Source of the DNA: Akkermansia sp.
Lineage (GTDB): Bacteria; Verrucomicrobiota; Verrucomicrobiia; Verrucomicrobiales; Akkermansiaceae
DNA: 64,000 nt
Direction of reading: 5' to 3'
NCBI GenBank assembly: GCA_017546445.1
Contig: JAFYWX010000042.1
Coordinates: forward strand, 1-64,000
Of this stretch, positions 1 through 64,000 are shown in pieces. Under the pieces are notes generated by a model that had not been told where the DNA came from, did no database searches, and worked only from the letters and a program-made list of their open reading frames with translations. A program made the position numbers and the translations under genes. The stretch's first letter is position 1. Every line of letters begins with the position of its first letter.

Positions 1-22
1 ATTTTTCTTTACGAGGGGTTAC

Positions 23-114
23 GCGCACCATGCTGACGCACGGTGCGCTCCACCGCCTCGCTATTGATAGGCCGCCCGTTTCACGGGCTTTAGAATTCCG
101 CTCGCTGACGCGAG
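23..114. repeat. Cluster of short palindromes
   Basis: Three hairpins follow one another in non-coding DNA: GCGCACC/GGTGCGC (23-29 with 42-48), GCCCGT/ACGGGC (74-79 with 83-88) and CTCGC/GCGAG (101-105 with 110-114). The arrangement resembles REP/BIME-type intergenic repeats. It abuts a truncated copy of the terminal-inverted-repeat element described at 119-213. No gene is visible here. Confidence 0.5.
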
Positions 115-118
115 CCAT

Positions 119-213
119 CAGCCCGCCAAATCGCTTTAGAGAATAAAGAGGGAGTCAGGCTTCAAAACGGTGTTGATAATGCAGTCAATTGTGAAAACTT
201 TGGGACACATGTG
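119..213 (-). repeat. Truncated copy of the ~230-bp TIR element
   Basis: This stretch matches one end of the elements at 2515-2743, 13500-13733 and 23762-23986. It shares the 'AAATCGC...AAAGAGGGAG' block, 'GGTGTTGATAATGCAG' and the terminal repeat CTTTGGGACACATGTG at 198-213. The other end, with the paired GGGACT..AGTCCC hairpins, is missing. It lies in the same orientation as the 13.5-kb copy. Confidence 0.75.
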
Positions 214-217
214 TCCG

Positions 218-300
218 TCCACGCACAGCGTGGATTTCGCCCTTCCCTGCAAAGGGCAGGATTTCGTCACGAAGTGATACCGGCCATCCCCGAAGGGCGG
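218..300. repeat. Second hairpin string joined by ATTTCG
   Basis: Short stems (TCCACGC/GCGTGGA at 218-224 with 228-234, a CCTGC/GCAGG stem, and TCAC/GTGA near 267-277) are separated by the hexamer ATTTCG. This fills the gap between the truncated repeat and the sialidase terminator. It is non-coding, and the function is unknown. Confidence 0.4.
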
Positions 301-310
301 ACAGAAGAAA

Positions 311-333
311 GGCGGCCCTGAATCAGGACCGCC
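311..333 (-). terminator. Terminator of the first sialidase gene
   Basis: Read on the minus strand, a GGCGGTCCTGA/TCAGGGCCGCC stem is followed by a T-rich tail (TTTCTTCTG). It lies 13 nt after the stop codon of the gene that ends at 347. Confidence 0.7.
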
Positions 334-346
334 TTGGAAAGCTCAT

Positions 347-2455
347 TTATTTGGCAGACTTCTTCTTCTTCTTTTTACCCTTACCGGACTTCTTGTCTTT
401 CTTCTTATCCTTACCGCCCTTCTTGGCGGACTTGGCAGCCTTCACCTCGTCAGGCTCGCCGGTCACAATCGTCTTGAGCGGCAGGCGAATGAAGCCGATA
501 CCACGGTAGCCCGTGTCACCATTCGTGTGGCAGGTTTCATAAATCACGCCCACATGGTCGGGGTCCGTAAGAGCCAGACAGGAGTAACCCATGCAGCCAC
601 GGGCATCATACAGCAGGCCCTCGCCCCAGGTCTTGCCGTCATCGCGGGAAGCGCGCACGCTCATATTGCTGCGGCCATGAATCCAGGGGTTCGAGAAGAG
701 CAGCAGGCGGCCATACTTCTCTGTTTCCACTGCAACAAGAGAGGCCTGGCAGGTCGGGTCATTGAGCGTCTTGGTATTCGTTTCATGCTCTGTCCAGGTT
801 TCGCCCATATCCTTGGTCACGAACACATAGCGCTTGCCGCCGTAGTTCTCGTTGCGGCAGTTCAGCATGAGAGAACCATCCGAAAGCTCCACCACCTGGC
901 ACTCGGAGGTCTTGGCAGGCACACCCTCGCTCATCTTCCAGGTCTTGCCACCATCCTTGGAATAGCAGATACAGCTGCGGCACACCGGGTTGGCACCGTT
1001 CTGCCAGATCTGGGCCGGGAACACGATGTGACCCTTGGTGGTGCAGATACCATTGCCGGGGCCGGCCAGAATGAGCGTCCACTCATCCTTCTTCACCTGA
1101 CTGGTCACATTCACGATGGGGCTCCAGGTCTTGCCATCGTCATCAGAATACACCATTTCCCACTGACCGGTCTTGGAGGGGTCTGTACCTGTGCCGGAGG
1201 CATTGATGGCGCGGGCACCGGGGGCAAAGTGGCAGGCAAGAGCCTGCATCCAAATGCGGCCCTTCTTGTCCTGCAGAACGCAGGGGTCGCCGCAGCCATT
1301 GGCCATACCGGGGCCGGAGTCCATGTTCACATACGGCATGGTCCAGGTCTGGCCACCGTCCGTGGAGCGCACAGCTGCCACGTCGATATCGCGGCAGAGG
1401 TCCACCTCATTATCATAGCGGGCATCAAACACGCCGATGAGAGAACCCTTGCTGGTGCGGATAAGGCCGGGAATACGGAAAGCAGCGCAATCGCGGGCTG
1501 CGCCCTCCTTCTGGTCCACCTTATCACCAGGGAAAGCCAGCATGATGCCGATACGCTGCGTCACCGGCTCCAGTTCCGGCTCCAGCTGCTTACCGCCGAT
1601 ACTCACCTTCAGACCACTGAGACTGAAAGAGGAGCCGATGATGGACTCATCTGAGGGAGTTACATCGAGCCAGAGCGTATTATCGCCGCCATCCAGGCCC
1701 TGGGTGGACTTAATCACCACCTTGCCATTTGCGCCGGGTTCGGCAGAGCCGTACTCCACGCTGTTCTTGAAATCCATGCCGTTGGCGCTGCCGCTACGCA
1801 GAGTCACCCTGGCCACCTGGTCGGGGTTATCCACGGTCACCTCCAGGCGGTCAACCACCAGCGCATCCTCTGCACCCTCAGTCTGCACGGTAAGCTTGAC
1901 CACCGGGTTGAACCTGGCACGCTTCATGACCGGCCACACGCCTGGGTTGTGAGCCTTCACTTCACCCAGCTTCATCTTGCCAATCATGAGCATGAAATCA
2001 TCAATCATCACACCGGAGGCATCGGGCGTATCGGCCACCATGCGGATAGCCTTGGTGCCCTTGGGCAGCACCAGCTCAATCTTGTGGTTGAAACCGCCGG
2101 TACCAAGTCCCTTAATTTCCTTAATCTCCTTCTCACCGGAACCGGTGACAGCCAGCACCTTCACACAGAAGGGGTCCTTCTTGGTCCAGCGCTCCATCCA
2201 GAACGTGCTGCGCACCTCCTTCTCCATCGGGGAGGCAAACTTCATGGTCACGCTGCGGCCGGCACCGCCCTTGATACGGAGAGACTTACTACCCGTGCGG
2301 GCTTTATTGAAAATCTCCACGTTGCCCGGTTCAGCACTCAGCTGGCCATACTCAAAGGCGCCGGATGTCAAATCGCCATTGGGCAGCTTTTCAAAGCTCT
2401 CAGCCCCTATGGCCAGTCCTGCCGTAAGCAGGGAGAAAAGGAATGTCTTATACAT
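347..2455 (-). CDS. Secreted GH33 sialidase (exo-alpha-sialidase), Lys-rich tail
   Basis: Predicted to release terminal sialic acid from mucin or other glycans outside the cytoplasm. From the start at 2455 the protein has 702 residues: a signal peptide (about 1-18), a beta-sandwich-like region (about 20-160), a BNR-associated N-terminal-like domain (about 165-305) and a six-bladed propeller. The FRIP motif is at about 326-329. Five Asp-boxes (STDGGQTW, SDDDGKTW, SKDGGKTW, TKDMGETW, SRDDGKTW) are present, as are the other expected arginines (NCRNE, SVRAS) and the GYSCL...VIYET segment that holds the Tyr/Glu pair. The last ~30 residues are nearly all Lys, Gly and Ser. An ATG four codons upstream is unlikely because the -10 box (2468-2473) would leave it outside the transcript. 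It is a paralogue of the next gene upstream, and a 229-bp repeat element lies between them. Confidence 0.93.
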   Translation of the reverse strand: MYKTFLFSLLTAGLAIGAESFEKLPNGDLTSGAFEYGQLSAEPGNVEIFNKARTGSKSLRIKGGAGRSVTMKFASPMEKEVRSTFWMERWTKKDPFCVKVLAVTGSGEKEIKEIKGLGTGGFNHKIELVLPKGTKAIRMVADTPDASGVMIDDFMLMIGKMKLGEVKAHNPGVWPVMKRARFNPVVKLTVQTEGAEDALVVDRLEVTVDNPDQVARVTLRSGSANGMDFKNSVEYGSAEPGANGKVVIKSTQGLDGGDNTLWLDVTPSDESIIGSSFSLSGLKVSIGGKQLEPELEPVTQRIGIMLAFPGDKVDQKEGAARDCAAFRIPGLIRTSKGSLIGVFDARYDNEVDLCRDIDVAAVRSTDGGQTWTMPYVNMDSGPGMANGCGDPCVLQDKKGRIWMQALACHFAPGARAINASGTGTDPSKTGQWEMVYSDDDGKTWSPIVNVTSQVKKDEWTLILAGPGNGICTTKGHIVFPAQIWQNGANPVCRSCICYSKDGGKTWKMSEGVPAKTSECQVVELSDGSLMLNCRNENYGGKRYVFVTKDMGETWTEHETNTKTLNDPTCQASLVAVETEKYGRLLLFSNPWIHGRSNMSVRASRDDGKTWGEGLLYDARGCMGYSCLALTDPDHVGVIYETCHTNGDTGYRGIGFIRLPLKTIVTGEPDEVKAAKSAKKGGKDKKKDKKSGKGKKKKKKSAK

Positions 2456-2467
2456 GCTGCAAAGCAT

Positions 2468-2496
2468 AGCATACTACGCGCTCTCCTTACAAGCAA
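2468..2496 (-). promoter_or_regulatory. Promoter of first sialidase
   Basis: -35 TTGCTT (2491-2496), 17-bp spacer, -10 TATGCT (2468-2473). The expected transcript start is about 5 nt before the ATG at 2455, so the mRNA would be nearly leaderless. Confidence 0.6.
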
Positions 2497-2514
2497 AAAC
2501 AGCTCGCCCCAGGT

Positions 2515-2743
2515 CACATGTGTCCCAAAGATTTCGCAATTGTCTGCATTATCAACACCCTTTTGGTGCCAGCCTCCCTCTTTATCCGCTAAAGAGAGGC
2601 GATTTGTGGGGGCTCAAATCTTTCGGAGCACGGGACTTCAGTCCCGAAAACTCAAGCGATGAGGGACTAAAGTCCCTTGCTCCGACAAAAAACAGTTGCT
2701 CGCCAAACTCCCATTTGGCGCAGCAGCCTTTGGGACACATGTG
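2515..2743 (+). mobile_element. MITE-like element, copy A (229 bp)
   Basis: Bounded by perfect 16-bp inverted repeats, CACATGTGTCCCAAAG (2515-2530) and CTTTGGGACACATGTG (2728-2743). Inside are the hairpins GGGACTTCAGTCCC and GGGACTAAAGTCCC and the palindrome CGCCAAA/TTTGGCG (2701-2707 with 2714-2720). It carries no open frame of its own. No clear target duplication is visible for this copy. It separates the two sialidase genes and lies just upstream of the promoter of the first. Confidence 0.8.
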
Positions 2744-2757
2744 GGCAGATAGAGGCA

Positions 2758-2780
2758 GGGCGAGCTATTCCAGCTCGCCC
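2758..2780 (-). terminator. Hairpin after second sialidase gene
   Basis: A perfect 9-bp stem GGGCGAGCT/AGCTCGCCC with a 5-nt loop lies 8 nt after the stop codon on the minus strand. The tail is not a clean T-run, so its strength is uncertain. Confidence 0.5.
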
Positions 2781-2788
2781 CCAAATAT

Positions 2789-4927
2789 TCAGGCCTGAGT
2801 CTTTTTCTTCTTCTTCTTTTTCTTACCCTTCTTCGGCGCTTTCTCTGCGTCTGCCTCCTCATCGTCAGCAGCTTCTTCTGCAGCAGCGCCCTTCTTAGAG
2901 GCCTTGGCATCCACATTCTTGCCGGTCATGATGGCCTCAATCGGAATCCGGATGAAACCGATACCACGGGCACCGGTCTTGCCATTGGTATGGCAGGTTT
3001 CGTAAATGATACCCACGTTATCCGGGTCCGTCATGGCCATGCAGGAATAGCCCATGCAGCGGCGCTTGTCGTACATAATACCCTCATTCCAGGTTTTACC
3101 CTCATCCTGAGAGGCGCGCACAATCATGAGCGCACGGGGATACACCTGCGGGTTGGAGAAGAGGAGCAGACGCCCGTACTTCTTAGTCTGCACGGACACA
3201 AAACCGCCCTGGCAGGGCTGGGGATAGGGTTCATTGAGCCCCTTGACATTCGTCTCATGCGGCTCCCAGGTTTCGCCCATATCCTTAGTCACATAGATAA
3301 CGCGCTTGCCACCACCGCCTTCATTGCGGCAGTTAATCATGATGGTGCCATCCTTCAGCTCCACAATCTGGCATTCGGAGGAAGAGCACGGCAGGCCGGT
3401 GCCCATCTTCCAGGTCTTGCCGCCATCCTTGGAGTAGCAGATGGTGCTGCGGCAGCGGGGATTCGCGCCATTCTGCCAAATCTGGGCAGGGAACACGATG
3501 TAGCCCTTCTTCGTGCAGATACCGTTGCCGGGGCCGGCCAGAATGCAGGTCCATTCGTCCTTCTTCACCTGCTTAGTCACATTCATGTATTCCTTACACC
3601 AGGTCTTGCCGTCATTATCGGAATACACCATACCCCACTGGCCGGTCTTGTCCTTATCAAAACCAGTCTGGGACACACCCAGCGAGGCACCACCACCGAA
3701 ATGGCACACCAGCGCCTGAATCCAGATACGCCCCTTCTTATCCTGCAGAATGCAGGGGTCGCCGCAGCCATTAGTACCACCGGGGCCGGCATCGAAGCAT
3801 ACCTCCGGCAGGGTCCAGGTCTGGCCGCCGTCCGTAGAGCGCACGGAAGCCACGTCGATATCCGCGCAAAGGTCACCCTCGTGGCCATAGCGGGCATCGA
3901 AACAGGCAACGAGAGACCCCTTCTCCGTGCGGATGATGCCGGGAATACGGAACGCCGTGCAGGGACGAGCCTCTGCCTTATCCGGCTGATTGCCCACCGC
4001 CTCACCCGGCATGGCCAGCATCACGCCCACGCGCTGGCTCACCGGCTTCATTTCCGGCGTATAATCCTTACCATCAACAGTCATCTTGATACCCTTGATG
4101 GTAATCAGAGAGCCCACAGTGGCCTTGGCAGTGGGTTCCACATCCAGCCAGAGGTAATTCTCCCCACCCTGCAGCGGTTCCTTGGGGCGGATAGTCACCT
4201 TGCCCTCGCCATCGGGCTTGGCAGAGCCGTATACAATGCTGTCCTTGAAATCCATGCCGTTGATATCACCGCTGCGCAGGGTGATTTTAGCAATCTGGCG
4301 CGGTGCATTCACCGTGAAGGTCACTTTCTCAATCTTCTTAGGCTTATCAACGCCCTCCGTATGCACATCCAGCGCCAGCACAGGATTGTACACCGCACGC
4401 TTCATGATAGGATACGGACCCGGGTCTATCACCGATACACCCTTCACCTTCATCGGCCCGGCCACCACCACCAGGTCATCCAGCATCACGCCGGCGCCCT
4501 CCGCGGTATCGGAAGTGATTTTGAGCGCCTTGGTACCAGCCGGAAGCGTACCGGTCAGCTTGTGGGGGAAATTGCCGCCCACAGAAACCTTTTCCAGGGT
4601 AGCCACCGTTTCCTCACCGCTGCCCGTAACAGCTACCACATTGACCGCAAACGGCTCCTTGCCGGACCAGCGTTCTGCCCAGCAGCTGAACCGGGCTTCC
4701 TTTGCCAGGGCAGATTTGAGGGTAAGCGTAGCAGAAGAAGCACCACCCATCAGGCGCAGCGAACGCTCGCCGCTGCGGGCCTTGTTGATAATCTCCGCGT
4801 TTTCGGCACTCAATTTGCCGTACTCCGTGCTGCCGGAGGAAAAGCTCCCCTGCGGCATCTTTTCAAAATCTTCCACCCCGAACGCCAGCCCACAGGCCAG
4901 CAGGGCGCATACATAGCTGCGTATCAT
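2789..4927 (-). CDS. Secreted GH33 sialidase, paralogue, Lys-rich tail
   Basis: Same architecture as the gene ending at 347, in 712 residues: signal peptide (1-17), carbohydrate-binding-like region, BNR-associated N-terminal-like domain, and a GH33 propeller with FRIP at 326-329. Five Asp-boxes are present (STDGGQTW, SDNDGKTW, SKDGGKTW, TKDMGETW, SQDEGKTW). The Arg motifs NCRNE and IVRAS and the GYSCM...IIYETC segment complete the active site. The C-terminus has an Ala/Glu/Asp-rich stretch and then a lysine run ending KKTQA. The pair looks like a tandem duplication that kept both catalytic sites. Each gene has its own promoter and hairpin, so they are probably separate transcripts with related roles, perhaps different linkage preference (inference). 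Confidence 0.93.
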   Translation of the reverse strand: MIRSYVCALLACGLAFGVEDFEKMPQGSFSSGSTEYGKLSAENAEIINKARSGERSLRLMGGASSATLTLKSALAKEARFSCWAERWSGKEPFAVNVVAVTGSGEETVATLEKVSVGGNFPHKLTGTLPAGTKALKITSDTAEGAGVMLDDLVVVAGPMKVKGVSVIDPGPYPIMKRAVYNPVLALDVHTEGVDKPKKIEKVTFTVNAPRQIAKITLRSGDINGMDFKDSIVYGSAKPDGEGKVTIRPKEPLQGGENYLWLDVEPTAKATVGSLITIKGIKMTVDGKDYTPEMKPVSQRVGVMLAMPGEAVGNQPDKAEARPCTAFRIPGIIRTEKGSLVACFDARYGHEGDLCADIDVASVRSTDGGQTWTLPEVCFDAGPGGTNGCGDPCILQDKKGRIWIQALVCHFGGGASLGVSQTGFDKDKTGQWGMVYSDNDGKTWCKEYMNVTKQVKKDEWTCILAGPGNGICTKKGYIVFPAQIWQNGANPRCRSTICYSKDGGKTWKMGTGLPCSSSECQIVELKDGTIMINCRNEGGGGKRVIYVTKDMGETWEPHETNVKGLNEPYPQPCQGGFVSVQTKKYGRLLLFSNPQVYPRALMIVRASQDEGKTWNEGIMYDKRRCMGYSCMAMTDPDNVGIIYETCHTNGKTGARGIGFIRIPIEAIMTGKNVDAKASKKGAAAEEAADDEEADAEKAPKKGKKKKKKKKTQA

Positions 4928-4933
4928 GTGATA

Positions 4934-4962
4934 ATCCTACCACATGCATAGTGGACACGCAA
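4934..4962 (-). promoter_or_regulatory. Leaderless promoter of second sialidase
   Basis: -35 TTGCGT (4957-4962), 17-bp spacer, -10 TAGGAT (4934-4939). Only 6 nt separate the -10 box from the ATG at 4927, so transcription should begin at the start codon itself. Confidence 0.6.
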
Positions 4963-4974
4963 GCTGCAAATACC

Positions 4975-5433
4975 TTACAGCACCAGAAGCTCGCGCAGAA
5001 CCCTGGTCAGTTCCTCGGCCGGCATGCTTACCATCTCGTCCTCGGTCAGACCGCTCTTCTGGCGCCAGCGCACAATGCGGCTGAGCAGCTGCAGGTGCCA
5101 CTCCGGGCACTCCTCCGGAACCACCACCAGAAACACCAGGCGGGCAGCACTTCCCTGCCAATCCACACCGGGTGTGCTGCGGGCCAGATACACCGCCGGC
5201 TGAGTAAGTCCGAACACGCGGGCATGCGGAATAGCCAGGCCATAGCCCAGGTAGGTGCTCTCCTGTGCCTCGCGGTCCAGCGCCGTGTTCACCAGCGTGC
5301 GGGCTCGCCAGCCAGTCAGCTCAGCCAGTTCACCGGCCATCAGGCGAACCATCTCCACATGGTCCACTCCCACAGGAAGTTCCTCCCCGCGCACCCAGAC
5401 CAGCGTTTCATTATTCAGTTCACCATCAAACAT
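4975..5433 (-). CDS. Orphan PTS EIIA (fructose/nitrogen type) domain protein
   Basis: A single EIIA type-2 domain of about 152 residues. The LGYGLAIPHAR segment contains the histidine that is phosphorylated in the family (about residue 70 from this start). A GTG 10 codons upstream keeps the frame open, but the best promoter (-10 at 5445-5450) lies inside that extension, which supports the ATG at 5433. There is no EI, HPr, EIIB or EIIC gene and no rpoN nearby. A signalling or regulatory role like PtsN is therefore more likely than sugar transport (inference). The domain call is firm; the role is open. Confidence 0.75.
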   Translation of the reverse strand: MFDGELNNETLVWVRGEELPVGVDHVEMVRLMAGELAELTGWRARTLVNTALDREAQESTYLGYGLAIPHARVFGLTQPAVYLARSTPGVDWQGSAARLVFLVVVPEECPEWHLQLLSRIVRWRQKSGLTEDEMVSMPAEELTRVLRELLVL

Positions 5434-5444
5434 AACGAGAAAAG

Positions 5445-5473
5445 GATATATCACCCCGCCCACCGGATAGCAA
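5445..5473 (-). promoter_or_regulatory. Near-leaderless promoter of EIIA-like gene
   Basis: -35 TTGCTA (5468-5473), 17-bp spacer, -10 TATATC (5445-5450), then 11 nt to the ATG at 5433. Predicted leader is about 4-5 nt. Confidence 0.55.
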
Positions 5474-5547
5474 GCAGGAAAACAAATGATGACATATTCA
5501 GCTCATTAACACCAAAAATGTTAGATTAGCCGCGCAAAGAGACTGCA

Positions 5548-6702
5548 TCAGCGGTCATCCCGGGCGGTGAAGTAATCATCGGTCCCCGGCATAGTGGCCA
5601 GAGCATTGAACATAGCCACGCGGCTGGCAGCGATACTGCTCTGCAGCAGCAGCACCAGCATCTCCTCCCCCGGAGCCATGGGGCAGAAGCTGACTGCATT
5701 CGCATAGAAGGGCAGAGAGTCCTCCAGCTCCGCCTCCAGGCGGGCCTCCAACGAAGCATCCTCCACGCTCTGCGGAAGCGCCACCAGCACATCATGCCGC
5801 GGCCCCTTCCCTTCGCCCTCCACCTGCACCAGACTGCCCAGCCCGGGAATCCAGGCGGTATCACCCACCGCCGCCGAGGCAATACCCAGCGAGGCAAAGC
5901 GGTCTGCCGGGGAGACACCGCGCGGGCGCAGGGCATCATACAAGTGGTCATAATACTCACCGCCTATGTAGAAAATCTGCCGTCCCCACACCAGAGCCTG
6001 GGCCACAGTCTGCACCTGCTCAGCCAGTTCCACGCCGGGACCGGCCAGATAGCAATGTGGCACCAGGTCCTCATCAGCCAGGTCAAGCCACTCGGTCAGC
6101 TCATCTGCCAGGCGCTTCTCCTGCGCAGATTTCCCGGCAAAGAAGGCATACGGCAGCAGCACACTGCCCGGCTTGCGCAGGCAGGCCTTCTCCAGCCAGC
6201 CCAGCACATCCATGGCGCAGCCGCACCCTGTACCACCAGCTGCGGAGAAGAATACATGCACCTCCAGCTGCTCTGCGTTCTCCAGCATGGGTTTCAGCAG
6301 CCGCTCCACCGCCGCGCGGCTCTGCAACAGAAGCGCGCGACCATAGCGACGCCAGCCACCGGCCCCCTGCAGCGCAGCCAGAGCCTTTTCCACCTCATAC
6401 ACCGGCACCTGCAATTTTTCTGCCACCTGCCAGCGCATACCGGACACGCAGTCCTTCAGCTCAGCGTTCTGCTCCATCTCATTCAGGCTGCGGGCTTCGG
6501 TCTTGATGTTCAGGTAGGGAATATCCGCCGCCAACTCCTGCCAGGCGGGGGTGTTCACCACATCATCTGCCGCATCCAGATACAGACAGGCCAGCTCATC
6601 ACCCACCGGCGGCATTCCACTTGCCGCTAATGCACGCCGCCATGCCAGCAATACCTGCCCGCCCATGCCGCCAAGTCCAATGAGAAGTGTGCGCTTTTTC
6701 AT
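5548..6702 (-). CDS. Tubulin/FtsZ-like GTPase family protein
   Basis: 384 residues. The N-terminus MKKRTLLIGLGGMGGQ forms a glycine-rich first nucleotide loop (residues 9-15). FFSAAGGTGCGCA (residues 152-164) matches the tubulin/FtsZ signature GGGTGT/SG that contacts the GTP phosphates. The middle contains many charged helices, and no membrane segment is visible. It resembles the 'tubulin-like' proteins annotated in assorted bacteria rather than the division FtsZ, which is more strongly conserved and usually sits in the dcw cluster. It lies between uvrB and the EIIA-like gene, all on one strand, with its own promoter. Polymerisation and function are unknown. Confidence 0.7.
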   Translation of the reverse strand: MKKRTLLIGLGGMGGQVLLAWRRALAASGMPPVGDELACLYLDAADDVVNTPAWQELAADIPYLNIKTEARSLNEMEQNAELKDCVSGMRWQVAEKLQVPVYEVEKALAALQGAGGWRRYGRALLLQSRAAVERLLKPMLENAEQLEVHVFFSAAGGTGCGCAMDVLGWLEKACLRKPGSVLLPYAFFAGKSAQEKRLADELTEWLDLADEDLVPHCYLAGPGVELAEQVQTVAQALVWGRQIFYIGGEYYDHLYDALRPRGVSPADRFASLGIASAAVGDTAWIPGLGSLVQVEGEGKGPRHDVLVALPQSVEDASLEARLEAELEDSLPFYANAVSFCPMAPGEEMLVLLLQSSIAASRVAMFNALATMPGTDDYFTARDDR

Positions 6703-6736
6703 TTTACCGGAAATACGTTATGTATACTTATCCTCC

Positions 6737-6764
6737 AGTATAACACTTCCGCATTTTCCCGCAA
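6737..6764 (-). promoter_or_regulatory. Candidate promoter of tubulin-like gene
   Basis: -35 TTGCGG (6759-6764), 16-bp spacer, -10 TATACT (6737-6742). The leader would be about 28 nt and includes a GTATAC palindrome. It lies in the short gap after uvrB. Confidence 0.5.
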
Positions 6765-6767
6765 GCT

Positions 6768-8972
6768 TTATTTTCCGCGCCGTTTATCGTTTTTCAACAG
6801 ATTAATCTTATCACGCAGCACGGCGGCCACCTCGAAATCCAGGCGGGAGGCAGCTTCGCGCATTTCCTTCTCCAGGCGGGCAATGGTGGCGGCCACATCC
6901 GGGGCATCCTCCCCTTCTGCCGCCATCAGGGTGCCAAAGTCGTCATCGGCATCCTCCAGCTCCTCATCGGGCGTGTAAAGGCGCAGGGTGCTCTGGTCTC
7001 CACGGCTCACGCTGTGCGGAGTAATGCCATGCGCTTCATTGTAAGCCTGTTGAATCTCGCGGCGGCGGTCACTTTCCTCCACCAGGCGGCGTATGGAATC
7101 CGTCACCACATCGCAGAAGAGCACGCATTCACCATGCACATGGCGGGCCGCGCGGCCAGCGGTCTGCACCAGGCTGGTTTCATTGCGCAGGAAACCCTCC
7201 TTATCCGCATCCAGAATGCAGACCAGGGATACCTCCGGCAAATCAAGACCCTCACGCAGTAGGTTGATACCCACCAGAATATCCACCTTACCCGCGCGAA
7301 GCTTACGCAGAATCTCCACGCGTTCAATCGCATCCACGTCCGCGTGAATATACTCCACCTCCAGCCCCACCTTGCGGAGGTAATCGGTCAAATCCTCTGC
7401 CGTGCGCTTGGTCAGGGTGGTGACCAGCACACGCTCGCGCACCGAGACACGCTGACGGCAGAGCTCGATGGTCTTATCAATCTGACCATCCAGCGGCAGC
7501 AGGGTGATTTTAGGCTCCAGCAGGCCGGTGGGGCGTATCACCTGCTCCACAATGAGCGGCTGTGCCAGACCGGAGGGGTTGAAACTTTCCACCGGGGCGG
7601 CGCTGGAATGCGGCGGCACGCGCAGCTCGCTGAGGTGGTGGAAGAACACCCCGCGGAAGCCCTCCGGCGCGTGGGTTATGGCCTGGCTGGCCTCGCGGCT
7701 GCGGGCGTGGGTGTTGCCCCGCTTGGCCTTAAGCACAGGAATATAGCTCTTATTCCCCGCCACGCAGTTCACATACTCAAAGGGCCCCGGCGTGGCAGAG
7801 ACATAGACCAGCTGCGCCTGGCGGTTCATGAACTCATCAAACCGCAGCGGACGGTTATCCAGCGCGGAGGGGAGGCGGAAACCGTGGTCAATGAGCACCT
7901 GCTTGCGGGAGCGGTCGCCCTCGTACATGCCGCCAATCTGCGGCACTGTGGCGTGCGATTCATCGATGATGGTGAGGTGGTCTGCCGGGAAATAATCCTG
8001 CAGCGTGGAGGGCGTGCTGCCCGGTGCGCGCCCGGCCAGGTGGCGGGAGTAATTCTCGATACCCTTGCAGAAGCCAATCTCATTAATGAGCTCTATATCA
8101 TAATCCGTGCGCATCTTAAGGCGCTGCGCCTCAATGAGCTTGTTATTCTTCTCAAACCACTCCACACGCTCTGCCAGTTCCTTGCGGATACTCTGAATAG
8201 CGGGCAGGCGCTTCTCCGGGGCAGAGACATACTGCTTCACCGGGAAGAAGAGGTAACTCTGCAGCCGCTCGCGCACGCGACCGGTGCCGGCATCGATGAG
8301 CGAAATCGCATCAATCTCATCGCCGAAGAACTCCACGCGGATGGCCTCGCCATCGCTCTGCGCCGGGTAAACCTCCACCACATCGCCGCGCACACGGAAA
8401 CGCCCGCGCTGGAAATCGTAATCATTGCGCTCGAAAAGCAGCTCTGCCAGGCAGGCCAGCATGGCATCGCGGTCCATCTCCTGCCCCACATGCAGGGAAA
8501 GCGTCAGGTTGCGGTAATCCTCCGGCGCACCCAGACCATAGATGCAGGACACAGAGGCCACCACAATCACATCCCGCCGCAGCAGCAGAGAGCGCATGGC
8601 ATTCAGGCACAAGCGGTCAATTTCCTCATTGATGGCGCTGTCCTTCTCGATATAGGTATCCGTGCTGGCAATGTAGGCCTCCGGCTGGTAATAATCGAAA
8701 TACGAGACAAAATACTCCACCGCATTGTGCGGGAAAAAGGCCTTCAGCTCCGAATACAACTGGGCCGCCAGGGTCTTGTTGTGGCTCAGCACCAGCACCG
8801 GCCTGTCCTGCGCGGCAATGAGGTTGGCCATGGTGAAGGTCTTGCCCGAACCCGTCACGCCCAGCAGACACTGGTGCCGATTCCCCGCCTGCAGCGATTT
8901 GAGGAGCTTGGCAATGGCCTGCTCCTGGTCGCCCGAGGGCTTATAGTCTGTTACAAGCTGGAATAAGGGCAT
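6768..8972 (-). CDS. uvrB: UvrABC system protein B (excinuclease subunit)
   Basis: DNA damage-recognition helicase of nucleotide excision repair. Seen: Walker A GVTGSGKT (about 38-45), the beta-hairpin region with FVSYFDYYQPEAY, DESHATVPQIGGMYEGDRSRK, SATPG, VEQVIRPTGLLEP, helicase motifs V/VI (NLLREGLDLPEV, QTAGRAARH), and a C-terminal UVR helical pair. The ATG at 8972 matches the family start; 19 further upstream codons are open but unlikely. The protein has 734 residues, longer than usual because about 66 extra residues lie between SATPGPFEYV and IVEQVIRPTG (7554-7769). A TAGAAT box at 8977-8982 could serve as -10, but a good -35 is only found at a 20-bp spacing. The gene may instead be co-transcribed with the AlbA-type gene, whose stop is 32 nt upstream. 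Confidence 0.97.
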   Translation of the reverse strand: MPLFQLVTDYKPSGDQEQAIAKLLKSLQAGNRHQCLLGVTGSGKTFTMANLIAAQDRPVLVLSHNKTLAAQLYSELKAFFPHNAVEYFVSYFDYYQPEAYIASTDTYIEKDSAINEEIDRLCLNAMRSLLLRRDVIVVASVSCIYGLGAPEDYRNLTLSLHVGQEMDRDAMLACLAELLFERNDYDFQRGRFRVRGDVVEVYPAQSDGEAIRVEFFGDEIDAISLIDAGTGRVRERLQSYLFFPVKQYVSAPEKRLPAIQSIRKELAERVEWFEKNNKLIEAQRLKMRTDYDIELINEIGFCKGIENYSRHLAGRAPGSTPSTLQDYFPADHLTIIDESHATVPQIGGMYEGDRSRKQVLIDHGFRLPSALDNRPLRFDEFMNRQAQLVYVSATPGPFEYVNCVAGNKSYIPVLKAKRGNTHARSREASQAITHAPEGFRGVFFHHLSELRVPPHSSAAPVESFNPSGLAQPLIVEQVIRPTGLLEPKITLLPLDGQIDKTIELCRQRVSVRERVLVTTLTKRTAEDLTDYLRKVGLEVEYIHADVDAIERVEILRKLRAGKVDILVGINLLREGLDLPEVSLVCILDADKEGFLRNETSLVQTAGRAARHVHGECVLFCDVVTDSIRRLVEESDRRREIQQAYNEAHGITPHSVSRGDQSTLRLYTPDEELEDADDDFGTLMAAEGEDAPDVAATIARLEKEMREAASRLDFEVAAVLRDKINLLKNDKRRGK

Positions 8973-9004
8973 GGATATTCTAGGCTCGAAATTGCTTCTA
9001 CCTC

Positions 9005-10786
9005 TCAATCCCGGGAAATAATAACCCAACGGCCACCTTTATTGGCACCGATTCGCTTAATCCGATTTTCCTCTTTAAGAATTTTAAGGCAACTTTGTAT
9101 CGTTGTTCTGGATTTGCCACATCTTTCAACCATAGCGGAAATAGTAATCGACGAATCAGATGCTATCATATCCAGCAGCATACGCTGGGTTTTTAACCTA
9201 CCTTTCAGCTCAGTTTCTGGCTCAGTTTCTGGCTCAGTTTCTAGCTCAGTTTCTGGCTCAGTTTCTGGCTCAGTTTCCGGCTCAGTTTCTGGCTCAGTTT
9301 CTGGCTCAGTTTCTGGCTCAGTTTCTGGCTCAGTTTCTGGCTCAGTTTCTGGCTCAGTTTCTGGCTCAGTTTCTGGCTCAGTTTCTGGCTCAGTTTCTGG
9401 CTCAGTTTCTGGCTCAGTTTCCGGCTCAGTTTCTGGCTCAGTTTCTGGCTCAGTTTCCGGCTCAGTTTCCGGCTCAGTTTCCGGCTCAACAGAAAACGAA
9501 TTCAAGACACTGTGCATTTCAAATCCATCCCGGCAGGGTATTTCAATGAGAAAATAAGAACGTTCTTCATCAGTCTCAATACGAGCATCACGGGATCCAT
9601 TACGACACAATTCGTCCTGAATGGTAGGAATGCCCGTGGCGCGTCCTTCAGAAAGCTCCAGCTCTTTGAGAAAATCACCCAATCTTCTATTGCGATAGCG
9701 TCTGGCCTTAAGACTACGCGCCCGCCTGATAGAATCCATGCTTATAGAACGATCCGGGCCGGAATAACTCAATATCGAAATCCCACTTGGTTCTATACGA
9801 ATTTCTACCGGCTCTCTCTCCTTGTAATCGCGGTGATACAAAGCATTCACTACCGCCTCCTCAAGAGCCTGATACGGATAATTAAAGAACTTGACCGCTT
9901 CTGCCCTGTCCTTCAGCTTGATAATCCGCTCCTTAATCACATTTGTTCTTAAGTATTCCAGAGTAGAGCGAATCATGGTTGGCACAGGACCGTAAATCCC
10001 CGGAACCTCAATCATATTATTAGGATCCCTCTCCAAACCATTGGGAAAAATAACAATATCCACCTGTGTATACGGGAAAAATTTTCTCGGATTCTCGCAG
10101 AACATCATAGCTGCCACATTTTTCAGCATACGCCGCTCACGAGGACCAGTATACAAATCCATCTTATCGAGAATATCTTCAAAAGGCAGGTTCATAAACT
10201 CTTTAGCCAATTTACTACCTACTTTCCGGAGATGTTCGTACACCAGCACCGTAGAAATATCGTCAACGTCTATATCCGGGTTTCCTCTATCATCAAATGG
10301 CGTACGGTTTGCCATTTCACGAAGTTCTTCCAAAGCTTCCCCCTTAGCCGCAATACTACTGCTACCGGAACGAATATACCACTGCGTCCTAGGGTCATTC
10401 TTGCTTACCACGCTTTCCCTTACATCATAAGGGCGATTGACACCGGCAGACACCCATATAACAAGAATATACTTACCATCAATCTCTTCCATCGATGTTC
10501 GAGGTAGATAATATGGGTTGATTTTATTATTAAAACCAACCATATCCTTCAATACCTTATCTATACTACCCTCCGGAATACCCTTTACCGGTCGCCGGGC
10601 CATACCTTTATCATCCTCTTCAACACCAACAAGTATATAACCACCACCTATGTTGTCAAAATCATTGGCAAAAGCGCAAATGCTGTGGTAAACAGCATCA
10701 GGATTCCATCCAGCCTTGAATTCAATCCGATTTCCCTCAATCTTTTGACGGCGAAGCAAATCTTCTATGTTTATAGGTAATGCCAT
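9005..10786 (-). CDS. AlbA_2/divergent-AAA ATP-binding regulator with ETEP repeat
   Basis: 593 residues from the ATG at 10786, which begins [11 protein letters not shown]. The N-terminal AlbA_2 (Schlafen-like) domain is seen as [13 protein letters not shown]...[15 protein letters not shown] (about 19-61). A central HATPase_c_4-like region contains [15 protein letters not shown]. Then comes an acidic tether of 23 Glu-Thr-Glu-Pro units (about 435-526). A C-terminal winged helix ([23 protein letters not shown]) ends the protein. Such proteins are usually annotated as ATP-binding transcriptional regulators; some members are linked to stress or defence, and the target here is unknown. The 13 codons upstream of the chosen start overlap the promoter and are excluded. 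The DNA is less GC-rich than that of its neighbours, which suggests transfer. Confidence 0.8.
9209..9484 (-). repeat. 23 tandem copies of a 12-bp unit inside the AlbA-type gene
   Basis: The unit CTCAGTTTCTGG (plus strand) repeats with exact 12-bp period. Variants are TTTCCGG and one TTTCTAG. On the coding strand it reads Glu-Thr-Glu-Pro. Copy-number change would lengthen or shorten the linker without breaking frame. Confidence 0.97.
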
Positions 10787-10796
10787 ATCTGTCGAA

Positions 10797-10825
10797 ATTA
10801 TGCCAGAAACCCCAGAAAAAGTCAA
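10797..10825 (-). promoter_or_regulatory. Near-leaderless promoter of AlbA-type gene
   Basis: -35 TTGACT (10820-10825), 17-bp spacer, -10 CATAAT (10797-10802), then 10 nt to the ATG at 10786. Predicted leader is 3-4 nt. Confidence 0.65.
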
Positions 10826-10839
10826 CCGCAGGCATTCTG

Positions 10840-10864
10840 AGCCGCTTCCGATAGGGAAGCGGCT
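10840..10864. terminator. Hairpin between autotransporter and AlbA-type gene
   Basis: A perfect 10-bp stem AGCCGCTTCC/GGAAGCGGCT with a 5-nt loop lies 33 nt after the autotransporter stop codon. There is no T-run on either side, so termination efficiency is uncertain. Confidence 0.45.
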
Positions 10865-10897
10865 TGAAAATGGATGCTATCCACCTCTACCTCGTCA

Positions 10898-13384
10898 TCA
10901 GAACGAATGAGAGGCCCCGATGTGCAGCTGGTGCTCCACGGAAGAATCACGCATCTCGAACGAGTAACCGGCATCTGCCGTCCAGGTGCGGCTGATAATC
11001 CAGTCCGTGCCCAGGCCCATCTGCAGGAAGCAGCGGCCGGTATGAACGGCTTCCCCTTCCACAATACCAGCAACACTGCTACCTCGCACCTTGGCGTACT
11101 GGCGGTACATATCCAGACCCAGCTTCAGGCGACCATAAGGAACAAGGCTCTGACCGCGCTGCAGGTTGAACACGCGATGCACCCCGGCACCGACAAAAAG
11201 AGTCAGATTCTTATGCCCCCTCACGCCGGAATAATCAAAGGCAGTATAACCCATCTCGCGCAGGCGCTCCATTTCAGCCGTTGTATATTCAAAACCGGTA
11301 AAGGGAGTCACAGTAATGCCGTGCCGCCACAGGTATTCGCGGGATACCGTCACGCCCATGGACCAGGACGTTTCATCCCAGCAGCCGATAACGCGGTCAC
11401 CATGCACATAGCCCCTGCGGGTGCTCTTGCAGTCATACATGCCGTAGCAGATGTAGCCGCCTACTGTATAACCACGTTCCTCATATCCCTGACCACCCAC
11501 TTTCATGCGGCCGTACAAGCCCATCTGAATGCCATCCTGCTCAATCTTACCACCATTGTAGTACCGATTACCGCTACCAGGCTTCAGCGTGCCATAGCTC
11601 CTGCCCAGGGCAGCGCCCACCACCGCATTATACTTAACCACATAAGTATCGGCACCAACAGCATAGCCAAACGTGCTATTATCGTACCCCGTGTTACTGC
11701 TGGTCGAATCATAGTCCTGAGAACTATATACACCGGAGAACCAGACGTTGGATTTCCAGCGGCGTACATCATCTGCATGCCCCATGGCGGTCTGGCCAAA
11801 TGCACTGGTAGATGCTGCGGCTGTGGTCAAAGAATTAGCCAGACGCCCGGAATCCTTCACCTGGTTCTGCAAGGCAATCTTTTCCAGCTCCTGCACTCTG
11901 ATCTGCATATTGCTGCCAGCACCACCGTTGCCTGCATTGCCACCGTTGCCTGCATTGCCACCGTTGCCTGCATTGCCACCGTTGCCTGCATTGCCACCGT
12001 TGCCTGCATTGCTACCGTTGCCTGCATTGCTACCGTTGCCTGCATTGCCACCGTTTCCGCCAGTGCCTGCGTTGCCGCTATTGCCGCCGTTATCAGCATT
12101 GCCAGCGTTGTTGCCATTGCCGCCATTTTCCTCATCATCCAGCAAACCAAGCAGCAGAGTTTGCAGATAATCATCCAGCACTACCAGTTCACCCGTCAGG
12201 AACAATTCACTTGTGTACCAGATAAGGCCATCATCCAGCGCAGGAAGATTCTCATAGTCGAAGTAATATGAGCCGCTTATAGCACCATTCTGCATATCAA
12301 TCAGACGAAGTGTGGCACCCCGCTTGAACTTCTTCGCCAGGTCATCCACCGTACCGTTCTGATAATTCAGCACCACATGCACACCCTGAGCATGGTTTCC
12401 GTATTCATCCACCTTCAGCTGGGAGAAATTCGTACCCCCGGTCGTATTGGCACCGGTAAAGTTAAAATCACCCCCCGCGTTTACATTAAACGTCCACAGG
12501 GGCGAGGTGTTGCCATCCTTCAGCATCACCACGTCCTTAATCGCAAGGCTTCCATAGCCACCCTGGGCGCCAATCTGCAGAGCGCCTCCCTGCATGCGCA
12601 CATTCTCCAGGCGCCCCGTGCCCCGGATATTGGCTCCCACCGCCGGACGCACCGCCAGATTCAGCTGATTCAAAGCTTCCTGCCCGGTCTGAATGGTAAA
12701 GTGGTTCTTGTCACCCTCCGGGTTGTTCACAATGAACTCAGCCTGTGCATTTCCGGTAGCACCAGTACCCAGGCTCAGGCTGGCGTTATCCAGCACCAGC
12801 GTACCCCCGTTCATATCCAGCGCACATTCGACATGGGCCTCCATATCCTTCAAGGTAGCCGTATTGCCAGCAGCAATGCCAAGCACATCCACCCCGCAGG
12901 CAAAATAAGTATCAGCGTCCACCACCACAGAGCTCCCCATCAGGCCGAATTGCCCCAGGCTGCCACCACTCAGGCGGGCGTTATTCTGCAGCTCCAGAAC
13001 CACACCTTCGCTCCCCTGCACCAGCACCTTGTTCTCCTCATCCAGCACCTTGCTGGAAAGCGTATTCACCGTCACTGTTCCGGCATCAATAGCAACCCCC
13101 TGGGCGTATATTACGCTGCAGGCATCCTTATGGCCAGATTCCAGAAAATCTACGCCTGAAATCGTCAGCCGGGCAGATGCATCGCTGCTCACCACCTCCT
13201 GCTGCAGCTCCAGTCGCTGGCCGATGACGGTGGAATTCTTCACCATTACACCTTCCACTGAGCTCTCCACCCAGTATCCGGTGCCTTCCAGCTGCACCTC
13301 TGGCGTCTCAGAACTCATCACCATCCCCTGCGCCGTTACACTCACGCCCAGGAACACCACGGGTAACATTTGGAACATATTCAT
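10898..13384 (-). CDS. Autotransporter adhesin-like protein with GNAGNG repeat
   Basis: 828 residues from the ATG at 13384 (MNMFQMLPVVFLG...), which gives a normal signal peptide. The passenger region has pectate-lyase-like beta-helix character (LEGTGYWV, many short Val/Asn/Gly strands). It is followed by a low-complexity Gly/Asn/Ala linker (about 415-500) and a C-terminal 12-strand-type beta-barrel (from about 545). The last residues are LHIGASHSF, with the terminal Phe typical of outer-membrane barrels. An upstream ATG pair would add 15 residues but overlaps the -10 box. The ligand is unknown. The monocistronic arrangement is inferred from the flanking hairpin and repeat element. Confidence 0.85.
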   Translation of the reverse strand: MNMFQMLPVVFLGVSVTAQGMVMSSETPEVQLEGTGYWVESSVEGVMVKNSTVIGQRLELQQEVVSSDASARLTISGVDFLESGHKDACSVIYAQGVAIDAGTVTVNTLSSKVLDEENKVLVQGSEGVVLELQNNARLSGGSLGQFGLMGSSVVVDADTYFACGVDVLGIAAGNTATLKDMEAHVECALDMNGGTLVLDNASLSLGTGATGNAQAEFIVNNPEGDKNHFTIQTGQEALNQLNLAVRPAVGANIRGTGRLENVRMQGGALQIGAQGGYGSLAIKDVVMLKDGNTSPLWTFNVNAGGDFNFTGANTTGGTNFSQLKVDEYGNHAQGVHVVLNYQNGTVDDLAKKFKRGATLRLIDMQNGAISGSYYFDYENLPALDDGLIWYTSELFLTGELVVLDDYLQTLLLGLLDDEENGGNGNNAGNADNGGNSGNAGTGGNGGNAGNGSNAGNGSNAGNGGNAGNGGNAGNGGNAGNGGNAGNGGAGSNMQIRVQELEKIALQNQVKDSGRLANSLTTAAASTSAFGQTAMGHADDVRRWKSNVWFSGVYSSQDYDSTSSNTGYDNSTFGYAVGADTYVVKYNAVVGAALGRSYGTLKPGSGNRYYNGGKIEQDGIQMGLYGRMKVGGQGYEERGYTVGGYICYGMYDCKSTRRGYVHGDRVIGCWDETSWSMGVTVSREYLWRHGITVTPFTGFEYTTAEMERLREMGYTAFDYSGVRGHKNLTLFVGAGVHRVFNLQRGQSLVPYGRLKLGLDMYRQYAKVRGSSVAGIVEGEAVHTGRCFLQMGLGTDWIISRTWTADAGYSFEMRDSSVEHQLHIGASHSF
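11922..12065 (-). repeat. 18-bp tandem repeat in autotransporter linker
   Basis: Seven near-identical units of CCACCGTTGCCTGCATTG (plus strand; two begin CTACCG) are followed by a diverged unit. They encode a Gly-Gly-Asn-Ala-Gly-Asn linker just before the beta-barrel. More degenerate copies continue to about 12125. Confidence 0.95.
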
Positions 13385-13424
13385 ATCAGTAATAAAGAGA
13401 AAAGTTAATAAAAGGCCCACACTC

Positions 13425-13452
13425 ATCATACCATATCATTTTGCTTATTCAA
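13425..13452 (-). promoter_or_regulatory. Promoter of the 828-residue autotransporter
   Basis: -35 TTGAAT (13447-13452), 16-bp spacer, -10 TATGAT (13425-13430). The leader would be about 34 nt without a Shine-Dalgarno sequence. Confidence 0.55.
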
Positions 13453-13499
13453 GCTTTATTCATTGCATAATAAACAAGATTTCCGAAATATTTTCAAGG

Positions 13500-13733
13500 C
13501 ACATGTGTCCCAAGGATTGCTGCGCCAAATGGGAGTTTGGCGAGCAACTGTTTTTGTCGGAGCGAGGGACTTTAGTCCCTCATCGCTTGAGTTTTCGGGA
13601 CTGAAGTCCCGTGCTCCGAAAGATTTGAGCCCCCGTCAAATCGCCATCTATACGCATAAAGAGAGGGGGGGGGGACTGGCTCCAAAACGGTGTTGATAAT
13701 GCAGTCAAATGTGAAATCTTTGGGACATATGTG
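13500..13733 (-). mobile_element. MITE-like element, copy B (234 bp) with direct repeats
   Basis: Inverted relative to copies A and C. The ends are CACATGTGTCCCAAGG (13500-13515) and CTTTGGGACATATGTG (13718-13733). TTTCAAGG occurs directly outside both ends (13492-13499 and 13735-13742), as expected for a target-site duplication of about 8 bp. The internal hairpins match copy A. A run of eleven G (13665-13675 region) is private to this copy. Confidence 0.85.
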
Positions 13734-13761
13734 CTTTCAAGGACATTTCTGCCTCTATCGC

Positions 13762-13790
13762 TTGACAAATGGAGGCGCATCGGTCATGAT
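13762..13790 (+). promoter_or_regulatory. Near-leaderless promoter of small membrane protein
   Basis: -35 TTGACA (13762-13767), 17-bp spacer, -10 CATGAT (13785-13790), then 9 nt to the ATG at 13800. Confidence 0.6.
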
Positions 13791-13799
13791 AACGGGGCT

Positions 13800-14159
13800 A
13801 TGTACATCCCCACGCAGGAAGAGAGATACAGCAAGGTAGCCCGGCTCACGCTGCTGCTGTGCATCATTGTGCCCTCAGCAGTGGTCATGTGGCTGGCAGA
13901 GATAACCGACCTGCTGACCTGCTGCTATTCCTTCCTGCTGCCGGTGGCTATGCCGCTGGACTGGCTGGGGTTCAATAAAGTGGCCGCTATCTGCATCTCC
14001 GCGCTCATTCAGGGTATTCTTTTCTTCTGGCTGGCCGTCACCAGGAAACTGAGCGCCAAAAGCAAGACCACCATTGCCGTGACCTGGGGCATGAGCTTTG
14101 CCCTCATACTGAAGGTGCTGATTGCCTTCTCCGTGTACCGTGCCGTGCGCGGGCATTAA
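13800..14159 (+). CDS. Small polytopic membrane protein, unknown function
   Basis: 119 residues starting MYIPTQEERYSKV. Three or four hydrophobic segments are visible (about 17-40, 43-60, 62-80 and 93-113), separated by short charged loops. No family was recognised. The start was chosen because the upstream part of the open frame includes the promoter. It is the only plus-strand gene in the first 33 kb, and its 3' end overlaps the convergent glycosidase gene by 4 bp. Confidence 0.65.
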   Translation: MYIPTQEERYSKVARLTLLLCIIVPSAVVMWLAEITDLLTCCYSFLLPVAMPLDWLGFNKVAAICISALIQGILFFWLAVTRKLSAKSKTTIAVTWGMSFALILKVLIAFSVYRAVRGH

Positions 14160-16327
14160 GCCAGGCGGGTGATTTCCAGCTGGCGCACCATGCACTGATT
14201 CACCTCGCCGTTGGCGTTCACACAGCGCGGGGTGTAGCAAAGCGAGAAACGGAAGCTACCGGCAGGCAAGGTAAGCTTCAGCGCCGCAGAGCGGGTGTAA
14301 TTTTCCCACTGCCCTGCCTCCGTGTTGTGCGGCAACAGAATGACACCGGCCGGTTCACCATTCACCTGCAGCTCACGCAGGGCGCAGGTATCGCTGTCGC
14401 GCAGAGAGGCGGTGGCATTGCAATAATGCACACGCACCGCGTAGGTGCCCTCTGCCAGCACTGTTTCCTCATAATCCAGGCGGGCCGTGCAGGCGCGGGT
14501 ATCGAGCCAGGCCTGCCCCTGCTCCACCACGAATTCCGCCTGCTCACCCACGCGGGAGGGCTGCAGCTCTACCCGGCAACCGGGTGCCGGGCATTCAAAG
14601 GGGCTGCTGAAGCAGGAGGTGCTTCTCTCATTCACCGCCTGAACCGTGTATTCATTGAAATAGGCTCTGCCGGGCGGCAGGGCGCACTGGCAATCCAGCG
14701 TGGCAGAGAACGCCACACCATTGCGGAACACATTGTAGCTGGCCGCACCCGGCACGGGATGCCAGCGCAGCAGGCGCGGCGTGGGGGCATCCCACTCCGG
14801 CTCGGGCAAATCCTCCACCGCCTGGGGGGTGGGCACCTGCTCGGCATCATCCTCCACCGGCATCAGCTCCAGCTCAATCTGAATGCGGCCCGTTGTATCC
14901 AGCGGAATGATGGGGGAATCCGGGTGGCCGTTCACCATGACCGAGCAGACCTCCGTGCCATAGCCATTCACATGGATATCCAGCACCATATCCCGGATTC
15001 GCAGGCCGGTGAGCCAGTGGCTGCCGCGGTATTCACGCGGCACGCAGGGCTGAATCACCAGGTTATCGCCCTCGAACTTGATACCGAAAATGGCATAGTA
15101 GAACATGCCCAGCATGCCGGCCACGCTCCACAGCTGGCGGTCAGAGTTCTGGATGGTCTGCTCTGCCGCACCCGTCTCTGCGTGGAAATTCTCCTTGTTG
15201 GTGCCAAAGGCCATGGCCGCACGCAGCAGCGAGGACATAGAGAACGCCGCCCCGGCAGCATCATGTGAATCTGCCTGAGCCAGCAGCACGTAGGACTCTA
15301 CAAAAGGCCACACGCTGCGGTTGTGGTAAGCTTTCTCCTGGCGGGATTTGTAGGGAGTGAACACCGGCGTACCGAAGGGTGAACGCGGCAGGTGCTGCAG
15401 CGCCGTAGCGGCATGCTCACCCGCCAGCCCGCACAGCACCGCCAGCGAGGTAGCCAGCGAGTCCACGCGGTCATCCAGGTAGCCCTCTGCCGTGCGCATC
15501 ATGCCGTAGTGACAGGAACCGGCGCTCCAGAATGCCTCCTGAATCTCCGCGGCCAGGCGGGAGGCCGCCGCGGCATACACGGCTGCCTCCTTATCGCGAT
15601 CCAGCTCGCGCAGCATACGCGCCAGCAACTGGCGGCAGAGATAATGCAGCACATTCGTACCAAAGGCATAGGAGGCACCAATATCCGCCGGAGTCATCCA
15701 GTCCGGGTAACTCTGCTCACGCCAGTCGATGAACGAAGTCTCACCCGGGCGCAGCACTTCATCCTCCGGCATCACGGCAGCATCCTGCTCCAGAGTGGCC
15801 TTCAGCACATCCACACACCAGGCCAACCACTTCGTATCCCCCTGCACCTCATACAACGCCCAGGCGCCCAGTGCCCAGGAAACGCGGTCGGTGGAAACCG
15901 GCCAGCCACCGCCCGTGCCGGTATCCTGCATCACCACACCGTGGCGCACGCGGGATTCCAGGCTGCGCCGTGTGGCCTCCGGGGCTGCCAGCGCCGTGCC
16001 CAGCGCCGCAGAGAAGGCGATATCGCGGGTCCACACAGCGGACCAGTTGGCCCCGGCCAGCATGTGCCCCTCGGCATCGATATTAGCCTGCAACTCCTGC
16101 GCCGCCAGGGCATACATAGCCTGCAGCACCGGAATGGAACTGCGCATGCCGGCACAACCGGCCGGCGGGGCCATGGGGATGCTCAGCTCGCGGCTCTCAG
16201 CCTCGCGGGTGATGCGCAGGCAGCCGGGCGACACCAGCTCCGCCACCAGCCCCGGCTGTTCAAGCCGGGTGGCGGTGAGGCGGTAGGCGCCGTTATCGAA
16301 CAGGAGCTGTTCCGGGGCAGAAGCCAT
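14156..16327 (-). CDS. Six-hairpin glycosidase-like protein with C-terminal beta domains
   Basis: 723 residues, without an obvious signal peptide. Residues about 75-470 look like an (alpha/alpha)6 glycosidase: WSAVWTRDIAFSAALG, GGGWPVSTDRVSWALGAWALYE, TSFIDWREQSYPDWM, YHNRSVWPFVESYVLLA, and NSDRQLWSVAGMLGMFYY. Acidic residues in the WTRD and FIDWREQ segments are catalytic candidates (inference). The C-terminal part has a fibronectin-like section (about 515-600, RLLRWHPVPGAASYNVFRNG) and a carbohydrate-binding-like section (about 605-723). The start is 10 nt after the purB stop codon, with no promoter between, so it is probably translated from the purB transcript. The substrate is unknown; alpha-rhamnosidase- or glucosidase-type folds are the nearest match. 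Confidence 0.75.
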   Translation of the reverse strand: MASAPEQLLFDNGAYRLTATRLEQPGLVAELVSPGCLRITREAESRELSIPMAPPAGCAGMRSSIPVLQAMYALAAQELQANIDAEGHMLAGANWSAVWTRDIAFSAALGTALAAPEATRRSLESRVRHGVVMQDTGTGGGWPVSTDRVSWALGAWALYEVQGDTKWLAWCVDVLKATLEQDAAVMPEDEVLRPGETSFIDWREQSYPDWMTPADIGASYAFGTNVLHYLCRQLLARMLRELDRDKEAAVYAAAASRLAAEIQEAFWSAGSCHYGMMRTAEGYLDDRVDSLATSLAVLCGLAGEHAATALQHLPRSPFGTPVFTPYKSRQEKAYHNRSVWPFVESYVLLAQADSHDAAGAAFSMSSLLRAAMAFGTNKENFHAETGAAEQTIQNSDRQLWSVAGMLGMFYYAIFGIKFEGDNLVIQPCVPREYRGSHWLTGLRIRDMVLDIHVNGYGTEVCSVMVNGHPDSPIIPLDTTGRIQIELELMPVEDDAEQVPTPQAVEDLPEPEWDAPTPRLLRWHPVPGAASYNVFRNGVAFSATLDCQCALPPGRAYFNEYTVQAVNERSTSCFSSPFECPAPGCRVELQPSRVGEQAEFVVEQGQAWLDTRACTARLDYEETVLAEGTYAVRVHYCNATASLRDSDTCALRELQVNGEPAGVILLPHNTEAGQWENYTRSAALKLTLPAGSFRFSLCYTPRCVNANGEVNQCMVRQLEITRLA

Positions 16328-16337
16328 AAAACGGGCA

Positions 16338-17762
16338 TCAGAGAATGGCACCGGGCACATAGCCCACACCATCCGGGAAGCGGGTAGCAAGCTCCTCCAC
16401 CATGGCGGCGAAGGCATCCACCTGCTGAGCAGCCATACCGGTATCGCCGGCGTTGGCATCGTAAATCTCCTGAATCTCCTCGCGGGTCAGCATCAGGCGG
16501 CCATCGGCGCCCAGGCGGTCCAGTAGGTCATTGGTGGAGATGAGACCATTGCGCAGGTCGTTAGACACAGCCACAGCGTGCTCCTTGATGACCTCGTGAG
16601 CCGTCTCGCGGCCTACACCGCGCTTCACAGCAGCCATCATGATGGTGGTGGTCATCAGGAAGGGCAGGTAGCGGTTCAGCTCAGTGCGCACCACGGGCTC
16701 GTACATACCCATCTGGTCCAGCACGGTGATGAAGGTCTCGAACAGGCCGTCAGCAGCCAGGAAGGCATCCGGCAGCACACAGCGGCGCACCACAGAGCAG
16801 GACACGTCGCCCTCGTTCCACTGATCGCCGATAATGCCGCCAATCATGGTGAGGTGGCCCTTCAGAATGGCGTGGAAGCCGTTCACGCGCTCGCAGGAGC
16901 GGGGGTTCATCTTGTGCGGCATGGCGCTGGAGCCCGTCTGACCCTTGGCAAAACCCTCGGTGCAGAGCTCGTGGCCCACCATGAGGCGCCAGGTCTTGCA
17001 GAAGCTGCTGGGGCCGCTGGCCAGACCCACCAGGCCGGAAATAATTTCAAAATCCAGAGAACGCGGGTATACCTGGCCCACATTCATCCACTTGGAAGAA
17101 ATACCCAGGTGAGCGCAGATGCGGTTCTCGAGCTCGCGCACGGTTTCCGGGTTCTTGGCAAAGAGGGAAAGCTGGTCCAGCTGGGTACCCACAGCACCCT
17201 TGAGACCACGCACGCGGTAGCGCTCCATCATGCTCACCCAGGCCCAGGCCCAGTGCACAATCTCCTCGCCGAACATAGCCACGCGCTTGCCCATGGTGGT
17301 GGCCTGAGCGGCCACATTGTGCGTGCGGGCAGCAAACACCATATCGCGCCAGCCGTTGGCGCACTTGGCCATGCGGTCGAGCACGGCCACAGCCTTGTCG
17401 CGGATGATGTGCATGGAGCGCCAGATCTGCAGCTGCTCCACGTTTTCCGTCAGGTCACGGCTGGTCATACCCTTGTGGATATGCTCGTGGCCGGCCAGGT
17501 CGCAGAACTCCTCGATACGGGCCTTCACATCATGGCGGGTCACACGCTCACGGGCGTTGATGCTGTCCACATCCACCTGCCCCTTCACGCTCTCGTAGGC
17601 GTCAATAGCCTCCTGCGGAATATCCAGCCCCAGGTCCTTCTGGGCCTTCATCACGGCAATCCAGAACTCACGCTCCAGCACAATGCGGCCTTCGGCAGAC
17701 CAGATAGCTTTCATGGAATCGGAGGCATAACGCCCTGCCAGTACATTCGGTATTGAACTCAT
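16338..17762 (-). CDS. purB: Adenylosuccinate lyase
   Basis: Cleaves SAICAR and adenylosuccinate in purine synthesis. At 474 residues it fits the family. The fumarase/aspartase-superfamily signature SSAMPHKMNP is at about 278-287. HIHKGMTSRD (about 94-103) and RTHNVAAQATTMGKR (about 146-160) carry the expected active-site His and Arg residues. It has its own promoter and is followed within 10 nt by the glycosidase gene, an unusual partner for a purine gene. Confidence 0.96.
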   Translation of the reverse strand: MSSIPNVLAGRYASDSMKAIWSAEGRIVLEREFWIAVMKAQKDLGLDIPQEAIDAYESVKGQVDVDSINARERVTRHDVKARIEEFCDLAGHEHIHKGMTSRDLTENVEQLQIWRSMHIIRDKAVAVLDRMAKCANGWRDMVFAARTHNVAAQATTMGKRVAMFGEEIVHWAWAWVSMMERYRVRGLKGAVGTQLDQLSLFAKNPETVRELENRICAHLGISSKWMNVGQVYPRSLDFEIISGLVGLASGPSSFCKTWRLMVGHELCTEGFAKGQTGSSAMPHKMNPRSCERVNGFHAILKGHLTMIGGIIGDQWNEGDVSCSVVRRCVLPDAFLAADGLFETFITVLDQMGMYEPVVRTELNRYLPFLMTTTIMMAAVKRGVGRETAHEVIKEHAVAVSNDLRNGLISTNDLLDRLGADGRLMLTREEIQEIYDANAGDTGMAAQQVDAFAAMVEELATRFPDGVGYVPGAIL

Positions 17763-17793
17763 AATTTGTGTTTTGGGGTTCAGGTGAAAGGGT

Positions 17794-17822
17794 ATTCTAC
17801 CAGAAACTCACCTCATTTTCAA
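17794..17822 (-). promoter_or_regulatory. Promoter of purB
   Basis: -35 TTGAAA (17817-17822), 17-bp spacer, -10 TAGAAT (17794-17799). The leader would be about 24 nt and contains no Shine-Dalgarno-like sequence. Confidence 0.7.
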
Positions 17823-17893
17823 GCCTGAACACATGGAGTGGGAAAATGCAGAATGAAATGCTCGTGTGCGGCATTCGCCGCAGCAGCAGGGAA

Positions 17894-17922
17894 AAACCGC
17901 CTGAGAGCATCTCAGGCGGTTT
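17894..17922 (-). terminator. Terminator of macroglobulin gene
   Basis: A perfect 13-bp stem AAACCGCCTGAGA/TCTCAGGCGGTTT with a 3-nt loop and T-rich tails lies directly after the stop codon. The same CCGCCTGAG core is reused at 53940 and 62897. Confidence 0.85.
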
Positions 17923-17926
17923 TCAG

Positions 17927-20900
17927 TTATTCAGCTTTCGTTTCCACCCGCATGCTGGGGGAGAGGCCGTAGGTCTGCGGCTCGTAGAGCAGCTGAGCCT
18001 GAGCGGGCGGAGCCGTGGCGCTGCCGGCGCGTTTCACGCGGGCATAGTAGCGCAGGTTCACGATATCCCTGCCCGGCCAGCGGGTGCAGAAGCCGCGCAC
18101 GCGGTCGGCCAGGTATTCACGCTGGTCAAAACACTCGCTCCAGCTGAGGGGCTCCAGCCCGGCTGCCTGACCGGGTACATCGGGGTTGATAGCCTCCATG
18201 CTGGAGGGCAGGTAATCCTCCAGCACCAGGTGGTGCAGGTCCTGCTCGCCGGCCTTGGCGCAGGTGAGCGATACGCGCACCACATCACCCACGGCAAATT
18301 CCGTGGCCGGACGCCAGATACCATCCTCGCCCTGCTTCTCGTACACGCGGGTCATCTGCATGCCCTTCTCCGTCACGCCGGGATACTCGGTCTGCTGGGG
18401 CTGAGCCTTGGCGCGCAGCACGGCATACACCGTGCCGTTGAAAGCGGCATACTCGCCACCCAGTTCGGGGGTTTTGACCACGTATACCCCGCGGTCCAGA
18501 GCAGCCACGCCGTGCGGCATGCGCAGGATAGCCCGCACCTGGGCACCGGGAGAATTGCCCACGTAGGTCATAAGGGCGTAGATTGACCAGGAGCTGCGCC
18601 AGCTGCTGTGGTGGCGGTAGTCTGCCGCGCGGGTGCGAATCCAGCGCAGGAAGGCCTCATGGCGGCCATCGTTATTGGTGCGCAGGTACTCCAGGAACTC
18701 GATATCGCCGCGCACGGAGCCGCCGCACTGCCAGCCAGAAGAGGTATTCTCCAGAGCAGCCTTGAGGGCATCTCGCTGCGCCTCGCGGTTCTGCAAAGCA
18801 CGGGCGGCTTCATAACGGGTAAGGGGAGAGGCCTGGGAAATATCTGCCTTCTGCAGGTAATTCAAGAGCTTGTACCACTTGGGCCAGGGCAGGTCAACAC
18901 CGCGTTCCTCAGCCATGCGCAGCACCATGGCCACATGCGCACTGGTCCACAGACTGCTCTCGCCGGCGCCCGGCCAGAACGGCAGGCCGCCGTCCGGCTG
19001 CTGGTGGCGCAGCAGGTTCTGAATCGTCTCCTGCAGCACCTGGGGCACGCGGGAGGCCGGGGTCTGCGCCATGCGCGGGCAGAGCGGCGCCAGGCGGTCA
19101 TACATCAACCACGGCAGCAGAGACGATGCCGCATATTCTATATGGCCCTGGGGAGTCTCCAGCAGGAAATCCACCGCGCCCTGCAGATGCAGCAGCGGGT
19201 TGGCAGATACATGAAGCTCCAGCTTGCAATCCGGGGACTGGGCCAGCTCGGCAGCCAGCTTCTGAGCCGGCACCAGGGTACCCTGCCCCGGCGCAAGCAC
19301 CAAGTGGTGGGCCTCCTTCAGCAGCGGAGAGGGGTGACGCACCGCAAATTCTGCCTGCACGGCGTCCTCGCCCGTGGCACCGGTGGCGGTCCAGCGGTAT
19401 TTCTGCGTGCCGGCCTGCTGCGGGTTCACCTCGAAATTCAGCGTAGCAGAAGCACCTGCAGCCAGGGTGACCTGCTGGGGTTCGCCACCTTCCATCATCT
19501 GCACCTGCCAGGTGCCTTCGGCTTCCGTGTTATTGGTTACGGTGAGCGGCAGAATCATCTTATCACCCGCGCTCATGAAGAGCGGAGCCCCCACACTGAG
19601 CATCACAGGCTGATTCACTACAAGCTGCCCCTCCTGCGTGGCAAAGCGGCCACCTTCCTTATTGGCCGCCACAGCAAACACACGGTAGGTGGTCAGCGTA
19701 TCGGGCATGGTGCAGGTGGTGCTGAAATTGCCCTGTTCATCGGTGTACACAGCACTGCGCCAGAAGGCCAGCGGATTGAAATTCGTACGCAGATGCGGTG
19801 CTCCACTCTCTACGGCGCCGGCGGCATTCATCACCTCTATACCAGCATCCAATCCCACGCCAACGCTCAGGTCACCATCCTCCATAGCCCTGGGTGCTGC
19901 AGATCTGAACACATCGTAGGTACCATCACCAGTCGTATTACTCCGCATCCACCAGGGCTGGTGCTTCCAGCTGCCATCTGCCTGCAACCCCTCGCCCTGC
20001 CAGAGCCCCGGCAGCGGCCTGCAGGGAACCTCGAACATAACAGAAATCTGGCGTACCAGGCATGGATACAACCGCAGGGTCTGCAGCTTGAAACTCAGCG
20101 CTTCGGCCACAGACGGCTTTTCATACTTGCTCTGCGTGAGCATGCCGGCATCCACCGCGTACAGGGTCACCACCGCCTGGGTACCCGTGCCATTCGGCAG
20201 GGTGACGCGGCCACTAATATTCTGCCGGGTGCCGGGACGCACCGCCTCAGTCGGCAGCTGCAGCTCCACATTCAGTTCACGATGCGGGGCGGGCGGATTC
20301 AGAATAGTGCGAGCAGTGAGAATATTCTCGATGACGCCCGTCTCTGCATTACGGCGGGGCAGAATGGCGTGCACCTGCACATGGCCGCCCTCGTCATCCT
20401 GCAGGGGGGCTGCAAACTCATGGCGTCCCTGCTGCACGGTGATGGGCATCACGCGGGAACGCTGGCCACAGGTAATCACCAGCACACCCTGCCCTTCCAT
20501 GCCGGATTCCAGCACCATGCGGTGCCCGTCTGCGCTGCTGCCCAGGCGGAAATACACTCTCTCCTCCTGCTGACGGCCAGCCCATCGCGTGTATTCGCGG
20601 GTGAATACGCGGCCATACGGGTCGCGGCCCAGGATTTCCACCTTGAACTCATTGCCGAATTCCTCGCGGTGCTGCTTCATGAGCTCCTGAAGCGGCAGGG
20701 GGAAGATATCTGTATCCGGTTTCACGTTGAACCAGCTGCTCCAGATTTCCTCCTCCTGCAGGCGGATGAGCACAAAACCGTTCGACAGCGGGGTGGCGGT
20801 GCGACGCGTGCCGCGCATGGTCACCTTCACGCTCTGACCATAGGCGGGAGCCTTGCCGCAGCAAGCGCAGGTGAGCTTCAGGTGCTCACCTTCCACCAGG

Positions 20901-23695
20901 CTGGGCACCACCTCTGCCGGCTGGTACTCGCCAAGACCGTTGAAGCGGCGGTATTCCTCGCGGTCATTCACCACAGCACCCTCATAACAGACCGTAAAAC
21001 TCCTTGAGCCGCGCTCACCCAGCTTGCAGCGGAATTCGGTGCTGCCATCCGCCCCGAGCGGCTGCTTCAGATGCAGCACATAGTGCTTGCGGCCACCGGT
21101 CACTCTCTCGCGGGCGCCCTCCATGGGCACATCGCTGGTCAGCTTCACCTCTGCACTGCCGGTGCTCAGCGGTGAGCCATTGAAATCCTGAGACTGCACC
21201 TTCAGCACAAATTCCTCCGGTGCCACCTTTTCGGTCATATCCTCGGCTTCCACCGTAAAGGCATCGCGGCGGAACACCTGGCAATTCACCTTGCAGCGGG
21301 CAAGAGTGCGGGGATAAGTGGTACCCACGCGAATTTCATAGCGCCCGCAGACGTCTTCCTCGCCCTCCGGCAGAGTGAGTTCCTGGCTGAAGGCGCCGTA
21401 TTCGTCCACATTGAACAGGCGCTTGAACAGCGTAGTGCCGTCCGGAGCAGTGAAATGCAGCTCCAGCTCGCGGTGGCGGGAGTGGGAAATGCGGTTCAGC
21501 GCATCCACGGCGCGCAGGTAACCGCGCACAAAAATCTTTTCACCGGGGCGGTAGTTGTTGCGGTCTGTCCAAAGCATGGCGCGCAGTTCCACGCCCTCAG
21601 CCTTGGTGTTCATGCGGGTGGGATTCCAGGGGCTGCCCACCGGCTGCAACACGCAGTAATCGTCTCCATGCTGCAGCAGAATATCACCACCTATGTTTGG
21701 CAGAGTCACAATACCCTCATGCACCGGCAGCGCCTTCTTGTCCTCACCTTCCAGGCAGGTAGCCAGGGCTCCATCCACCGCAGAAGCATCACTATGGCGC
21801 AGCACCAGCGCCGGGTACCCTTCCTCCGATTCACCGATGATGCACAGCGCCAGGTCGGACACCGTGACAAAGGTATCGCGGCGCACCACCATCTTATCCG
21901 GGTTCAACCCCAGATTGCGGGCTGCGGCAGCCACAGACTCCGAGGGGTAGAAATCCATCTCCAGCAGATAGAGACCGGGTGCCATCTGGCCGCCGCACAG
22001 GGCGTCCAGGTCCAGCTCCACCTTGCATTCACCCACCAGCGGATTCGAACCACCGGGCAACGCAATTTCCTTCGTCTCAAAAAGACGACCACCGGCGCCC
22101 TCCAGGAAGACGCGGTTCTGCAGCACCTCCCAGGCACGCTCATACTCCGCAGGGCGGGTAGGCACATCCTCCGGCCTGGCAAGACCGATATCGATACGGG
22201 CCTGTTCCACGGCGCGCTCGTAATTCATCATCACGAGGCCACTGCGGCGCTCCTGCTGCTCCAGATGCTGGCGCACCTTGGGCAGGGCCTGGGCCAGTTC
22301 ATTCACCTTCCAGTGGCGCAGGCGGGCACGCACTTTACTGCCGTTCACCGCCGGCAGCTCCAGACGGTGCTTGCCCTGCAGCGGCAGGTAGTGCATTTCA
22401 TCCGAACGGAGGCGAGGCTCCATGGGGGTAATACTCAGGCGGCAGGTAAAATCCTTTTCCAGGCGAAGGCCCAGTGTACCTTCCAACCCGGCTTTCAAGG
22501 TGCATTCCGCGCGCACCGGCACCGGAGTCTCCACAGCCAGCTTCATGCCGGGGGAAGCGGTGGGATGATGATAACGCACCATGAGTCCGGTGGTCTTTTC
22601 CTCGTCCACCAGTTCCTCATCCTCATCGCGTGCTTCGGGGGAGGCAGCCTTCAGGGTGAATTCCTGCGGCTCCAGCTCACCCAGATAGCGCACCTTCATC
22701 TCGCGGCCATTCACCGTGGCTGTGCGGGTCACGCCATCCTCTGCCAGAGTAGTCTCCACGCCATCCAGCGTGAGGCGCATCTCGCGGAAAGCGCGCTTCA
22801 GCTGTTCCCTTTCCACCAGGGAATTCAGACGAAGCGCCAGCACATTGACCGTTTGCCCCTGCTCTGCCTTGCCGGCAGTCTGCTCCGGGGTAGCCACCAG
22901 GGAGCGGGCAACATGAATATCACCCAGATTACTTTCCAGGAAAGCGCTGCCCTGGGTCGGGGTAGCCGTAAGCCGCCAGATACTGTTGGCAGGCAGCTGG
23001 CGCTCCGGGCGCACCACCACGTAGCCTTGCAGGGGCATATCCTGGCGCAGCTCTTCCCAGTTCACACCGCGCAGGGCCAGGGAACGCAGCACGCTGTAGC
23101 TGTAGCCATGGCGCAGCTGGGCCTGCTCTGCAATACCACGGGTAGTTTCCCCGGTTTCAAAGAAATCGCCCTTATCATCCATCTTCACGCGGCGGAAGGT
23201 ATAGCTCACCCCGCTCTGCGGATTCAGGGTGCGGGCCTCCTCCGTGTACTGGTGGCGGGCAGATACAAGGGCAGCGCCATTCGGGTATTCACACAGCTCC
23301 TCATTCACCAGCAGGGTGGCAGGAGCATGAAAACGGAACTCAGATTGCTGCAGCGGACGGCCGCTCTGGTAGCGCACGCCATTCCGGAACTTCAGGCAGA
23401 ACTCTGTGCTGATACTGGTACCGAGGGCGGGCTCTATGCGCAGGCAATCCTGGTCTACCCACACCACGCGGGGCTTGTGGGCATCATCTCCGCTGATGGT
23501 GAACAAATCGTGCCCCTTATCAGCCGCCGAGGCGCCGGTCATGTACTGATTCTCCACCACCGTGCGGGTCACCACCGGTTCATCGAAATTGATATTCACG
23601 ATACCCTGACGCTCCCAATACGACAGGGAATCCGCCCATGCCACAGGCAGAGCGGCGAGCATAAAAAAGAAAATTCTGCGGACAATATGCTGCAT
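17927..23695 (-). CDS. Alpha-2-macroglobulin family protein, thioester lost
   Basis: 1922 residues with a cleavable signal peptide (about 1-21, ending AWA) and no lipobox, so probably soluble in the periplasm. Long series of MG-type beta domains are visible, with the family motifs NYRPGEKIFVRGYLRA, DTLTTYRVFAVAANKEGGRF and the alpha/alpha thioester-domain region. Where thioester members have GCxEQ followed by Thr/Ser, this protein reads GHIEYAASS (residues 1517-1525, about 19121-19147). The reactive Cys and Gln are therefore absent. The family traps proteases. Thioester-free bacterial members exist and probably act by conformational trapping. No penicillin-binding protein 1C gene is adjacent, unlike the arrangement common in Proteobacteria. 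Confidence 0.9.
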   Translation of the reverse strand: MQHIVRRIFFFMLAALPVAWADSLSYWERQGIVNINFDEPVVTRTVVENQYMTGASAADKGHDLFTISGDDAHKPRVVWVDQDCLRIEPALGTSISTEFCLKFRNGVRYQSGRPLQQSEFRFHAPATLLVNEELCEYPNGAALVSARHQYTEEARTLNPQSGVSYTFRRVKMDDKGDFFETGETTRGIAEQAQLRHGYSYSVLRSLALRGVNWEELRQDMPLQGYVVVRPERQLPANSIWRLTATPTQGSAFLESNLGDIHVARSLVATPEQTAGKAEQGQTVNVLALRLNSLVEREQLKRAFREMRLTLDGVETTLAEDGVTRTATVNGREMKVRYLGELEPQEFTLKAASPEARDEDEELVDEEKTTGLMVRYHHPTASPGMKLAVETPVPVRAECTLKAGLEGTLGLRLEKDFTCRLSITPMEPRLRSDEMHYLPLQGKHRLELPAVNGSKVRARLRHWKVNELAQALPKVRQHLEQQERRSGLVMMNYERAVEQARIDIGLARPEDVPTRPAEYERAWEVLQNRVFLEGAGGRLFETKEIALPGGSNPLVGECKVELDLDALCGGQMAPGLYLLEMDFYPSESVAAAARNLGLNPDKMVVRRDTFVTVSDLALCIIGESEEGYPALVLRHSDASAVDGALATCLEGEDKKALPVHEGIVTLPNIGGDILLQHGDDYCVLQPVGSPWNPTRMNTKAEGVELRAMLWTDRNNYRPGEKIFVRGYLRAVDALNRISHSRHRELELHFTAPDGTTLFKRLFNVDEYGAFSQELTLPEGEEDVCGRYEIRVGTTYPRTLARCKVNCQVFRRDAFTVEAEDMTEKVAPEEFVLKVQSQDFNGSPLSTGSAEVKLTSDVPMEGARERVTGGRKHYVLHLKQPLGADGSTEFRCKLGERGSRSFTVCYEGAVVNDREEYRRFNGLGEYQPAEVVPSLVEGEHLKLTCACCGKAPAYGQSVKVTMRGTRRTATPLSNGFVLIRLQEEEIWSSWFNVKPDTDIFPLPLQELMKQHREEFGNEFKVEILGRDPYGRVFTREYTRWAGRQQEERVYFRLGSSADGHRMVLESGMEGQGVLVITCGQRSRVMPITVQQGRHEFAAPLQDDEGGHVQVHAILPRRNAETGVIENILTARTILNPPAPHRELNVELQLPTEAVRPGTRQNISGRVTLPNGTGTQAVVTLYAVDAGMLTQSKYEKPSVAEALSFKLQTLRLYPCLVRQISVMFEVPCRPLPGLWQGEGLQADGSWKHQPWWMRSNTTGDGTYDVFRSAAPRAMEDGDLSVGVGLDAGIEVMNAAGAVESGAPHLRTNFNPLAFWRSAVYTDEQGNFSTTCTMPDTLTTYRVFAVAANKEGGRFATQEGQLVVNQPVMLSVGAPLFMSAGDKMILPLTVTNNTEAEGTWQVQMMEGGEPQQVTLAAGASATLNFEVNPQQAGTQKYRWTATGATGEDAVQAEFAVRHPSPLLKEAHHLVLAPGQGTLVPAQKLAAELAQSPDCKLELHVSANPLLHLQGAVDFLLETPQGHIEYAASSLLPWLMYDRLAPLCPRMAQTPASRVPQVLQETIQNLLRHQQPDGGLPFWPGAGESSLWTSAHVAMVLRMAEERGVDLPWPKWYKLLNYLQKADISQASPLTRYEAARALQNREAQRDALKAALENTSSGWQCGGSVRGDIEFLEYLRTNNDGRHEAFLRWIRTRAADYRHHSSWRSSWSIYALMTYVGNSPGAQVRAILRMPHGVAALDRGVYVVKTPELGGEYAAFNGTVYAVLRAKAQPQQTEYPGVTEKGMQMTRVYEKQGEDGIWRPATEFAVGDVVRVSLTCAKAGEQDLHHLVLEDYLPSSMEAINPDVPGQAAGLEPLSWSECFDQREYLADRVRGFCTRWPGRDIVNLRYYARVKRAGSATAPPAQAQLLYEPQTYGLSPSMRVETKAE

Positions 23696-23704
23696 AGCGC
23701 GCCC

Positions 23705-23733
23705 ATTCTACCTGATTTTTGCCCGCAGCTCAA
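23705..23733 (-). promoter_or_regulatory. Near-leaderless promoter of macroglobulin gene
   Basis: -35 TTGAGC (23728-23733), 17-bp spacer, -10 TAGAAT (23705-23710), then 9 nt to the ATG at 23695. Predicted leader is about 3 nt. Confidence 0.65.
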
Positions 23734-23761
23734 CCCTTTATTAGCTCATACACTCATCCCC

Positions 23762-23986
23762 CACATGTGTCCCAAAGATTTCACAGGCGGCTGCATTATC
23801 AACACCATTCTGGAGCCTGCCCCCTCTTTATCCGCTAAGTGGCGATTTGGCGGGGGCTCAAATCTTTCGGAGCACGGGACTTCAGTCCCGAAAACTCAAG
23901 CGATGAGGGACTAAAGTCCCTTGCTCCGACAAAAACAGCTGCCCGACAAACTCCCATTTGGCGCAGCAATCCTTGGGACACATGTG
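23762..23986 (+). mobile_element. MITE-like element, copy C (225 bp) with imperfect direct repeats
   Basis: The ends are CACATGTGTCCCAAAG (23762-23777) and CCTTGGGACACATGTG (23971-23986). CTCATCCCC (23753-23761) and CTCATTCCCC (23987-23996) flank it and look like a target duplication of about 9 bp with one inserted base. Internal hairpins are as in copy A, in the same orientation. Confidence 0.85.
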
Positions 23987-24023
23987 CTCATTCCCCGGGC
24001 GGCTGCGCACGTGGATATACAAA

Positions 24024-24056
24024 CCCGCCACACCCTTTTTTTCAGGATGCGGCGGG
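24024..24056 (-). terminator. Terminator of giant autotransporter
   Basis: On the minus strand a CCCGCCGCA/TGTGGCGGG stem (one G-T pair) encloses a 15-nt loop and is followed by TTTGTAT. It lies 34 nt after the stop codon at 24090. Confidence 0.6.
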
Positions 24057-24089
24057 GAAGTTTTATTCAGGTATGTGTATCGCGCTTCT

Positions 24090-27000
24090 TTAGAAGTTGA
24101 TGCGATAACCCACCGTGCCGTTCACGTTGGTGTAGTCGCTGCGCAGCTCCACGGAGGCATCCATGAAGATGCTGCCACCTTCCTGGCCTACCGGGATGGT
24201 CAGGCCGGCACCGGCTTCCAGACCGAAGGCACCCATCTCCGTGCTGTCCACGTTGGTGGAGGCGCCAGGCAGAGCATTCAGAGCAACCTTGCTGCTGCCG
24301 CTGCGGTCACCGGCATCAACCTTGGCCAGCACGCGGGCTTCCAGGATGCTGGTGCGGTTGTACATGCTTTCGCCGACAACAGCCTGCAGACGAGCACCCG
24401 CACCGATGGTGATGGTATCCAGCGTCTGCTCACCCACTTCCAGAGCCAGGTCGCTGCCGGTCTCCGTGTAGGCATCCACCGAGGTGTGACGCCAGGCCAC
24501 ATTGAACACGGGCTGCAGGCAGGCTGTGCCATCTTCATCCAGCGCGTAGACATGACCCAGTTCGTACATGAAGCCGAAGCTCATGCCGGAGGTCTCGCCC
24601 TCAAGCTGCACACCAGCCACAGTGCGGTCGAGGCTGATATCGGACGAACCGATGGTGGCCACGAAGGTGTGGGTCCAGGCGCTCGGGGCATAGCGGGCAA
24701 ACACGCTCACGTAACAGGAATCCATGCTGCCGGTCGCCGTATCGGCACCCGTCACATCCAGATCACCATACATGGCGGTCAGGGCCATACCGGCGGTCAC
24801 AGTCGGGCTGAAGTCCACATCGAAGCCCACGGTACCACCCCAGCTGTTGAGCTCGTAACCGCTTTCGGAGCCGCTCTCACCCAGCTCAGAGCGATCGCCC
24901 TCAGCGTTAATCCAGGCGTTGAAGTAGGGCATGTCATCATTGGCCACGCTCTGGTCCACACCCATGGTGGTGGTGCGGTTGCGGATAGCCTTCAGCTGGC
25001 GTTCCACATCGCCCATGGCGGCCATGCCGAGCACAGCGGTGCTGGCACCTGCCAGGCTGGCACCCAGCTCTTCAGCCTTATCCCCGCTGGCGGTATCAAG
25101 GATGCTGAGCACAGCACCCAGGTCACTACCCTTGGTCATCTGCGGGTTGAGGGTCACCAGAGCAGCATCAGCCATGGCAAGACCTGCAGCAGCATTGGCG
25201 CTCACGTCCTTACCGACCTTTTCGGTGTAGTAGCTGGTGTTGCGGCCTGCGGCCACCACCTTGCCATCCTTCACTTCCCAGCCGGAGAAGTACTTGTCAT
25301 AGGCAGCAATACCCTCTACCACAATGTCGTCTACATCCACGGTGATGGAATCGAGGCTGACAAGACCATTATTCGTGAGGGACTTGACCTCAGCATCGGT
25401 CAGCGTAAGACCAGTATTGGTGGAAGTAATGTTGAGCTTGGAATCCTGCAGAACAAGGTTACCGGTAAGCTTGGTTCCCTCAGTCACGGAAAGCACACCG
25501 TTCTCCAGAGTACCATTCAGGGTCACACCCTCCTTAGCCGTGGTCACGGTGGTGTCAGCAAGAGCCAGGTTGGCTACAACACCGTTGTCGATAGTGAGGC
25601 CGGCAACACCGTTACCACCAGTGATGGAAACCTTGCTGCCCGTTACCTTCACCTCGCCGGTAGCACCGGAACCGATGTTGATGGTACCGCCCTGGGCGGC
25701 GATGCCGTTGACAGAGGCGTTAATATCCACCAGACCGGACTTCAGGCTGATTTCCTTGGCCACGGCTGCCTTCACATCAACTGTACCACCATCCACCGTC
25801 AGACTCTGCTTCACCAGGGCAGTCTGCACCTTCAGCGTACCGCCAGCGGCCAGAATTTCCTTGGTATCGTTGGCCTTCAGCGCAGTATTGAGAGCAGAGT
25901 TGTAGGTCAGATCAGTATTGACAACGTATGTATCGTGAGAGAACGTAAGCTTCTCCGTCAGGATACCGTTGTTGTAAACATAATCTGCATCAGAGCCGGA
26001 ATTCCACTGCACCTCGGACTCATCCACAATCGCAGCATTACCTGTCACGACGGTGTAGATATTCGTGGTGGAAGCATAGCCGTTGCCCTTTTCAGTCAGC
26101 TCACCATTCAGGTCAGTGAACACGCTGGTTCCCTTGTACTCAAGGTTGCTGATATTGATTTCACCGGTAAGTTCCAGGTTACCTTCGTTCGTCAGAGCAT
26201 CGGTCAGGGTTACGTTGCTCAGCGTAATCTTCTTATCACCTTCGATGGTCACCTTACCAAGGGTACCGCCGTCGATGCTCCAATCCACCTTGTTGGCCTT
26301 GAGAGTACCAGCCTCAATGTTGGTTTCCGCGGACTGGAAGCCATCCTTGGAGGTAATTTCCAGCGTACCGCCCGTCATGGTGAAGGAATCGGCTACTACA
26401 CCGCCCACAGTCATATCACCGCTGTTGACAATGGAACCTTCAGCAATGGACGCGGAGCGCAGGCTGTATACGGAGGTCGGAGAAGTGGCCACAAGCATGC
26501 CCTTGATATCAAGAGTACCCTTGTTTTCCACGGTCTTCACTGCGGCACTATCAGCCTTCAGGGTAGAAGCCTCTGCAACAGCAATGTTGGTGGCTACCAC
26601 ATCACCCTTAGCGGCCAGAGAGCCCTTCTCCTCAACATCGATATCGCCGGCTACCACAACGCTCTGAGCAGTCAGATTAGAAGCCTGCACAACAATGCTG
26701 CTGGCTTCCACATCGCCCTTGGCAGCCAGGGTTGCACCGCTGCCCACGGTCACCTGGGCAGTAGCTGCCTGCAGGCTGCCGGTGGTCAGGGTACCACCGC
26801 TCACGGTGAGGGCAGAATCCTCGCCCACCACGGTATCACCTTCCACGGTCACCTCATTCTTCACCGTAAGGGTTGCGCCATAGTTCACCGTCAGGTTTTC
26901 GGCAACGTCAATGGAATCACCCGTAAGGACGTAATCTTCCTTGGCAGTGTGGTTGGAGACGATGATATTCTGCACGCTGGCATTACCGCTCACCTCCACT

Positions 27001-30000
27001 TCGGAGGCACCACCGCCAATGAAGGCTAAGTCAGACCCCTCGGCAATGGAATCGCTGTCCAGAACTGAGGATGCGGAATCATCCTCCCAGACCACCAGCC
27101 CCTCGCGAAGGGTGGTAATGAGCTCCAGCTTGTTGCCATCCCAGCAGAGCTTGGCATCATACAGATTATCCTTACCGGTACCCTTTTCAATAGAAGTACC
27201 TTCAGCAAGGATATCAAGGCCGTTATAGCTCATCTTGCCCGTGCTGGTTTCCTTGAGCGTGATAAGGGTGGTGCTGGTGGCGGTCACATTGCTCAGGGCA
27301 GCGGTAGACAGACTGATAGCCAGATCACCACCACGCATGGACAGAGTATCTGCCTCCAGCACAGCATCGTAGGAATTGAAAGTAAGCTGCTCACCCAGAA
27401 TCAGCTCAGCACCTGTGGCATTAAGAGCACCACCCAGAGTCAGGGCATCAGCAGAGAATTCCACCTTCTTGCCCAGAGCCAGTGTCGTATCAGTGTCGAT
27501 TACCGCAGCAGTGGTAGATACAATGCCGTTCCAGTCAGCAGAAAGCTTCACCGGACCGGTCAGGGTCAGGGAATCACCATTGAGGTATACACCCTTACCA
27601 GCCAGCTGGGCCGTACCGGCATTGTTCTCGACAAAATCATCAGAGGAGTCCAGAGTCTGACCCTCGGCAATGTTAATCGTGCCGCCATTGGCTGCCACCT
27701 CGAGCTTAATAGTACCCAGGTCCTTGCCGATGACCAGTTCACCACCATTGAGCTTGAAGGACTCGGCAGAATCACCGTCATCATTGGTAAGGTTCAGCGC
27801 ATCATTGTAGGTAACCGTGCCGGAGCTTACCCAGTAGGTAGTGCTCACACCGTGGTCTGCAACCAGGGAACCACCTTCCTTCAGTGTTACAGCGTAACCG
27901 TTCACCTTGAGGCCCGTGGTATCCACCGAAGCACCTTCACCCAGAGCGATGACGCCAGCGTACACATCAGATGTGTAGTCGAAGCCGTTTCGGGTTTCAT
28001 CAGCAAAGGTGATATTCTGGACACAGGAGAAACCGCTCAGCGTGGTTTCGCCGGTAAGAGCCAGCGTACCGGCATTCACTGTAATCTGGCTGCTCAGGTC
28101 AGCGCCTGTCAGGGTTACCGTGCCCGTGGTATCTACTACCACACCTGCACCCAGTGCAGCACCAGCAGCGCTCCAGGTACCCTTCAGCGTGGTACCGGAA
28201 ATGCTGATATCGGTGGAGGTGATGGCTGCGCCTGCACCAACGATTTCGAGAGAACCGCCCGTGGAGGTCAGCTTGCCGGAAATACCACCAGCCGTCAGTG
28301 CACCGCTGTTGGTCACCTCGCAGGCCACATCGCCAGCAACATTCAGAGCAGCGCCGGCCTTCACCTCTACAGAGGTGGTGCCTCCCATGGCGCTCAGGTT
28401 CAGGGTACCACCGTTCACGGTGATATCACCCGCCCAGTCAGCACCCAGGGTATCAACCGTGGCAGTGCCCGTCTCGCTCTTCACCAGAGAACCAGTACCA
28501 GCAATGGAGCCAGTGCCGGCATTCAGTTCCTGCGTGGTGGCAATCTCAAGGGTAGCACCCGTTGCAACATTCACCGTGCTGGCGGCCATGCTGGCGGTGC
28601 CGGTAAGCTGCAGCGTGCCTTCGTTCACATTCACGCTGATACCTGTACCAGTACCGGAAACACCCACCGTGGTAGCCAGAACACCAGCACCCACCTTATC
28701 GATGGTTACGCCAGCAGTCGGCAGAGCACCCACCGTGGCGGTGGCCTTATCTGCCACTTCCACCTTGTTGAAGCCGGTGAAGCTTACACCCGTGCGATCC
28801 TGCGTACCGGTAAACACAAGCGTGCTATCACCCGTAATCACAGAGTTGGTCTGGCTGGTCTTGTAACCACCGGAAATAATCTTACCATCTGCAATGGTAG
28901 CAGCGGCAGAGAGCTTCACCGTGGTGGATTCCGTGGTAAGGTTGGTTGCGTTGCCCTGGTAACCGGCTGCGTACACATCGCCGGCAATCTCACCACCCTG
29001 CAGGTCGATGACAATATCGCCCTGAGTGATGGTGGCATCTGCCTTGTTACGCACGGTGTAGGTACCGCCGTAGACGTTGGTCACCTTGCCACCGGAGATG
29101 ATGATGGTGCTGTCGCCCATGGAAGCGGTCACGGCCGCATCACCTGTGCCGTTGATATAGAGACCACCGATAAGGTCGGCATTCAGGGTGCCGCCGCTCA
29201 CGGTCACGCTGGTGTTACCCACGGTAAGAGTGCCTGCGCCGGTTTCGAGATGGCTGCCTGCCACCACCTTATCAGCAAAGGTACCACCGGACAGGGAGAT
29301 GACTACATCGCCCGTGGTGCTGGTGCCGGCAGTTTCATGATAGGCACCGCCGTATACAGCGCCATTGAAGGTGCCGCCGGAGATGGAAAGGCTGGTGCCA
29401 CCCGTGGTGGACGTGAAGTTGCCAGCCAGGTAGGAACCGGCTACAACCTTGGAGGAGTAGGTGGAGGCACCACTGATATTGACAGATGAGGTACCCGTGG
29501 TGTTGATGGAGCCGCCATTGTTGCGAGAACCACCCACAATATCAGCCGTGAAGGTCACGTCAGAATTACCGATGATGTTTACGTTGGTATCACCGGTGAT
29601 GTTGGCCTGGTAGGTACCAGTCCAGTTGAAGTGGCCACCAATCAGCTTCTTGGCGAAGTTAGCAGCATCGCCGGTGTATCCGGAGAGATCAACCGTCACA
29701 TTGGTGGTGCCGGTCAGGTTGTTGGTGCAACCACGGCTCTGCGGGTCAAAGGATGTACCAGCGCCAATCACAGCATCGCCAGGAGCGGCACCACCCATAC
29801 CGTTGGTGTTGACGGTGCTCAGCGGCACATAAACATAGATGTTCGTGGTACCATTGAAGTGGGTCGTGTTGCCGTGAGCATTCGTACCGGAACCAACGAT
29901 GGCGGCGGTCACATCGCCACTGAAGATGGAGATGTAGCTGTTGCCGGTGAATACCGGGCCGCGGCCGTCCTGGTGAGAACCACCCACGATGGAGCCAACG

Positions 30001-33000
30001 GTGGCGCCATCAACCACGATATGGGAATCACCATTGAAGTTGCCAACTGTACCGGAACCCCAGGAGTTAGCGAAATGACCACCCACAATCAGCTTGTACT
30101 GCCCCTCTTCTGCGCGGATCCAGGTATCGCCCTGGAAAGCAGTGTTAGAGGTGCCGCTCGGGAGGAGGGAACCACCAAAGACCGATACGCCAGCGCCACC
30201 ACCGGTCAATACGGCAGCAATGCGGCCGGACTGGTTATCGGCATCGGTGCCTGCCAGGCTGAAATCACCACTTTCAGGCACAGCAACCTGTGCAGGAGAC
30301 ATCGGGGAGGAAATAATGGCATCCATGCCCCAGTTCATATCCCAGTCAGTGTGCAGCTCTACATCACTGATAAGCTTCCAGTAACCGTTGCTGTTCTGCA
30401 GGGTGTATTCACCGGCTTCCAGGCCGAGAACGGAAATCTTATCTGCAGAGATGCTGCTGGCAAGACCCAGCTCAATACCCTGTGCCAGCTGGTCCTGCAG
30501 GGCCATGATATTGATGACCACATTGCTGTTCAGGCTACCAATCTGCAGCAGGGAACCTTCCATGGTGCCGTAGGAAAGAATGGCATTATCAGCAAGGCTC
30601 AGGTTGTTGATGGTCAGCGGGCCTTCATGGTTCATGTTGAGCTGAGAGCCCACCATGTTGTTAATGACCAGGCTACCCTCACCCTTCTTGTTGAAGAAGC
30701 CGGTAGCGTTGTTCACCGTGAGCACCACGCCGGCATCCAGAACCACATCACCGCTGCCGCCCAGGGTCTCCATGGTGGCGGTCGTGCCTTCTGCACTCAG
30801 AGAACCACCTGCCAGGCTTACCACAGATGTAGCAGAGGAGCCATCGAGCATCTTGAGCACGCCTTCATTCACGAATACCGTGCCACCGGTGGTCACCGTA
30901 CCACCGATAGCCAGGGTACCTGCACCCGTCTTGGCCAGGTTACCATTGTTGTTGTTACCCAGATTGCCAAGTGATGTCAGGGTACCATCCACCACATTCA
31001 TAGTGGTGGTCTGGCCGCTGTTTCTCAGGCGCACAGGAGCATCAATGCTGCTCTCGCCGTAGGAAACGATGGTGCCACCATTCTCGAAGAAGTCAAGTGC
31101 GCCATAAGCATCGCCCGTGCCGAAAACAGTTGCATCCTTGAGAACAAGCGTGCACTCGGAAGGAAGAGACTGGCGGTGTTCGCCCAGGTCCAGCGAGCCG
31201 CCATCAACGGTGATGGTGAAATTGTTGCTTGCAGTGTAGTTAATCACGTCACTACCTGCAAACTTCAGCGTACCCTGCACCACCATGTCGCGGCTGATAA
31301 GGCCGGAGGCGGATTCCGTGAGCGTGGTGCCCTCAGCAATATAGATGGTACCGCCGCTGATGCTGGTGGTACCAAGGCTCCCTGACAGAGAGGTTTCACC
31401 CTCTACAGCAATCGTCAGCTTGCTATCCGCGCTCAGGGTAATGGAGCTCAGGGAGTTACCGGTGGTCTGCACCGTCAGGTCGCCTTCCACAATTGTGGCT
31501 GCGGAGCTCACAGTGCCCGTGCCGGCCAGAATCAGGTTTGTGCCGGCTTCCACCGTCAGTTCGGAGGCGGCAATAGCACCCTCAACCGTGGCGGTCACAT
31601 CGCCCTGGTTGCCTGCAATGGCGACCAGCGCATTGTTGGTGAATGCCACGCCGTTATCAAATGCAGAACCTTCTGTCCAGGTCAGGGAGGGGCCACCGCT
31701 CCAGGTGACCAGTTTCTGGACGGAAAGCACACCTGTGCTGTCCAGCACCCAGGTGCCATCGCCCTCATAACCGGCTACCTGCACCTTGCCGGCAGTCAGC
31801 GTGCCGCCGTTTACCGTGAAAAGCTGGTAGGTATCACCACCGGTCCAGCCGCTCAGGTCAAAAATGGTCGTGTTTTCGTTTACAGTAAGCGTACCGGCAG
31901 TCAGGGTCACGGTATCAACAATCTTCACCGTGCCATTCAGGTTGGCATTGGCCCCCAGGGACTGACCGGAGCCCAGATTCAGAACACCACCGTCCTGCAG
32001 GTTGATGACGGAAGAGAAAGCAGCAGAGGTGTTCAGCGTGAGCATACCACCTGCCAGAACGCTCATATCAGAGCAGTTCATGTTACCTTCACCAGTGAAC
32101 TTGAGCTCACCTTCACGCACGTAGAAGGTGTGGGAGAAGGCACTGGCGGCGGTCATTTCCATGATACCATCGCCCAGCTTCTGCACGCGGCGGCCCCAAT
32201 CGCCATTCACCAGGCGGGCAGACATCAGAAGGTCGGCGGTATTGGTGGCATCAATATCGAAAGTGCCACGTGCTACGTTGAACTCGTAGCCTTCACCATC
32301 GCCACCGGCACCATTGTTACCAGCCTTGATGGCGCCGGGACCGGTAATTTCAGACATCTGCGTAGCGTCTGCCGTGATATTGATGGAACTGGTACGGCGC
32401 TCAAAGCATACAGCAGTAGCTTCGTTGGCCAGAACAATCTTACCACCACTCAGGTTGATAACGGTGTTGTTAAGATAGAAACTTTCGGGGGTCTGAATGG
32501 TCCACTCAGAGCCGGCAGCCATGTTCACCGTGCGCAGAGCCGTACCACGATTCCCGTTTTCCCAGCCGAACAGGTTCTTCGACTGCAGCCTGGCGCCAGC
32601 TTCAAGGTTAATGGTGACATCTGCACCCTCCTTGCTGGCGAATACGCAGTAACGGCCTTCATCGGTGGTTACGTCCAGCGTGGCACCCGTGGCAATATTC
32701 ACGGTGGATACACCCTTGTTCTCAGCCTGGGCGGTGGCCCAGGTCACCGTGCCATCGGTCACATTCAGAGTGATGCTGGCATCCGTGGCATCTCCCTCAA
32801 ACTGGATGGATTCACTGATTGTTACGCCATCGCCAACATTCAGCACATCGCCATCAGAGAAACTGGCGGTGGGGTCCGTGGAGGTGGCTGCAGAAGCCTG
32901 ACCTGACAGCACAAATGCGACAAACCCACCAGCAAATGTGGCAGAGCCGACAGTGGAGCTGGCAATACCGGCTACGGCTGTGATACAAGCCAGCACGGAG

Positions 33001-33032
33001 TTGCGAAGCAGTTTCGGGAGGTGTAATTTCAT
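24090..33032 (-). CDS. Giant autotransporter (2980 residues)
   Basis: Signal peptide MKLHLPKLLRNSVLACITA... ends around residue 48 (SGQASA-ATS). A very long beta-helical passenger follows, built from short strands with recurring GGTL, GTLxxxG and autotransporter-associated beta-strand motifs. A section at about 980-1390 repeats units of the form 'VVAGSHL...TSVTVSGGTLNADLIGG'. The linker DVERQLKAIRNRTTTMG (about 2690) leads into a C-terminal beta-barrel that ends GYRINF. Predicted to be an outer-membrane-anchored surface protein. The passenger is Thr/Ser/Gly/Val-rich with few Cys. The ligand is unknown. At 8.9 kb it is the largest gene in the window. Confidence 0.9.
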   Translation of the reverse strand: MKLHLPKLLRNSVLACITAVAGIASSTVGSATFAGGFVAFVLSGQASAATSTDPTASFSDGDVLNVGDGVTISESIQFEGDATDASITLNVTDGTVTWATAQAENKGVSTVNIATGATLDVTTDEGRYCVFASKEGADVTINLEAGARLQSKNLFGWENGNRGTALRTVNMAAGSEWTIQTPESFYLNNTVINLSGGKIVLANEATAVCFERRTSSINITADATQMSEITGPGAIKAGNNGAGGDGEGYEFNVARGTFDIDATNTADLLMSARLVNGDWGRRVQKLGDGIMEMTAASAFSHTFYVREGELKFTGEGNMNCSDMSVLAGGMLTLNTSAAFSSVINLQDGGVLNLGSGQSLGANANLNGTVKIVDTVTLTAGTLTVNENTTIFDLSGWTGGDTYQLFTVNGGTLTAGKVQVAGYEGDGTWVLDSTGVLSVQKLVTWSGGPSLTWTEGSAFDNGVAFTNNALVAIAGNQGDVTATVEGAIAASELTVEAGTNLILAGTGTVSSAATIVEGDLTVQTTGNSLSSITLSADSKLTIAVEGETSLSGSLGTTSISGGTIYIAEGTTLTESASGLISRDMVVQGTLKFAGSDVINYTASNNFTITVDGGSLDLGEHRQSLPSECTLVLKDATVFGTGDAYGALDFFENGGTIVSYGESSIDAPVRLRNSGQTTTMNVVDGTLTSLGNLGNNNNGNLAKTGAGTLAIGGTVTTGGTVFVNEGVLKMLDGSSATSVVSLAGGSLSAEGTTATMETLGGSGDVVLDAGVVLTVNNATGFFNKKGEGSLVINNMVGSQLNMNHEGPLTINNLSLADNAILSYGTMEGSLLQIGSLNSNVVINIMALQDQLAQGIELGLASSISADKISVLGLEAGEYTLQNSNGYWKLISDVELHTDWDMNWGMDAIISSPMSPAQVAVPESGDFSLAGTDADNQSGRIAAVLTGGGAGVSVFGGSLLPSGTSNTAFQGDTWIRAEEGQYKLIVGGHFANSWGSGTVGNFNGDSHIVVDGATVGSIVGGSHQDGRGPVFTGNSYISIFSGDVTAAIVGSGTNAHGNTTHFNGTTNIYVYVPLSTVNTNGMGGAAPGDAVIGAGTSFDPQSRGCTNNLTGTTNVTVDLSGYTGDAANFAKKLIGGHFNWTGTYQANITGDTNVNIIGNSDVTFTADIVGGSRNNGGSINTTGTSSVNISGASTYSSKVVAGSYLAGNFTSTTGGTSLSISGGTFNGAVYGGAYHETAGTSTTGDVVISLSGGTFADKVVAGSHLETGAGTLTVGNTSVTVSGGTLNADLIGGLYINGTGDAAVTASMGDSTIIISGGKVTNVYGGTYTVRNKADATITQGDIVIDLQGGEIAGDVYAAGYQGNATNLTTESTTVKLSAAATIADGKIISGGYKTSQTNSVITGDSTLVFTGTQDRTGVSFTGFNKVEVADKATATVGALPTAGVTIDKVGAGVLATTVGVSGTGTGISVNVNEGTLQLTGTASMAASTVNVATGATLEIATTQELNAGTGSIAGTGSLVKSETGTATVDTLGADWAGDITVNGGTLNLSAMGGTTSVEVKAGAALNVAGDVACEVTNSGALTAGGISGKLTSTGGSLEIVGAGAAITSTDISISGTTLKGTWSAAGAALGAGVVVDTTGTVTLTGADLSSQITVNAGTLALTGETTLSGFSCVQNITFADETRNGFDYTSDVYAGVIALGEGASVDTTGLKVNGYAVTLKEGGSLVADHGVSTTYWVSSGTVTYNDALNLTNDDGDSAESFKLNGGELVIGKDLGTIKLEVAANGGTINIAEGQTLDSSDDFVENNAGTAQLAGKGVYLNGDSLTLTGPVKLSADWNGIVSTTAAVIDTDTTLALGKKVEFSADALTLGGALNATGAELILGEQLTFNSYDAVLEADTLSMRGGDLAISLSTAALSNVTATSTTLITLKETSTGKMSYNGLDILAEGTSIEKGTGKDNLYDAKLCWDGNKLELITTLREGLVVWEDDSASSVLDSDSIAEGSDLAFIGGGASEVEVSGNASVQNIIVSNHTAKEDYVLTGDSIDVAENLTVNYGATLTVKNEVTVEGDTVVGEDSALTVSGGTLTTGSLQAATAQVTVGSGATLAAKGDVEASSIVVQASNLTAQSVVVAGDIDVEEKGSLAAKGDVVATNIAVAEASTLKADSAAVKTVENKGTLDIKGMLVATSPTSVYSLRSASIAEGSIVNSGDMTVGGVVADSFTMTGGTLEITSKDGFQSAETNIEAGTLKANKVDWSIDGGTLGKVTIEGDKKITLSNVTLTDALTNEGNLELTGEINISNLEYKGTSVFTDLNGELTEKGNGYASTTNIYTVVTGNAAIVDESEVQWNSGSDADYVYNNGILTEKLTFSHDTYVVNTDLTYNSALNTALKANDTKEILAAGGTLKVQTALVKQSLTVDGGTVDVKAAVAKEISLKSGLVDINASVNGIAAQGGTINIGSGATGEVKVTGSKVSITGGNGVAGLTIDNGVVANLALADTTVTTAKEGVTLNGTLENGVLSVTEGTKLTGNLVLQDSKLNITSTNTGLTLTDAEVKSLTNNGLVSLDSITVDVDDIVVEGIAAYDKYFSGWEVKDGKVVAAGRNTSYYTEKVGKDVSANAAAGLAMADAALVTLNPQMTKGSDLGAVLSILDTASGDKAEELGASLAGASTAVLGMAAMGDVERQLKAIRNRTTTMGVDQSVANDDMPYFNAWINAEGDRSELGESGSESGYELNSWGGTVGFDVDFSPTVTAGMALTAMYGDLDVTGADTATGSMDSCYVSVFARYAPSAWTHTFVATIGSSDISLDRTVAGVQLEGETSGMSFGFMYELGHVYALDEDGTACLQPVFNVAWRHTSVDAYTETGSDLALEVGEQTLDTITIGAGARLQAVVGESMYNRTSILEARVLAKVDAGDRSGSSKVALNALPGASTNVDSTEMGAFGLEAGAGLTIPVGQEGGSIFMDASVELRSDYTNVNGTVGYRINF

Positions 33033-33291
33033 AAGTATAAATTAGTTGATAAAATCGAAAGCGAGCAAGGAGATACAATCCACCCACTCTAATGCCTTAT
33101 CATGATAGCCAAACACCCCTCGCAGAGCAAGCAGAAAAGTGCAAATTCCCAAAAAAAAGGAATTCATCCCTTTGCTGCAGGAAGGTTTACAGACCTTTCC
33201 CCTGCCTGAATAGGCTTAAAATGCGGGTTATCTGGTAATTTTTTCTCAAATTCATTGCACATTAGTCTTGCATTTTAGGTCGAGATGTGGC

Positions 33292-33297
33292 ATATAT
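33292..33297 (+). promoter_or_regulatory. Weak candidate -10 box for carB
   Basis: ATATAT (33292-33297) with TTGCAT at 33268-33273 (18-bp spacer). It would start transcription about 13 nt before the ATG at 33317 and exclude the in-frame GTG at 33287. The 33033-33316 intergenic region otherwise holds only AT-rich DNA shared by the two divergent genes. Confidence 0.35.
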
Positions 33298-33316
33298 CTG
33301 CAAGTTTACACTGACC

Positions 33317-36300
33317 ATGCCTAAAGACACATCTATCAAGAAGATTCTCGTCATTGGCTCGGGCCCCATTGTTATCGGTCAGGGGTGTGAGTTTGACTAC
33401 TCCGGTACTCAAGCCTGTAAGGCGTTGAAGCAGGAAGGTTATGAAGTGGTGTTGGTGAATTCCAATCCGGCCACCATCATGACCGACCCCGAGACCGCTC
33501 CCCGCACTTATGTGGAACCGATTACGCCCGAATATGTAGAAAAAATCATTGCCCGTGAGCGCCCGGATGCCATGCTGCCCACCCTGGGTGGCCAGACGGC
33601 TCTGAACTGCGCCATGGCTCTGCACAAGGCCGGCACGCTGGAGAAGTACGGCGTGCGCATGATTGGTGCAGATGCCGAGGCAATCGACAAGGGCGAAGAC
33701 CGCCAGAGCTTCAAGGATGCGATGATTCGCATCGGCCTGGACCTGCCCGCCAGCGGTGTGGCCCACAGCATGGCCGAGGCATGGGATATTGCCAAGAATG
33801 TGGTAGGCAACTACCCGATGATTATCCGCCCGGCTTTCACCCTGGGTGGCACGGGTGGCGGTGTGGCCTACAATAAGACTGAGTTTGAAGAAATCGTTTC
33901 CCGCGGTCTGGATCTTTCCCCGGTGCACGAGGTGCTGATTGAGGAAAGCCTGCTGGGCTGGAAGGAAATCGAGATGGAAGTGATGCGCGACGTGGCCGAT
34001 AACTGCATCGCTATCTGCTCCATCGAAAACCTGGACCCCATGGGTATTCACACGGGCGACTCCATCACCGTGGCTCCGGCCATGACGCTGACGGCCCGCG
34101 AATACGCTCTGGTGCGCCAGGCCTCTTTCGATATCATCCGCGAAATCGGCGTGAAGAGCGGCGGCAGTAACATTCAGTTCGCCATGTGCCCGAAGACCGG
34201 CCGTCTGGTGGTGATTGAGATGAACCCGCGCGTGAGCCGTTCCTCTGCCCTGGCTTCCAAGGCCACCGGCTTCCCCATCGCCAAGTTTGCTGCCAAGCTG
34301 GCCGTGGGTTACACGCTGGATGAACTGCGCAACGATATCACCAAGGTAACGCCCGCTTCTTTCGAGCCCACCATCGACTACGTGGTGGTGAAGGTGCCGC
34401 GCTTCACCTTCGAGAAGTTCAAGAAGGCTGATGAACGCCTGACCACCGCCATGAAGAGCGTGGGTGAGGTGATGAGCATCGGCCGCACCTTCAAGGAATC
34501 TCTGCAGAAGGCTCTGCGCTCTCTGGAGACCGGCCGCTGGGGCTTCGGCTTCGACCTGAAGGACCCGAAGAACCCGACCCGCGATGAGATTGCCGCCAAG
34601 CTGGCTGTGCCGAATGCTGAGCGTATCTTCTGGATTCAGACCGCTTATGTGAACGGCTGGACGCTGGAGGAGATTCAGGACCTGACGGATATTGACCCCT
34701 GGTTCCTGGACCAGCTGAAGCAGCTGGCTGAGGCCGGCATGAAGCTGAAGGATCTGGACCTGCTGGAAGCCAAGAAGATGGGCTTCTCTGACCGCCAGAT
34801 TGCTCTGGCCCGCGGTTGCAGCGAGGACGAAGTGCGCGCCGCCCGCAAGGCCCAGGGTGTGGTGCCCTGCTACCGCCTGGTGGACAGCTGCTCTGCTGAG
34901 TTCGAGGCTATCACGCCGTACTTCTATTCCTCCTATGGTGAGGAGAACGAGGCCCGCAAGACGGACAAGAAGAAGATTATGATTCTGGGCGGTGGTCCGA
35001 ACCGCATCGGCCAGGGTATTGAGTTCGACTACTGCTGCTCTCACGCTTCCTTCGCACTGAAGGAGCTGGGCTACGAGACCATCATGGTGAACTCCAACCC
35101 CGAGACGGTTTCCACCGACTTCGATACCTCTGACAAGCTTTACTTCGAACCGCTCACCCTGGAAGATGTGCTCAACATCTGCGACCAGGAGAAGCCGGAT
35201 GGCGTGATTGTGCAGTTCGGCGGCCAGACTCCGCTGAACCTGGCTGCTGCCCTGCAGGAGCGCGGTGTGCCCATCATCGGCACCAGCCCCCGCAGCATCG
35301 AGCTGGCTGAGGACCGCAAGTACTTCTCCGCCCTGCTGGATGAAATCGGCCTGAAGCAGGCTGAGGCCGGCACCGCCACCAATGAGGACGAGGCTGTAGC
35401 CGTGGCCACGCGCATCGGTTACCCGGTGCTGGTGCGTCCCTCCTTCGTGCTGGGTGGCCGCGCCATGATGATTGTGTACGATGAGCAGGAACTGCGCACT
35501 TACATGCGTGAGGCTGTGGATGCTTCCCCCGAGCGCCCGGTGCTGGTGGACCGCTTCCTGGAGCACGCCATGGAGATTGACGTGGACGTGATTGCTGACG
35601 GCGAGACGAGCGTGGTGGGTGCCATCATGCAGCACGTGGAGCCGGCCGGTATTCACTCCGGTGACTCTGCCTGCATCATCCCCCCGAACCGCGTTTCCGT
35701 GGGTATGCACAAGGAGATGATGCGTGCCGCCAAGGAGCTGGCCGCCAAGCTCAATGTAAAGGGTCTCATGAATTGCCAGTTCGCCGTGAAGGACGAGCAG
35801 CTCTACGTGATTGAGGTGAACCCCCGCGCTTCCCGTACGGTGCCCTTCGTTTCCAAGTCCATCGGTGTGCCGCTGGCTAAGCTGGCTGCCAAGGTGATGA
35901 GCGGCTGCAAGCTCAAGGACCTGGGCTTCACCAAGGAAGTGGTGCCGCCCTACTACACCGTGAAGGAGGCTGTGTTCCCCTGGAACCGCTTCCCGGGCAT
36001 CGACGTGGTGCTGGGTCCGGAAATGCACTCCACCGGTGAGGTGATGGGCATTGACACCGACCCCGAGGTGGCCTACCTGAAGAGCCAGATTTCTGCCTTC
36101 AACGCCCTGCCCAAGGAGGGTCTGGTGTTCATCTCGGTGAACGACCGCGACAAGCACATCGTGACGGATATTGCCCGCACCATCGCTAAGGCCGGGTTCG
36201 ACATCTGCGCCACGAAGGGCACGATGATTCACCTGCTGCAGAACGGCATTGAGTGCGAACGCGCCTATAAGGTGCATGAGCGCCGCCGCCCGGATATTGT

Positions 36301-36538
36301 GGACCGCATCAAGAACGGTGATATCGTGTTCGTGATTAACACGCCCGGGTCTCACGATGCCCGCGAGGACGAGGTGAGCATCCGCGCCGCTGCGGTGAGC
36401 AGCAATATCTCCTACGCTACGGATCTTTCCAGCGCCCGCGCCTGCGCCGCCGCTATGCTGCACGCCAAGAATAAGGAGACCACGGTGCGCACGCTGCAGG
36501 AATACCACGCTGAGGCTGCTGCCGAATACCAGAACTGA
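33317..36538 (+). CDS. carB: Carbamoyl-phosphate synthase large subunit
   Basis: Makes carbamoyl phosphate for pyrimidine and arginine synthesis from bicarbonate, ATP and ammonia delivered by CarA. 1073 residues with the two homologous halves: [17 protein letters not shown] near the N-terminus and [16 protein letters not shown] in the second half. Two ATP-grasp domains ([15 protein letters not shown] and [15 protein letters not shown]) and a C-terminal MGS-like allosteric domain ([14 protein letters not shown]) are present. The ATG at 33317 is preferred to an in-frame GTG ten codons upstream. carA is not in the window, so the two subunits are unlinked here. Confidence 0.98.
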
Positions 36539-36556
36539 AGCGTCTGATTCATTTCC

Positions 36557-36593
36557 GCGCCCCCTGACCAAAACCAGGGGGCGCGCTTTTTTT
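36557..36593 (+). terminator. Terminator of carB
   Basis: A 10-bp GCGCCCCCTG/CAGGGGGCGC stem (36557-36566 with 36575-36584) is followed by a seven-T run (36587-36593). Confidence 0.9.
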
Positions 36594-36685
36594 GATGTTG
36601 GATGTTTAATGTTGAATGTTTGAATTCCGCGGGCGGGACGCCCGCCTGATTTTTCCAATAGTCACTAGTCAATCGTCAATCGCCA
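36594..36685. repeat. GATGTTxAATGTTTAA tandem motif plus GC-rich palindrome
   Basis: Loose direct repeats of the type 'GATGTTGGATGTTTAATGTT' are followed by the palindrome GCGGGCGGGACGCCCGCC and then by CACTAGTCAATCGTCAATCGCC. Simple non-coding repeat DNA between the carB terminator and the next gene. Function unknown. Confidence 0.5.
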
Positions 36686-38074
36686 ATGTTCTCTCGCACC
36701 CTTTCATCCGCCTGCCTGCTGTACCTGCTGTTGCCCTGCCTGTTGTTCCTGGCGGGGTGGGTGCAGCCGTTGGTTGCCTGGCCGGTGGGGCTGGCGCTGG
36801 TGGGGGCGGTGCTGTGGGTGGCGGCGCAATGCCCTGCAAGACCCCTGCAGTGGAATGCGGCAGGGGCGCTGCGCCTGGGGCTTATCCTTCTGCTGGGAGC
36901 GGCCTGGGTGCTGACCACAGGGCCCTGGGGGCTGGTGGAGCAGAGCGGCGATGCGACGGTGCGCAATGCGGTGTATGCCGCGCTGGTGCGCGATTCCTGG
37001 CCGCTGACGGTGGAGGGCGAACCGTTCATTTATTATCTGGCTTTCTGGCTGCCCCCTGCTCTGGCAGCAAAGCTGGGTGCGCCTGCGGAGGCGGCCCTGC
37101 TGCTGTGGACTCTGCTGGGTGTGTGGCTGGCGCTGCTGGCTGTGGCGGCTGGCAGGGGAACGCGGCGCGCGCTGGTGTTTCTGGTGATTCTGCTGCTGCT
37201 GGGGGAGATGACGGACTGGGTGAACCGCGTGTACTACAAGCTGGTGGCCGGGTCCGCGTGGGATGTGTTCCAGGATTGGGTGCTGTTCTTCGATTTACAT
37301 TTCACGGCGTCCTGCGTGCAGCTGCGCAATACGTTCAACCATTATCTGGCGCCGCTGGTGCTGCTGGGTATGCTGGCCGGACGGCTCCTGCCGGGGCGCT
37401 ACGGGCTGGTGGCGGGGGCTCTGGTGCTGGCCTGCTCTCCTCTGGCGGCGGTGGCGCTGCTGCCCCTGCTGCTGCTGCGCGGGGGGCGGACGCTGCTGAA
37501 TGCGCCCACGCTGGCGGTGCTGCCGTATGCTGCCCTGCCCCTGCTGTTCCTGGCTGGCGGCGTGGGTGGCCAGGTAGCGTTCATGCGTCCGCCGGGGGAT
37601 TGCTCACTGGCGGCTCTGAGCTCTGCCCAGCTGTTGGCACGCTACCTGCTGCAGGCGCTGGTGGTGGCAGCCCCTGCCCTGCTGCTTCTGCGCCGCTGGT
37701 GGCGCACCAGCTGGTTTGCGGCCGCTCTGGCGCTGGCCGGCCTCATGCCCCTGCTCTGGGTGGGCATGTGGAACAATGAATTTATTTACAAGGGCGCCGC
37801 GGTGATGTGGTTCTGCCTGGCCTGGCTGTATGCTGCCGCCTGGTGCCACGCTAAAGGGCCCGGAAAGGCTCTTCTGGCGCTTTTCCTGCTGCTTTCGGCA
37901 TCTGCTGCCTATGGACAGCTGGCAGGGGCCCTGAAGAGCTTCTCGTGGCAGCAGGAGGCCAGAGCACGGAATACACGCAATGAATGGCATGGCCAGCTGC
38001 ACCAGCCCGGTGATGCCCGCGCCGCACAGTTCAAAGGCTCTCCCCGCCTGCCCGGATTATTTCGATTCAAGTAA
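36686..38074 (+). CDS. Polytopic membrane protein, possibly GT-C-like
   Basis: 462 residues with about ten to twelve hydrophobic segments, very rich in Leu, Ala and Gly. A loop after the third segment reads EQSGDATVRNAVYAALVRDSWPL, which recalls the first extracytoplasmic Asp-containing loop of GT-C glycosyltransferases (weak inference). The C-terminal ~50 residues are hydrophilic. No close family was recognised. No promoter is evident in the 90 bp upstream. Confidence 0.7.
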   Translation: MFSRTLSSACLLYLLLPCLLFLAGWVQPLVAWPVGLALVGAVLWVAAQCPARPLQWNAAGALRLGLILLLGAAWVLTTGPWGLVEQSGDATVRNAVYAALVRDSWPLTVEGEPFIYYLAFWLPPALAAKLGAPAEAALLLWTLLGVWLALLAVAAGRGTRRALVFLVILLLLGEMTDWVNRVYYKLVAGSAWDVFQDWVLFFDLHFTASCVQLRNTFNHYLAPLVLLGMLAGRLLPGRYGLVAGALVLACSPLAAVALLPLLLLRGGRTLLNAPTLAVLPYAALPLLFLAGGVGGQVAFMRPPGDCSLAALSSAQLLARYLLQALVVAAPALLLLRRWWRTSWFAAALALAGLMPLLWVGMWNNEFIYKGAAVMWFCLAWLYAAAWCHAKGPGKALLALFLLLSASAAYGQLAGALKSFSWQQEARARNTRNEWHGQLHQPGDARAAQFKGSPRLPGLFRFK

Positions 38075-38102
38075 CAGCTGACAAAGTGAACGTATATTTT
38101 CG

Positions 38103-38131
38103 TTGACTATACTTTACCTTTCAGGCAGAAT
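38103..38131 (+). promoter_or_regulatory. Near-leaderless promoter of the 203-residue protein gene
   Basis: -35 TTGACT (38103-38108), 17-bp spacer, -10 CAGAAT (38126-38131), then 10 nt to the ATG at 38142. Confidence 0.55.
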
Positions 38132-38141
38132 ACCGCACCCC

Positions 38142-38753
38142 ATGCGATTCCCCCTCATTCTCATCAAAAACGGCAAAGATGCCTGTCCAGAGCTTATCAC
38201 GGCACCGTGGCAACTGGGACAGCCCGGGCTTGATGTGCTGCAGAAGCGGGATTCCTGGGTAGGCTCCAATTGCTACATGGACGGCACCTTCAGCCGCGTG
38301 CTGGATGTGAACAGCAAGCGCAAGGGTCGCTTCCTGGAAAGCCTGCTGCACCGCAGAGATGCAGCTTACTGGAATATCCAGATTGAATTGAGCCCTGCCA
38401 CCAGCTATGAGCTGGACAACGTGAAGATGGAGCTGATGCAGGCTGTGGAACAGGATGAGATGAACCTGACCGAGTTCTACTCACCGGAGTGTATCACTTA
38501 CCTGATTAACCGCTGCGAGAGCTTTGCGGAAATTGTGGTGGTGGGCTGCCTTACCGGTATGTGGGAGGCTAATAATTCCGCCGCTCACCTTCCTACCCTG
38601 GTGAAGGATGATACCCACCGCGATTGCGTGCCTTGCGTGACGACACCGGGTTATGATGGCCCCTTCTCTGAGGCCAATATCCGCGAGCTGGCCTCCAAAG
38701 TGCTGTTCACGGAACACGCCGGGCTTTTTGAAATAATCCCCTCAGCGGAGTGA
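38142..38753 (+). CDS. Conserved-looking cytosolic protein, unknown function
   Basis: 203 residues, MRFPLILIKNGKDACPEL..., without signal peptide or membrane segment. Acidic C-terminal half. Six cysteines, including HRDCVPC. The start at 38142 sits just after the promoter; 13 further codons upstream overlap the promoter and are excluded. It converges with miaA and overlaps its 3' end by 12 bp. I do not recognise the family. Confidence 0.7.
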   Translation: MRFPLILIKNGKDACPELITAPWQLGQPGLDVLQKRDSWVGSNCYMDGTFSRVLDVNSKRKGRFLESLLHRRDAAYWNIQIELSPATSYELDNVKMELMQAVEQDEMNLTEFYSPECITYLINRCESFAEIVVVGCLTGMWEANNSAAHLPTLVKDDTHRDCVPCVTTPGYDGPFSEANIRELASKVLFTEHAGLFEIIPSAE

Positions 38754-39668
38754 TGCCGCTATCTTTTCCGCAAGTTGACGCGGAGTATCCCCTGCCCCTG
38801 CAGGAATGGGAGTAAGCCATTTCTCTCGCCGTAACCACGTGCGCTGACGCTTGGCATACTGACGCGTGGCCAGCGATATGGCAGAAACGAGCTCAGAGCG
38901 CGTACAGCGGCCTTTCAGATAATCCTGCACCTGTGACAAGCCAAGCGTCTTGGAGGCCGTTGTAGAGAGCGTGAGCCCCTGCAACGCGGCAACCTCGTCT
39001 ATCGCACCATCCCGGAGCATCTGCTCTGTGCGACGCGCTATGCGGGCATCGAGCTCGGCAGTGTCGCGCACTATCCAGAATCCCGTTCCACGAGGCTCCT
39101 GCCAGTTATTCCGCCAGTAAGATAGCGGCTTGCCACCCAGCAGCACGATTTCCAGATTGCGTACCACATAGCGCTGGTTGCATAAGTCAGTCGCCGCAGC
39201 CCCCTCCGGGTCCGCTTCACGCAGCCGTGCCACTGCTTCTTCCAGAGTTAAGGCATTCAACTCCTCCCTCAACGCTGCATCAGAAGGCGGCGCAGGAGAA
39301 ATTCCGTGGGATATAAACTTGACGTAAAGCCCTGAGCCTCCTGTGTGTACGGGTAGCATGCCACCCTTTTGAAGTTTGGTGGAAATTTGCTCTGCCCGAC
39401 GCGCATGCTCAGCCGCATCATTGTTCTCTGTAGGCTCCATAAAACCTACCAAATGGTGTTTCACACGCAACATTTCCTCCTGGGTAGGAGCAGCGGTGAT
39501 GATGGGCATCCTCTTATAGACCTGATAGGCATCTGTACTGATAATTTCAGCATTCCCCAGAATCTCAGCAAGCTCTACCGCCACCGCGCTCTTCCCACTT
39601 CCTGTGGAACCAAGAATAAATACAGATTTTGTTCCATGTGGAACACAAGACTGAGGAGATGTTGTCAT
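38742..39668 (-). CDS. miaA: tRNA dimethylallyltransferase
   Basis: Adds a dimethylallyl group to A37 of tRNAs that read UNN codons. 308 residues: P-loop LGSTGSGKS (about 19-27), the ISTDAYQVYKRM segment that holds the catalytic Asp, HHLVGF, HTGGSGLYVKF, QRYVVRNLEI and TRQYAKRQRTWLR, all characteristic of MiaA. A parS-like palindrome lies inside the first 13 codons (39630-39645) and encodes Val-Pro-His-Gly-Thr. A second lies 27 nt upstream of the start. No convincing promoter is seen. Confidence 0.97.
   Translation of the reverse strand: MTTSPQSCVPHGTKSVFILGSTGSGKSAVAVELAEILGNAEIISTDAYQVYKRMPIITAAPTQEEMLRVKHHLVGFMEPTENNDAAEHARRAEQISTKLQKGGMLPVHTGGSGLYVKFISHGISPAPPSDAALREELNALTLEEAVARLREADPEGAAATDLCNQRYVVRNLEIVLLGGKPLSYWRNNWQEPRGTGFWIVRDTAELDARIARRTEQMLRDGAIDEVAALQGLTLSTTASKTLGLSQVQDYLKGRCTRSELVSAISLATRQYAKRQRTWLRREKWLTPIPAGAGDTPRQLAEKIAASLR
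39630..39645. promoter_or_regulatory. parS-like site 1
   Basis: TGTTCCATGTGGAACA, a perfect 16-bp palindrome close to the bacterial ParB-binding site. It lies inside the 5' coding region of miaA. Confidence 0.75.
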
Positions 39669-39694
39669 TGTGAAAATTTAATCTGATTCTTAAA

Positions 39695-39710
39695 TGTTCC
39701 ATGTGGAACA
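39695..39710. promoter_or_regulatory. parS-like site 2
   Basis: TGTTCCATGTGGAACA, identical to site 1 and 65 bp from it, in the miaA upstream region. Confidence 0.75.
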
Positions 39711-39831
39711 AATGGAGCAACAAATAGTCGAAAATTGCCCTTTTGCGCAATTTACTCTGTAAATAGAGTATTTATCACAAATAAAAGATAAAAGTTGGGA
39801 CATTACGGCAGAAATCAAATCAACAATACGC

Positions 39832-40041
39832 TTGGACAAGCCACTCACACAGCTCAACAAACCAGAGCTAAGGTCAGAATATAATACTGCAGTAAAAAAA
39901 TATGATGAGCGTTCTACGTATTTCGTTGAATCCTTGTTATTCACAAGACTCATATCAACTAACGGCCTGCAGGAAAAACAAGGAAGTATCTCTCGGATGT
40001 ATGAAAAAACTTTAGAGAAGTTTAAAAAAAACAGTAAATAA
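39832..40041 (+). pseudogene. Short coding-like frame, probable gene remnant
   Basis: A TTG-started frame of 69 codons (LTQLNKPELRSEYNTAVKKYDERSTYF...) has a helix-like charged composition, and the frame stays open and protein-like for about 25 codons further upstream without a good start codon. The surrounding 39.7-40.6 kb is AT-rich and otherwise empty. It could be the 3' end of a decayed, horizontally acquired gene; it may also be chance. Confidence 0.3.
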
Positions 40042-40189
40042 ACATCAGAGAATTGTATCGAGAAAAATTGACGTTTTTTACCAGGAAACCGGTACACAGA
40101 ACTGATAATATCGTCAATTGAAGTAAAAGCGAACAATTTTCTCCAGGATGAAGCCACACCCTGCCCTGTCTCTGCAACATCGCCAGCAT

Positions 40190-40205
40190 TGTTCCATGTG
40201 GAACA
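40190..40205. promoter_or_regulatory. parS-like site 3
   Basis: TGTTCCATGTGGAACA, identical to sites 1, 2 and 6, in the non-coding stretch between miaA and the glycosyltransferase gene. Confidence 0.75.
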
Positions 40206-40552
40206 ATGTACAGATTTCTCACCGCGTCCCCTCATTTGAAAAACAACAAAAGAGATACGCGTAACAGAACCGAAACACAGACCATGCGGTTGCAATTTTC
40301 TCATCCCTGCCTGCTCATTGGCAAAACAAGCACATTGGGCTGGGTTAGAGCTGAGAGATTTGCATTTCATGGCTGCAGAGCTATTATAATCGCTCATTAG
40401 AACAATATCAAGCATTCTTTTTAACTTTTTTTCTTATTTTTTCTGTATAGTTGATATAGTAAAGTTTATTTAAATAGTGTAAGTACACCGAATTAATACA
40501 GGTATTTTTTTACACACGAATGAGTAGCCTCTGGGTGTATCTTAGAAATAAC
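40206..40552. other. AT-rich non-coding stretch
   Basis: No supported gene. A short plus-strand reading in one frame near 40310-40385 (LAKQAHWAGLELRDLHFMAAELL) looks protein-like, but it has no start and may be debris. The last 120 bp are very AT-rich. Confidence 0.4.
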
Positions 40553-40580
40553 TTGTACACTCCGGCAGATATGGTATAAT
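40553..40580 (+). promoter_or_regulatory. Near-leaderless promoter of glycosyltransferase
   Basis: -35 TTGTAC (40553-40558), 16-bp spacer, consensus -10 TATAAT (40575-40580), then 11 nt to the ATG at 40592. Confidence 0.7.
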
Positions 40581-40591
40581 AGTTGCAGCAT

Positions 40592-41602
40592 ATGAATTCG
40601 TTACCTTTCATCAGCATTCTTGTCATGAGCCACAATCAAGAGGCATTCATAAGAGATGCGGTTCATTCGATTCTCACACAGGAATATGATGGTGAGCTGG
40701 AATTCATTTTCTGCGATGATCATTCAACTGATGCAACTTTTGAAATCATCGAGGAAATTGTTTCACAATACAAAGGAAACAGAAGAATCGTCACCCACAA
40801 AGCCAAGGTAAACGGACGGGTGGCCACCAATATGAATATCGCTATTCAACTAGCCAAGGGTGATTGGTTCATGAGAGTAGATGGCGACGATATTCTGCAT
40901 CCGGATCGAGTTCGACTTTCCGCTAAGGCGATTATGGAACATCCCAATGCAGTTGCGGTGAGCGGTAGATTTAGCTACTTTGAAACTGATTATCAACCTA
41001 TTACAAACCCAGACGATTCCGATATTCGTTATAATGTATTCAGCCTGAAAGATTTCGTCTCCAACGAAATCCCCAGAGGTTTGGAATGGTGGGGTGGCCT
41101 TATGACCATGCACCGGCGCATCTTTGATACCTTTGGCCCCCTGCCCCATGAATGCCATGTGCTGGACGATACCATGTTTGCTACTCGCTCGTTGATGCTG
41201 GGTGATTTTGTCATTATAGATAACGCTGTTTTGCTTTATTACCGGCGCCACGGAGGTAACATATCATCCTCCTGCGCTCAGGCGCACAGCATTCGAGCCA
41301 TGATGAAACAGGATAAGGAATCCCGCGATTATTATCGCCGCGGTATTCCCTGTCACAAGCCGATTCTGAACGAAATCGAAAAATTCACAATCGAACATCC
41401 TGAAATACAAAATCTCCTGGAGTGTTTCAGAGTGAGATTTGATAGTTTATCCAGGCAGGCATTCTTCTGGGATAAATCCTGGAAGGAGCGCATAAAGGAT
41501 GCTCATATCTCAGGACCGTTCTGGAAGAAAATTCCCTGGGCTCTTCGCGTAATGTGCCCTTTCACCTATGCACTGGTGACAAAAATAAAGAATAAGTCCT
41601 GA
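40592..41602 (+). CDS. Family 2 glycosyltransferase
   Basis: 336 residues with a GT-A fold N-terminal half: FISILVMSHNQEAFIRDAVHSIL, the nucleotide-binding CDDHSTD (41-47) and the metal-binding DGDD (97-100). Likely adds a sugar to a surface polysaccharide or glycolipid. Donor and acceptor cannot be told from sequence. The start at 40592 follows the promoter; a TTG three codons upstream is unnecessary. The gene is more AT-rich than its neighbours and has no other glycan genes next to it, which fits an isolated acquisition. Confidence 0.88.
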   Translation: MNSLPFISILVMSHNQEAFIRDAVHSILTQEYDGELEFIFCDDHSTDATFEIIEEIVSQYKGNRRIVTHKAKVNGRVATNMNIAIQLAKGDWFMRVDGDDILHPDRVRLSAKAIMEHPNAVAVSGRFSYFETDYQPITNPDDSDIRYNVFSLKDFVSNEIPRGLEWWGGLMTMHRRIFDTFGPLPHECHVLDDTMFATRSLMLGDFVIIDNAVLLYYRRHGGNISSSCAQAHSIRAMMKQDKESRDYYRRGIPCHKPILNEIEKFTIEHPEIQNLLECFRVRFDSLSRQAFFWDKSWKERIKDAHISGPFWKKIPWALRVMCPFTYALVTKIKNKS

Positions 41603-41626
41603 CTTTCCGTAGAAAATCAGGACTTA
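41593..41626. terminator. Bidirectional terminator at end of glycosyltransferase and ncRNA
   Basis: A 10-bp stem TAAGTCCTGA/TCAGGACTTA (41593-41602 with 41617-41626). Its left arm includes the glycosyltransferase stop codon. On the minus strand the tail is T-rich (TTCTTTATTTTTG), so it should end the non-coding RNA that runs leftward. Confidence 0.75.
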
Positions 41627-41814
41627 TAGTAAAGATTGACCGCCATGCCGTCAGTGGTAGAAGAGCCACGTTCCCTGTAATCAGGTGGGTGCGGAGCCTG
41701 GGTCGTCTGAGGTATCCATTGGACGGAACATAATACCCATATAAGCTTGAGTGCCCCTTGTAGTTCTATAACGGTCCGGGCCTGTGAAACCACGCGTCAC
41801 GAACACAGCAGCTG
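41593..41814 (-). ncRNA. ssrS: Structured non-coding RNA, probable 6S RNA
   Basis: A ~350-bp gap without a gene has a strong minus-strand promoter (41821-41849) and a minus-strand terminator (41593-41626), which bracket a transcript of about 190-220 nt, the size of 6S RNA. Its 5' part reads TGTTCGTGACGCG and then GGCCCGGACC. This parallels the TGTTCG...GCGGGCC...CC order in E. coli 6S RNA. A local stem GGGTAT/ATACC near the middle and GTGGT/ACCAC between the two arms support a rod-like fold. 6S RNA binds sigma-70 RNA polymerase. The identity rests on remembered sequence pattern and layout, without a covariance-model search. SRP RNA, tmRNA and RNase P RNA do not fit. Confidence 0.5.
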
Positions 41815-41820
41815 ATTATT

Positions 41821-41849
41821 TATATATCATACGCCGCCCGAATTTTCAA
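41821..41849 (-). promoter_or_regulatory. Promoter of the non-coding RNA
   Basis: -35 TTGAAA (41844-41849), 17-bp spacer, -10 TATATA (41821-41826). Transcription would begin near 41814. Confidence 0.65.
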
Positions 41850-41868
41850 GAAATTTCACCAACAAAAT

Positions 41869-41884
41869 TGTTCCACATGGAACA
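41869..41884. promoter_or_regulatory. parS-like site 4
   Basis: TGTTCCACATGGAACA, the reverse complement of the sequence at sites 1-3 and 6. It lies between the ncRNA promoter and the argS promoter. Confidence 0.75.
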
Positions 41885-41914
41885 AAAATTGCTCCTTAAC
41901 GGACATGTGGAAGA

Positions 41915-41943
41915 TTGACAAATGCTTGCAAAAAGTGTAGAAT
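41915..41943 (+). promoter_or_regulatory. Near-leaderless promoter of argS
   Basis: Consensus -35 TTGACA (41915-41920), 17-bp spacer, -10 TAGAAT (41938-41943), then 12 nt to the ATG at 41956. Predicted leader is about 6 nt. Confidence 0.75.
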
Positions 41944-41955
41944 TTGCTCAACATT

Positions 41956-43710
41956 ATGACTATACCTAAGTTACTTTCGGAACAACTGACGAGTGCACTT
42001 CGCAGCGTATTGGGAGAGGCACTTCCTGAAAATTTTGCAGCAGCCGTGAGTCCTTCCCAGGATTTACGTTTTGGTGATTACCAGAGCAACGCTGCCATGA
42101 TGCTGGCAAAGCAGGCGAAGATGAATCCGCGTGCTCTTGCTACAGATGTGGTGGAAAAATTCGGTGAATCGGAGATATGCACACTGGAAATCGCAGGCCC
42201 TGGCTTTATCAATTTCCGAGTGAAGCCTGAATATTTTGCTCAGCGCGCAGCATCCATGCTGAGAGATGAACGTCTCGGGGTGTCTCTTGTAGAGGAACCG
42301 AAGACTATCGTCATTGACTTTTCCGCACCGAATGTAGCCAAGCCGATGCATGTGGGGCACATTCGTTCCACAATTATCGGTGATACATTAGGGCGACTGG
42401 CACGTTTCCTGGGTCACAAGGTTATTACCGATAACCATATTGGCGACTGGGGCACGCAGTTTGGCATGATTCTGTGGGGCTGGAAGCACATTCTTGACCA
42501 GAATGAGCTTGAAAAGGACCCCATCGAGGCACTTCTTAACGTATATAAGGAAGTCAATACCCGCTGCAAGGAAGATGAAACGCTTCTTCCGCTCTGCAAG
42601 GAGGAGCTGGTGAAGCTTCAGGGTGGTGATGCAGAGAATCTGGAAATCTGGCAGAAGTGCATTGCCGTTACCAAGATTGGTCTGGAGAAGATTTATTCTC
42701 AGCTGGATATCAGCTTCGACTACTGGTTAGGCGAAAGTGCTTATAATGATGCACTTGCACCGCTGGTGGATTCTCTGGTAGAGCAGGGGATTGCCCGCGA
42801 AAGCGATGGCGCCATCTGCGTATTCTCCGATGGTTTCCACAAGCCTCAGAACGATCCGTTCCTGGTACAGAAGGATGGCGAATGGGTACCGGTGCCTGCT
42901 ATTATCCGCAAGGCGGATGGTGGCTTCCTGTATGCCACCACCGATTTGGCCACGCTGGATTATCGCACTCAGAACTTCAATGCCGATGCTATCTGGTACG
43001 TGGTGGGTGCTCCCCAGGAGAAGCACTTCAAGCAGATTTTCGACATCGAACGTATGCGCGGCGTGACCGGCGATTTCCGTCACGTGGCCTTCGGTTCCAT
43101 CCTTGGTAAGGACCGCCGTCCGTTCAAGACCCGTTCCGGTGATACGGTCAGTCTTCAGGATGTAATCGATGAAGCTGTTACACGTGCAACAGCTGTGGTG
43201 GAGGCCAAGAGCCCCGATATGCCTGCAGAGGAAAAAGCAGCCGTGGCCCAGGCCGTGGGTATCGGCGCTATCAAGTTCGCCGAGCTTTCCCAGAACCGCA
43301 TGAGCGATTACATCTTCGACTGGGAAAAAATGCTGGCCCTTACCGGTGACACCGCACCTTATCTTCAGAATTCCTATGTGCGCGTACGCTCCATTTTCCG
43401 TAAAATCGAGGGCGAGTTCGTAGCCCCTGAGTCATTGACTATCAGTGAGAACGCCGAAATTCACCTGGCTCGTCTGCTGGTTCGTTTCGGTGAAGTGGTA
43501 CCGGCTACCTTGGACGATTGCCGCCCGAATCTGCTGGCCGCCTACCTCTATGAACTGGCCAAGGCCTTCCATAGTTTCTACGAGGCATGCCCGGTTCTGA
43601 AGAGCGAAGGTGCTACCCGCGAGACGCGTCTGGCCCTCTGCGACCTGACCGCCAAGGTGCTCAGGAAGGGCATGGGGCTCTTCGGTATTACAATGCCTGA
43701 ACGCATGTAA
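41956..43710 (+). CDS. argS: Arginyl-tRNA synthetase
   Basis: Class I synthetase that charges tRNA-Arg. 584 residues: N-terminal additional domain (LRFGDYQSNAAMMLAK), the HIGH-type motif HVGH (132-135) in NVAKPMHVGHIRSTIIGD, ITDNHIGDWGTQFGM, the VGAPQEKHFKQIF region and the C-terminal anticodon-binding helices (SQNRMSDYIFDWEKML). The ATG at 41956 is four codons inside the open frame and is fixed by the promoter. The TPR protein gene follows after 11 nt and is likely co-transcribed. Confidence 0.98.
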   Translation: MTIPKLLSEQLTSALRSVLGEALPENFAAAVSPSQDLRFGDYQSNAAMMLAKQAKMNPRALATDVVEKFGESEICTLEIAGPGFINFRVKPEYFAQRAASMLRDERLGVSLVEEPKTIVIDFSAPNVAKPMHVGHIRSTIIGDTLGRLARFLGHKVITDNHIGDWGTQFGMILWGWKHILDQNELEKDPIEALLNVYKEVNTRCKEDETLLPLCKEELVKLQGGDAENLEIWQKCIAVTKIGLEKIYSQLDISFDYWLGESAYNDALAPLVDSLVEQGIARESDGAICVFSDGFHKPQNDPFLVQKDGEWVPVPAIIRKADGGFLYATTDLATLDYRTQNFNADAIWYVVGAPQEKHFKQIFDIERMRGVTGDFRHVAFGSILGKDRRPFKTRSGDTVSLQDVIDEAVTRATAVVEAKSPDMPAEEKAAVAQAVGIGAIKFAELSQNRMSDYIFDWEKMLALTGDTAPYLQNSYVRVRSIFRKIEGEFVAPESLTISENAEIHLARLLVRFGEVVPATLDDCRPNLLAAYLYELAKAFHSFYEACPVLKSEGATRETRLALCDLTAKVLRKGMGLFGITMPERM

Positions 43711-43721
43711 GGACACCCCTT

Positions 43722-45095
43722 ATGAAATCCTTAAATCTTATCCTCTGCCTAGCTTGTGTAATTCCTTGCTGGGCAGAGGATAACACTTTATCAGACATGG
43801 CTGCTTCAAGTGCAGAAAAATCGCATATTTCTCTCCCGTTTACCAGTGAGAATGTTGCACTTAAAATGCACCTGAATCAGGGTATGCAGGCCTGCCTTTT
43901 CAACTACAGAGAGAAGGCTGTCTACCACTTTAACCAGGCCACTAAACTGGACCCCGAATGTGTGATGGCACGCATATGCCACATGCTTCTTCACTCCAGC
44001 CGCAGTCAGGAATACAAGGACAGCCTGCAGGCAACCAATCAGCTACTGGAGGACGCTATGCTCACCCCCGTGGAGGAGTGGTATGTCTCCACTTTTCTGC
44101 AGCATATTACCGGCGATATACAAGGTGCTGCCGATGCCTTCCACAAACGCGCCTCGGTATACCGGCGAGACCTCACCGCAGCTCTCTGGGATATCCAGCT
44201 GAACCTGCATAGAGCAGGGCAGGGGAGCGATATCATCACCCGCGCAGACGCTCTTGCAGAGCGTTTCCCTGATAATCCCCTGGTACATTATTGCCGCGCT
44301 CTGCTTGATGAGCACTCTGCCATGCCCTCTGAAAAGGGCCTGAAATGCGCCCAGAAAGCCGTAAAGTTGATGCCCGGCTCACCTGCTGCACACCAACTAC
44401 TAGGGCATCTTCTTGGCCGTTCTGGACGCCATAACGAGGCTATTCCACACATCTCGGAGGCTCTTCGTTTGTACAAGGCGGATTTAAGCCACATTGAGAC
44501 CTCCCATGCTGCAGGTTATCGTACCTGTCAGCTTGCAGAGGCCAGCGCTTATTGGGAAGCCGGTAACAAGGCAGATGCTCTTAAGCGTAGTCTTGCGCTT
44601 ATCCGCGAAATCCCCGGAACTATAGCAGGCGAGGGTGATATTCTTCTACATTGGGAGGCCCGCACACTACCGCTCCGTCTTCTGGTCATGCAGCCTGTGG
44701 CACCTTCAGCAGCTGCTATCAATGCCGCCGCCAAGGCCTGCAATGCACCTCAGAATACCCCTCTGGAGCTTATCCGGAAATGCCTTGTGGCAGCCATCCA
44801 GGCACGCGCTCTGGCAGATTCCGGACGCCCCATCATTGCCCAGCAGACCCTCACCAAATCCGAAAAGATTCTGGATGAACTCTGCAAGGAAACAGACAAT
44901 ATGATACAGCAGGGCGGGGTGACACACACCTGTTACAGCCGAGCATTGAGTGCCTGCATGGGGGCTACAATTCGCGCCAAAATCGCCCTCTACAAGGATA
45001 GTGCAGACATCTGGCAACCCCGCCTTGATACCATATTAAATCGCCGTCAGACACGCTTCCTGCCACCCGTTTTACCCAGGCTACCACAGCCTTAA
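43722..45095 (+). CDS. Secreted TPR-repeat protein
   Basis: 457 residues with a signal peptide (about 1-18, ending CWA). TPR-like helical pairs are visible, for example NYREKAVYHFNQATKLDP (about 61-78), GLKCAQKAVKLMPGSPAAHQLLG and RHNEAIPHISEALRLYKAD. Such proteins act as protein-protein scaffolds; partner unknown. It sits 11 nt after argS, probably in the same transcript, which ends at the palindromic terminator at 45106. Confidence 0.8.
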   Translation: MKSLNLILCLACVIPCWAEDNTLSDMAASSAEKSHISLPFTSENVALKMHLNQGMQACLFNYREKAVYHFNQATKLDPECVMARICHMLLHSSRSQEYKDSLQATNQLLEDAMLTPVEEWYVSTFLQHITGDIQGAADAFHKRASVYRRDLTAALWDIQLNLHRAGQGSDIITRADALAERFPDNPLVHYCRALLDEHSAMPSEKGLKCAQKAVKLMPGSPAAHQLLGHLLGRSGRHNEAIPHISEALRLYKADLSHIETSHAAGYRTCQLAEASAYWEAGNKADALKRSLALIREIPGTIAGEGDILLHWEARTLPLRLLVMQPVAPSAAAINAAAKACNAPQNTPLELIRKCLVAAIQARALADSGRPIIAQQTLTKSEKILDELCKETDNMIQQGGVTHTCYSRALSACMGATIRAKIALYKDSADIWQPRLDTILNRRQTRFLPPVLPRLPQP

Positions 45096-45105
45096 ATCAC
45101 CAGAC

Positions 45106-45138
45106 AAGGGATGTTCCACGTGGAACATCCCTTATTTT
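45106..45138 (+). terminator. Terminator whose stem contains parS site 5
   Basis: A perfect 28-bp palindrome (45106-45133) extends the parS core by AAGGGA/TCCCTT and is followed by ATTTTTC. It can serve as an intrinsic terminator for the argS operon as well as a ParB site. Confidence 0.75.
45112..45127. promoter_or_regulatory. parS site 5, exact consensus
   Basis: TGTTCCACGTGGAACA, the fully symmetric form of the bacterial parS consensus. It lies in the centre of a larger palindrome. Confidence 0.85.
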
Positions 45139-45149
45139 TCAGCCTTTTC

Positions 45150-45178
45150 TTTACAAGGCAGAATCAATATGCTAGACT
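45150..45178 (+). promoter_or_regulatory. Leaderless promoter of first lipoprotein
   Basis: -35 TTTACA (45150-45155), 17-bp spacer, -10 TAGACT (45173-45178). Only 6 nt separate it from the ATG at 45185, so transcription should begin at the start codon. Confidence 0.6.
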
Positions 45179-45184
45179 TAAGAC

Positions 45185-45805
45185 ATGACAATAAAGCACC
45201 TCATGAAAACCGGTCTGTACGCAGGCGCAGTTTTCCTGTCTTCATGCGCTTATATGCAAACGCATAAGAATATTGAGGAGAACAGCAGAGAACACATTGG
45301 TTACCATCTGAATTCCGGATTACAGCTTTACAGGGCAGGGGGAGATTACTACCTTTCCGTGGCACGACAACGCCTCCGCATGCATTATCCTGCTATCTAT
45401 GATTCTATATTCCTGATCAGGAATAACGACCCGGCGTTCACTCAGATTGGCGACGAGCAAACCACAGTGTACCGCAAGATTTCAGCCGGTACAGCTACTG
45501 TGCTTCAGCTCAAGGACGGGTACGCAGAGCTCAGCGTGCTGTGCGATGAACTCCGCAACAGCGACTCCAGCTGGCTCGAAACGCTTCCTGCAGGGGCCCA
45601 GCCTTGCGGCATCAAAGCCACCATCAACGGAGAAGCAACTACCTGGGTCCAGCCAGGAAGCGGTACCGCAGTTTCACCCTGCATCAAGCTCGTCAGCACC
45701 ATTGATGAGGTAATCGTAGACTGGCCTGGCACCATTCTTTACAACCTGGCCATACCCGTCATGGCGCCCTTTGCCTTTTTCCACGAATTTTTAAACGAAG
45801 AATAA
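45185..45805 (+). CDS. Lipoprotein, unknown function
   Basis: 206 residues with a lipoprotein signal peptide; lipobox FLSSC, Cys21. The mature part has no recognised domain. The C-terminal segment IDEVIVDWPGTILYNLAIPVMAPFAFF is hydrophobic and resembles the equivalent segment (LSTIVIDMPASFLYSPP) of the next gene, which suggests two members of one small family. The next gene starts 7 nt downstream, so both are likely one operon next to the origin. Confidence 0.75.
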   Translation: MTIKHLMKTGLYAGAVFLSSCAYMQTHKNIEENSREHIGYHLNSGLQLYRAGGDYYLSVARQRLRMHYPAIYDSIFLIRNNDPAFTQIGDEQTTVYRKISAGTATVLQLKDGYAELSVLCDELRNSDSSWLETLPAGAQPCGIKATINGEATTWVQPGSGTAVSPCIKLVSTIDEVIVDWPGTILYNLAIPVMAPFAFFHEFLNEE

Positions 45806-45812
45806 TACCACC

Positions 45813-46469
45813 ATGAACAAAAAACTCTTAACTTTCATGACCACGAGTGCCTTGCTTGCCCTGGGAACCAGTTCCTGCAGCGTTTGCAGCCACACCGCAG
45901 TGGCTGATATGGGCCGCAGCGCAGACGCTATTCTGCTGCCTTTGGAACAACCCACCCTCTACAAGGTAGACAAGCAGTGGTACATGCTAGGTCACAAAAC
46001 CAGCGTAGAGCGGTGCAACGCCCCCTGGGTTCGCCCGGAACAGCTTTTTGCAGATAAGCGCCACCCGGAGCGCTATAGCCTCGATAGCGACGAAATGACC
46101 CCTGTGTACTCCCCTATTCCCACAGAACTTGCGAACAGCCTGCAGAAGGGCAGATACACCCATTCTGACGCCATCAGCTTCATTAACCGCAAGTGGGTCG
46201 AAACCCTGCCGACAGAGGAGGCACAGGAGGTCAAGCTCACTGTCTCTGCCCCTGATTACTTCCGCAACATGTCCTCCCACCGCATCATGCAGACAGAGCA
46301 GGGCACTTTCCTGCTGGCCTATATCGGGGAAATGAATGCCGATTTCGGTGCCATTCTGGCCTATCCGCTCGCCGCCCTTTCCACTATCGTGATTGATATG
46401 CCTGCCAGTTTCCTGTACAGCCCCCCTGTAAAGAAACAGCAGGTTGCCCAGCCGGAGGTCATAGAATAA
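45813..46469 (+). CDS. Lipoprotein, related to upstream gene
   Basis: 218 residues; signal peptide with a probable lipobox LGTSSC (Cys22). Shares the general layout of the upstream lipoprotein: a short N-terminal tail, a Lys/Trp-containing 'YKVDKQWYMLGHK' stretch and a hydrophobic 'IVIDMPASFLY' near the C-terminus. Function unknown. Followed by a strong terminator and then the origin region. Confidence 0.75.
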   Translation: MNKKLLTFMTTSALLALGTSSCSVCSHTAVADMGRSADAILLPLEQPTLYKVDKQWYMLGHKTSVERCNAPWVRPEQLFADKRHPERYSLDSDEMTPVYSPIPTELANSLQKGRYTHSDAISFINRKWVETLPTEEAQEVKLTVSAPDYFRNMSSHRIMQTEQGTFLLAYIGEMNADFGAILAYPLAALSTIVIDMPASFLYSPPVKKQQVAQPEVIE

Positions 46470-46495
46470 TCCGCATCTCCGTACTATTTCCTCTC

Positions 46496-46526
46496 ATGCC
46501 CCACTTGTGAAAAGTGGGGCATTTTT
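46496..46526 (+). terminator. Terminator of lipoprotein operon
   Basis: An 11-bp stem ATGCCCCACTT/AAGTGGGGCAT (46496-46506 with 46512-46522) with a 5-nt loop and a run of T. It shields the origin from incoming transcription. Confidence 0.9.
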
Positions 46527-46554
46527 CTACTCTCAATCATCTCTGCATCAACAC

Positions 46555-46775
46555 TTTATCATACTTATCCACAATAATTGTGGATAAAACTGTGGATAAG
46601 CTGTGGATTTTACTGTTTATAACTTTTATTCACATTGGGAGCGTAGGTTACCAACAGGGTTACCAACAAATGAAACCTCCCTCTTTTTTATTGATAAACA
46701 ATCGCTTGTCATACTTATCCACTTATCCACACGAGTGAAGATGATGGTTATATTTATATACTGAAAATACATCTA
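46555..46775. other. oriC: Probable chromosomal replication origin (oriC)
   Basis: Perfect DnaA boxes (TTATCCACA or its complement) lie at 46565-46573 (+), 46579-46587 (-), 46591-46599 (-) and 46723-46731 (+). Near matches are at 46602-46610, 46626-46634 and 46715-46723. Two direct copies of GGTTACCAACA (46646-46656, 46658-46668) lie between the box groups. AT-rich stretches flank the right-hand boxes (about 46682-46705 and 46743-46770) and could be the unwinding element. The region is non-coding and bounded by a terminator on the left and the ribD promoter on the right. dnaA is not nearby. Four perfect 9-mers in under 170 bp cannot reasonably be chance. Confidence 0.85.
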
Positions 46776-46812
46776 TCCAAGAGAAAAAGTGGCTGCCTCT
46801 CCAGGGCACGAC

Positions 46813-46840
46813 TTGACAGGACAACATTGCCTGATACAAT
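46813..46840 (+). promoter_or_regulatory. Leaderless promoter of ribD
   Basis: Consensus -35 TTGACA (46813-46818), 16-bp spacer, -10 TACAAT (46835-46840), 6 nt before the ATG at 46847. It directly borders the origin region. Confidence 0.7.
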
Positions 46841-46846
46841 ACCCCC

Positions 46847-47884
46847 ATGCAGGAACAGGAACATCAGCAGTGGATGCAGCATGCGCTTCAACTCGCCCGG
46901 CATGGTCTGGGACTCACCAGTCCTAATCCGCCGGTAGGTGCCGTGATAGTGCTCAACGGTGAGGTGCTGGGTGAAGGCTTCCACGAGGTGGCAGGAGAAG
47001 CCCATGCCGAGCGCCGGGCCATAGCAGATGCCTACGCGCGTGGAAACGGTCATCTCTTACCAAGTGCTACCATCTATGTTACCCTGGAGCCCTGTTCCAG
47101 CGTGGGCCGCACCGGGGCCTGTACCGATGCTATCATTCAAGAGAAACTCGGACGCGTGGTCTATGGCTCCACAGACCCCGATCTGCGCCACCAGGGCCGC
47201 GCAGACGCGCTTTTGCAAGCCCAGGGTATAGAAGTATGCCCCGGCGTGTACAAAGACGCTTGTGACCACTTTCTGCGCTCCTGGTTCCATGCCATCCAGA
47301 CCGGGCGCCCCTGGGTTACCGCCAAAGTGGCCACCACGCTGGATGGCCGCATGACGCGCCGTCAGAATTTCTGGCTGAGCGGGGTCGAGACCCTGCGCCA
47401 TGCACACCAGCTCCGGTTGGAGAGCGATGCCATCCTCATCGGCGGCAACACCCTTCGAACAGATAACCCGGCATTGACCATCCGGACCCCGCTTCAGACC
47501 CCATCTCCCCGCAAGCAGCAACCCTGGCGCGTGGTGCTTACCAATAATATGCTTTCCCTGCCACCCATGGCCACCTTGTTCACGGATGAGCACAAGGAGC
47601 GAACCCTCCTGTGGGAAAACGTAAAGGATTTCCGCGTTCTCCTCAACGAGCTCTATACCCGTTACGGGGTGGTGAATCTCATGCTTGAATGCGGTGGCCG
47701 CCTGTTGCGCCGGTTCCTGGAGGAGGGGCTCGTGAACGAATGGATGCAGAGCATATCTCCCATGGTTGGCGCCGGACCCGATTTTCTGGTACCCGGAGAC
47801 TTCCTGCCCCAGGAGTTTATCTTCCAGCGAGAGTCTCTCATCGAATGCGAACGCGATATCATCATTCGCGGCACGCTCGGATGA
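46847..47884 (+). CDS. ribD: Riboflavin biosynthesis deaminase/reductase
   Basis: Carries out the second and third steps of riboflavin synthesis (pyrimidine deamination, then ribosyl reduction). 345 residues: the N-terminal zinc deaminase has HAE (53-55) and the PCSSVGRTGAC pair (C83, C92). The C-terminal reductase has TAKVATTLDGRMT, SDAILIGGNTLRTDNPALT and LMLECGGRLLRRFLEEGLV. ribE lies 5.5 kb downstream on the same strand. No FMN riboswitch-like leader is possible here because the transcript should be leaderless. Confidence 0.96.
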   Translation: MQEQEHQQWMQHALQLARHGLGLTSPNPPVGAVIVLNGEVLGEGFHEVAGEAHAERRAIADAYARGNGHLLPSATIYVTLEPCSSVGRTGACTDAIIQEKLGRVVYGSTDPDLRHQGRADALLQAQGIEVCPGVYKDACDHFLRSWFHAIQTGRPWVTAKVATTLDGRMTRRQNFWLSGVETLRHAHQLRLESDAILIGGNTLRTDNPALTIRTPLQTPSPRKQQPWRVVLTNNMLSLPPMATLFTDEHKERTLLWENVKDFRVLLNELYTRYGVVNLMLECGGRLLRRFLEEGLVNEWMQSISPMVGAGPDFLVPGDFLPQEFIFQRESLIECERDIIIRGTLG

Positions 47885-47911
47885 TGGCAGCGTAGCATGA
47901 GCTGGTGCGAT

Positions 47912-47927
47912 TGTTCCATGTGGAACA
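47912..47927. promoter_or_regulatory. parS-like site 6
   Basis: TGTTCCATGTGGAACA, in the gap between ribD and the lipoprotein pair, about 1.2 kb to the right of the DnaA boxes. Confidence 0.75.
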
Positions 47928-47953
47928 AAATACCTGCAGCAGCATGATTATAC

Positions 47954-47982
47954 TTGCCGAAGCGGGGTATATGGAGTAGAAT
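47954..47982 (+). promoter_or_regulatory. Promoter of the Cys-His-Asp lipoprotein pair
   Basis: -35 TTGCCG (47954-47959), 17-bp spacer, -10 TAGAAT (47977-47982). The leader would be about 15 nt. Confidence 0.65.
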
Positions 47983-48003
47983 GCGAAACCTGCTTTACCG
48001 GAA

Positions 48004-48744
48004 ATGAGAAAAGGTTCACATCTGTTAGTTATATGCATGCTTGCTGCGTTGGGCTTAGTATCCTGCTATCCGCCGCAGATTCAATATCCGTATACCGAGA
48101 TGGTGACAAACCGTCGGCTGGTATTAAAGGATAATCTGCTGGCTCTGCTGCCGGCGGAGCAGCAACCGGCAGCACTGGAGGAGGCCACCTGGCTGGCCGA
48201 CACAGCCTACAAGGCCGCCGCGGGTATTGCGCGCTTGAATGGTTCCTGTTTTCCTGGGTGGGCAGGGAATGCTCTGGTTAATGCGCACTTTCAGGACCGC
48301 GGGCTCTGCTGGCATTACCAGCATGATATGTACCGGGAGCTTCGGCGGCGTCCCCTGCAGTATTTCCGGATAGGGTGCTGCGTGCGCGATTGCGGCAAAG
48401 CCTCGGAGCACAACTGCGTGTACGTGGCTGCGAAAGATGCTGCATGGCCGGCAGCCTGGGTGCTGGATGCCTGGATGTGGAACGGGCGATTGAAGGTGGA
48501 TGATGCGCGCAAGTTGAGCGCAAGCCGCTGGGCTGATTTGCCGTCTATTGCCCGTCTTCAGTCCATCTACTATGCAGAGGGGCACCAGTGGCCCATGGAG
48601 CATTGGAGTGTGCTGCGTGGCCCGGAGGGGCAGTACGAAGGGTACTGGCTTCCGGAGATGCGGCAGTCCCCCCAGTACCGCCGCATGTACGACAATATCG
48701 AGGCAGGGAAAAAGGAACACCCCGGTTATCTGACCAATTATTGA
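48004..48744 (+). CDS. Lipoprotein with transglutaminase-like Cys-His-Asp pattern (1)
   Basis: 246 residues; lipobox LGLVSC (Cys21). The core reads RGLCWHYQHDMYRELRRRPL, then SEHNCVYVAAK, then WVLDAWMWNGRL. The spacing of Cys102, His136 and Asp155, each in a hydrophobic strand or helix start, matches the catalytic order of transglutaminase-like and related papain-fold enzymes (inference). Helical N-terminal segment LADTAYKAAAGIAR precedes it. It is a paralogue of the next gene, separated by a single nucleotide, so the two are translated from one message. A lipid-anchored peptidase or cross-linking enzyme acting in the periplasm is possible. No database family was recognised. Confidence 0.7.
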   Translation: MRKGSHLLVICMLAALGLVSCYPPQIQYPYTEMVTNRRLVLKDNLLALLPAEQQPAALEEATWLADTAYKAAAGIARLNGSCFPGWAGNALVNAHFQDRGLCWHYQHDMYRELRRRPLQYFRIGCCVRDCGKASEHNCVYVAAKDAAWPAAWVLDAWMWNGRLKVDDARKLSASRWADLPSIARLQSIYYAEGHQWPMEHWSVLRGPEGQYEGYWLPEMRQSPQYRRMYDNIEAGKKEHPGYLTNY

Positions 48745-48745
48745 C

Positions 48746-49489
48746 ATGAGAAACCTTCTCCTACTTTTCTTCATCGCGGTATCCCTGGGGGTGGTTGCCT
48801 GCCAGAACGCCCCCAGGCTGGATTATGCAGAGCTGCCCCATGTGGTCAAGAAACGTCAGGACTTGAAAGAAAAATTGCTCCAGCTGCAGCCGGAGTCATT
48901 GCGAAGCGCCGCCGGGCAGGAAGCGCTCTGGCTGGCCGATACGGCTTACAAGGCCGCTGCTGCCATAGCCCGTTACAACGACCCCATTCTTGTGAACTGG
49001 CTCAACAACCGCGCGGTGAACTCCCGGAGAAACTACCGCCAACGCGGGCTCTGCTGGCATTATCAGCACGACCTGTATCGCGAGCTTCGCCGCCGGCCGC
49101 TCAAATATTATGAGCTGGGTTGTTGCCTGCGCGACCAGGGCAGGGGGGGAGAGCACCATGTTGTCTACGTCAAAGCCAAGTCTGGCAAATGGCCCTCCAT
49201 CCTCATGCTGGATGCCTGGTGGATGTCTGGGCGTCTCGTGGTGGAGGAGGCAGAGGATATGGAGGACTGGATGGATGACCCGAAGTGCGCCGCACGGCTG
49301 AACGTGATATACCCGGAGGGGCACAAGCTTCCCCTGGAACACTGGGCCATGATCCGCACGGGTTCCAGCTATGGGGAGTACATCTACAGCGATCTGCCCG
49401 CGGCCCGAAACACCGCCCAGTGGAAGTACATGCAGAAGCAGATGAAGAAGGGCCTTCAGGCACGCAAGGGCAAGCCCTTCGATTATTAA
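48746..49489 (+). CDS. Lipoprotein with transglutaminase-like Cys-His-Asp pattern (2)
   Basis: 247 residues; lipobox GVVAC (Cys19). Conserves every block of the upstream paralogue: LADTAYKAAAAIARYN, RGLCWHYQHDLYRELRRRPL, LGCCLRD, GEHHVVYVKAK, LMLDAWWMSGRL and GHKLPLEHWAMIRTG. Putative catalytic residues Cys103, His137 and Asp156 are retained. Strong conservation of these blocks against diverged ends suggests that both copies are functional. A weak CTAGAG/CTCTAG hairpin (49505-49520) follows without a T-run. Confidence 0.7.
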   Translation: MRNLLLLFFIAVSLGVVACQNAPRLDYAELPHVVKKRQDLKEKLLQLQPESLRSAAGQEALWLADTAYKAAAAIARYNDPILVNWLNNRAVNSRRNYRQRGLCWHYQHDLYRELRRRPLKYYELGCCLRDQGRGGEHHVVYVKAKSGKWPSILMLDAWWMSGRLVVEEAEDMEDWMDDPKCAARLNVIYPEGHKLPLEHWAMIRTGSSYGEYIYSDLPAARNTAQWKYMQKQMKKGLQARKGKPFDY

Positions 49490-49547
49490 GTTCATCTAAC
49501 CGTTCTAGAGCAAACTCTAGCAAAATCCGGGCGGGCGCATATTTTGC

Positions 49548-49576
49548 TTGCCAAGGCATGCGTAATCACCTAAACT
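49548..49576 (+). promoter_or_regulatory. Leaderless promoter before a GTG start
   Basis: -35 TTGCCA (49548-49553), 17-bp spacer, -10 TAAACT (49571-49576). The GTG at 49583 is 7 nt after the -10 box, exactly where transcription should begin. Confidence 0.6.
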
Positions 49577-49582
49577 TGTGGC

Positions 49583-49972
49583 GTGCAACAGATCGCTTTC
49601 AACGAAATCAGTGCGGCAGAGATATCTGCCATTCCCGCCATGCAGCAGCTTAAGCTCTTCTTTTCCTTCAAGGTTGATGAAGGATGCCTGAAAGGAGAGC
49701 CCACCGATTCCCGTTTCGGTGTGGTGGAGCGCGATGGCCGTCGCATTTTCCGTTTCCGTTCCGATGAGGACGACTACCGCATCTACTTCACCGTGGAAAA
49801 GAATGCCGACGGCGACAACGTGGTGGTAGTGCAGCGTGTGCTGCATGCCGACTCGCTGAAGGATTTCCTCTTCCGCAGCGGCATGGGGCATGATGCCGAG
49901 GACAAGAAGCTGGGCAATTCCCGCAGTTTCTGGAAGCTTATTGAGGACGGCGAGAAGGCAGCCCGCAAGTAA
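49583..49972 (+). CDS. RelE/ParE-like fold protein without antitoxin
   Basis: 129 residues starting with GTG. The middle (RRIFRFRSDEDDYRIYFTVEKNADGDNVVVVQRVLHADSLKDFLFRSG) has the beta-strand arrangement of RelE/ParE-type proteins: an Arg-rich strand, 'DYRIYFTVE' and a strand ending in 'RVLH'. No small antitoxin gene is adjacent. It is 27 nt upstream of a permease gene and may be the first gene of that operon. A domesticated or unrelated role is equally possible. Confidence 0.55.
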   Translation: MQQIAFNEISAAEISAIPAMQQLKLFFSFKVDEGCLKGEPTDSRFGVVERDGRRIFRFRSDEDDYRIYFTVEKNADGDNVVVVQRVLHADSLKDFLFRSGMGHDAEDKKLGNSRSFWKLIEDGEKAARK

Positions 49973-49999
49973 AGGCGCTGCTTTGGAGCAACCACCGGC

Positions 50000-50914
50000 A
50001 TGAGCTGTATCCTGCAGTATCTGGTGCACATGCCTGCGCGGGTAGCAGCCGTGGCAGGGGTCACGCTCACGCAGCTGATCCGCATGCGGCTTTTCCTGGT
50101 GCCGGCAGTGGTGGCTCTGCTTTTTCTGGGGCTGCAATTCATCCCCTACCAGGAAAATATCGGCGTCGAGTTCCAGGGGCTGGCCCAGCTGCAATTCATC
50201 AAGGATGTGAGTCTGGGCTGCATGCAGCTCTTCGGGCTCATCTTCTGCGTGGCGGCCACGGCGCTGCTGCTGCCGCGCGATACGGAGGACCGCATCCTCT
50301 ACACCATCCTCTGCAAACCGGTACCCCGGTTTGATTACCTGGCCGGCAAGGCCCTTGGGGTAATCGCCCTGCTGGTGCTCATGACCGGCACGCTGGATGG
50401 GCTCATGAGCCTCATCCTCGCCCACCGGGAATCCGGCATCTGCGCCGAACTGACCGCCGCCCTCACGGCAAATGGCTACAGCCCGGAGGAAATACGCCCC
50501 TACCTGGACCAGGTGCACGCTGCCGGCAACAGCTGGAACACCCAGCGCGGTGTGCTGGCCACCCTGCTGGGCTATTGCGTGCTCACCACCCTCACCCTGC
50601 TTATCTCCTGCTTCACCAGCGGCACCATTGTGAGCATCATCTTCGGCCTGGGTGCTTACTTCATCGGCATGTTCCAGGAAATGCTCTTTGCTGCCATATC
50701 TGCCGGGCAGGGCACCACTGCTGCCATGCGCCTGGCAGAGCAGACCTGCGCCGTGCTGCTGCCGGATTTCGGCTTATTCTCCGTGGGGGATACCGCCTCA
50801 GCCGGGGCAGAGCTCAGCTGGGCGCTACTGGGTGGGCTGGCCATGATAGCTGCCGGCTACATGCTGCTGCACCTGCTCACCGCCACCTGGATTTTCAGCA
50901 AAAAGGAATTCTGA
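50000..50914 (+). CDS. ABC-2 type permease-like membrane protein
   Basis: 304 residues with about six hydrophobic segments, arranged like ABC-2 permeases: N-terminal helix (RMRLFLVPAVVALLFLGL), a long loop, 'GLIFCVAATALLLPRDTEDRILYTILCKPVPRFDYLAGKALGVIALLVL', which is the typical sequence after the second helix, and a final helix ending FSKKEF. No ATPase subunit is in the window, so the partner must be encoded elsewhere. It is followed after 6 nt by a Sel1 protein gene. Confidence 0.75.
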   Translation: MSCILQYLVHMPARVAAVAGVTLTQLIRMRLFLVPAVVALLFLGLQFIPYQENIGVEFQGLAQLQFIKDVSLGCMQLFGLIFCVAATALLLPRDTEDRILYTILCKPVPRFDYLAGKALGVIALLVLMTGTLDGLMSLILAHRESGICAELTAALTANGYSPEEIRPYLDQVHAAGNSWNTQRGVLATLLGYCVLTTLTLLISCFTSGTIVSIIFGLGAYFIGMFQEMLFAAISAGQGTTAAMRLAEQTCAVLLPDFGLFSVGDTASAGAELSWALLGGLAMIAAGYMLLHLLTATWIFSKKEF

Positions 50915-50920
50915 TGCGCC

Positions 50921-51331
50921 ATGCTGGATGAGCTGAGAAATCGCGCCGCCGCAAGGGATATGGATGCCTGCCTGCACCTGGCCAAAAAGCTGATTCGCGG
51001 TCGCGGCGAGGGCCGCAACTTTGAGGAAGCCGTGGAGTGGTTCGACCGCGCCGCCCGCAGCGGCAGCGTGGATGCGCTTTACTGGCTGGGCAAATGCTAC
51101 CTGAAAGGCCTGGGCTGCACACGCGATGTTTCCGGCGGCTGCAGCTGCCTGGAGCGTGCCGCGCAGCAGGGACATGCCGCCGCTGCCCTGAAGCTGGGCG
51201 AATGCTTTGAACGCGGGCAGGGGGCCCCCGCCAGTTCTGAGCTGGCCGCTTACTGGTACCGCAAGGCCGCCGCCCGCGGTGAGGCCCGCGCTTTTGATAA
51301 GCTGCTGAATTTGGCGCGTCGCCGCCGTTGA
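50921..51331 (+). CDS. Small Sel1-repeat protein
   Basis: 136 residues, no signal peptide. About three Sel1-like helical repeats are visible: NFEEAVEWFDRAARSGSVDALYWLGKCYLKGLG, GGCSCLERAAQQGHAAAALKLGECFERGQG, and SSELAAYWYRKAAARGEARAFDKLLNLA. A protein-interaction adaptor, probably co-expressed with the permease 6 nt upstream. Confidence 0.8.
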   Translation: MLDELRNRAAARDMDACLHLAKKLIRGRGEGRNFEEAVEWFDRAARSGSVDALYWLGKCYLKGLGCTRDVSGGCSCLERAAQQGHAAAALKLGECFERGQGAPASSELAAYWYRKAAARGEARAFDKLLNLARRRR

Positions 51332-51400
51332 GGTATCACTTTTTGCTCGCCAATCCTGCAGCAGATGTGATAGTATAGCTTTGAACGTTTTAATAAAACT

Positions 51401-53326
51401 ATGCGTACCTGGTTCATCGGAACAGTGATGAGTGTGATATGCGGTCTGGCGGGTGTTGCCCAGGCCCAGGAGGAAGTGGTGCCTGTGGTGGCTCCGCCGG
51501 CAGAGCCTGCCTGTGCCATGCACGGTACACCGGTTGTGCCCAGTGTGGAGGAAATCCGCGCAGAGGCCCAGGCCAAGGAAGCGCTCATCAAGAATCTCAA
51601 GCTCTGCACCTCGGCAGAGAATGCCCTGCTCATTGCCGCCGAATCCATGAGCCTGGAGGCCCTGCAGGCCTACCTGGCCAATGAGCACCACGCCTATGAT
51701 GGCCACAGCGTGCTGGAGCATGCCTCCATGAAGGTCAGATTCGCTCTGCCCATGGCGCACAAACCCTGCCCGGAGTGCGGCAAGACCGTCTACCACGCAG
51801 ACCCGAACGGCCAGCTGGCAGCCTGGACCCACCACTACACCGACGGCAAGCTGCAATACAGCCGTTTCCCCATCCCCCTGCAGATTTACGCCAAGGCAGA
51901 GCAGGGCATGGGCCTGTGGGATAAGCTGGTGCACCGCGTGAAGGTAGATAACTTCAACCTGGCCGCCACCCTCATCTTCCTGATGGCCATTCTGCACACC
52001 TTCATGGCCCCCATGTTCCAGAAATGGGCACACCATCTGGAAAAAGCCCACAAGCAGAAACTGCGCGATAACAAGTTCCGCGTTCTGCACCCGGACCAGC
52101 GCATGCCTGTCTCCTTCGGCAGCACCCTCTGCCACTTCCTGGGTGAGGTGGAAGTGGTCTTCGGTCTCTGGATTATCCCCTTTGCGCTGGTCTGCCAGCA
52201 CTACTACAGCATGGATGACTTCCTGCGCTACATCGACCACGATACCAGCTTCACCGAGCCGCTCTTCGTAGCCGTCATCATGGTCATCGCCTCCTCCCGC
52301 CCCATCTACCGCCTGGCTGAAAATACGCTCAAATTAGGCGCCAGCATGGGCGGTGGCACCCCGGCCGCCTGGTGGCTCTCCGTGCTCTGCATAGCGCCGC
52401 TGCTGGGCTCCTTCATCACCGAGCCCGCCGCCATGACCCTGGCCGCCATTCTGCTGGGCAAGAAGTTCTACCACCTCAAGCCGGCCCCCTCGCTGTGCTA
52501 TGCCACCCTGGCCCTGCTGTTCGTGAATGTATCCGTGGGCGGCACCCTCACCCACTTTGCCGCCCCGCCCATTGTGATGGTGGCCAGCAAGTGGAACTGG
52601 GACATGTCTCACATGTTCGTGCACTTCGGCTGGAAAGCCATACTCGGCATCATCATTTCCAACGTCATCTACTTCCTCATCTTCACCAAGGAATTCAAGC
52701 GCCTGGCCGAGGTGCAGCGCCTCAACAGCGCCTTCGACAGCTCCGTGCCCACCTCCTGGGAAGACCGTCAGGACGTCATCCCCGCCTGGGTATATGGCAT
52801 CTCCATCTTCTTCCTGGTGTGGACGGTCTACTTCGCCCACCACCCGGCCATCTTCGTGGGCGGCTTCCTCTTCTTCCTGGGCTTCACCATGGCCACTCCG
52901 CAGTACCAGAACGCCTTCTCCATCAAGGTGCCCCTGCTGGTAGCCTTCTTCCTTGCGGGCCTGCTCATCATGGGCGGTGTGCAGGGCTGGTGGATGCAAC
53001 CTGTGCTGCAGGCCTTGGCAGACCTGGGTGCCACCGCCACCATGGGCCTGGCCAGCATCCTCACCGCGTTCAATGACAACGCCTCCGTCACCTTCCTTTC
53101 CAGCACCGTGCCCAGCCTGCCGGAGCACATCCGCTACGCTATCGTGGCCGGCGCGGTGACTGGTGGTGGTCTCACCGTGATTGCCAATGCCCCCAACCCG
53201 GCTGGCCAGGCTATCCTGGGCAAGTATTTCAGGGATGGCATCAGCGCCCTGCAGCTCTTCCTCTGGGCTGCACTTCCCACCTTCATCATCTTCTGCCTGT
53301 ATAACTTCATCTACTTCGGCAACTAA
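51401..53326 (+). CDS. Putative Na+/H+ antiporter with N-terminal periplasmic domain
   Basis: 641 residues. The membrane part (about 185-641, with ten or more hydrophobic segments) carries motifs of the 'putative Na+/H+ antiporter' family: SSRPIYRLAENTLKLGA, GSFITEPAAMTLAAILLGKKF, SVGGTLTHFAAPPIVMVASKW and FNDNASVTFLSS. The N-terminal ~180 residues are extra: a signal peptide (about 1-22), a helical stretch and a CPEC motif (C123, C126). A possible promoter has TTGCTC at 51345 and TGTGAT 17 bp later. ribE follows after 6 nt. Confidence 0.85.
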   Translation: MRTWFIGTVMSVICGLAGVAQAQEEVVPVVAPPAEPACAMHGTPVVPSVEEIRAEAQAKEALIKNLKLCTSAENALLIAAESMSLEALQAYLANEHHAYDGHSVLEHASMKVRFALPMAHKPCPECGKTVYHADPNGQLAAWTHHYTDGKLQYSRFPIPLQIYAKAEQGMGLWDKLVHRVKVDNFNLAATLIFLMAILHTFMAPMFQKWAHHLEKAHKQKLRDNKFRVLHPDQRMPVSFGSTLCHFLGEVEVVFGLWIIPFALVCQHYYSMDDFLRYIDHDTSFTEPLFVAVIMVIASSRPIYRLAENTLKLGASMGGGTPAAWWLSVLCIAPLLGSFITEPAAMTLAAILLGKKFYHLKPAPSLCYATLALLFVNVSVGGTLTHFAAPPIVMVASKWNWDMSHMFVHFGWKAILGIIISNVIYFLIFTKEFKRLAEVQRLNSAFDSSVPTSWEDRQDVIPAWVYGISIFFLVWTVYFAHHPAIFVGGFLFFLGFTMATPQYQNAFSIKVPLLVAFFLAGLLIMGGVQGWWMQPVLQALADLGATATMGLASILTAFNDNASVTFLSSTVPSLPEHIRYAIVAGAVTGGGLTVIANAPNPAGQAILGKYFRDGISALQLFLWAALPTFIIFCLYNFIYFGN

Positions 53327-53332
53327 AGACTT

Positions 53333-53923
53333 ATGTTCACTGGACTCGTGGAATGCACCGGCAAGGTGCTGGAGCGCACCCCCGTGGCTTCGGGCGCGCG
53401 CTATGCGGTGGAAATCCCCTTTGCAGCAGAACTGGCATTGGGGGATTCAGTGGCGGTGAATGGCTGCTGCCTCACCGTCGATAAAATTGATGGCAACCGG
53501 GTGGAATTTGACCTCCTCACCCAGACCATGCGCGTCACCAGCCTGGGCGAGCTCCAGGTGGGCTCCCTCTGCAATCTGGAGCGCGCCATGGGCGGCAATG
53601 GCCGCTTCGGCGGCCACTTCGTCATGGGGCATGTTGATACCACCGGCAAGGTCAGCACCATCACCCCCGTGGGGCAGGACCACATGGTGCGCATCTGCAT
53701 ACCGCAGGAATACATGCGCTACGTTATCGATAAAGGCAGCATCGCCATCGATGGCGTTTCCCTCACCGTGGCCAACATCACCGGCCCGGATGAGCTCGAA
53801 TTCTGGATTACCCCCCACACCTGGGAGCGCACCATCATGCACTGCTACACCCCCGGCAGCATCGTCGATATCGAGGTCGACATGATTGCCAAATACGTGG
53901 AGAAACTCAAAATCCACCAGTAA
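53333..53923 (+). CDS. ribE: Riboflavin synthase alpha chain
   Basis: Final step of riboflavin synthesis: dismutation of two 6,7-dimethyl-8-ribityllumazine molecules. 196 residues, with two homologous lumazine-binding repeats: MFTGLVECTG...VNGCCLTV and GHFVMGHVDTTGKV...IDGVSLTVANI. Co-directional with ribD but 5.5 kb away; ribB/A and ribH are not in the window. It sits 6 nt after the antiporter gene and ends at the terminator at 53937. Confidence 0.97.
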   Translation: MFTGLVECTGKVLERTPVASGARYAVEIPFAAELALGDSVAVNGCCLTVDKIDGNRVEFDLLTQTMRVTSLGELQVGSLCNLERAMGGNGRFGGHFVMGHVDTTGKVSTITPVGQDHMVRICIPQEYMRYVIDKGSIAIDGVSLTVANITGPDELEFWITPHTWERTIMHCYTPGSIVDIEVDMIAKYVEKLKIHQ

Positions 53924-53936
53924 GCTGGTAAACGAA

Positions 53937-53972
53937 AAGCCGCCTGAGGAGAATATCCCAGGCGGTTTTCTT
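53937..53972 (+). terminator. Terminator of antiporter-ribE operon
   Basis: A CCGCCTG/CAGGCGG stem (53940-53946 with 53959-53965) extended by an inner GGA/TCC pair and followed by TTTTCTTC. Shares its core with the terminators at 17894 and 62891. Confidence 0.85.
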
Positions 53973-54007
53973 CATTCTCGAAGCGACCTCCCCGGTATCT
54001 ATGTTTA

Positions 54008-54043
54008 CGGGACTAAAGTCCCGTGCTCCGACGGAATTGAGCC
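54008..54043 (-). repeat. 36-bp fragment of the TIR element
   Basis: Matches the internal hairpin block of copy B (CGGGACT..AGTCCCGTGCTCCGA...TTGAGCC) with a few differences. Neither terminal repeat is present. A degraded remnant in the gap between convergent genes. Confidence 0.65.
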
Positions 54044-54065
54044 GCACGCACTATCAAGCGTCTGC

Positions 54066-54548
54066 TCAATCCGCGCTCATCCCGCTGGCCTTCAGCACCT
54101 CCCAGCCCCCTTCCAGCACATGGATGGGGGCTTCGATGATGCCCAGCTCGCGCAGCTCTGCGGCAATTTCCTCTGCGGCGGTGCATTCACCCGTGCAGAA
54201 CACCACAATGCATTCCTGGCGCTCTGCAGCCTCCAGAAGTCGGCCTACAGCGGCGTCAATCATCTGCTGCAGCTCCGGCCCCTTGCGGATGGGGAACATG
54301 CGGTTATCGGGCAGCATGAGGTGGTTCAGCTCAAAATCTGACTGGCTGCGGGCATCCACCCACACCACGCGGTTCTTATAGCGCGTGGAAATCGTCTCCA
54401 GGCAGATACGCCCCTCCGGCAATTTCTCCTGCACGCAGGCAGGAATGCGCCCCGGTTCAAAGATGAACTTATCTGCCCAGCCCAGCACAATAGCCAGAAT
54501 GAGCATCATAATACCGAGCCGTATCGCCTGTGTGAATGTATCTTTCAT
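54066..54548 (-). CDS. Membrane-anchored rhodanese-domain protein
   Basis: 160 residues from the ATG at 54548. One N-terminal membrane helix (about 8-30, QAIRLGIMMLILAIVLGWADKF) and a rhodanese domain with VVWVDARSQSDFELNHLMLPDNRMFP and the active loop FCTGECTA (catalytic Cys118). Rhodanese domains carry sulfur as a cysteine persulfide; the domain probably faces the periplasm. The open frame continues upstream through the tRNA terminator and tRNA gene, which argues against a longer start. Confidence 0.82.
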   Translation of the reverse strand: MKDTFTQAIRLGIMMLILAIVLGWADKFIFEPGRIPACVQEKLPEGRICLETISTRYKNRVVWVDARSQSDFELNHLMLPDNRMFPIRKGPELQQMIDAAVGRLLEAAERQECIVVFCTGECTAAEEIAAELRELGIIEAPIHVLEGGWEVLKASGMSAD

Positions 54549-54562
54549 CTCCGGAGAAATAA

Positions 54563-54593
54563 AAAAGCTCACAACGTGGTGCTGTGAGCTTTT
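54563..54593 (-). terminator. Terminator of tRNA-Gln
   Basis: An 11-bp stem AAAAGCTCACA/TGTGAGCTTTT directly after the tRNA 3' end, with T-runs in both directions. Confidence 0.85.
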
Positions 54594-54596
54594 TAG

Positions 54597-54668
54597 TAGG
54601 GCTACAGGGACTCGAACCCCGAATAGCGGTGCCAGAAACCGATGTGTTGCCAATTACACCATAGCCCT
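54597..54668 (-). tRNA. tRNA-Gln (anticodon CTG)
   Basis: Cloverleaf on the minus strand: acceptor AGGGCTA/TAGCCCT, D-arm GTGTAATTGGCAACAC, anticodon loop TTCTGGC with CTG, T-arm GGGGTTCGAGTCCC. CCA is not encoded. The anticodon stem TCGGT/ACCGC has a T-C mismatch at its outer pair (position 27-43). Confidence 0.93.
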
Positions 54669-54687
54669 GTGTTCTTGGAACGGCGGG

Positions 54688-54716
54688 AGTATATACCTTT
54701 TGCGGCGTCCCGTCAA
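54688..54716 (-). promoter_or_regulatory. Promoter of tRNA-Gln
   Basis: -35 TTGACG (54711-54716), 17-bp spacer, -10 TATACT (54688-54693), about 19 nt before the tRNA 5' end. Confidence 0.75.
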
Positions 54717-54796
54717 GCCAAATTCACGATTTTTTTCATTTTTCCTCATATTTCCTCATATTCTCACCAGAAAACACTTGGCGAGCTCTTACCCGG

Positions 54797-55400
54797 TTGC
54801 GCTTTTCCCGGCTGGGTACTTACACACTCATTACGGATTATTCCTATGTGAACTCTGCTGCATCGCTGTTCAATGGCGATGTGGCGCAGGTAGTGCGCAA
54901 GCTGCGTCCGGTGGCGGGCGGGCTCATGACGACGCTTTCGACCGAAACGCATTCGTATGCGGTTTCCGGTGGGGTGAAGCGCGAGGAAATCCGCATAACA
55001 GCTACTGGTTCGCCGCATACGCATCTGGAAATCACGGAAACCTGGACGGGTGAGGCTGCCGAGCCGCTCAACCGCGGGCGTCTCCGCTAGAGCCAGGGTG
55101 TGGACGGGGTGCAGCGCTGGTATACCTATGCACCGCATTACCAGCATGGGGCTCTTTATACGATTACGGAGGAAACGCGGGTGGAGGGAGAGCCTGTGGC
55201 CGGGCAGAGCCGCCGCCGGGCAGCCGCTCACCAGCACGCAGAAGCAGCTTGTCTCGCAGCTGAGCCCCACGCTGGAAAGTAAAGTGATTTCTGTCAGTGA
55301 ACGCGGCTTGACTTCCACGCAATGGAGCGTCTATAATACGGATACGAAACGTATCCGGTACATCAGCATTCCTACCTCAATGACAATAATTAAGATGTAG
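54797..55400 (+). pseudogene. Decayed RHS/YD-repeat-like gene fragment
   Basis: The conceptual protein reads LITDYSYVNSAASLFNGDVAQVV...THSYAVSGGVKREEIRITATG...TGEAAEPLN, then an in-frame TAG (55088-55090), then GVQRWYTYAPHYQHGALYTITEETRVEGEPVAG. A frameshift near 55205 moves the frame to LTSTQKQLVSQLSPTLESKVISVSERGLTSTQWSVYNTDTKRIRY. The continuous YD-type text across a stop and a shift shows that this is a broken gene; its 5' part is missing. Probably the tail of an RHS-type surface or toxin-delivery protein. The family call is by pattern only. Confidence 0.6.
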
Positions 55401-55404
55401 GATT

Positions 55405-56733
55405 ATGAAATTTATATACATATTCATCCTTCTTTGTAACATTTGTGTTTCTTTTGCAACGGAAATACATGGCGAATTTTTAGCTTACTGTTTTGGCTTA
55501 GATATACCTCGTGATTATTATACGATAATAATTACAGAACCAGAATATGAAGAGGACGATATGTTTGCTTGTGTTCGCATTAGCAATAATTCTTCAGTAT
55601 ATGATGCGGTAGTTAGATGCCATGATTTTGAATTCATGGGGGCCCCTGGTACAGAATGGATAATTGCAGGAAGAGACGGCATCTTTGTAGAACCAGGCGA
55701 GTCATTGTGCTTTTTTATCAAGTGCCCTGAAAAATGGAAGACACTTTCTCGCAAAATATTAAAAGGGAAAATCACGTTATTTGATAAAGACGGTGAATGG
55801 GCCGACAAGGAGATTATCTTGCATGCAGAGACGTTTACTTTAATGAGTATCCCCGATGCGACACCGGATGCCTTAAAGACAACATTGACAAAAAGAATAG
55901 AGAACGATATATGTCATTACACAATTCGCCATGAATGTGAGATGAATAAATCGGCATACGTGTTATGTGCGATGGAGGAATTTTTTGATGCTGACCCAGT
56001 TGTCGTTATTCGTGATGACCGAGGCGACAAGCAACCCGAATATGCTTATTGTAGCCTTTCTCTACCGGACTCTGAAAATATTGTAAAAGTTCGACTTTTA
56101 CCAGGCGATGTTGTGTCATCTGCGGAATGTGAGTTTTATAAAAAAGCAGCCCACAAAGGTAAAAAATCTCAATTTGATTACTTTTCATTTACAGAAGAGG
56201 AATTACATGAACAAATGACTCTGATTTCGGATGATCTTTCCCTGTTTCCTCGTAGTTTTCAGAAAGCCTCTTGTAAAGCGATGGAGGAATCTCATTCATT
56301 GAATGAACAGATATGGAGCGACATTTCCGGAGCTACTGCTTATAATGATGATATTGATTTGGGCATCGAAGCAGATGTAGCGTTAGACCTATTGCGGACG
56401 ACTTATGAAATATTCCCCCTGGATAAACCGAAAAAAGATTATTTTGCTGAAGGTGTGGTTACAATTAGAAATGCAGCAACAACTCAAAATAAAATCCTGA
56501 CGAATGAAGAAAAAATCGCATTGAATCAGTATATACATGACCACGCTACAGAGTTCTATAAAGTTCAGAAACTACGGCCACCAAGCAACGTAAAGCTTTT
56601 GACATCGAAAGATGCGGAATATTGTGTGACTCATAAAGCTGTCTATTTATTCATCCATAACGGAGCATCATGGGAAAGATATAAGATTGAGAGAAGTGAA
56701 GACGATTCTATCTTGCTGAAAGTTATGGAATGA
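55405..56733 (+). CDS. AT-rich secreted protein next to RHS remnant
   Basis: 442 residues with a signal peptide (about 1-19, ending SFA). Rich in acidic residues and Cys, with no recognised domain. Base composition is clearly more AT-rich than in all neighbouring genes, and codon use differs (many TAT, AAA, GAA). It begins 4 nt after the end of the RHS-like remnant, so it may be cargo or an accessory or immunity partner of that locus (inference). A hairpin terminator follows at 56744. Confidence 0.7.
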   Translation: MKFIYIFILLCNICVSFATEIHGEFLAYCFGLDIPRDYYTIIITEPEYEEDDMFACVRISNNSSVYDAVVRCHDFEFMGAPGTEWIIAGRDGIFVEPGESLCFFIKCPEKWKTLSRKILKGKITLFDKDGEWADKEIILHAETFTLMSIPDATPDALKTTLTKRIENDICHYTIRHECEMNKSAYVLCAMEEFFDADPVVVIRDDRGDKQPEYAYCSLSLPDSENIVKVRLLPGDVVSSAECEFYKKAAHKGKKSQFDYFSFTEEELHEQMTLISDDLSLFPRSFQKASCKAMEESHSLNEQIWSDISGATAYNDDIDLGIEADVALDLLRTTYEIFPLDKPKKDYFAEGVVTIRNAATTQNKILTNEEKIALNQYIHDHATEFYKVQKLRPPSNVKLLTSKDAEYCVTHKAVYLFIHNGASWERYKIERSEDDSILLKVME

Positions 56734-56743
56734 GACCCTTTAT

Positions 56744-56779
56744 AACGTACCTGCCAGTTCTCCGGGAAGGTACGTTTAA
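56744..56779 (+). terminator. Hairpin between secreted protein and mnmG
   Basis: A 9-bp stem AACGTACCT/AGGTACGTT (56744-56752 with 56768-56776) lies 10 nt after the stop codon. Only a short T/A tail follows. Confidence 0.5.
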
Positions 56780-56817
56780 ACCACTTAAACTCAGGGGAAA
56801 ATTCGCTGAAGAGGCAC

Positions 56818-58673
<1,856 letters not shown>

Positions 58674-58677
<4 letters not shown>

Positions 58678-59771
58678 GCCGAGGTGAGTGTGACGATGAG
58701 TTTATGCAGAATATCCCGGGCATCCAGACCACTGGAAACAAGCGCCTTGTCTGCTGCGGCGCAGGCCTGCAGGTCGCGGCGGGCTTTGCGCAGGCTCAGC
58801 TTGCCCACGGTGCGGGCGGCGTTGAACAGGCCGTAGGTGTTCGGTGTGCCGTCCTTCTTGAGGGGGAGCAGCTTCTTACCCTCGGCGGGCAGGCGGTTCA
58901 GAGCAGCATCAAAGGCGCGGTAGTTGCCGGTGTCCGGCTGGTAGGTGTCAATAATCAGGCGGGCGCAGAAGCGCTGGCGCACCGTGGGCACAATGGCCGC
59001 ACGCATGATGGACACGCCCTGCTCGCCGTGCTCCAGCTGCTCATTTACCAGGTGCACCGCCAGGCGGGAGTTGTTGTTCTCAATAGCGCGGGAAATTTCA
59101 AACACCACGCCGTTGCGCGATACCGCCACCATCAGCTCCACATCCTCTGCAGTCACCTTCCGGCGCTCCGGGCCCAGGTACACATCCAGCTTGGCCAGCT
59201 CGTTGGAAATCTGGCGCGTGCTCTCGTTCACGCGGTGGATGAATAAATCCAGCGCCGCGTTGTCGAAAGTGATGCCCAGCGGCTTGGCCATGCGCAGGGT
59301 GAGGGCCGAAAGTTCGCCCTCCCATCCGGGTTTGGTGATATCAATCTTGGAAAATTCCTTAACATCCGCCGCCGAGCCCAGCTTCTTGAAGAATGAGCGG
59401 CGCTTGTCCATCTCGCTGGCGGAAAGCACAAAGAAGGTCTCATCCGGCAGGTTGGTGAGGGTTTCCACCAGTTCATCCAACGCGGCCTGCACTGCCTCGC
59501 TGCGGGCACCCTGCGGGGTATCGCCCATGAAATTGGCCCCTTTCAGCCAGATGACCTTGCGGCCGCCGAACATGTTCATGGTCTGCAGGCCGGAAATCAC
59601 GCGGCCCACGATTTCCACGGCTTCATCCACCGTGGCGGCAGAGCCGTCGATGGTTTCGTTGCCCCAGCCATCGCTGCCTTCCTCCAGCCGCGCATAGGCT
59701 GCAGCAGCGGCAGAAGCGGCGGCACCTTCATCGCTGCCGAAAAAGACGTAACTGGAGTATTGGGCGGGCAC
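58674..59771 (-). CDS. holA: DNA polymerase III subunit delta
   Basis: Clamp-loader subunit that opens the beta sliding clamp. 365 residues starting at a GTG (59771). N-terminal AAA+-like domain without Walker motifs ([39 protein letters not shown]), [17 protein letters not shown], and the delta-family RISNEL-type segment [15 protein letters not shown]. The GTG start is supported by a promoter whose transcript should begin at that codon. First gene of a two-gene operon with mnmG. Confidence 0.92.
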
Positions 59772-59777
59772 GCGCCC

Positions 59778-59806
59778 ATTAGAACAGAAAAATGGGGGTA
59801 AGTCAA
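59778..59806 (-). promoter_or_regulatory. Leaderless promoter of holA (GTG start)
   Basis: -35 TTGACT (59801-59806), 17-bp spacer, -10 TCTAAT (59778-59783), then 6 nt to the GTG at 59771. Confidence 0.6.
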
Positions 59807-59911
59807 CCCGATTCCGCAGGGTCTAATTTCTTATGAACAGGATTTTCTGCTTGATTTGAGCCCCTTGGCTTGTTACTATTTCCCCGTAGAATATAAATAT
59901 ATATCACCATT

Positions 59912-60754
59912 ATGAAGTTTTTCCCGATTTTGCTTATCTGTGCCGCTGTGGTAGCATTTTCTCCGGCTCAGGCTCAGGGGCGCCGTTCCAATAAGCGTGC
60001 CAACAAGCCCGCACCGGCTGCAGCTCCTACAGCACCTACTGCTCCTGGTGCAGCAGAGGCAGAGGCAGAGGCACCCAAGACCGGCGTGCGCTTTGTGGTT
60101 TGTTCTCCTGCCGGTGTGCCTATGCCCAGTCCGCTTTATGTGCGCAGAGGCAAGGGGTTCAAGGCTATTTCCATTAGTTCCCGTACCCCCAGTGAGCGTG
60201 TTCTGCCGGTGGGTGGGAATATAGATTTCTGGGATAAGGATCCCAGCGCTGCCGTTGAGGGGGGGAAGAAACCCGCTGCCGGCGCAGCCAAGCTGCCGGA
60301 GCCGATTTTCACCATTCCTGTGCCGGCGGGCATAGGCGGCAAGTCGGTGTGCATTTTTTCCCCGAAAAAGGATGGGAAGAAGCCCGGCACCCTGTTCCTG
60401 GATGAGAAGGATTTCCCGCGCAAGGGTATGCATATCATCAATCTTTCCTCTTATCCGCTGCAGATTGTCACCTCCGAAAGCAGCGATTTCAAGGACAAGA
60501 AGGAATCCAAGATTGGTGTGTTCCGCTCCGAGGATGGTATCTCTGCCTCCAACAGCTGGAGTTTCAAGGGTGAGAAGGGGCAGCAGGTTTCTTTCATTCT
60601 CTCCTATGCAGACCAGAAGACGAAGACATACAAGCGCATCAAGTCTTCCACCTTTGTGCTGTCTGACCGCCAGTCTGTGCTGAATGTTGTGGTGAAGGAT
60701 CAGACCCGCAACATGCCCATGCTCATGACGATTCAGCTTCCTGAAACCAAGTAA
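59912..60754 (+). CDS. Secreted protein, unknown function
   Basis: 280 residues: signal peptide (about 1-22, ending AQA), an Arg/Lys stretch, a Pro/Ala/Thr-rich low-complexity linker (about 30-55) and a beta-rich domain (TGVRFVVCSPAGVPMPSPLYVRRGKGF... to the end). No enzyme motif was recognised. A probable promoter upstream has TTGTTA and TATAAA 16 bp apart, giving a short leader. 36 nt separate it from the kinase gene. Confidence 0.75.
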   Translation: MKFFPILLICAAVVAFSPAQAQGRRSNKRANKPAPAAAPTAPTAPGAAEAEAEAPKTGVRFVVCSPAGVPMPSPLYVRRGKGFKAISISSRTPSERVLPVGGNIDFWDKDPSAAVEGGKKPAAGAAKLPEPIFTIPVPAGIGGKSVCIFSPKKDGKKPGTLFLDEKDFPRKGMHIINLSSYPLQIVTSESSDFKDKKESKIGVFRSEDGISASNSWSFKGEKGQQVSFILSYADQKTKTYKRIKSSTFVLSDRQSVLNVVVKDQTRNMPMLMTIQLPETK

Positions 60755-60790
60755 TTTTTACTGAAACACTTTCTCCACTCTTTTCCTTTT

Positions 60791-61936
60791 ATGCCTGAAG
60801 AACTTACTGAAGGTGAAATTGCAGAGCGCATCGCCCGCATCGGTGACCAGTTCGCCGTGAGCGGCGATTTCCTCTATGGCGAGGAACTGCGCAACGGCCA
60901 TATCAACACCACCTACCGCGCTTGTTACCGCTCGGAAGATGGGCAGGTGGACCGCTACATTCTGCAGCGAATCAATGACTATGTGTTCAAAGACCCGGCG
61001 CAGGTGATGCGCAATGTGGAGAAGGTGACCCGTCACATCACGTGGAAACTGCTGCGCCGCCGCCGCGATGCCGCTGGCCAGACCCTGAATCTCTTCCCCG
61101 CCCGCGGCGGGCGCAACTACATTGTGCTGCCGGAGGAAGGCGGCATGTGGCGCTGCTACAACAACATTGAGGGCACGCATACCTACGATGTGGTGGAGAA
61201 TACCCGCCAGGCTTACCAGGCCGGCTATGCCTTTGGTTCTTTCCAGGACCTCATCTGCGATATGAACCCGGAGGATATCAAGGAATCCATTCCGGATTTC
61301 CACAACACCCCCAAGCGCTATGCCGACTTGCTGAAGAGCGTGGAGGCCGATGTGAAGGGCCGCGTGGCAAACTGCCAGGCAGAGCTGGAGCTGCTCAAGA
61401 GCTGGGAGAGCCGCTACTCCCGCATTACTGATATGCTGGCCAGCGGTGAGCTGCCCACCCGCATCACCCACAATGATACCAAGATTAACAATGTGATGCT
61501 GGATGAGGAAACGGACGATGCCGTGTGCGTGATTGACTTGGACACGGTGATGCCTGGCTCTGTGCTTTACGACTTTGGCGACATGGTGCGCACGGCTACC
61601 TGCATGGCAAAGGAAGATGAGGAAGACCTGAGCAAGGTTCGCATGGAGATGCCCTTCTTCGAATCCCTGGCAGAGGGGTATCTGGATGCCGCACACAATT
61701 TCCTGACCACCAAGGAGGTGGAGTTCATGCCTTTTGCCGGCTGGCTGATTACAACTGAGATTGGTATCCGCTTCCTGACAGACTACCTGGATGGCGACCT
61801 GTATTTCCGCACCGAGAAGCCGGAGCACAACCTGATTCGCGCCCGCAACCAGTTCAAGCTGGCTCAGAGTATTGACAGCCAGCTGATTTCCATGGGCAAG
61901 TATGTACGCCGCTTGATGAAATCGTACAGCAAGTGA
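60791..61936 (+). CDS. N-acetylhexosamine 1-kinase-like phosphotransferase
   Basis: 381 residues of the aminoglycoside phosphotransferase/choline kinase fold. ATP-site start FLYGEELRNGHINTTYRA (27-44), catalytic loop ITHNDTKINNVMLD with Asp229, and metal-binding VCVIDLDTVMPGSVLYDFGD (Asp249, Asp251). These segments match NahK-type kinases, which phosphorylate GlcNAc/GalNAc at C1 during use of mucin and milk glycans. This would fit a mucin-degrading bacterium. Substrate is inferred from family resemblance. It overlaps the next gene by one base. Confidence 0.8.
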   Translation: MPEELTEGEIAERIARIGDQFAVSGDFLYGEELRNGHINTTYRACYRSEDGQVDRYILQRINDYVFKDPAQVMRNVEKVTRHITWKLLRRRRDAAGQTLNLFPARGGRNYIVLPEEGGMWRCYNNIEGTHTYDVVENTRQAYQAGYAFGSFQDLICDMNPEDIKESIPDFHNTPKRYADLLKSVEADVKGRVANCQAELELLKSWESRYSRITDMLASGELPTRITHNDTKINNVMLDEETDDAVCVIDLDTVMPGSVLYDFGDMVRTATCMAKEDEEDLSKVRMEMPFFESLAEGYLDAAHNFLTTKEVEFMPFAGWLITTEIGIRFLTDYLDGDLYFRTEKPEHNLIRARNQFKLAQSIDSQLISMGKYVRRLMKSYSK

Positions 61937-62877
61937 TGCGTTTATTTGTCCGACAGGCTGTCATGGCGTTTGCTTTTCTGCTTGCTCCCCTGGGGCAGGC
62001 AGTGGAGCTGCAGACCCTGGAAGACGCCCGGACGGAATTCAGTCACGCTGTTTTGCATGATTACAGCGTCGGCGTTCTGCACGATGGCTGGCAAATCAGT
62101 TTCCTTTCGCCCAATGGCAGCAAGATAGGTGCCGTTCTCATCCGGGAAAGCAAAGGCAGTGGAAAGCATGAACGGAATCTCAGTGAGCTCATTTCACAGC
62201 TTGCAACGCTGACCAGGATGAGAACGCCGGAGTCCATGGAATTTGAGGGCGAGCCCGCCTCGGCTCTGCTGGTGGATCAGAATGTGATAAGCAGCCTGGC
62301 AGATACTCTGGACAATGTATTTGAAAAGGGCTCACTTGCTGCCATGGTCTACCTGCTGAACAATGAATTCTTTGTGATTGACGGTGTGGGCGAAAATGGC
62401 TACCTGCTCTGGAAAACTGCCAAAAAGAGCGGGGTGGAGCTTCGCATGCCTATGGGAGAAAGCAGATTATCTGCCATAGAGGTGGCAGGCAAGCAGCAAA
62501 TGAATGAATATGCGGCTGCTGTGCTGGCAGATAAGCTGGGATTGGGTAAGAACACCGTTTCCGATAAATCTCGCGCATCCACGGCCCGGCAGATGTCTGT
62601 TCGCGAAGTGCCCTATATGAATGCCCGGGAAGGCGTGTTGCTGGCACGTTCGAAGAACCGTGCCGTTATCGGCAAGCGCCAGACGGTGTCGCAGATACAT
62701 TCCGGCAATGAGTATGGGGTGCTGGCATACCCGGACGAAAGCTCCGAATGGCCGAAGGATAAGGCCCCGGAGCCGGTTCTGCAGAAGGAGGAAAAGCCCG
62801 AGCCGGTGAAGGAGGAAGTTCCGCTTACCCCGGCTGCCGCGAGAGAGGCTTACATCAACCACATTCGCTCGCTCTGA
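61936..62877 (+). CDS. Secreted protein, unknown function
   Basis: 313 residues from the ATG at 61936, which shares its A with the upstream TGA. Signal peptide about 1-22. The mature part (VELQTLEDARTEFSHAVLHDYSVGVLHDGWQISFLSPNGSKIGAVLIRE) is mixed alpha/beta without a recognised family. The C-terminal third has a Pro/Lys/Glu-rich linker (EPVLQKEEKPEPVKEEVP). Likely co-expressed with the kinase, and ends at the terminator at 62891. Confidence 0.75.
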   Translation: MRLFVRQAVMAFAFLLAPLGQAVELQTLEDARTEFSHAVLHDYSVGVLHDGWQISFLSPNGSKIGAVLIRESKGSGKHERNLSELISQLATLTRMRTPESMEFEGEPASALLVDQNVISSLADTLDNVFEKGSLAAMVYLLNNEFFVIDGVGENGYLLWKTAKKSGVELRMPMGESRLSAIEVAGKQQMNEYAAAVLADKLGLGKNTVSDKSRASTARQMSVREVPYMNAREGVLLARSKNRAVIGKRQTVSQIHSGNEYGVLAYPDESSEWPKDKAPEPVLQKEEKPEPVKEEVPLTPAAAREAYINHIRSL

Positions 62878-62890
62878 TACGTTATCTGAA

Positions 62891-62928
62891 AAAAGAACCG
62901 CCTGAGGTATCCCCCAGGCGGTTCTTTT
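62891..62928. terminator. Bidirectional terminator
   Basis: A perfect 14-bp stem AAAAGAACCGCCTG/CAGGCGGTTCTTTT with T-runs on both strands serves the two convergent genes. Confidence 0.92.
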
Positions 62929-62946
62929 GAAGGTGGTGCAGAAAAA

Positions 62947-63903
62947 TCAGAGCTCGCCGCGCTCCACAGCGGGCAGAATGTTGTTCTCATAATGCTCCAC
63001 AGCCGTCTTGATGCGCGGGGCCAGGCGGGAATCCGGGGCAGCCTCGTAAGCCTTCTTGTAGGCCGTGTATACATCCTTGTAGCGGCGCTGGAACACGTAG
63101 GTATCGCCCAGGGCACGCCAGGCCATCTGGGCCAGCTCAGGCTCCAGGTTGGGGGTCTGCAGGAATTTCTCGAGCATGGCGATATTGCCGGGCAGGGCCT
63201 CTGCCTGGCGGTTGTTCCGCAGGTGGTCATAAATGGCCTTCAGCTCGGCATCCTGCTTGCGGTAGTTATCGAAACGGGTCAGCACGCGGGCATAGCCCAG
63301 GGTGTTCTGGGGGTCCAGGGCGTTGATTTCATTCACGATATCCACGTATTTATCGCGGCAGTTCTCGGGAATGGCGTTCAGGCCCTCTGCCAGTGCAGCG
63401 GCGCGCTCCATGCCCTTCAGGCCGGCGGCGCGGGCAAAGGCGGCATCGCGGGCGGCGCGCACAGCGGCGGCGGCTTCCAGCTCCTTCAGGTACTCAGGCG
63501 TCGTGCGGCGGGCGCCGGCCACCTGGGCATACGGAAAGCCCTTCTCATCCAGCAGCAGCACGGTGGGCAGGCCGGTCTCGATGCGGTGGTGCACCAGCAG
63601 CTTCTCATTCGCATTGCGCTGCTCCGCCGGAATTGCTGCCACGGCAGAGGGCAGACGCGGGAAAATCACCTCCACCAGCACATACTTATCGCCCACAGCC
63701 TTTTCAAACTCAGGCGTCTCCATAATCTTGGTGCGCAGGTGAATGCAGGGCGGGCACCATTCCTTGCCCGTGAACTCCAGCATAATATCGCGCCCCTCTT
63801 TCTGGGCAATCGGCAGTGCGGCTTCCACATTGGCAGCCTGCGGCAGAGCCCAGGCGCCTCCCGCCAGAGCCCCCAACGTCATGAGGATGGTAGCAAATTT
63901 CAT
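62947..63903 (-). CDS. Secreted thioredoxin-fold protein with helical C-terminus
   Basis: 318 residues; signal peptide about 1-19. N-terminal thioredoxin-like domain with the redox pair WCPPC (C50, C53) and the cis-Pro loop GLPTVLLLD. The C-terminal ~170 residues are helical with TPR-like spacing (ALGDTYVFQRRYKDVYTAYKKAYEAAPDS). Likely a periplasmic disulfide reductase or isomerase. A TAGATA box lies 6 nt before the ATG, but no good -35 accompanies it. Confidence 0.85.
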   Translation of the reverse strand: MKFATILMTLGALAGGAWALPQAANVEAALPIAQKEGRDIMLEFTGKEWCPPCIHLRTKIMETPEFEKAVGDKYVLVEVIFPRLPSAVAAIPAEQRNANEKLLVHHRIETGLPTVLLLDEKGFPYAQVAGARRTTPEYLKELEAAAAVRAARDAAFARAAGLKGMERAAALAEGLNAIPENCRDKYVDIVNEINALDPQNTLGYARVLTRFDNYRKQDAELKAIYDHLRNNRQAEALPGNIAMLEKFLQTPNLEPELAQMAWRALGDTYVFQRRYKDVYTAYKKAYEAAPDSRLAPRIKTAVEHYENNILPAVERGEL

Positions 63904-63986
63904 ATCAGTTATCTAGGTTTGAGTACACTTTAGCTTATTCCGCTCAATTTGCAACCAAATTTTTCCAGCTTTCTGGTTTCGGCGTT

Positions 63987-64000
63987 AAAATGGGAGTTTG
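63987..64000 (-). repeat. Possible edge of another TIR-element copy
   Basis: AAATGGGAGTTTG matches the interior of copy B at the very end of the window. It is too short to be sure, and the terminal repeat is not seen before it. Confidence 0.3.

Follow-up and report, generated by a model that had tools for sequence, protein, structure and literature searches.

DnaA boxes in the gap upstream of ribD

The stretch of DNA analysed here (64,000 nucleotides, hereafter the window) carries a ribD gene separated from a short lipoprotein-like gene by a gap without genes, and the gap holds an array of DnaA boxes (Table 1). An earlier note on this sequence had named a lipoprotein operon and ribD as the flanks, in place of the usual dnaA/dnaN/rpmH; the dnaA gene of this genome lies on another contig, C22. 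Four boxes in the gap match TTATCCACA perfectly (B1, R1, R2 and F6), two differ from it by one mismatch (F2 and F5), and four weaker slots differ by two (R3, R4, F3 and F4). The reverse boxes R1 to R4 are spaced 12, 11 and 12 bp from start to start. The count of four perfect boxes given in the earlier note stands, and its three near-perfect ones come down to two with a single mismatch, the rest being weaker. The two direct repeats of GGTTACCAACA, starting at 46646 and 46658, the AT-rich surroundings and the lack of genes are all present as it had reported.

The clustering of boxes in this intergenic gap is above chance. The window contains 21 near-boxes, a number equalled by none of 100 shuffles, and simulated windows (n = 200) contain at most one perfect box per 170 bp, against four in the real gap. 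AT content, measured in 40-bp windows, ranges from 0.55 to 0.75 over 46520-46800 and peaks at 46740-46779; the AT-rich stretch adjoining the boxes is a candidate unwinding region by composition only. An Rfam scan of positions 45,000-49,000 returned no matches, leaving no riboswitch explanation for the gap. A 17-bp near-repeat, TT(A/G)TCATACTTATCCAC, occurs at 46556-46572 and 46706-46722, its copies 150 bp apart and bracketing the array. In the promoter-like site of ribD, the -10 element lies about 6 bp ahead of the start codon (46813-46847), so that the ribD transcript may be leaderless.

Table 1. Features in and around the ribD gap, in window coordinates
Feature	Position	Strand	Basis
Gene-free gap holding the putative oriC	46470..46846		Flanking ORFs; box array upstream of ribD kept genus-wide
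Terminator-like hairpin of the upstream lipoprotein-like gene, 11-bp arms then T-rich run	46496..46522	+	Inverted repeat I1
DnaA box B1, TTATCCACA	46565..46573	+	Box scan and aligned slot
DnaA box R1, TTATCCACA	46579..46587	-	Box scan and aligned slot
DnaA box R2, TTATCCACA	46591..46599	-	Box scan and aligned slot
Weak DnaA box R3, AAATCCACA	46602..46610	-	Aligned slot
Weak DnaA box R4, TTATAAACA	46614..46622	-	Aligned slot
DnaA box F2, TTATTCACA	46626..46634	+	Box scan and aligned slot
Degenerate boxes F3 (46648-46656) and F4 (46660-46668), the two GGTTACCAACA copies	46646..46668	+	Box slots of relatives
Terminal overlapping pair F5 (TTATCCACT, from 46715) and F6 (TTATCCACA, from 46723), adjoining the putative unwinding region	46715..46731	+	Box scan and aligned slots
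GA(A/T) trinucleotide array GAAGATGAT, 5 bp past F6, on the box strand	46737..46745	+	Enrichment against chance; kept position
AT-rich stretch, proposed DNA unwinding element	46746..46778		Highest AT content of the gap
ribD promoter-like site, TTGACA / 16 bp / TACAAT	46813..46840	+	Sequence reading; aligned in most close relatives
ribD (deaminase/reductase), right flank	46847..47884	+	Pfam RibD_C and dCMP_cyt_deam_1
Short lipoprotein-like gene, left flank	45813..46469	+	ORF; Cys-containing signal-like N-terminus; no Pfam match
parS site 1	39630..39645		Motif search
parS site 2	39695..39710		Motif search
parS site 3	40190..40205		Motif search
parS site 4	41869..41884		Motif search
parS site 5, TGTTCCACGTGGAACA	45112..45127		Motif search
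parS site 6, directly 3' of ribD	47912..47927		Motif search

Conservation of the array in Akkermansia

Alignment of the DNA upstream of ribD in 34 members of the genus reveals that the DnaA-box array recurs genus-wide. The relatives with 83-88% ribD protein identity are Akkermansia MAGs from the guts of ruminants and other herbivores. The common layout comprises about ten slots: a forward box, four reverse boxes at a spacing of 11-12 bp, another forward box, two forward boxes in tandem 12 bp apart and, about 45 bp from there, a terminal forward pair. In the most distant species, some slots cannot be recognised as boxes. The earlier note had taken the GGTTACCAACA pair for the possible site of an additional origin protein. 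Because relatives carry boxes at the aligned slots, for example TTATGCACC/TTATCCACA or TTATCAACC/TTATACACA, the copies are read as degenerate boxes and not as the site of a separate protein: judged by this alignment, they occupy two of the slots as DnaA boxes in tandem whose sequence has degenerated.

No box cluster was found upstream of ribD in other families, and a ribD linkage ancestral to the order was rejected on this ground. Some genomes of other families (G042, G045, G049 and G038) have parS within a few kb of ribD. Box pairs also occur away from the array. In the window's genome, two tandem TTATCCACA boxes at G000:C87:39063-39082 (L032:9064-9083) lie directly upstream of a small lipoprotein-like ORF and possibly constitute a DnaA-controlled promoter; not being orthologous to the sites of relatives, they were discarded as a conserved site. 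Another intergenic pair, of TTATTCACA boxes, is found in G023, G007, G033 and G029 (L169-L172) beside ORFs that are related across the four species; the neighbour tested has no Pfam match.

Skew, parS sites and the distance to dnaA

The window's genome (2.62 Mb) is divided among 89 contigs, and skew was sampled from complete relatives instead. At the ribD locus of the complete genomes G004 and G015, negative GC skew gives way to positive, with no other flip nearby. The cumulative-skew minimum of a 16-kb stretch falls at 1,238,408 in G004 and at 604,098 in G017, in both cases no more than 0.5 kb from the boxes, and the local minimum of G015 lies about 5 kb away from the array. The window's own contig displays the switch only roughly: its skew (-0.061 in the left arm, +0.032 in the right) is consistent in sign and noisy, and its local minimum, at 54,864, is 8 kb off the boxes. 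The relatives and the box array therefore set the fine position of the origin.

The 2.6-Mb genome has six parS sites (TGTTYCAYRTGRAACA), every one of them between 39,630 and 47,927 of the window, close to the array; a reversed-pattern control gave 0 matches. They are 16-bp palindromes near TGTTTCACGTGAAACA and are clustered at the putative origin, as chromosomal parS sites are. An exact site directly 3' of ribD is also present in G004, G015 and G017. The parB gene is found on a separate contig (C31), and mnmG (gidA) and a holA-like gene lie 10-13 kb away from the origin. Unlike in the dnaA-dnaN-rpmH type of origin, dnaA is not adjacent. It is located at G004:422 and G015:2,806,986, about 1.24 and 1.1 Mb from the ribD-locus switch points (circular distances), and in the window's genome a dnaE-like gene comes after it, and the 19 kb around it on its contig contain no DnaA-box cluster.

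The skew flip of the relatives, the clustering of parS, the genus-wide conservation of the array and a distant dnaA without a box cluster all favour an oriC without a neighbouring dnaA, as the earlier note had proposed. The outcomes it had set against its own proposal, a skew minimum elsewhere and absence of the cluster in relatives, were looked for and did not occur. The chromosome of this Akkermansia species almost certainly has its single oriC at the box cluster, and the interval itself is ordinary as an oriC. The cluster might otherwise be a datA-like site of DnaA titration, or a DnaA-controlled promoter of ribD, with the origin placed elsewhere, for instance at dnaA. The promoter-like site directly downstream would suit such a role, and box pairs without origin context do exist at G000:C87:39063 and in relatives. 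However, skew switch and parS cluster coincide with the site in complete relatives, dnaA is 1.1-1.24 Mb off, and the genome's own dnaA has no box cluster; we regard titration or promoter control as a very improbable explanation of the cluster.

A GA(A/T) array past the terminal box

Past the terminal box of the array, GA(A/T) trinucleotides are repeated on the box strand at a distance of 5-8 bp, mostly 5 bp, with AT-rich DNA beyond. At least three units are present in 29 of 38 origins (35 from the genus and 3 from outside it), against 1.4% of shuffles. The arrangement also appears in other families. In G041, the box TTATTCCCA is followed by CCCTATAAGAAGAAGAG (an element of box plus GAAGAAGAAG) at about 497,174; in a 62-kb stretch of G041 the skew minimum falls at 497,358, 0.2 kb from this element, and the ribD of this genome is at 880 kb. 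In G057, TAGAAGAAGAAGAAGAAATTATA adjoins a cluster of boxes that is 2 kb away from parS.

This anatomy, forward DnaA boxes within 16 bp of trinucleotide repeats, resembles the basal unwinding system of B. subtilis and H. pylori (PMC6669920, PMC8287927, PMC8235120), except that the triplets occupy the opposite strand. Common to both are tandem or overlapping forward boxes, a spacer of about 5 bp, A-centred trinucleotides and then AT-rich DNA. Canonical DnaA-trios read 3'-GAT-5' opposite the box strand, which corresponds to 5'-CTA-3' along the box strand itself (PMC8235120, PMC10201434), whereas the triplets of Akkermansia read 5'-GA(A/T)-3' on the box strand. Runs of at least three CT(A/T) on the box strand occur in 4 of 35 genus regions and 0 times in the window, and canonical trios were rejected on both strand and consensus. 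A permissive 3'-NAN-5' run of three opposite the box is present in 21 of the 38 origins, the window included, with a chance expectation of 32% for each; it is absent from every GAA-type origin. In H. pylori, opening was blocked when the trios were reversed in polarity (PMC8235120), and in B. subtilis DnaD binds the single strand opposite the trios (PMC10201434).

With canonical trios absent, we infer the opening step, in which DnaA would bind the box strand of the GA(A/T) array; another partner that binds single-stranded DNA, comparable to DnaD, or a dimeric DNA-binding protein might act at the array instead. The array could conversely be an operator or the site of an architectural protein, tied to ribD or to the origin and taking no part in strand opening. 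An inverted TC(A/T)TC arm 20-35 bp downstream, found in 19 of 38 origins against 16% by chance, fits a dimeric protein and lends itself to this explanation. Against it stands the position of the array, tied to the terminal DnaA box, and its occurrence at the box clusters or skew minimum of other families (G041, G057); since ribD is not adjacent there, the array follows the origin and not ribD. An operator role is possible and, to our judgement, doubtful.

In the favoured mechanism, with the array as a strand-opening element, the origin would work as follows. DnaA-ATP would bind the strong boxes B1, R1, R2 and F6, and the weak boxes R3, R4, F3 and F4 would be filled cooperatively. The terminal pair F5/F6 would serve as a platform from which the DnaA oligomer extends over the GA(A/T) array into 46746-46778 and opens this AT-rich stretch. 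The A-centred triplets of this opening element lie on the other strand than those of the described DnaA-trios. The helicase would be loaded at the opened stretch, forks would depart in both directions, and ParB on the six flanking parS sites would organise segregation.

Recognition helix of DnaA and box sequence

Helix 5 of DnaA domain IV reads (R/K)DHGTV in most genus members, where G corresponds to T435 of E. coli, and the same motif is found in the other families checked (G041, G044, G057, G042 and G037). Within the genus, G435 goes with boxes that are mainly of the TTATTCACA form. The window species and G011 carry T or S at 435, with one residue missing ahead of the motif; their boxes are TTATCCACA, with C in place of T at position 5, where the counts are 13 C to 1 T, compared with 35 C to 147 T. 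In G001, G003 and G031 the helix reads RSHATVLN (S433, A435, N439), and their boxes have C at position 4 and G at position 6, giving TTRCTGACA. Counted without alignment, near-matches to TTRCTGACA amount to 4.3 per origin in the S433/A435/N439 class against 0.4 in G435 species, and the origins of this class have zero near-matches to TTATTCACA. Two TGTCAGYAA...TGTCAG pairs lying close together are found a single time in G003 and a single time in G031, in each case at the ribD-linked origin; no pair fitting this pattern is found in G001.

A tree built without domain IV unites G001, G003 and G031 in one clade and nests the window species and G011 within the G435 species. G018 and G027 carry G435, matching an expectation set in advance; G012 was left out of the comparison because DnaA is missing from its assembly. 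The association of helix and box yields Fisher values of 1e-8 to 1e-10, which overstate it because the boxes within one clade are non-independent and only two events are involved. Most of the dnaA upstream regions read are without evident DnaA boxes and thus unusable as an independent check. Residues 432-435 and 438-439 of DnaA are listed as base-contacting, and box position 5 is tied to helix 5 in Epsilonproteobacteria (PMC5043019); no report on Akkermansia was found in the literature searched.

These sequences indicate joint changes of the oriC boxes and the recognition helix, in at least two lineages of the genus. Shared ancestry combined with drift of the boxes, leaving DNA specificity unchanged, would produce a similar pattern, given only two independent changes, each within one clade, and non-independent box counts within clades. 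We nonetheless find drift an unlikely cause: the change runs in parallel through most slots of the array, residues 433, 435 and 439, at which the helices differ, are among the base-contacting positions, the near-match counts set the TTRCTGACA class apart from the G435 species, and G018 and G027 fit the advance expectation. A combined proposal is put forward tentatively, as a conjecture: Verrucomicrobiales might open their origins with a DnaA filament on the box strand over 5'-GA(A/T)-3', in a polarity opposite to that of Bacillus and Helicobacter, and one genus might have jointly switched initiator and box specificity at least twice, resulting in related species with separate codes.

Relation to known systems

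Origins that lie away from dnaA are known already. For a set of mouse gut isolates, A. muciniphila YL44 among them, dnaA was noted to be no reliable marker of the origin (PMC10197239). Skew switch, DnaA boxes and the parS cluster mark the origin there as here; the present analysis differs in giving the exact interval, the box slots, the ribD neighbour and genus-wide conservation. The TTCAC-core boxes of Epsilonproteobacteria (PMC5043019) are similar in their lineage-specific consensus, T at position 5 and changes in helix 5, whereas Akkermansia holds three classes of box and helix in one genus, including TTRCTGACA with S433/A435/N439. In Thermotoga maritima, whose DnaA recognises 12-mer boxes, substitutions in domain IV likewise shift the preferred box, according to the account of Ozaki et al. 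2006 given in PMC6669920; compared with the 12-mers of that account, Akkermansia keeps the 9-mer register and the core -ACA end. Chromosomal parABS systems share the 16-bp palindromic parS grouped around the origin, and the window's genome differs from them in having parB on another contig. As far as the literature was searched, the ribD-linked interval with its genus layout, the paired changes of DnaA and boxes, and the strand-reversed trinucleotide array appear to be new.

In a gut genus that is the subject of much research, the locus fixes the putative start of replication. Sequence records starting at dnaA, such as G004, would have coordinate 1 about 1.24 Mb off the true start, which would affect growth-rate estimates from read depth. 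The natural pairs of DnaA and DnaA box might be used to probe how the code of an essential initiator changes jointly with all of its sites, and the array raises a testable question, namely which strand the initiator filament uses in origin opening.

Other observations

Two very long ORFs are located on the minus strand of the window, at 24090-33032 (2980 aa; no Pfam match) and 17927-23695 (1922 aa). Upstream of dnaA (L033 at about 8100-8360; L177-L187), many species carry AATATCA(A/G)GAAA..TTAAC and GTGGAAC..CATGGAAC-like repeats, the latter resembling half of a parS site; few of these species have DnaA boxes there. A second, weak Bac_DnaA match (E 3e-6) is encoded at G017:C1:1560441-1560791 (L093), in G017 only among the genomes searched.
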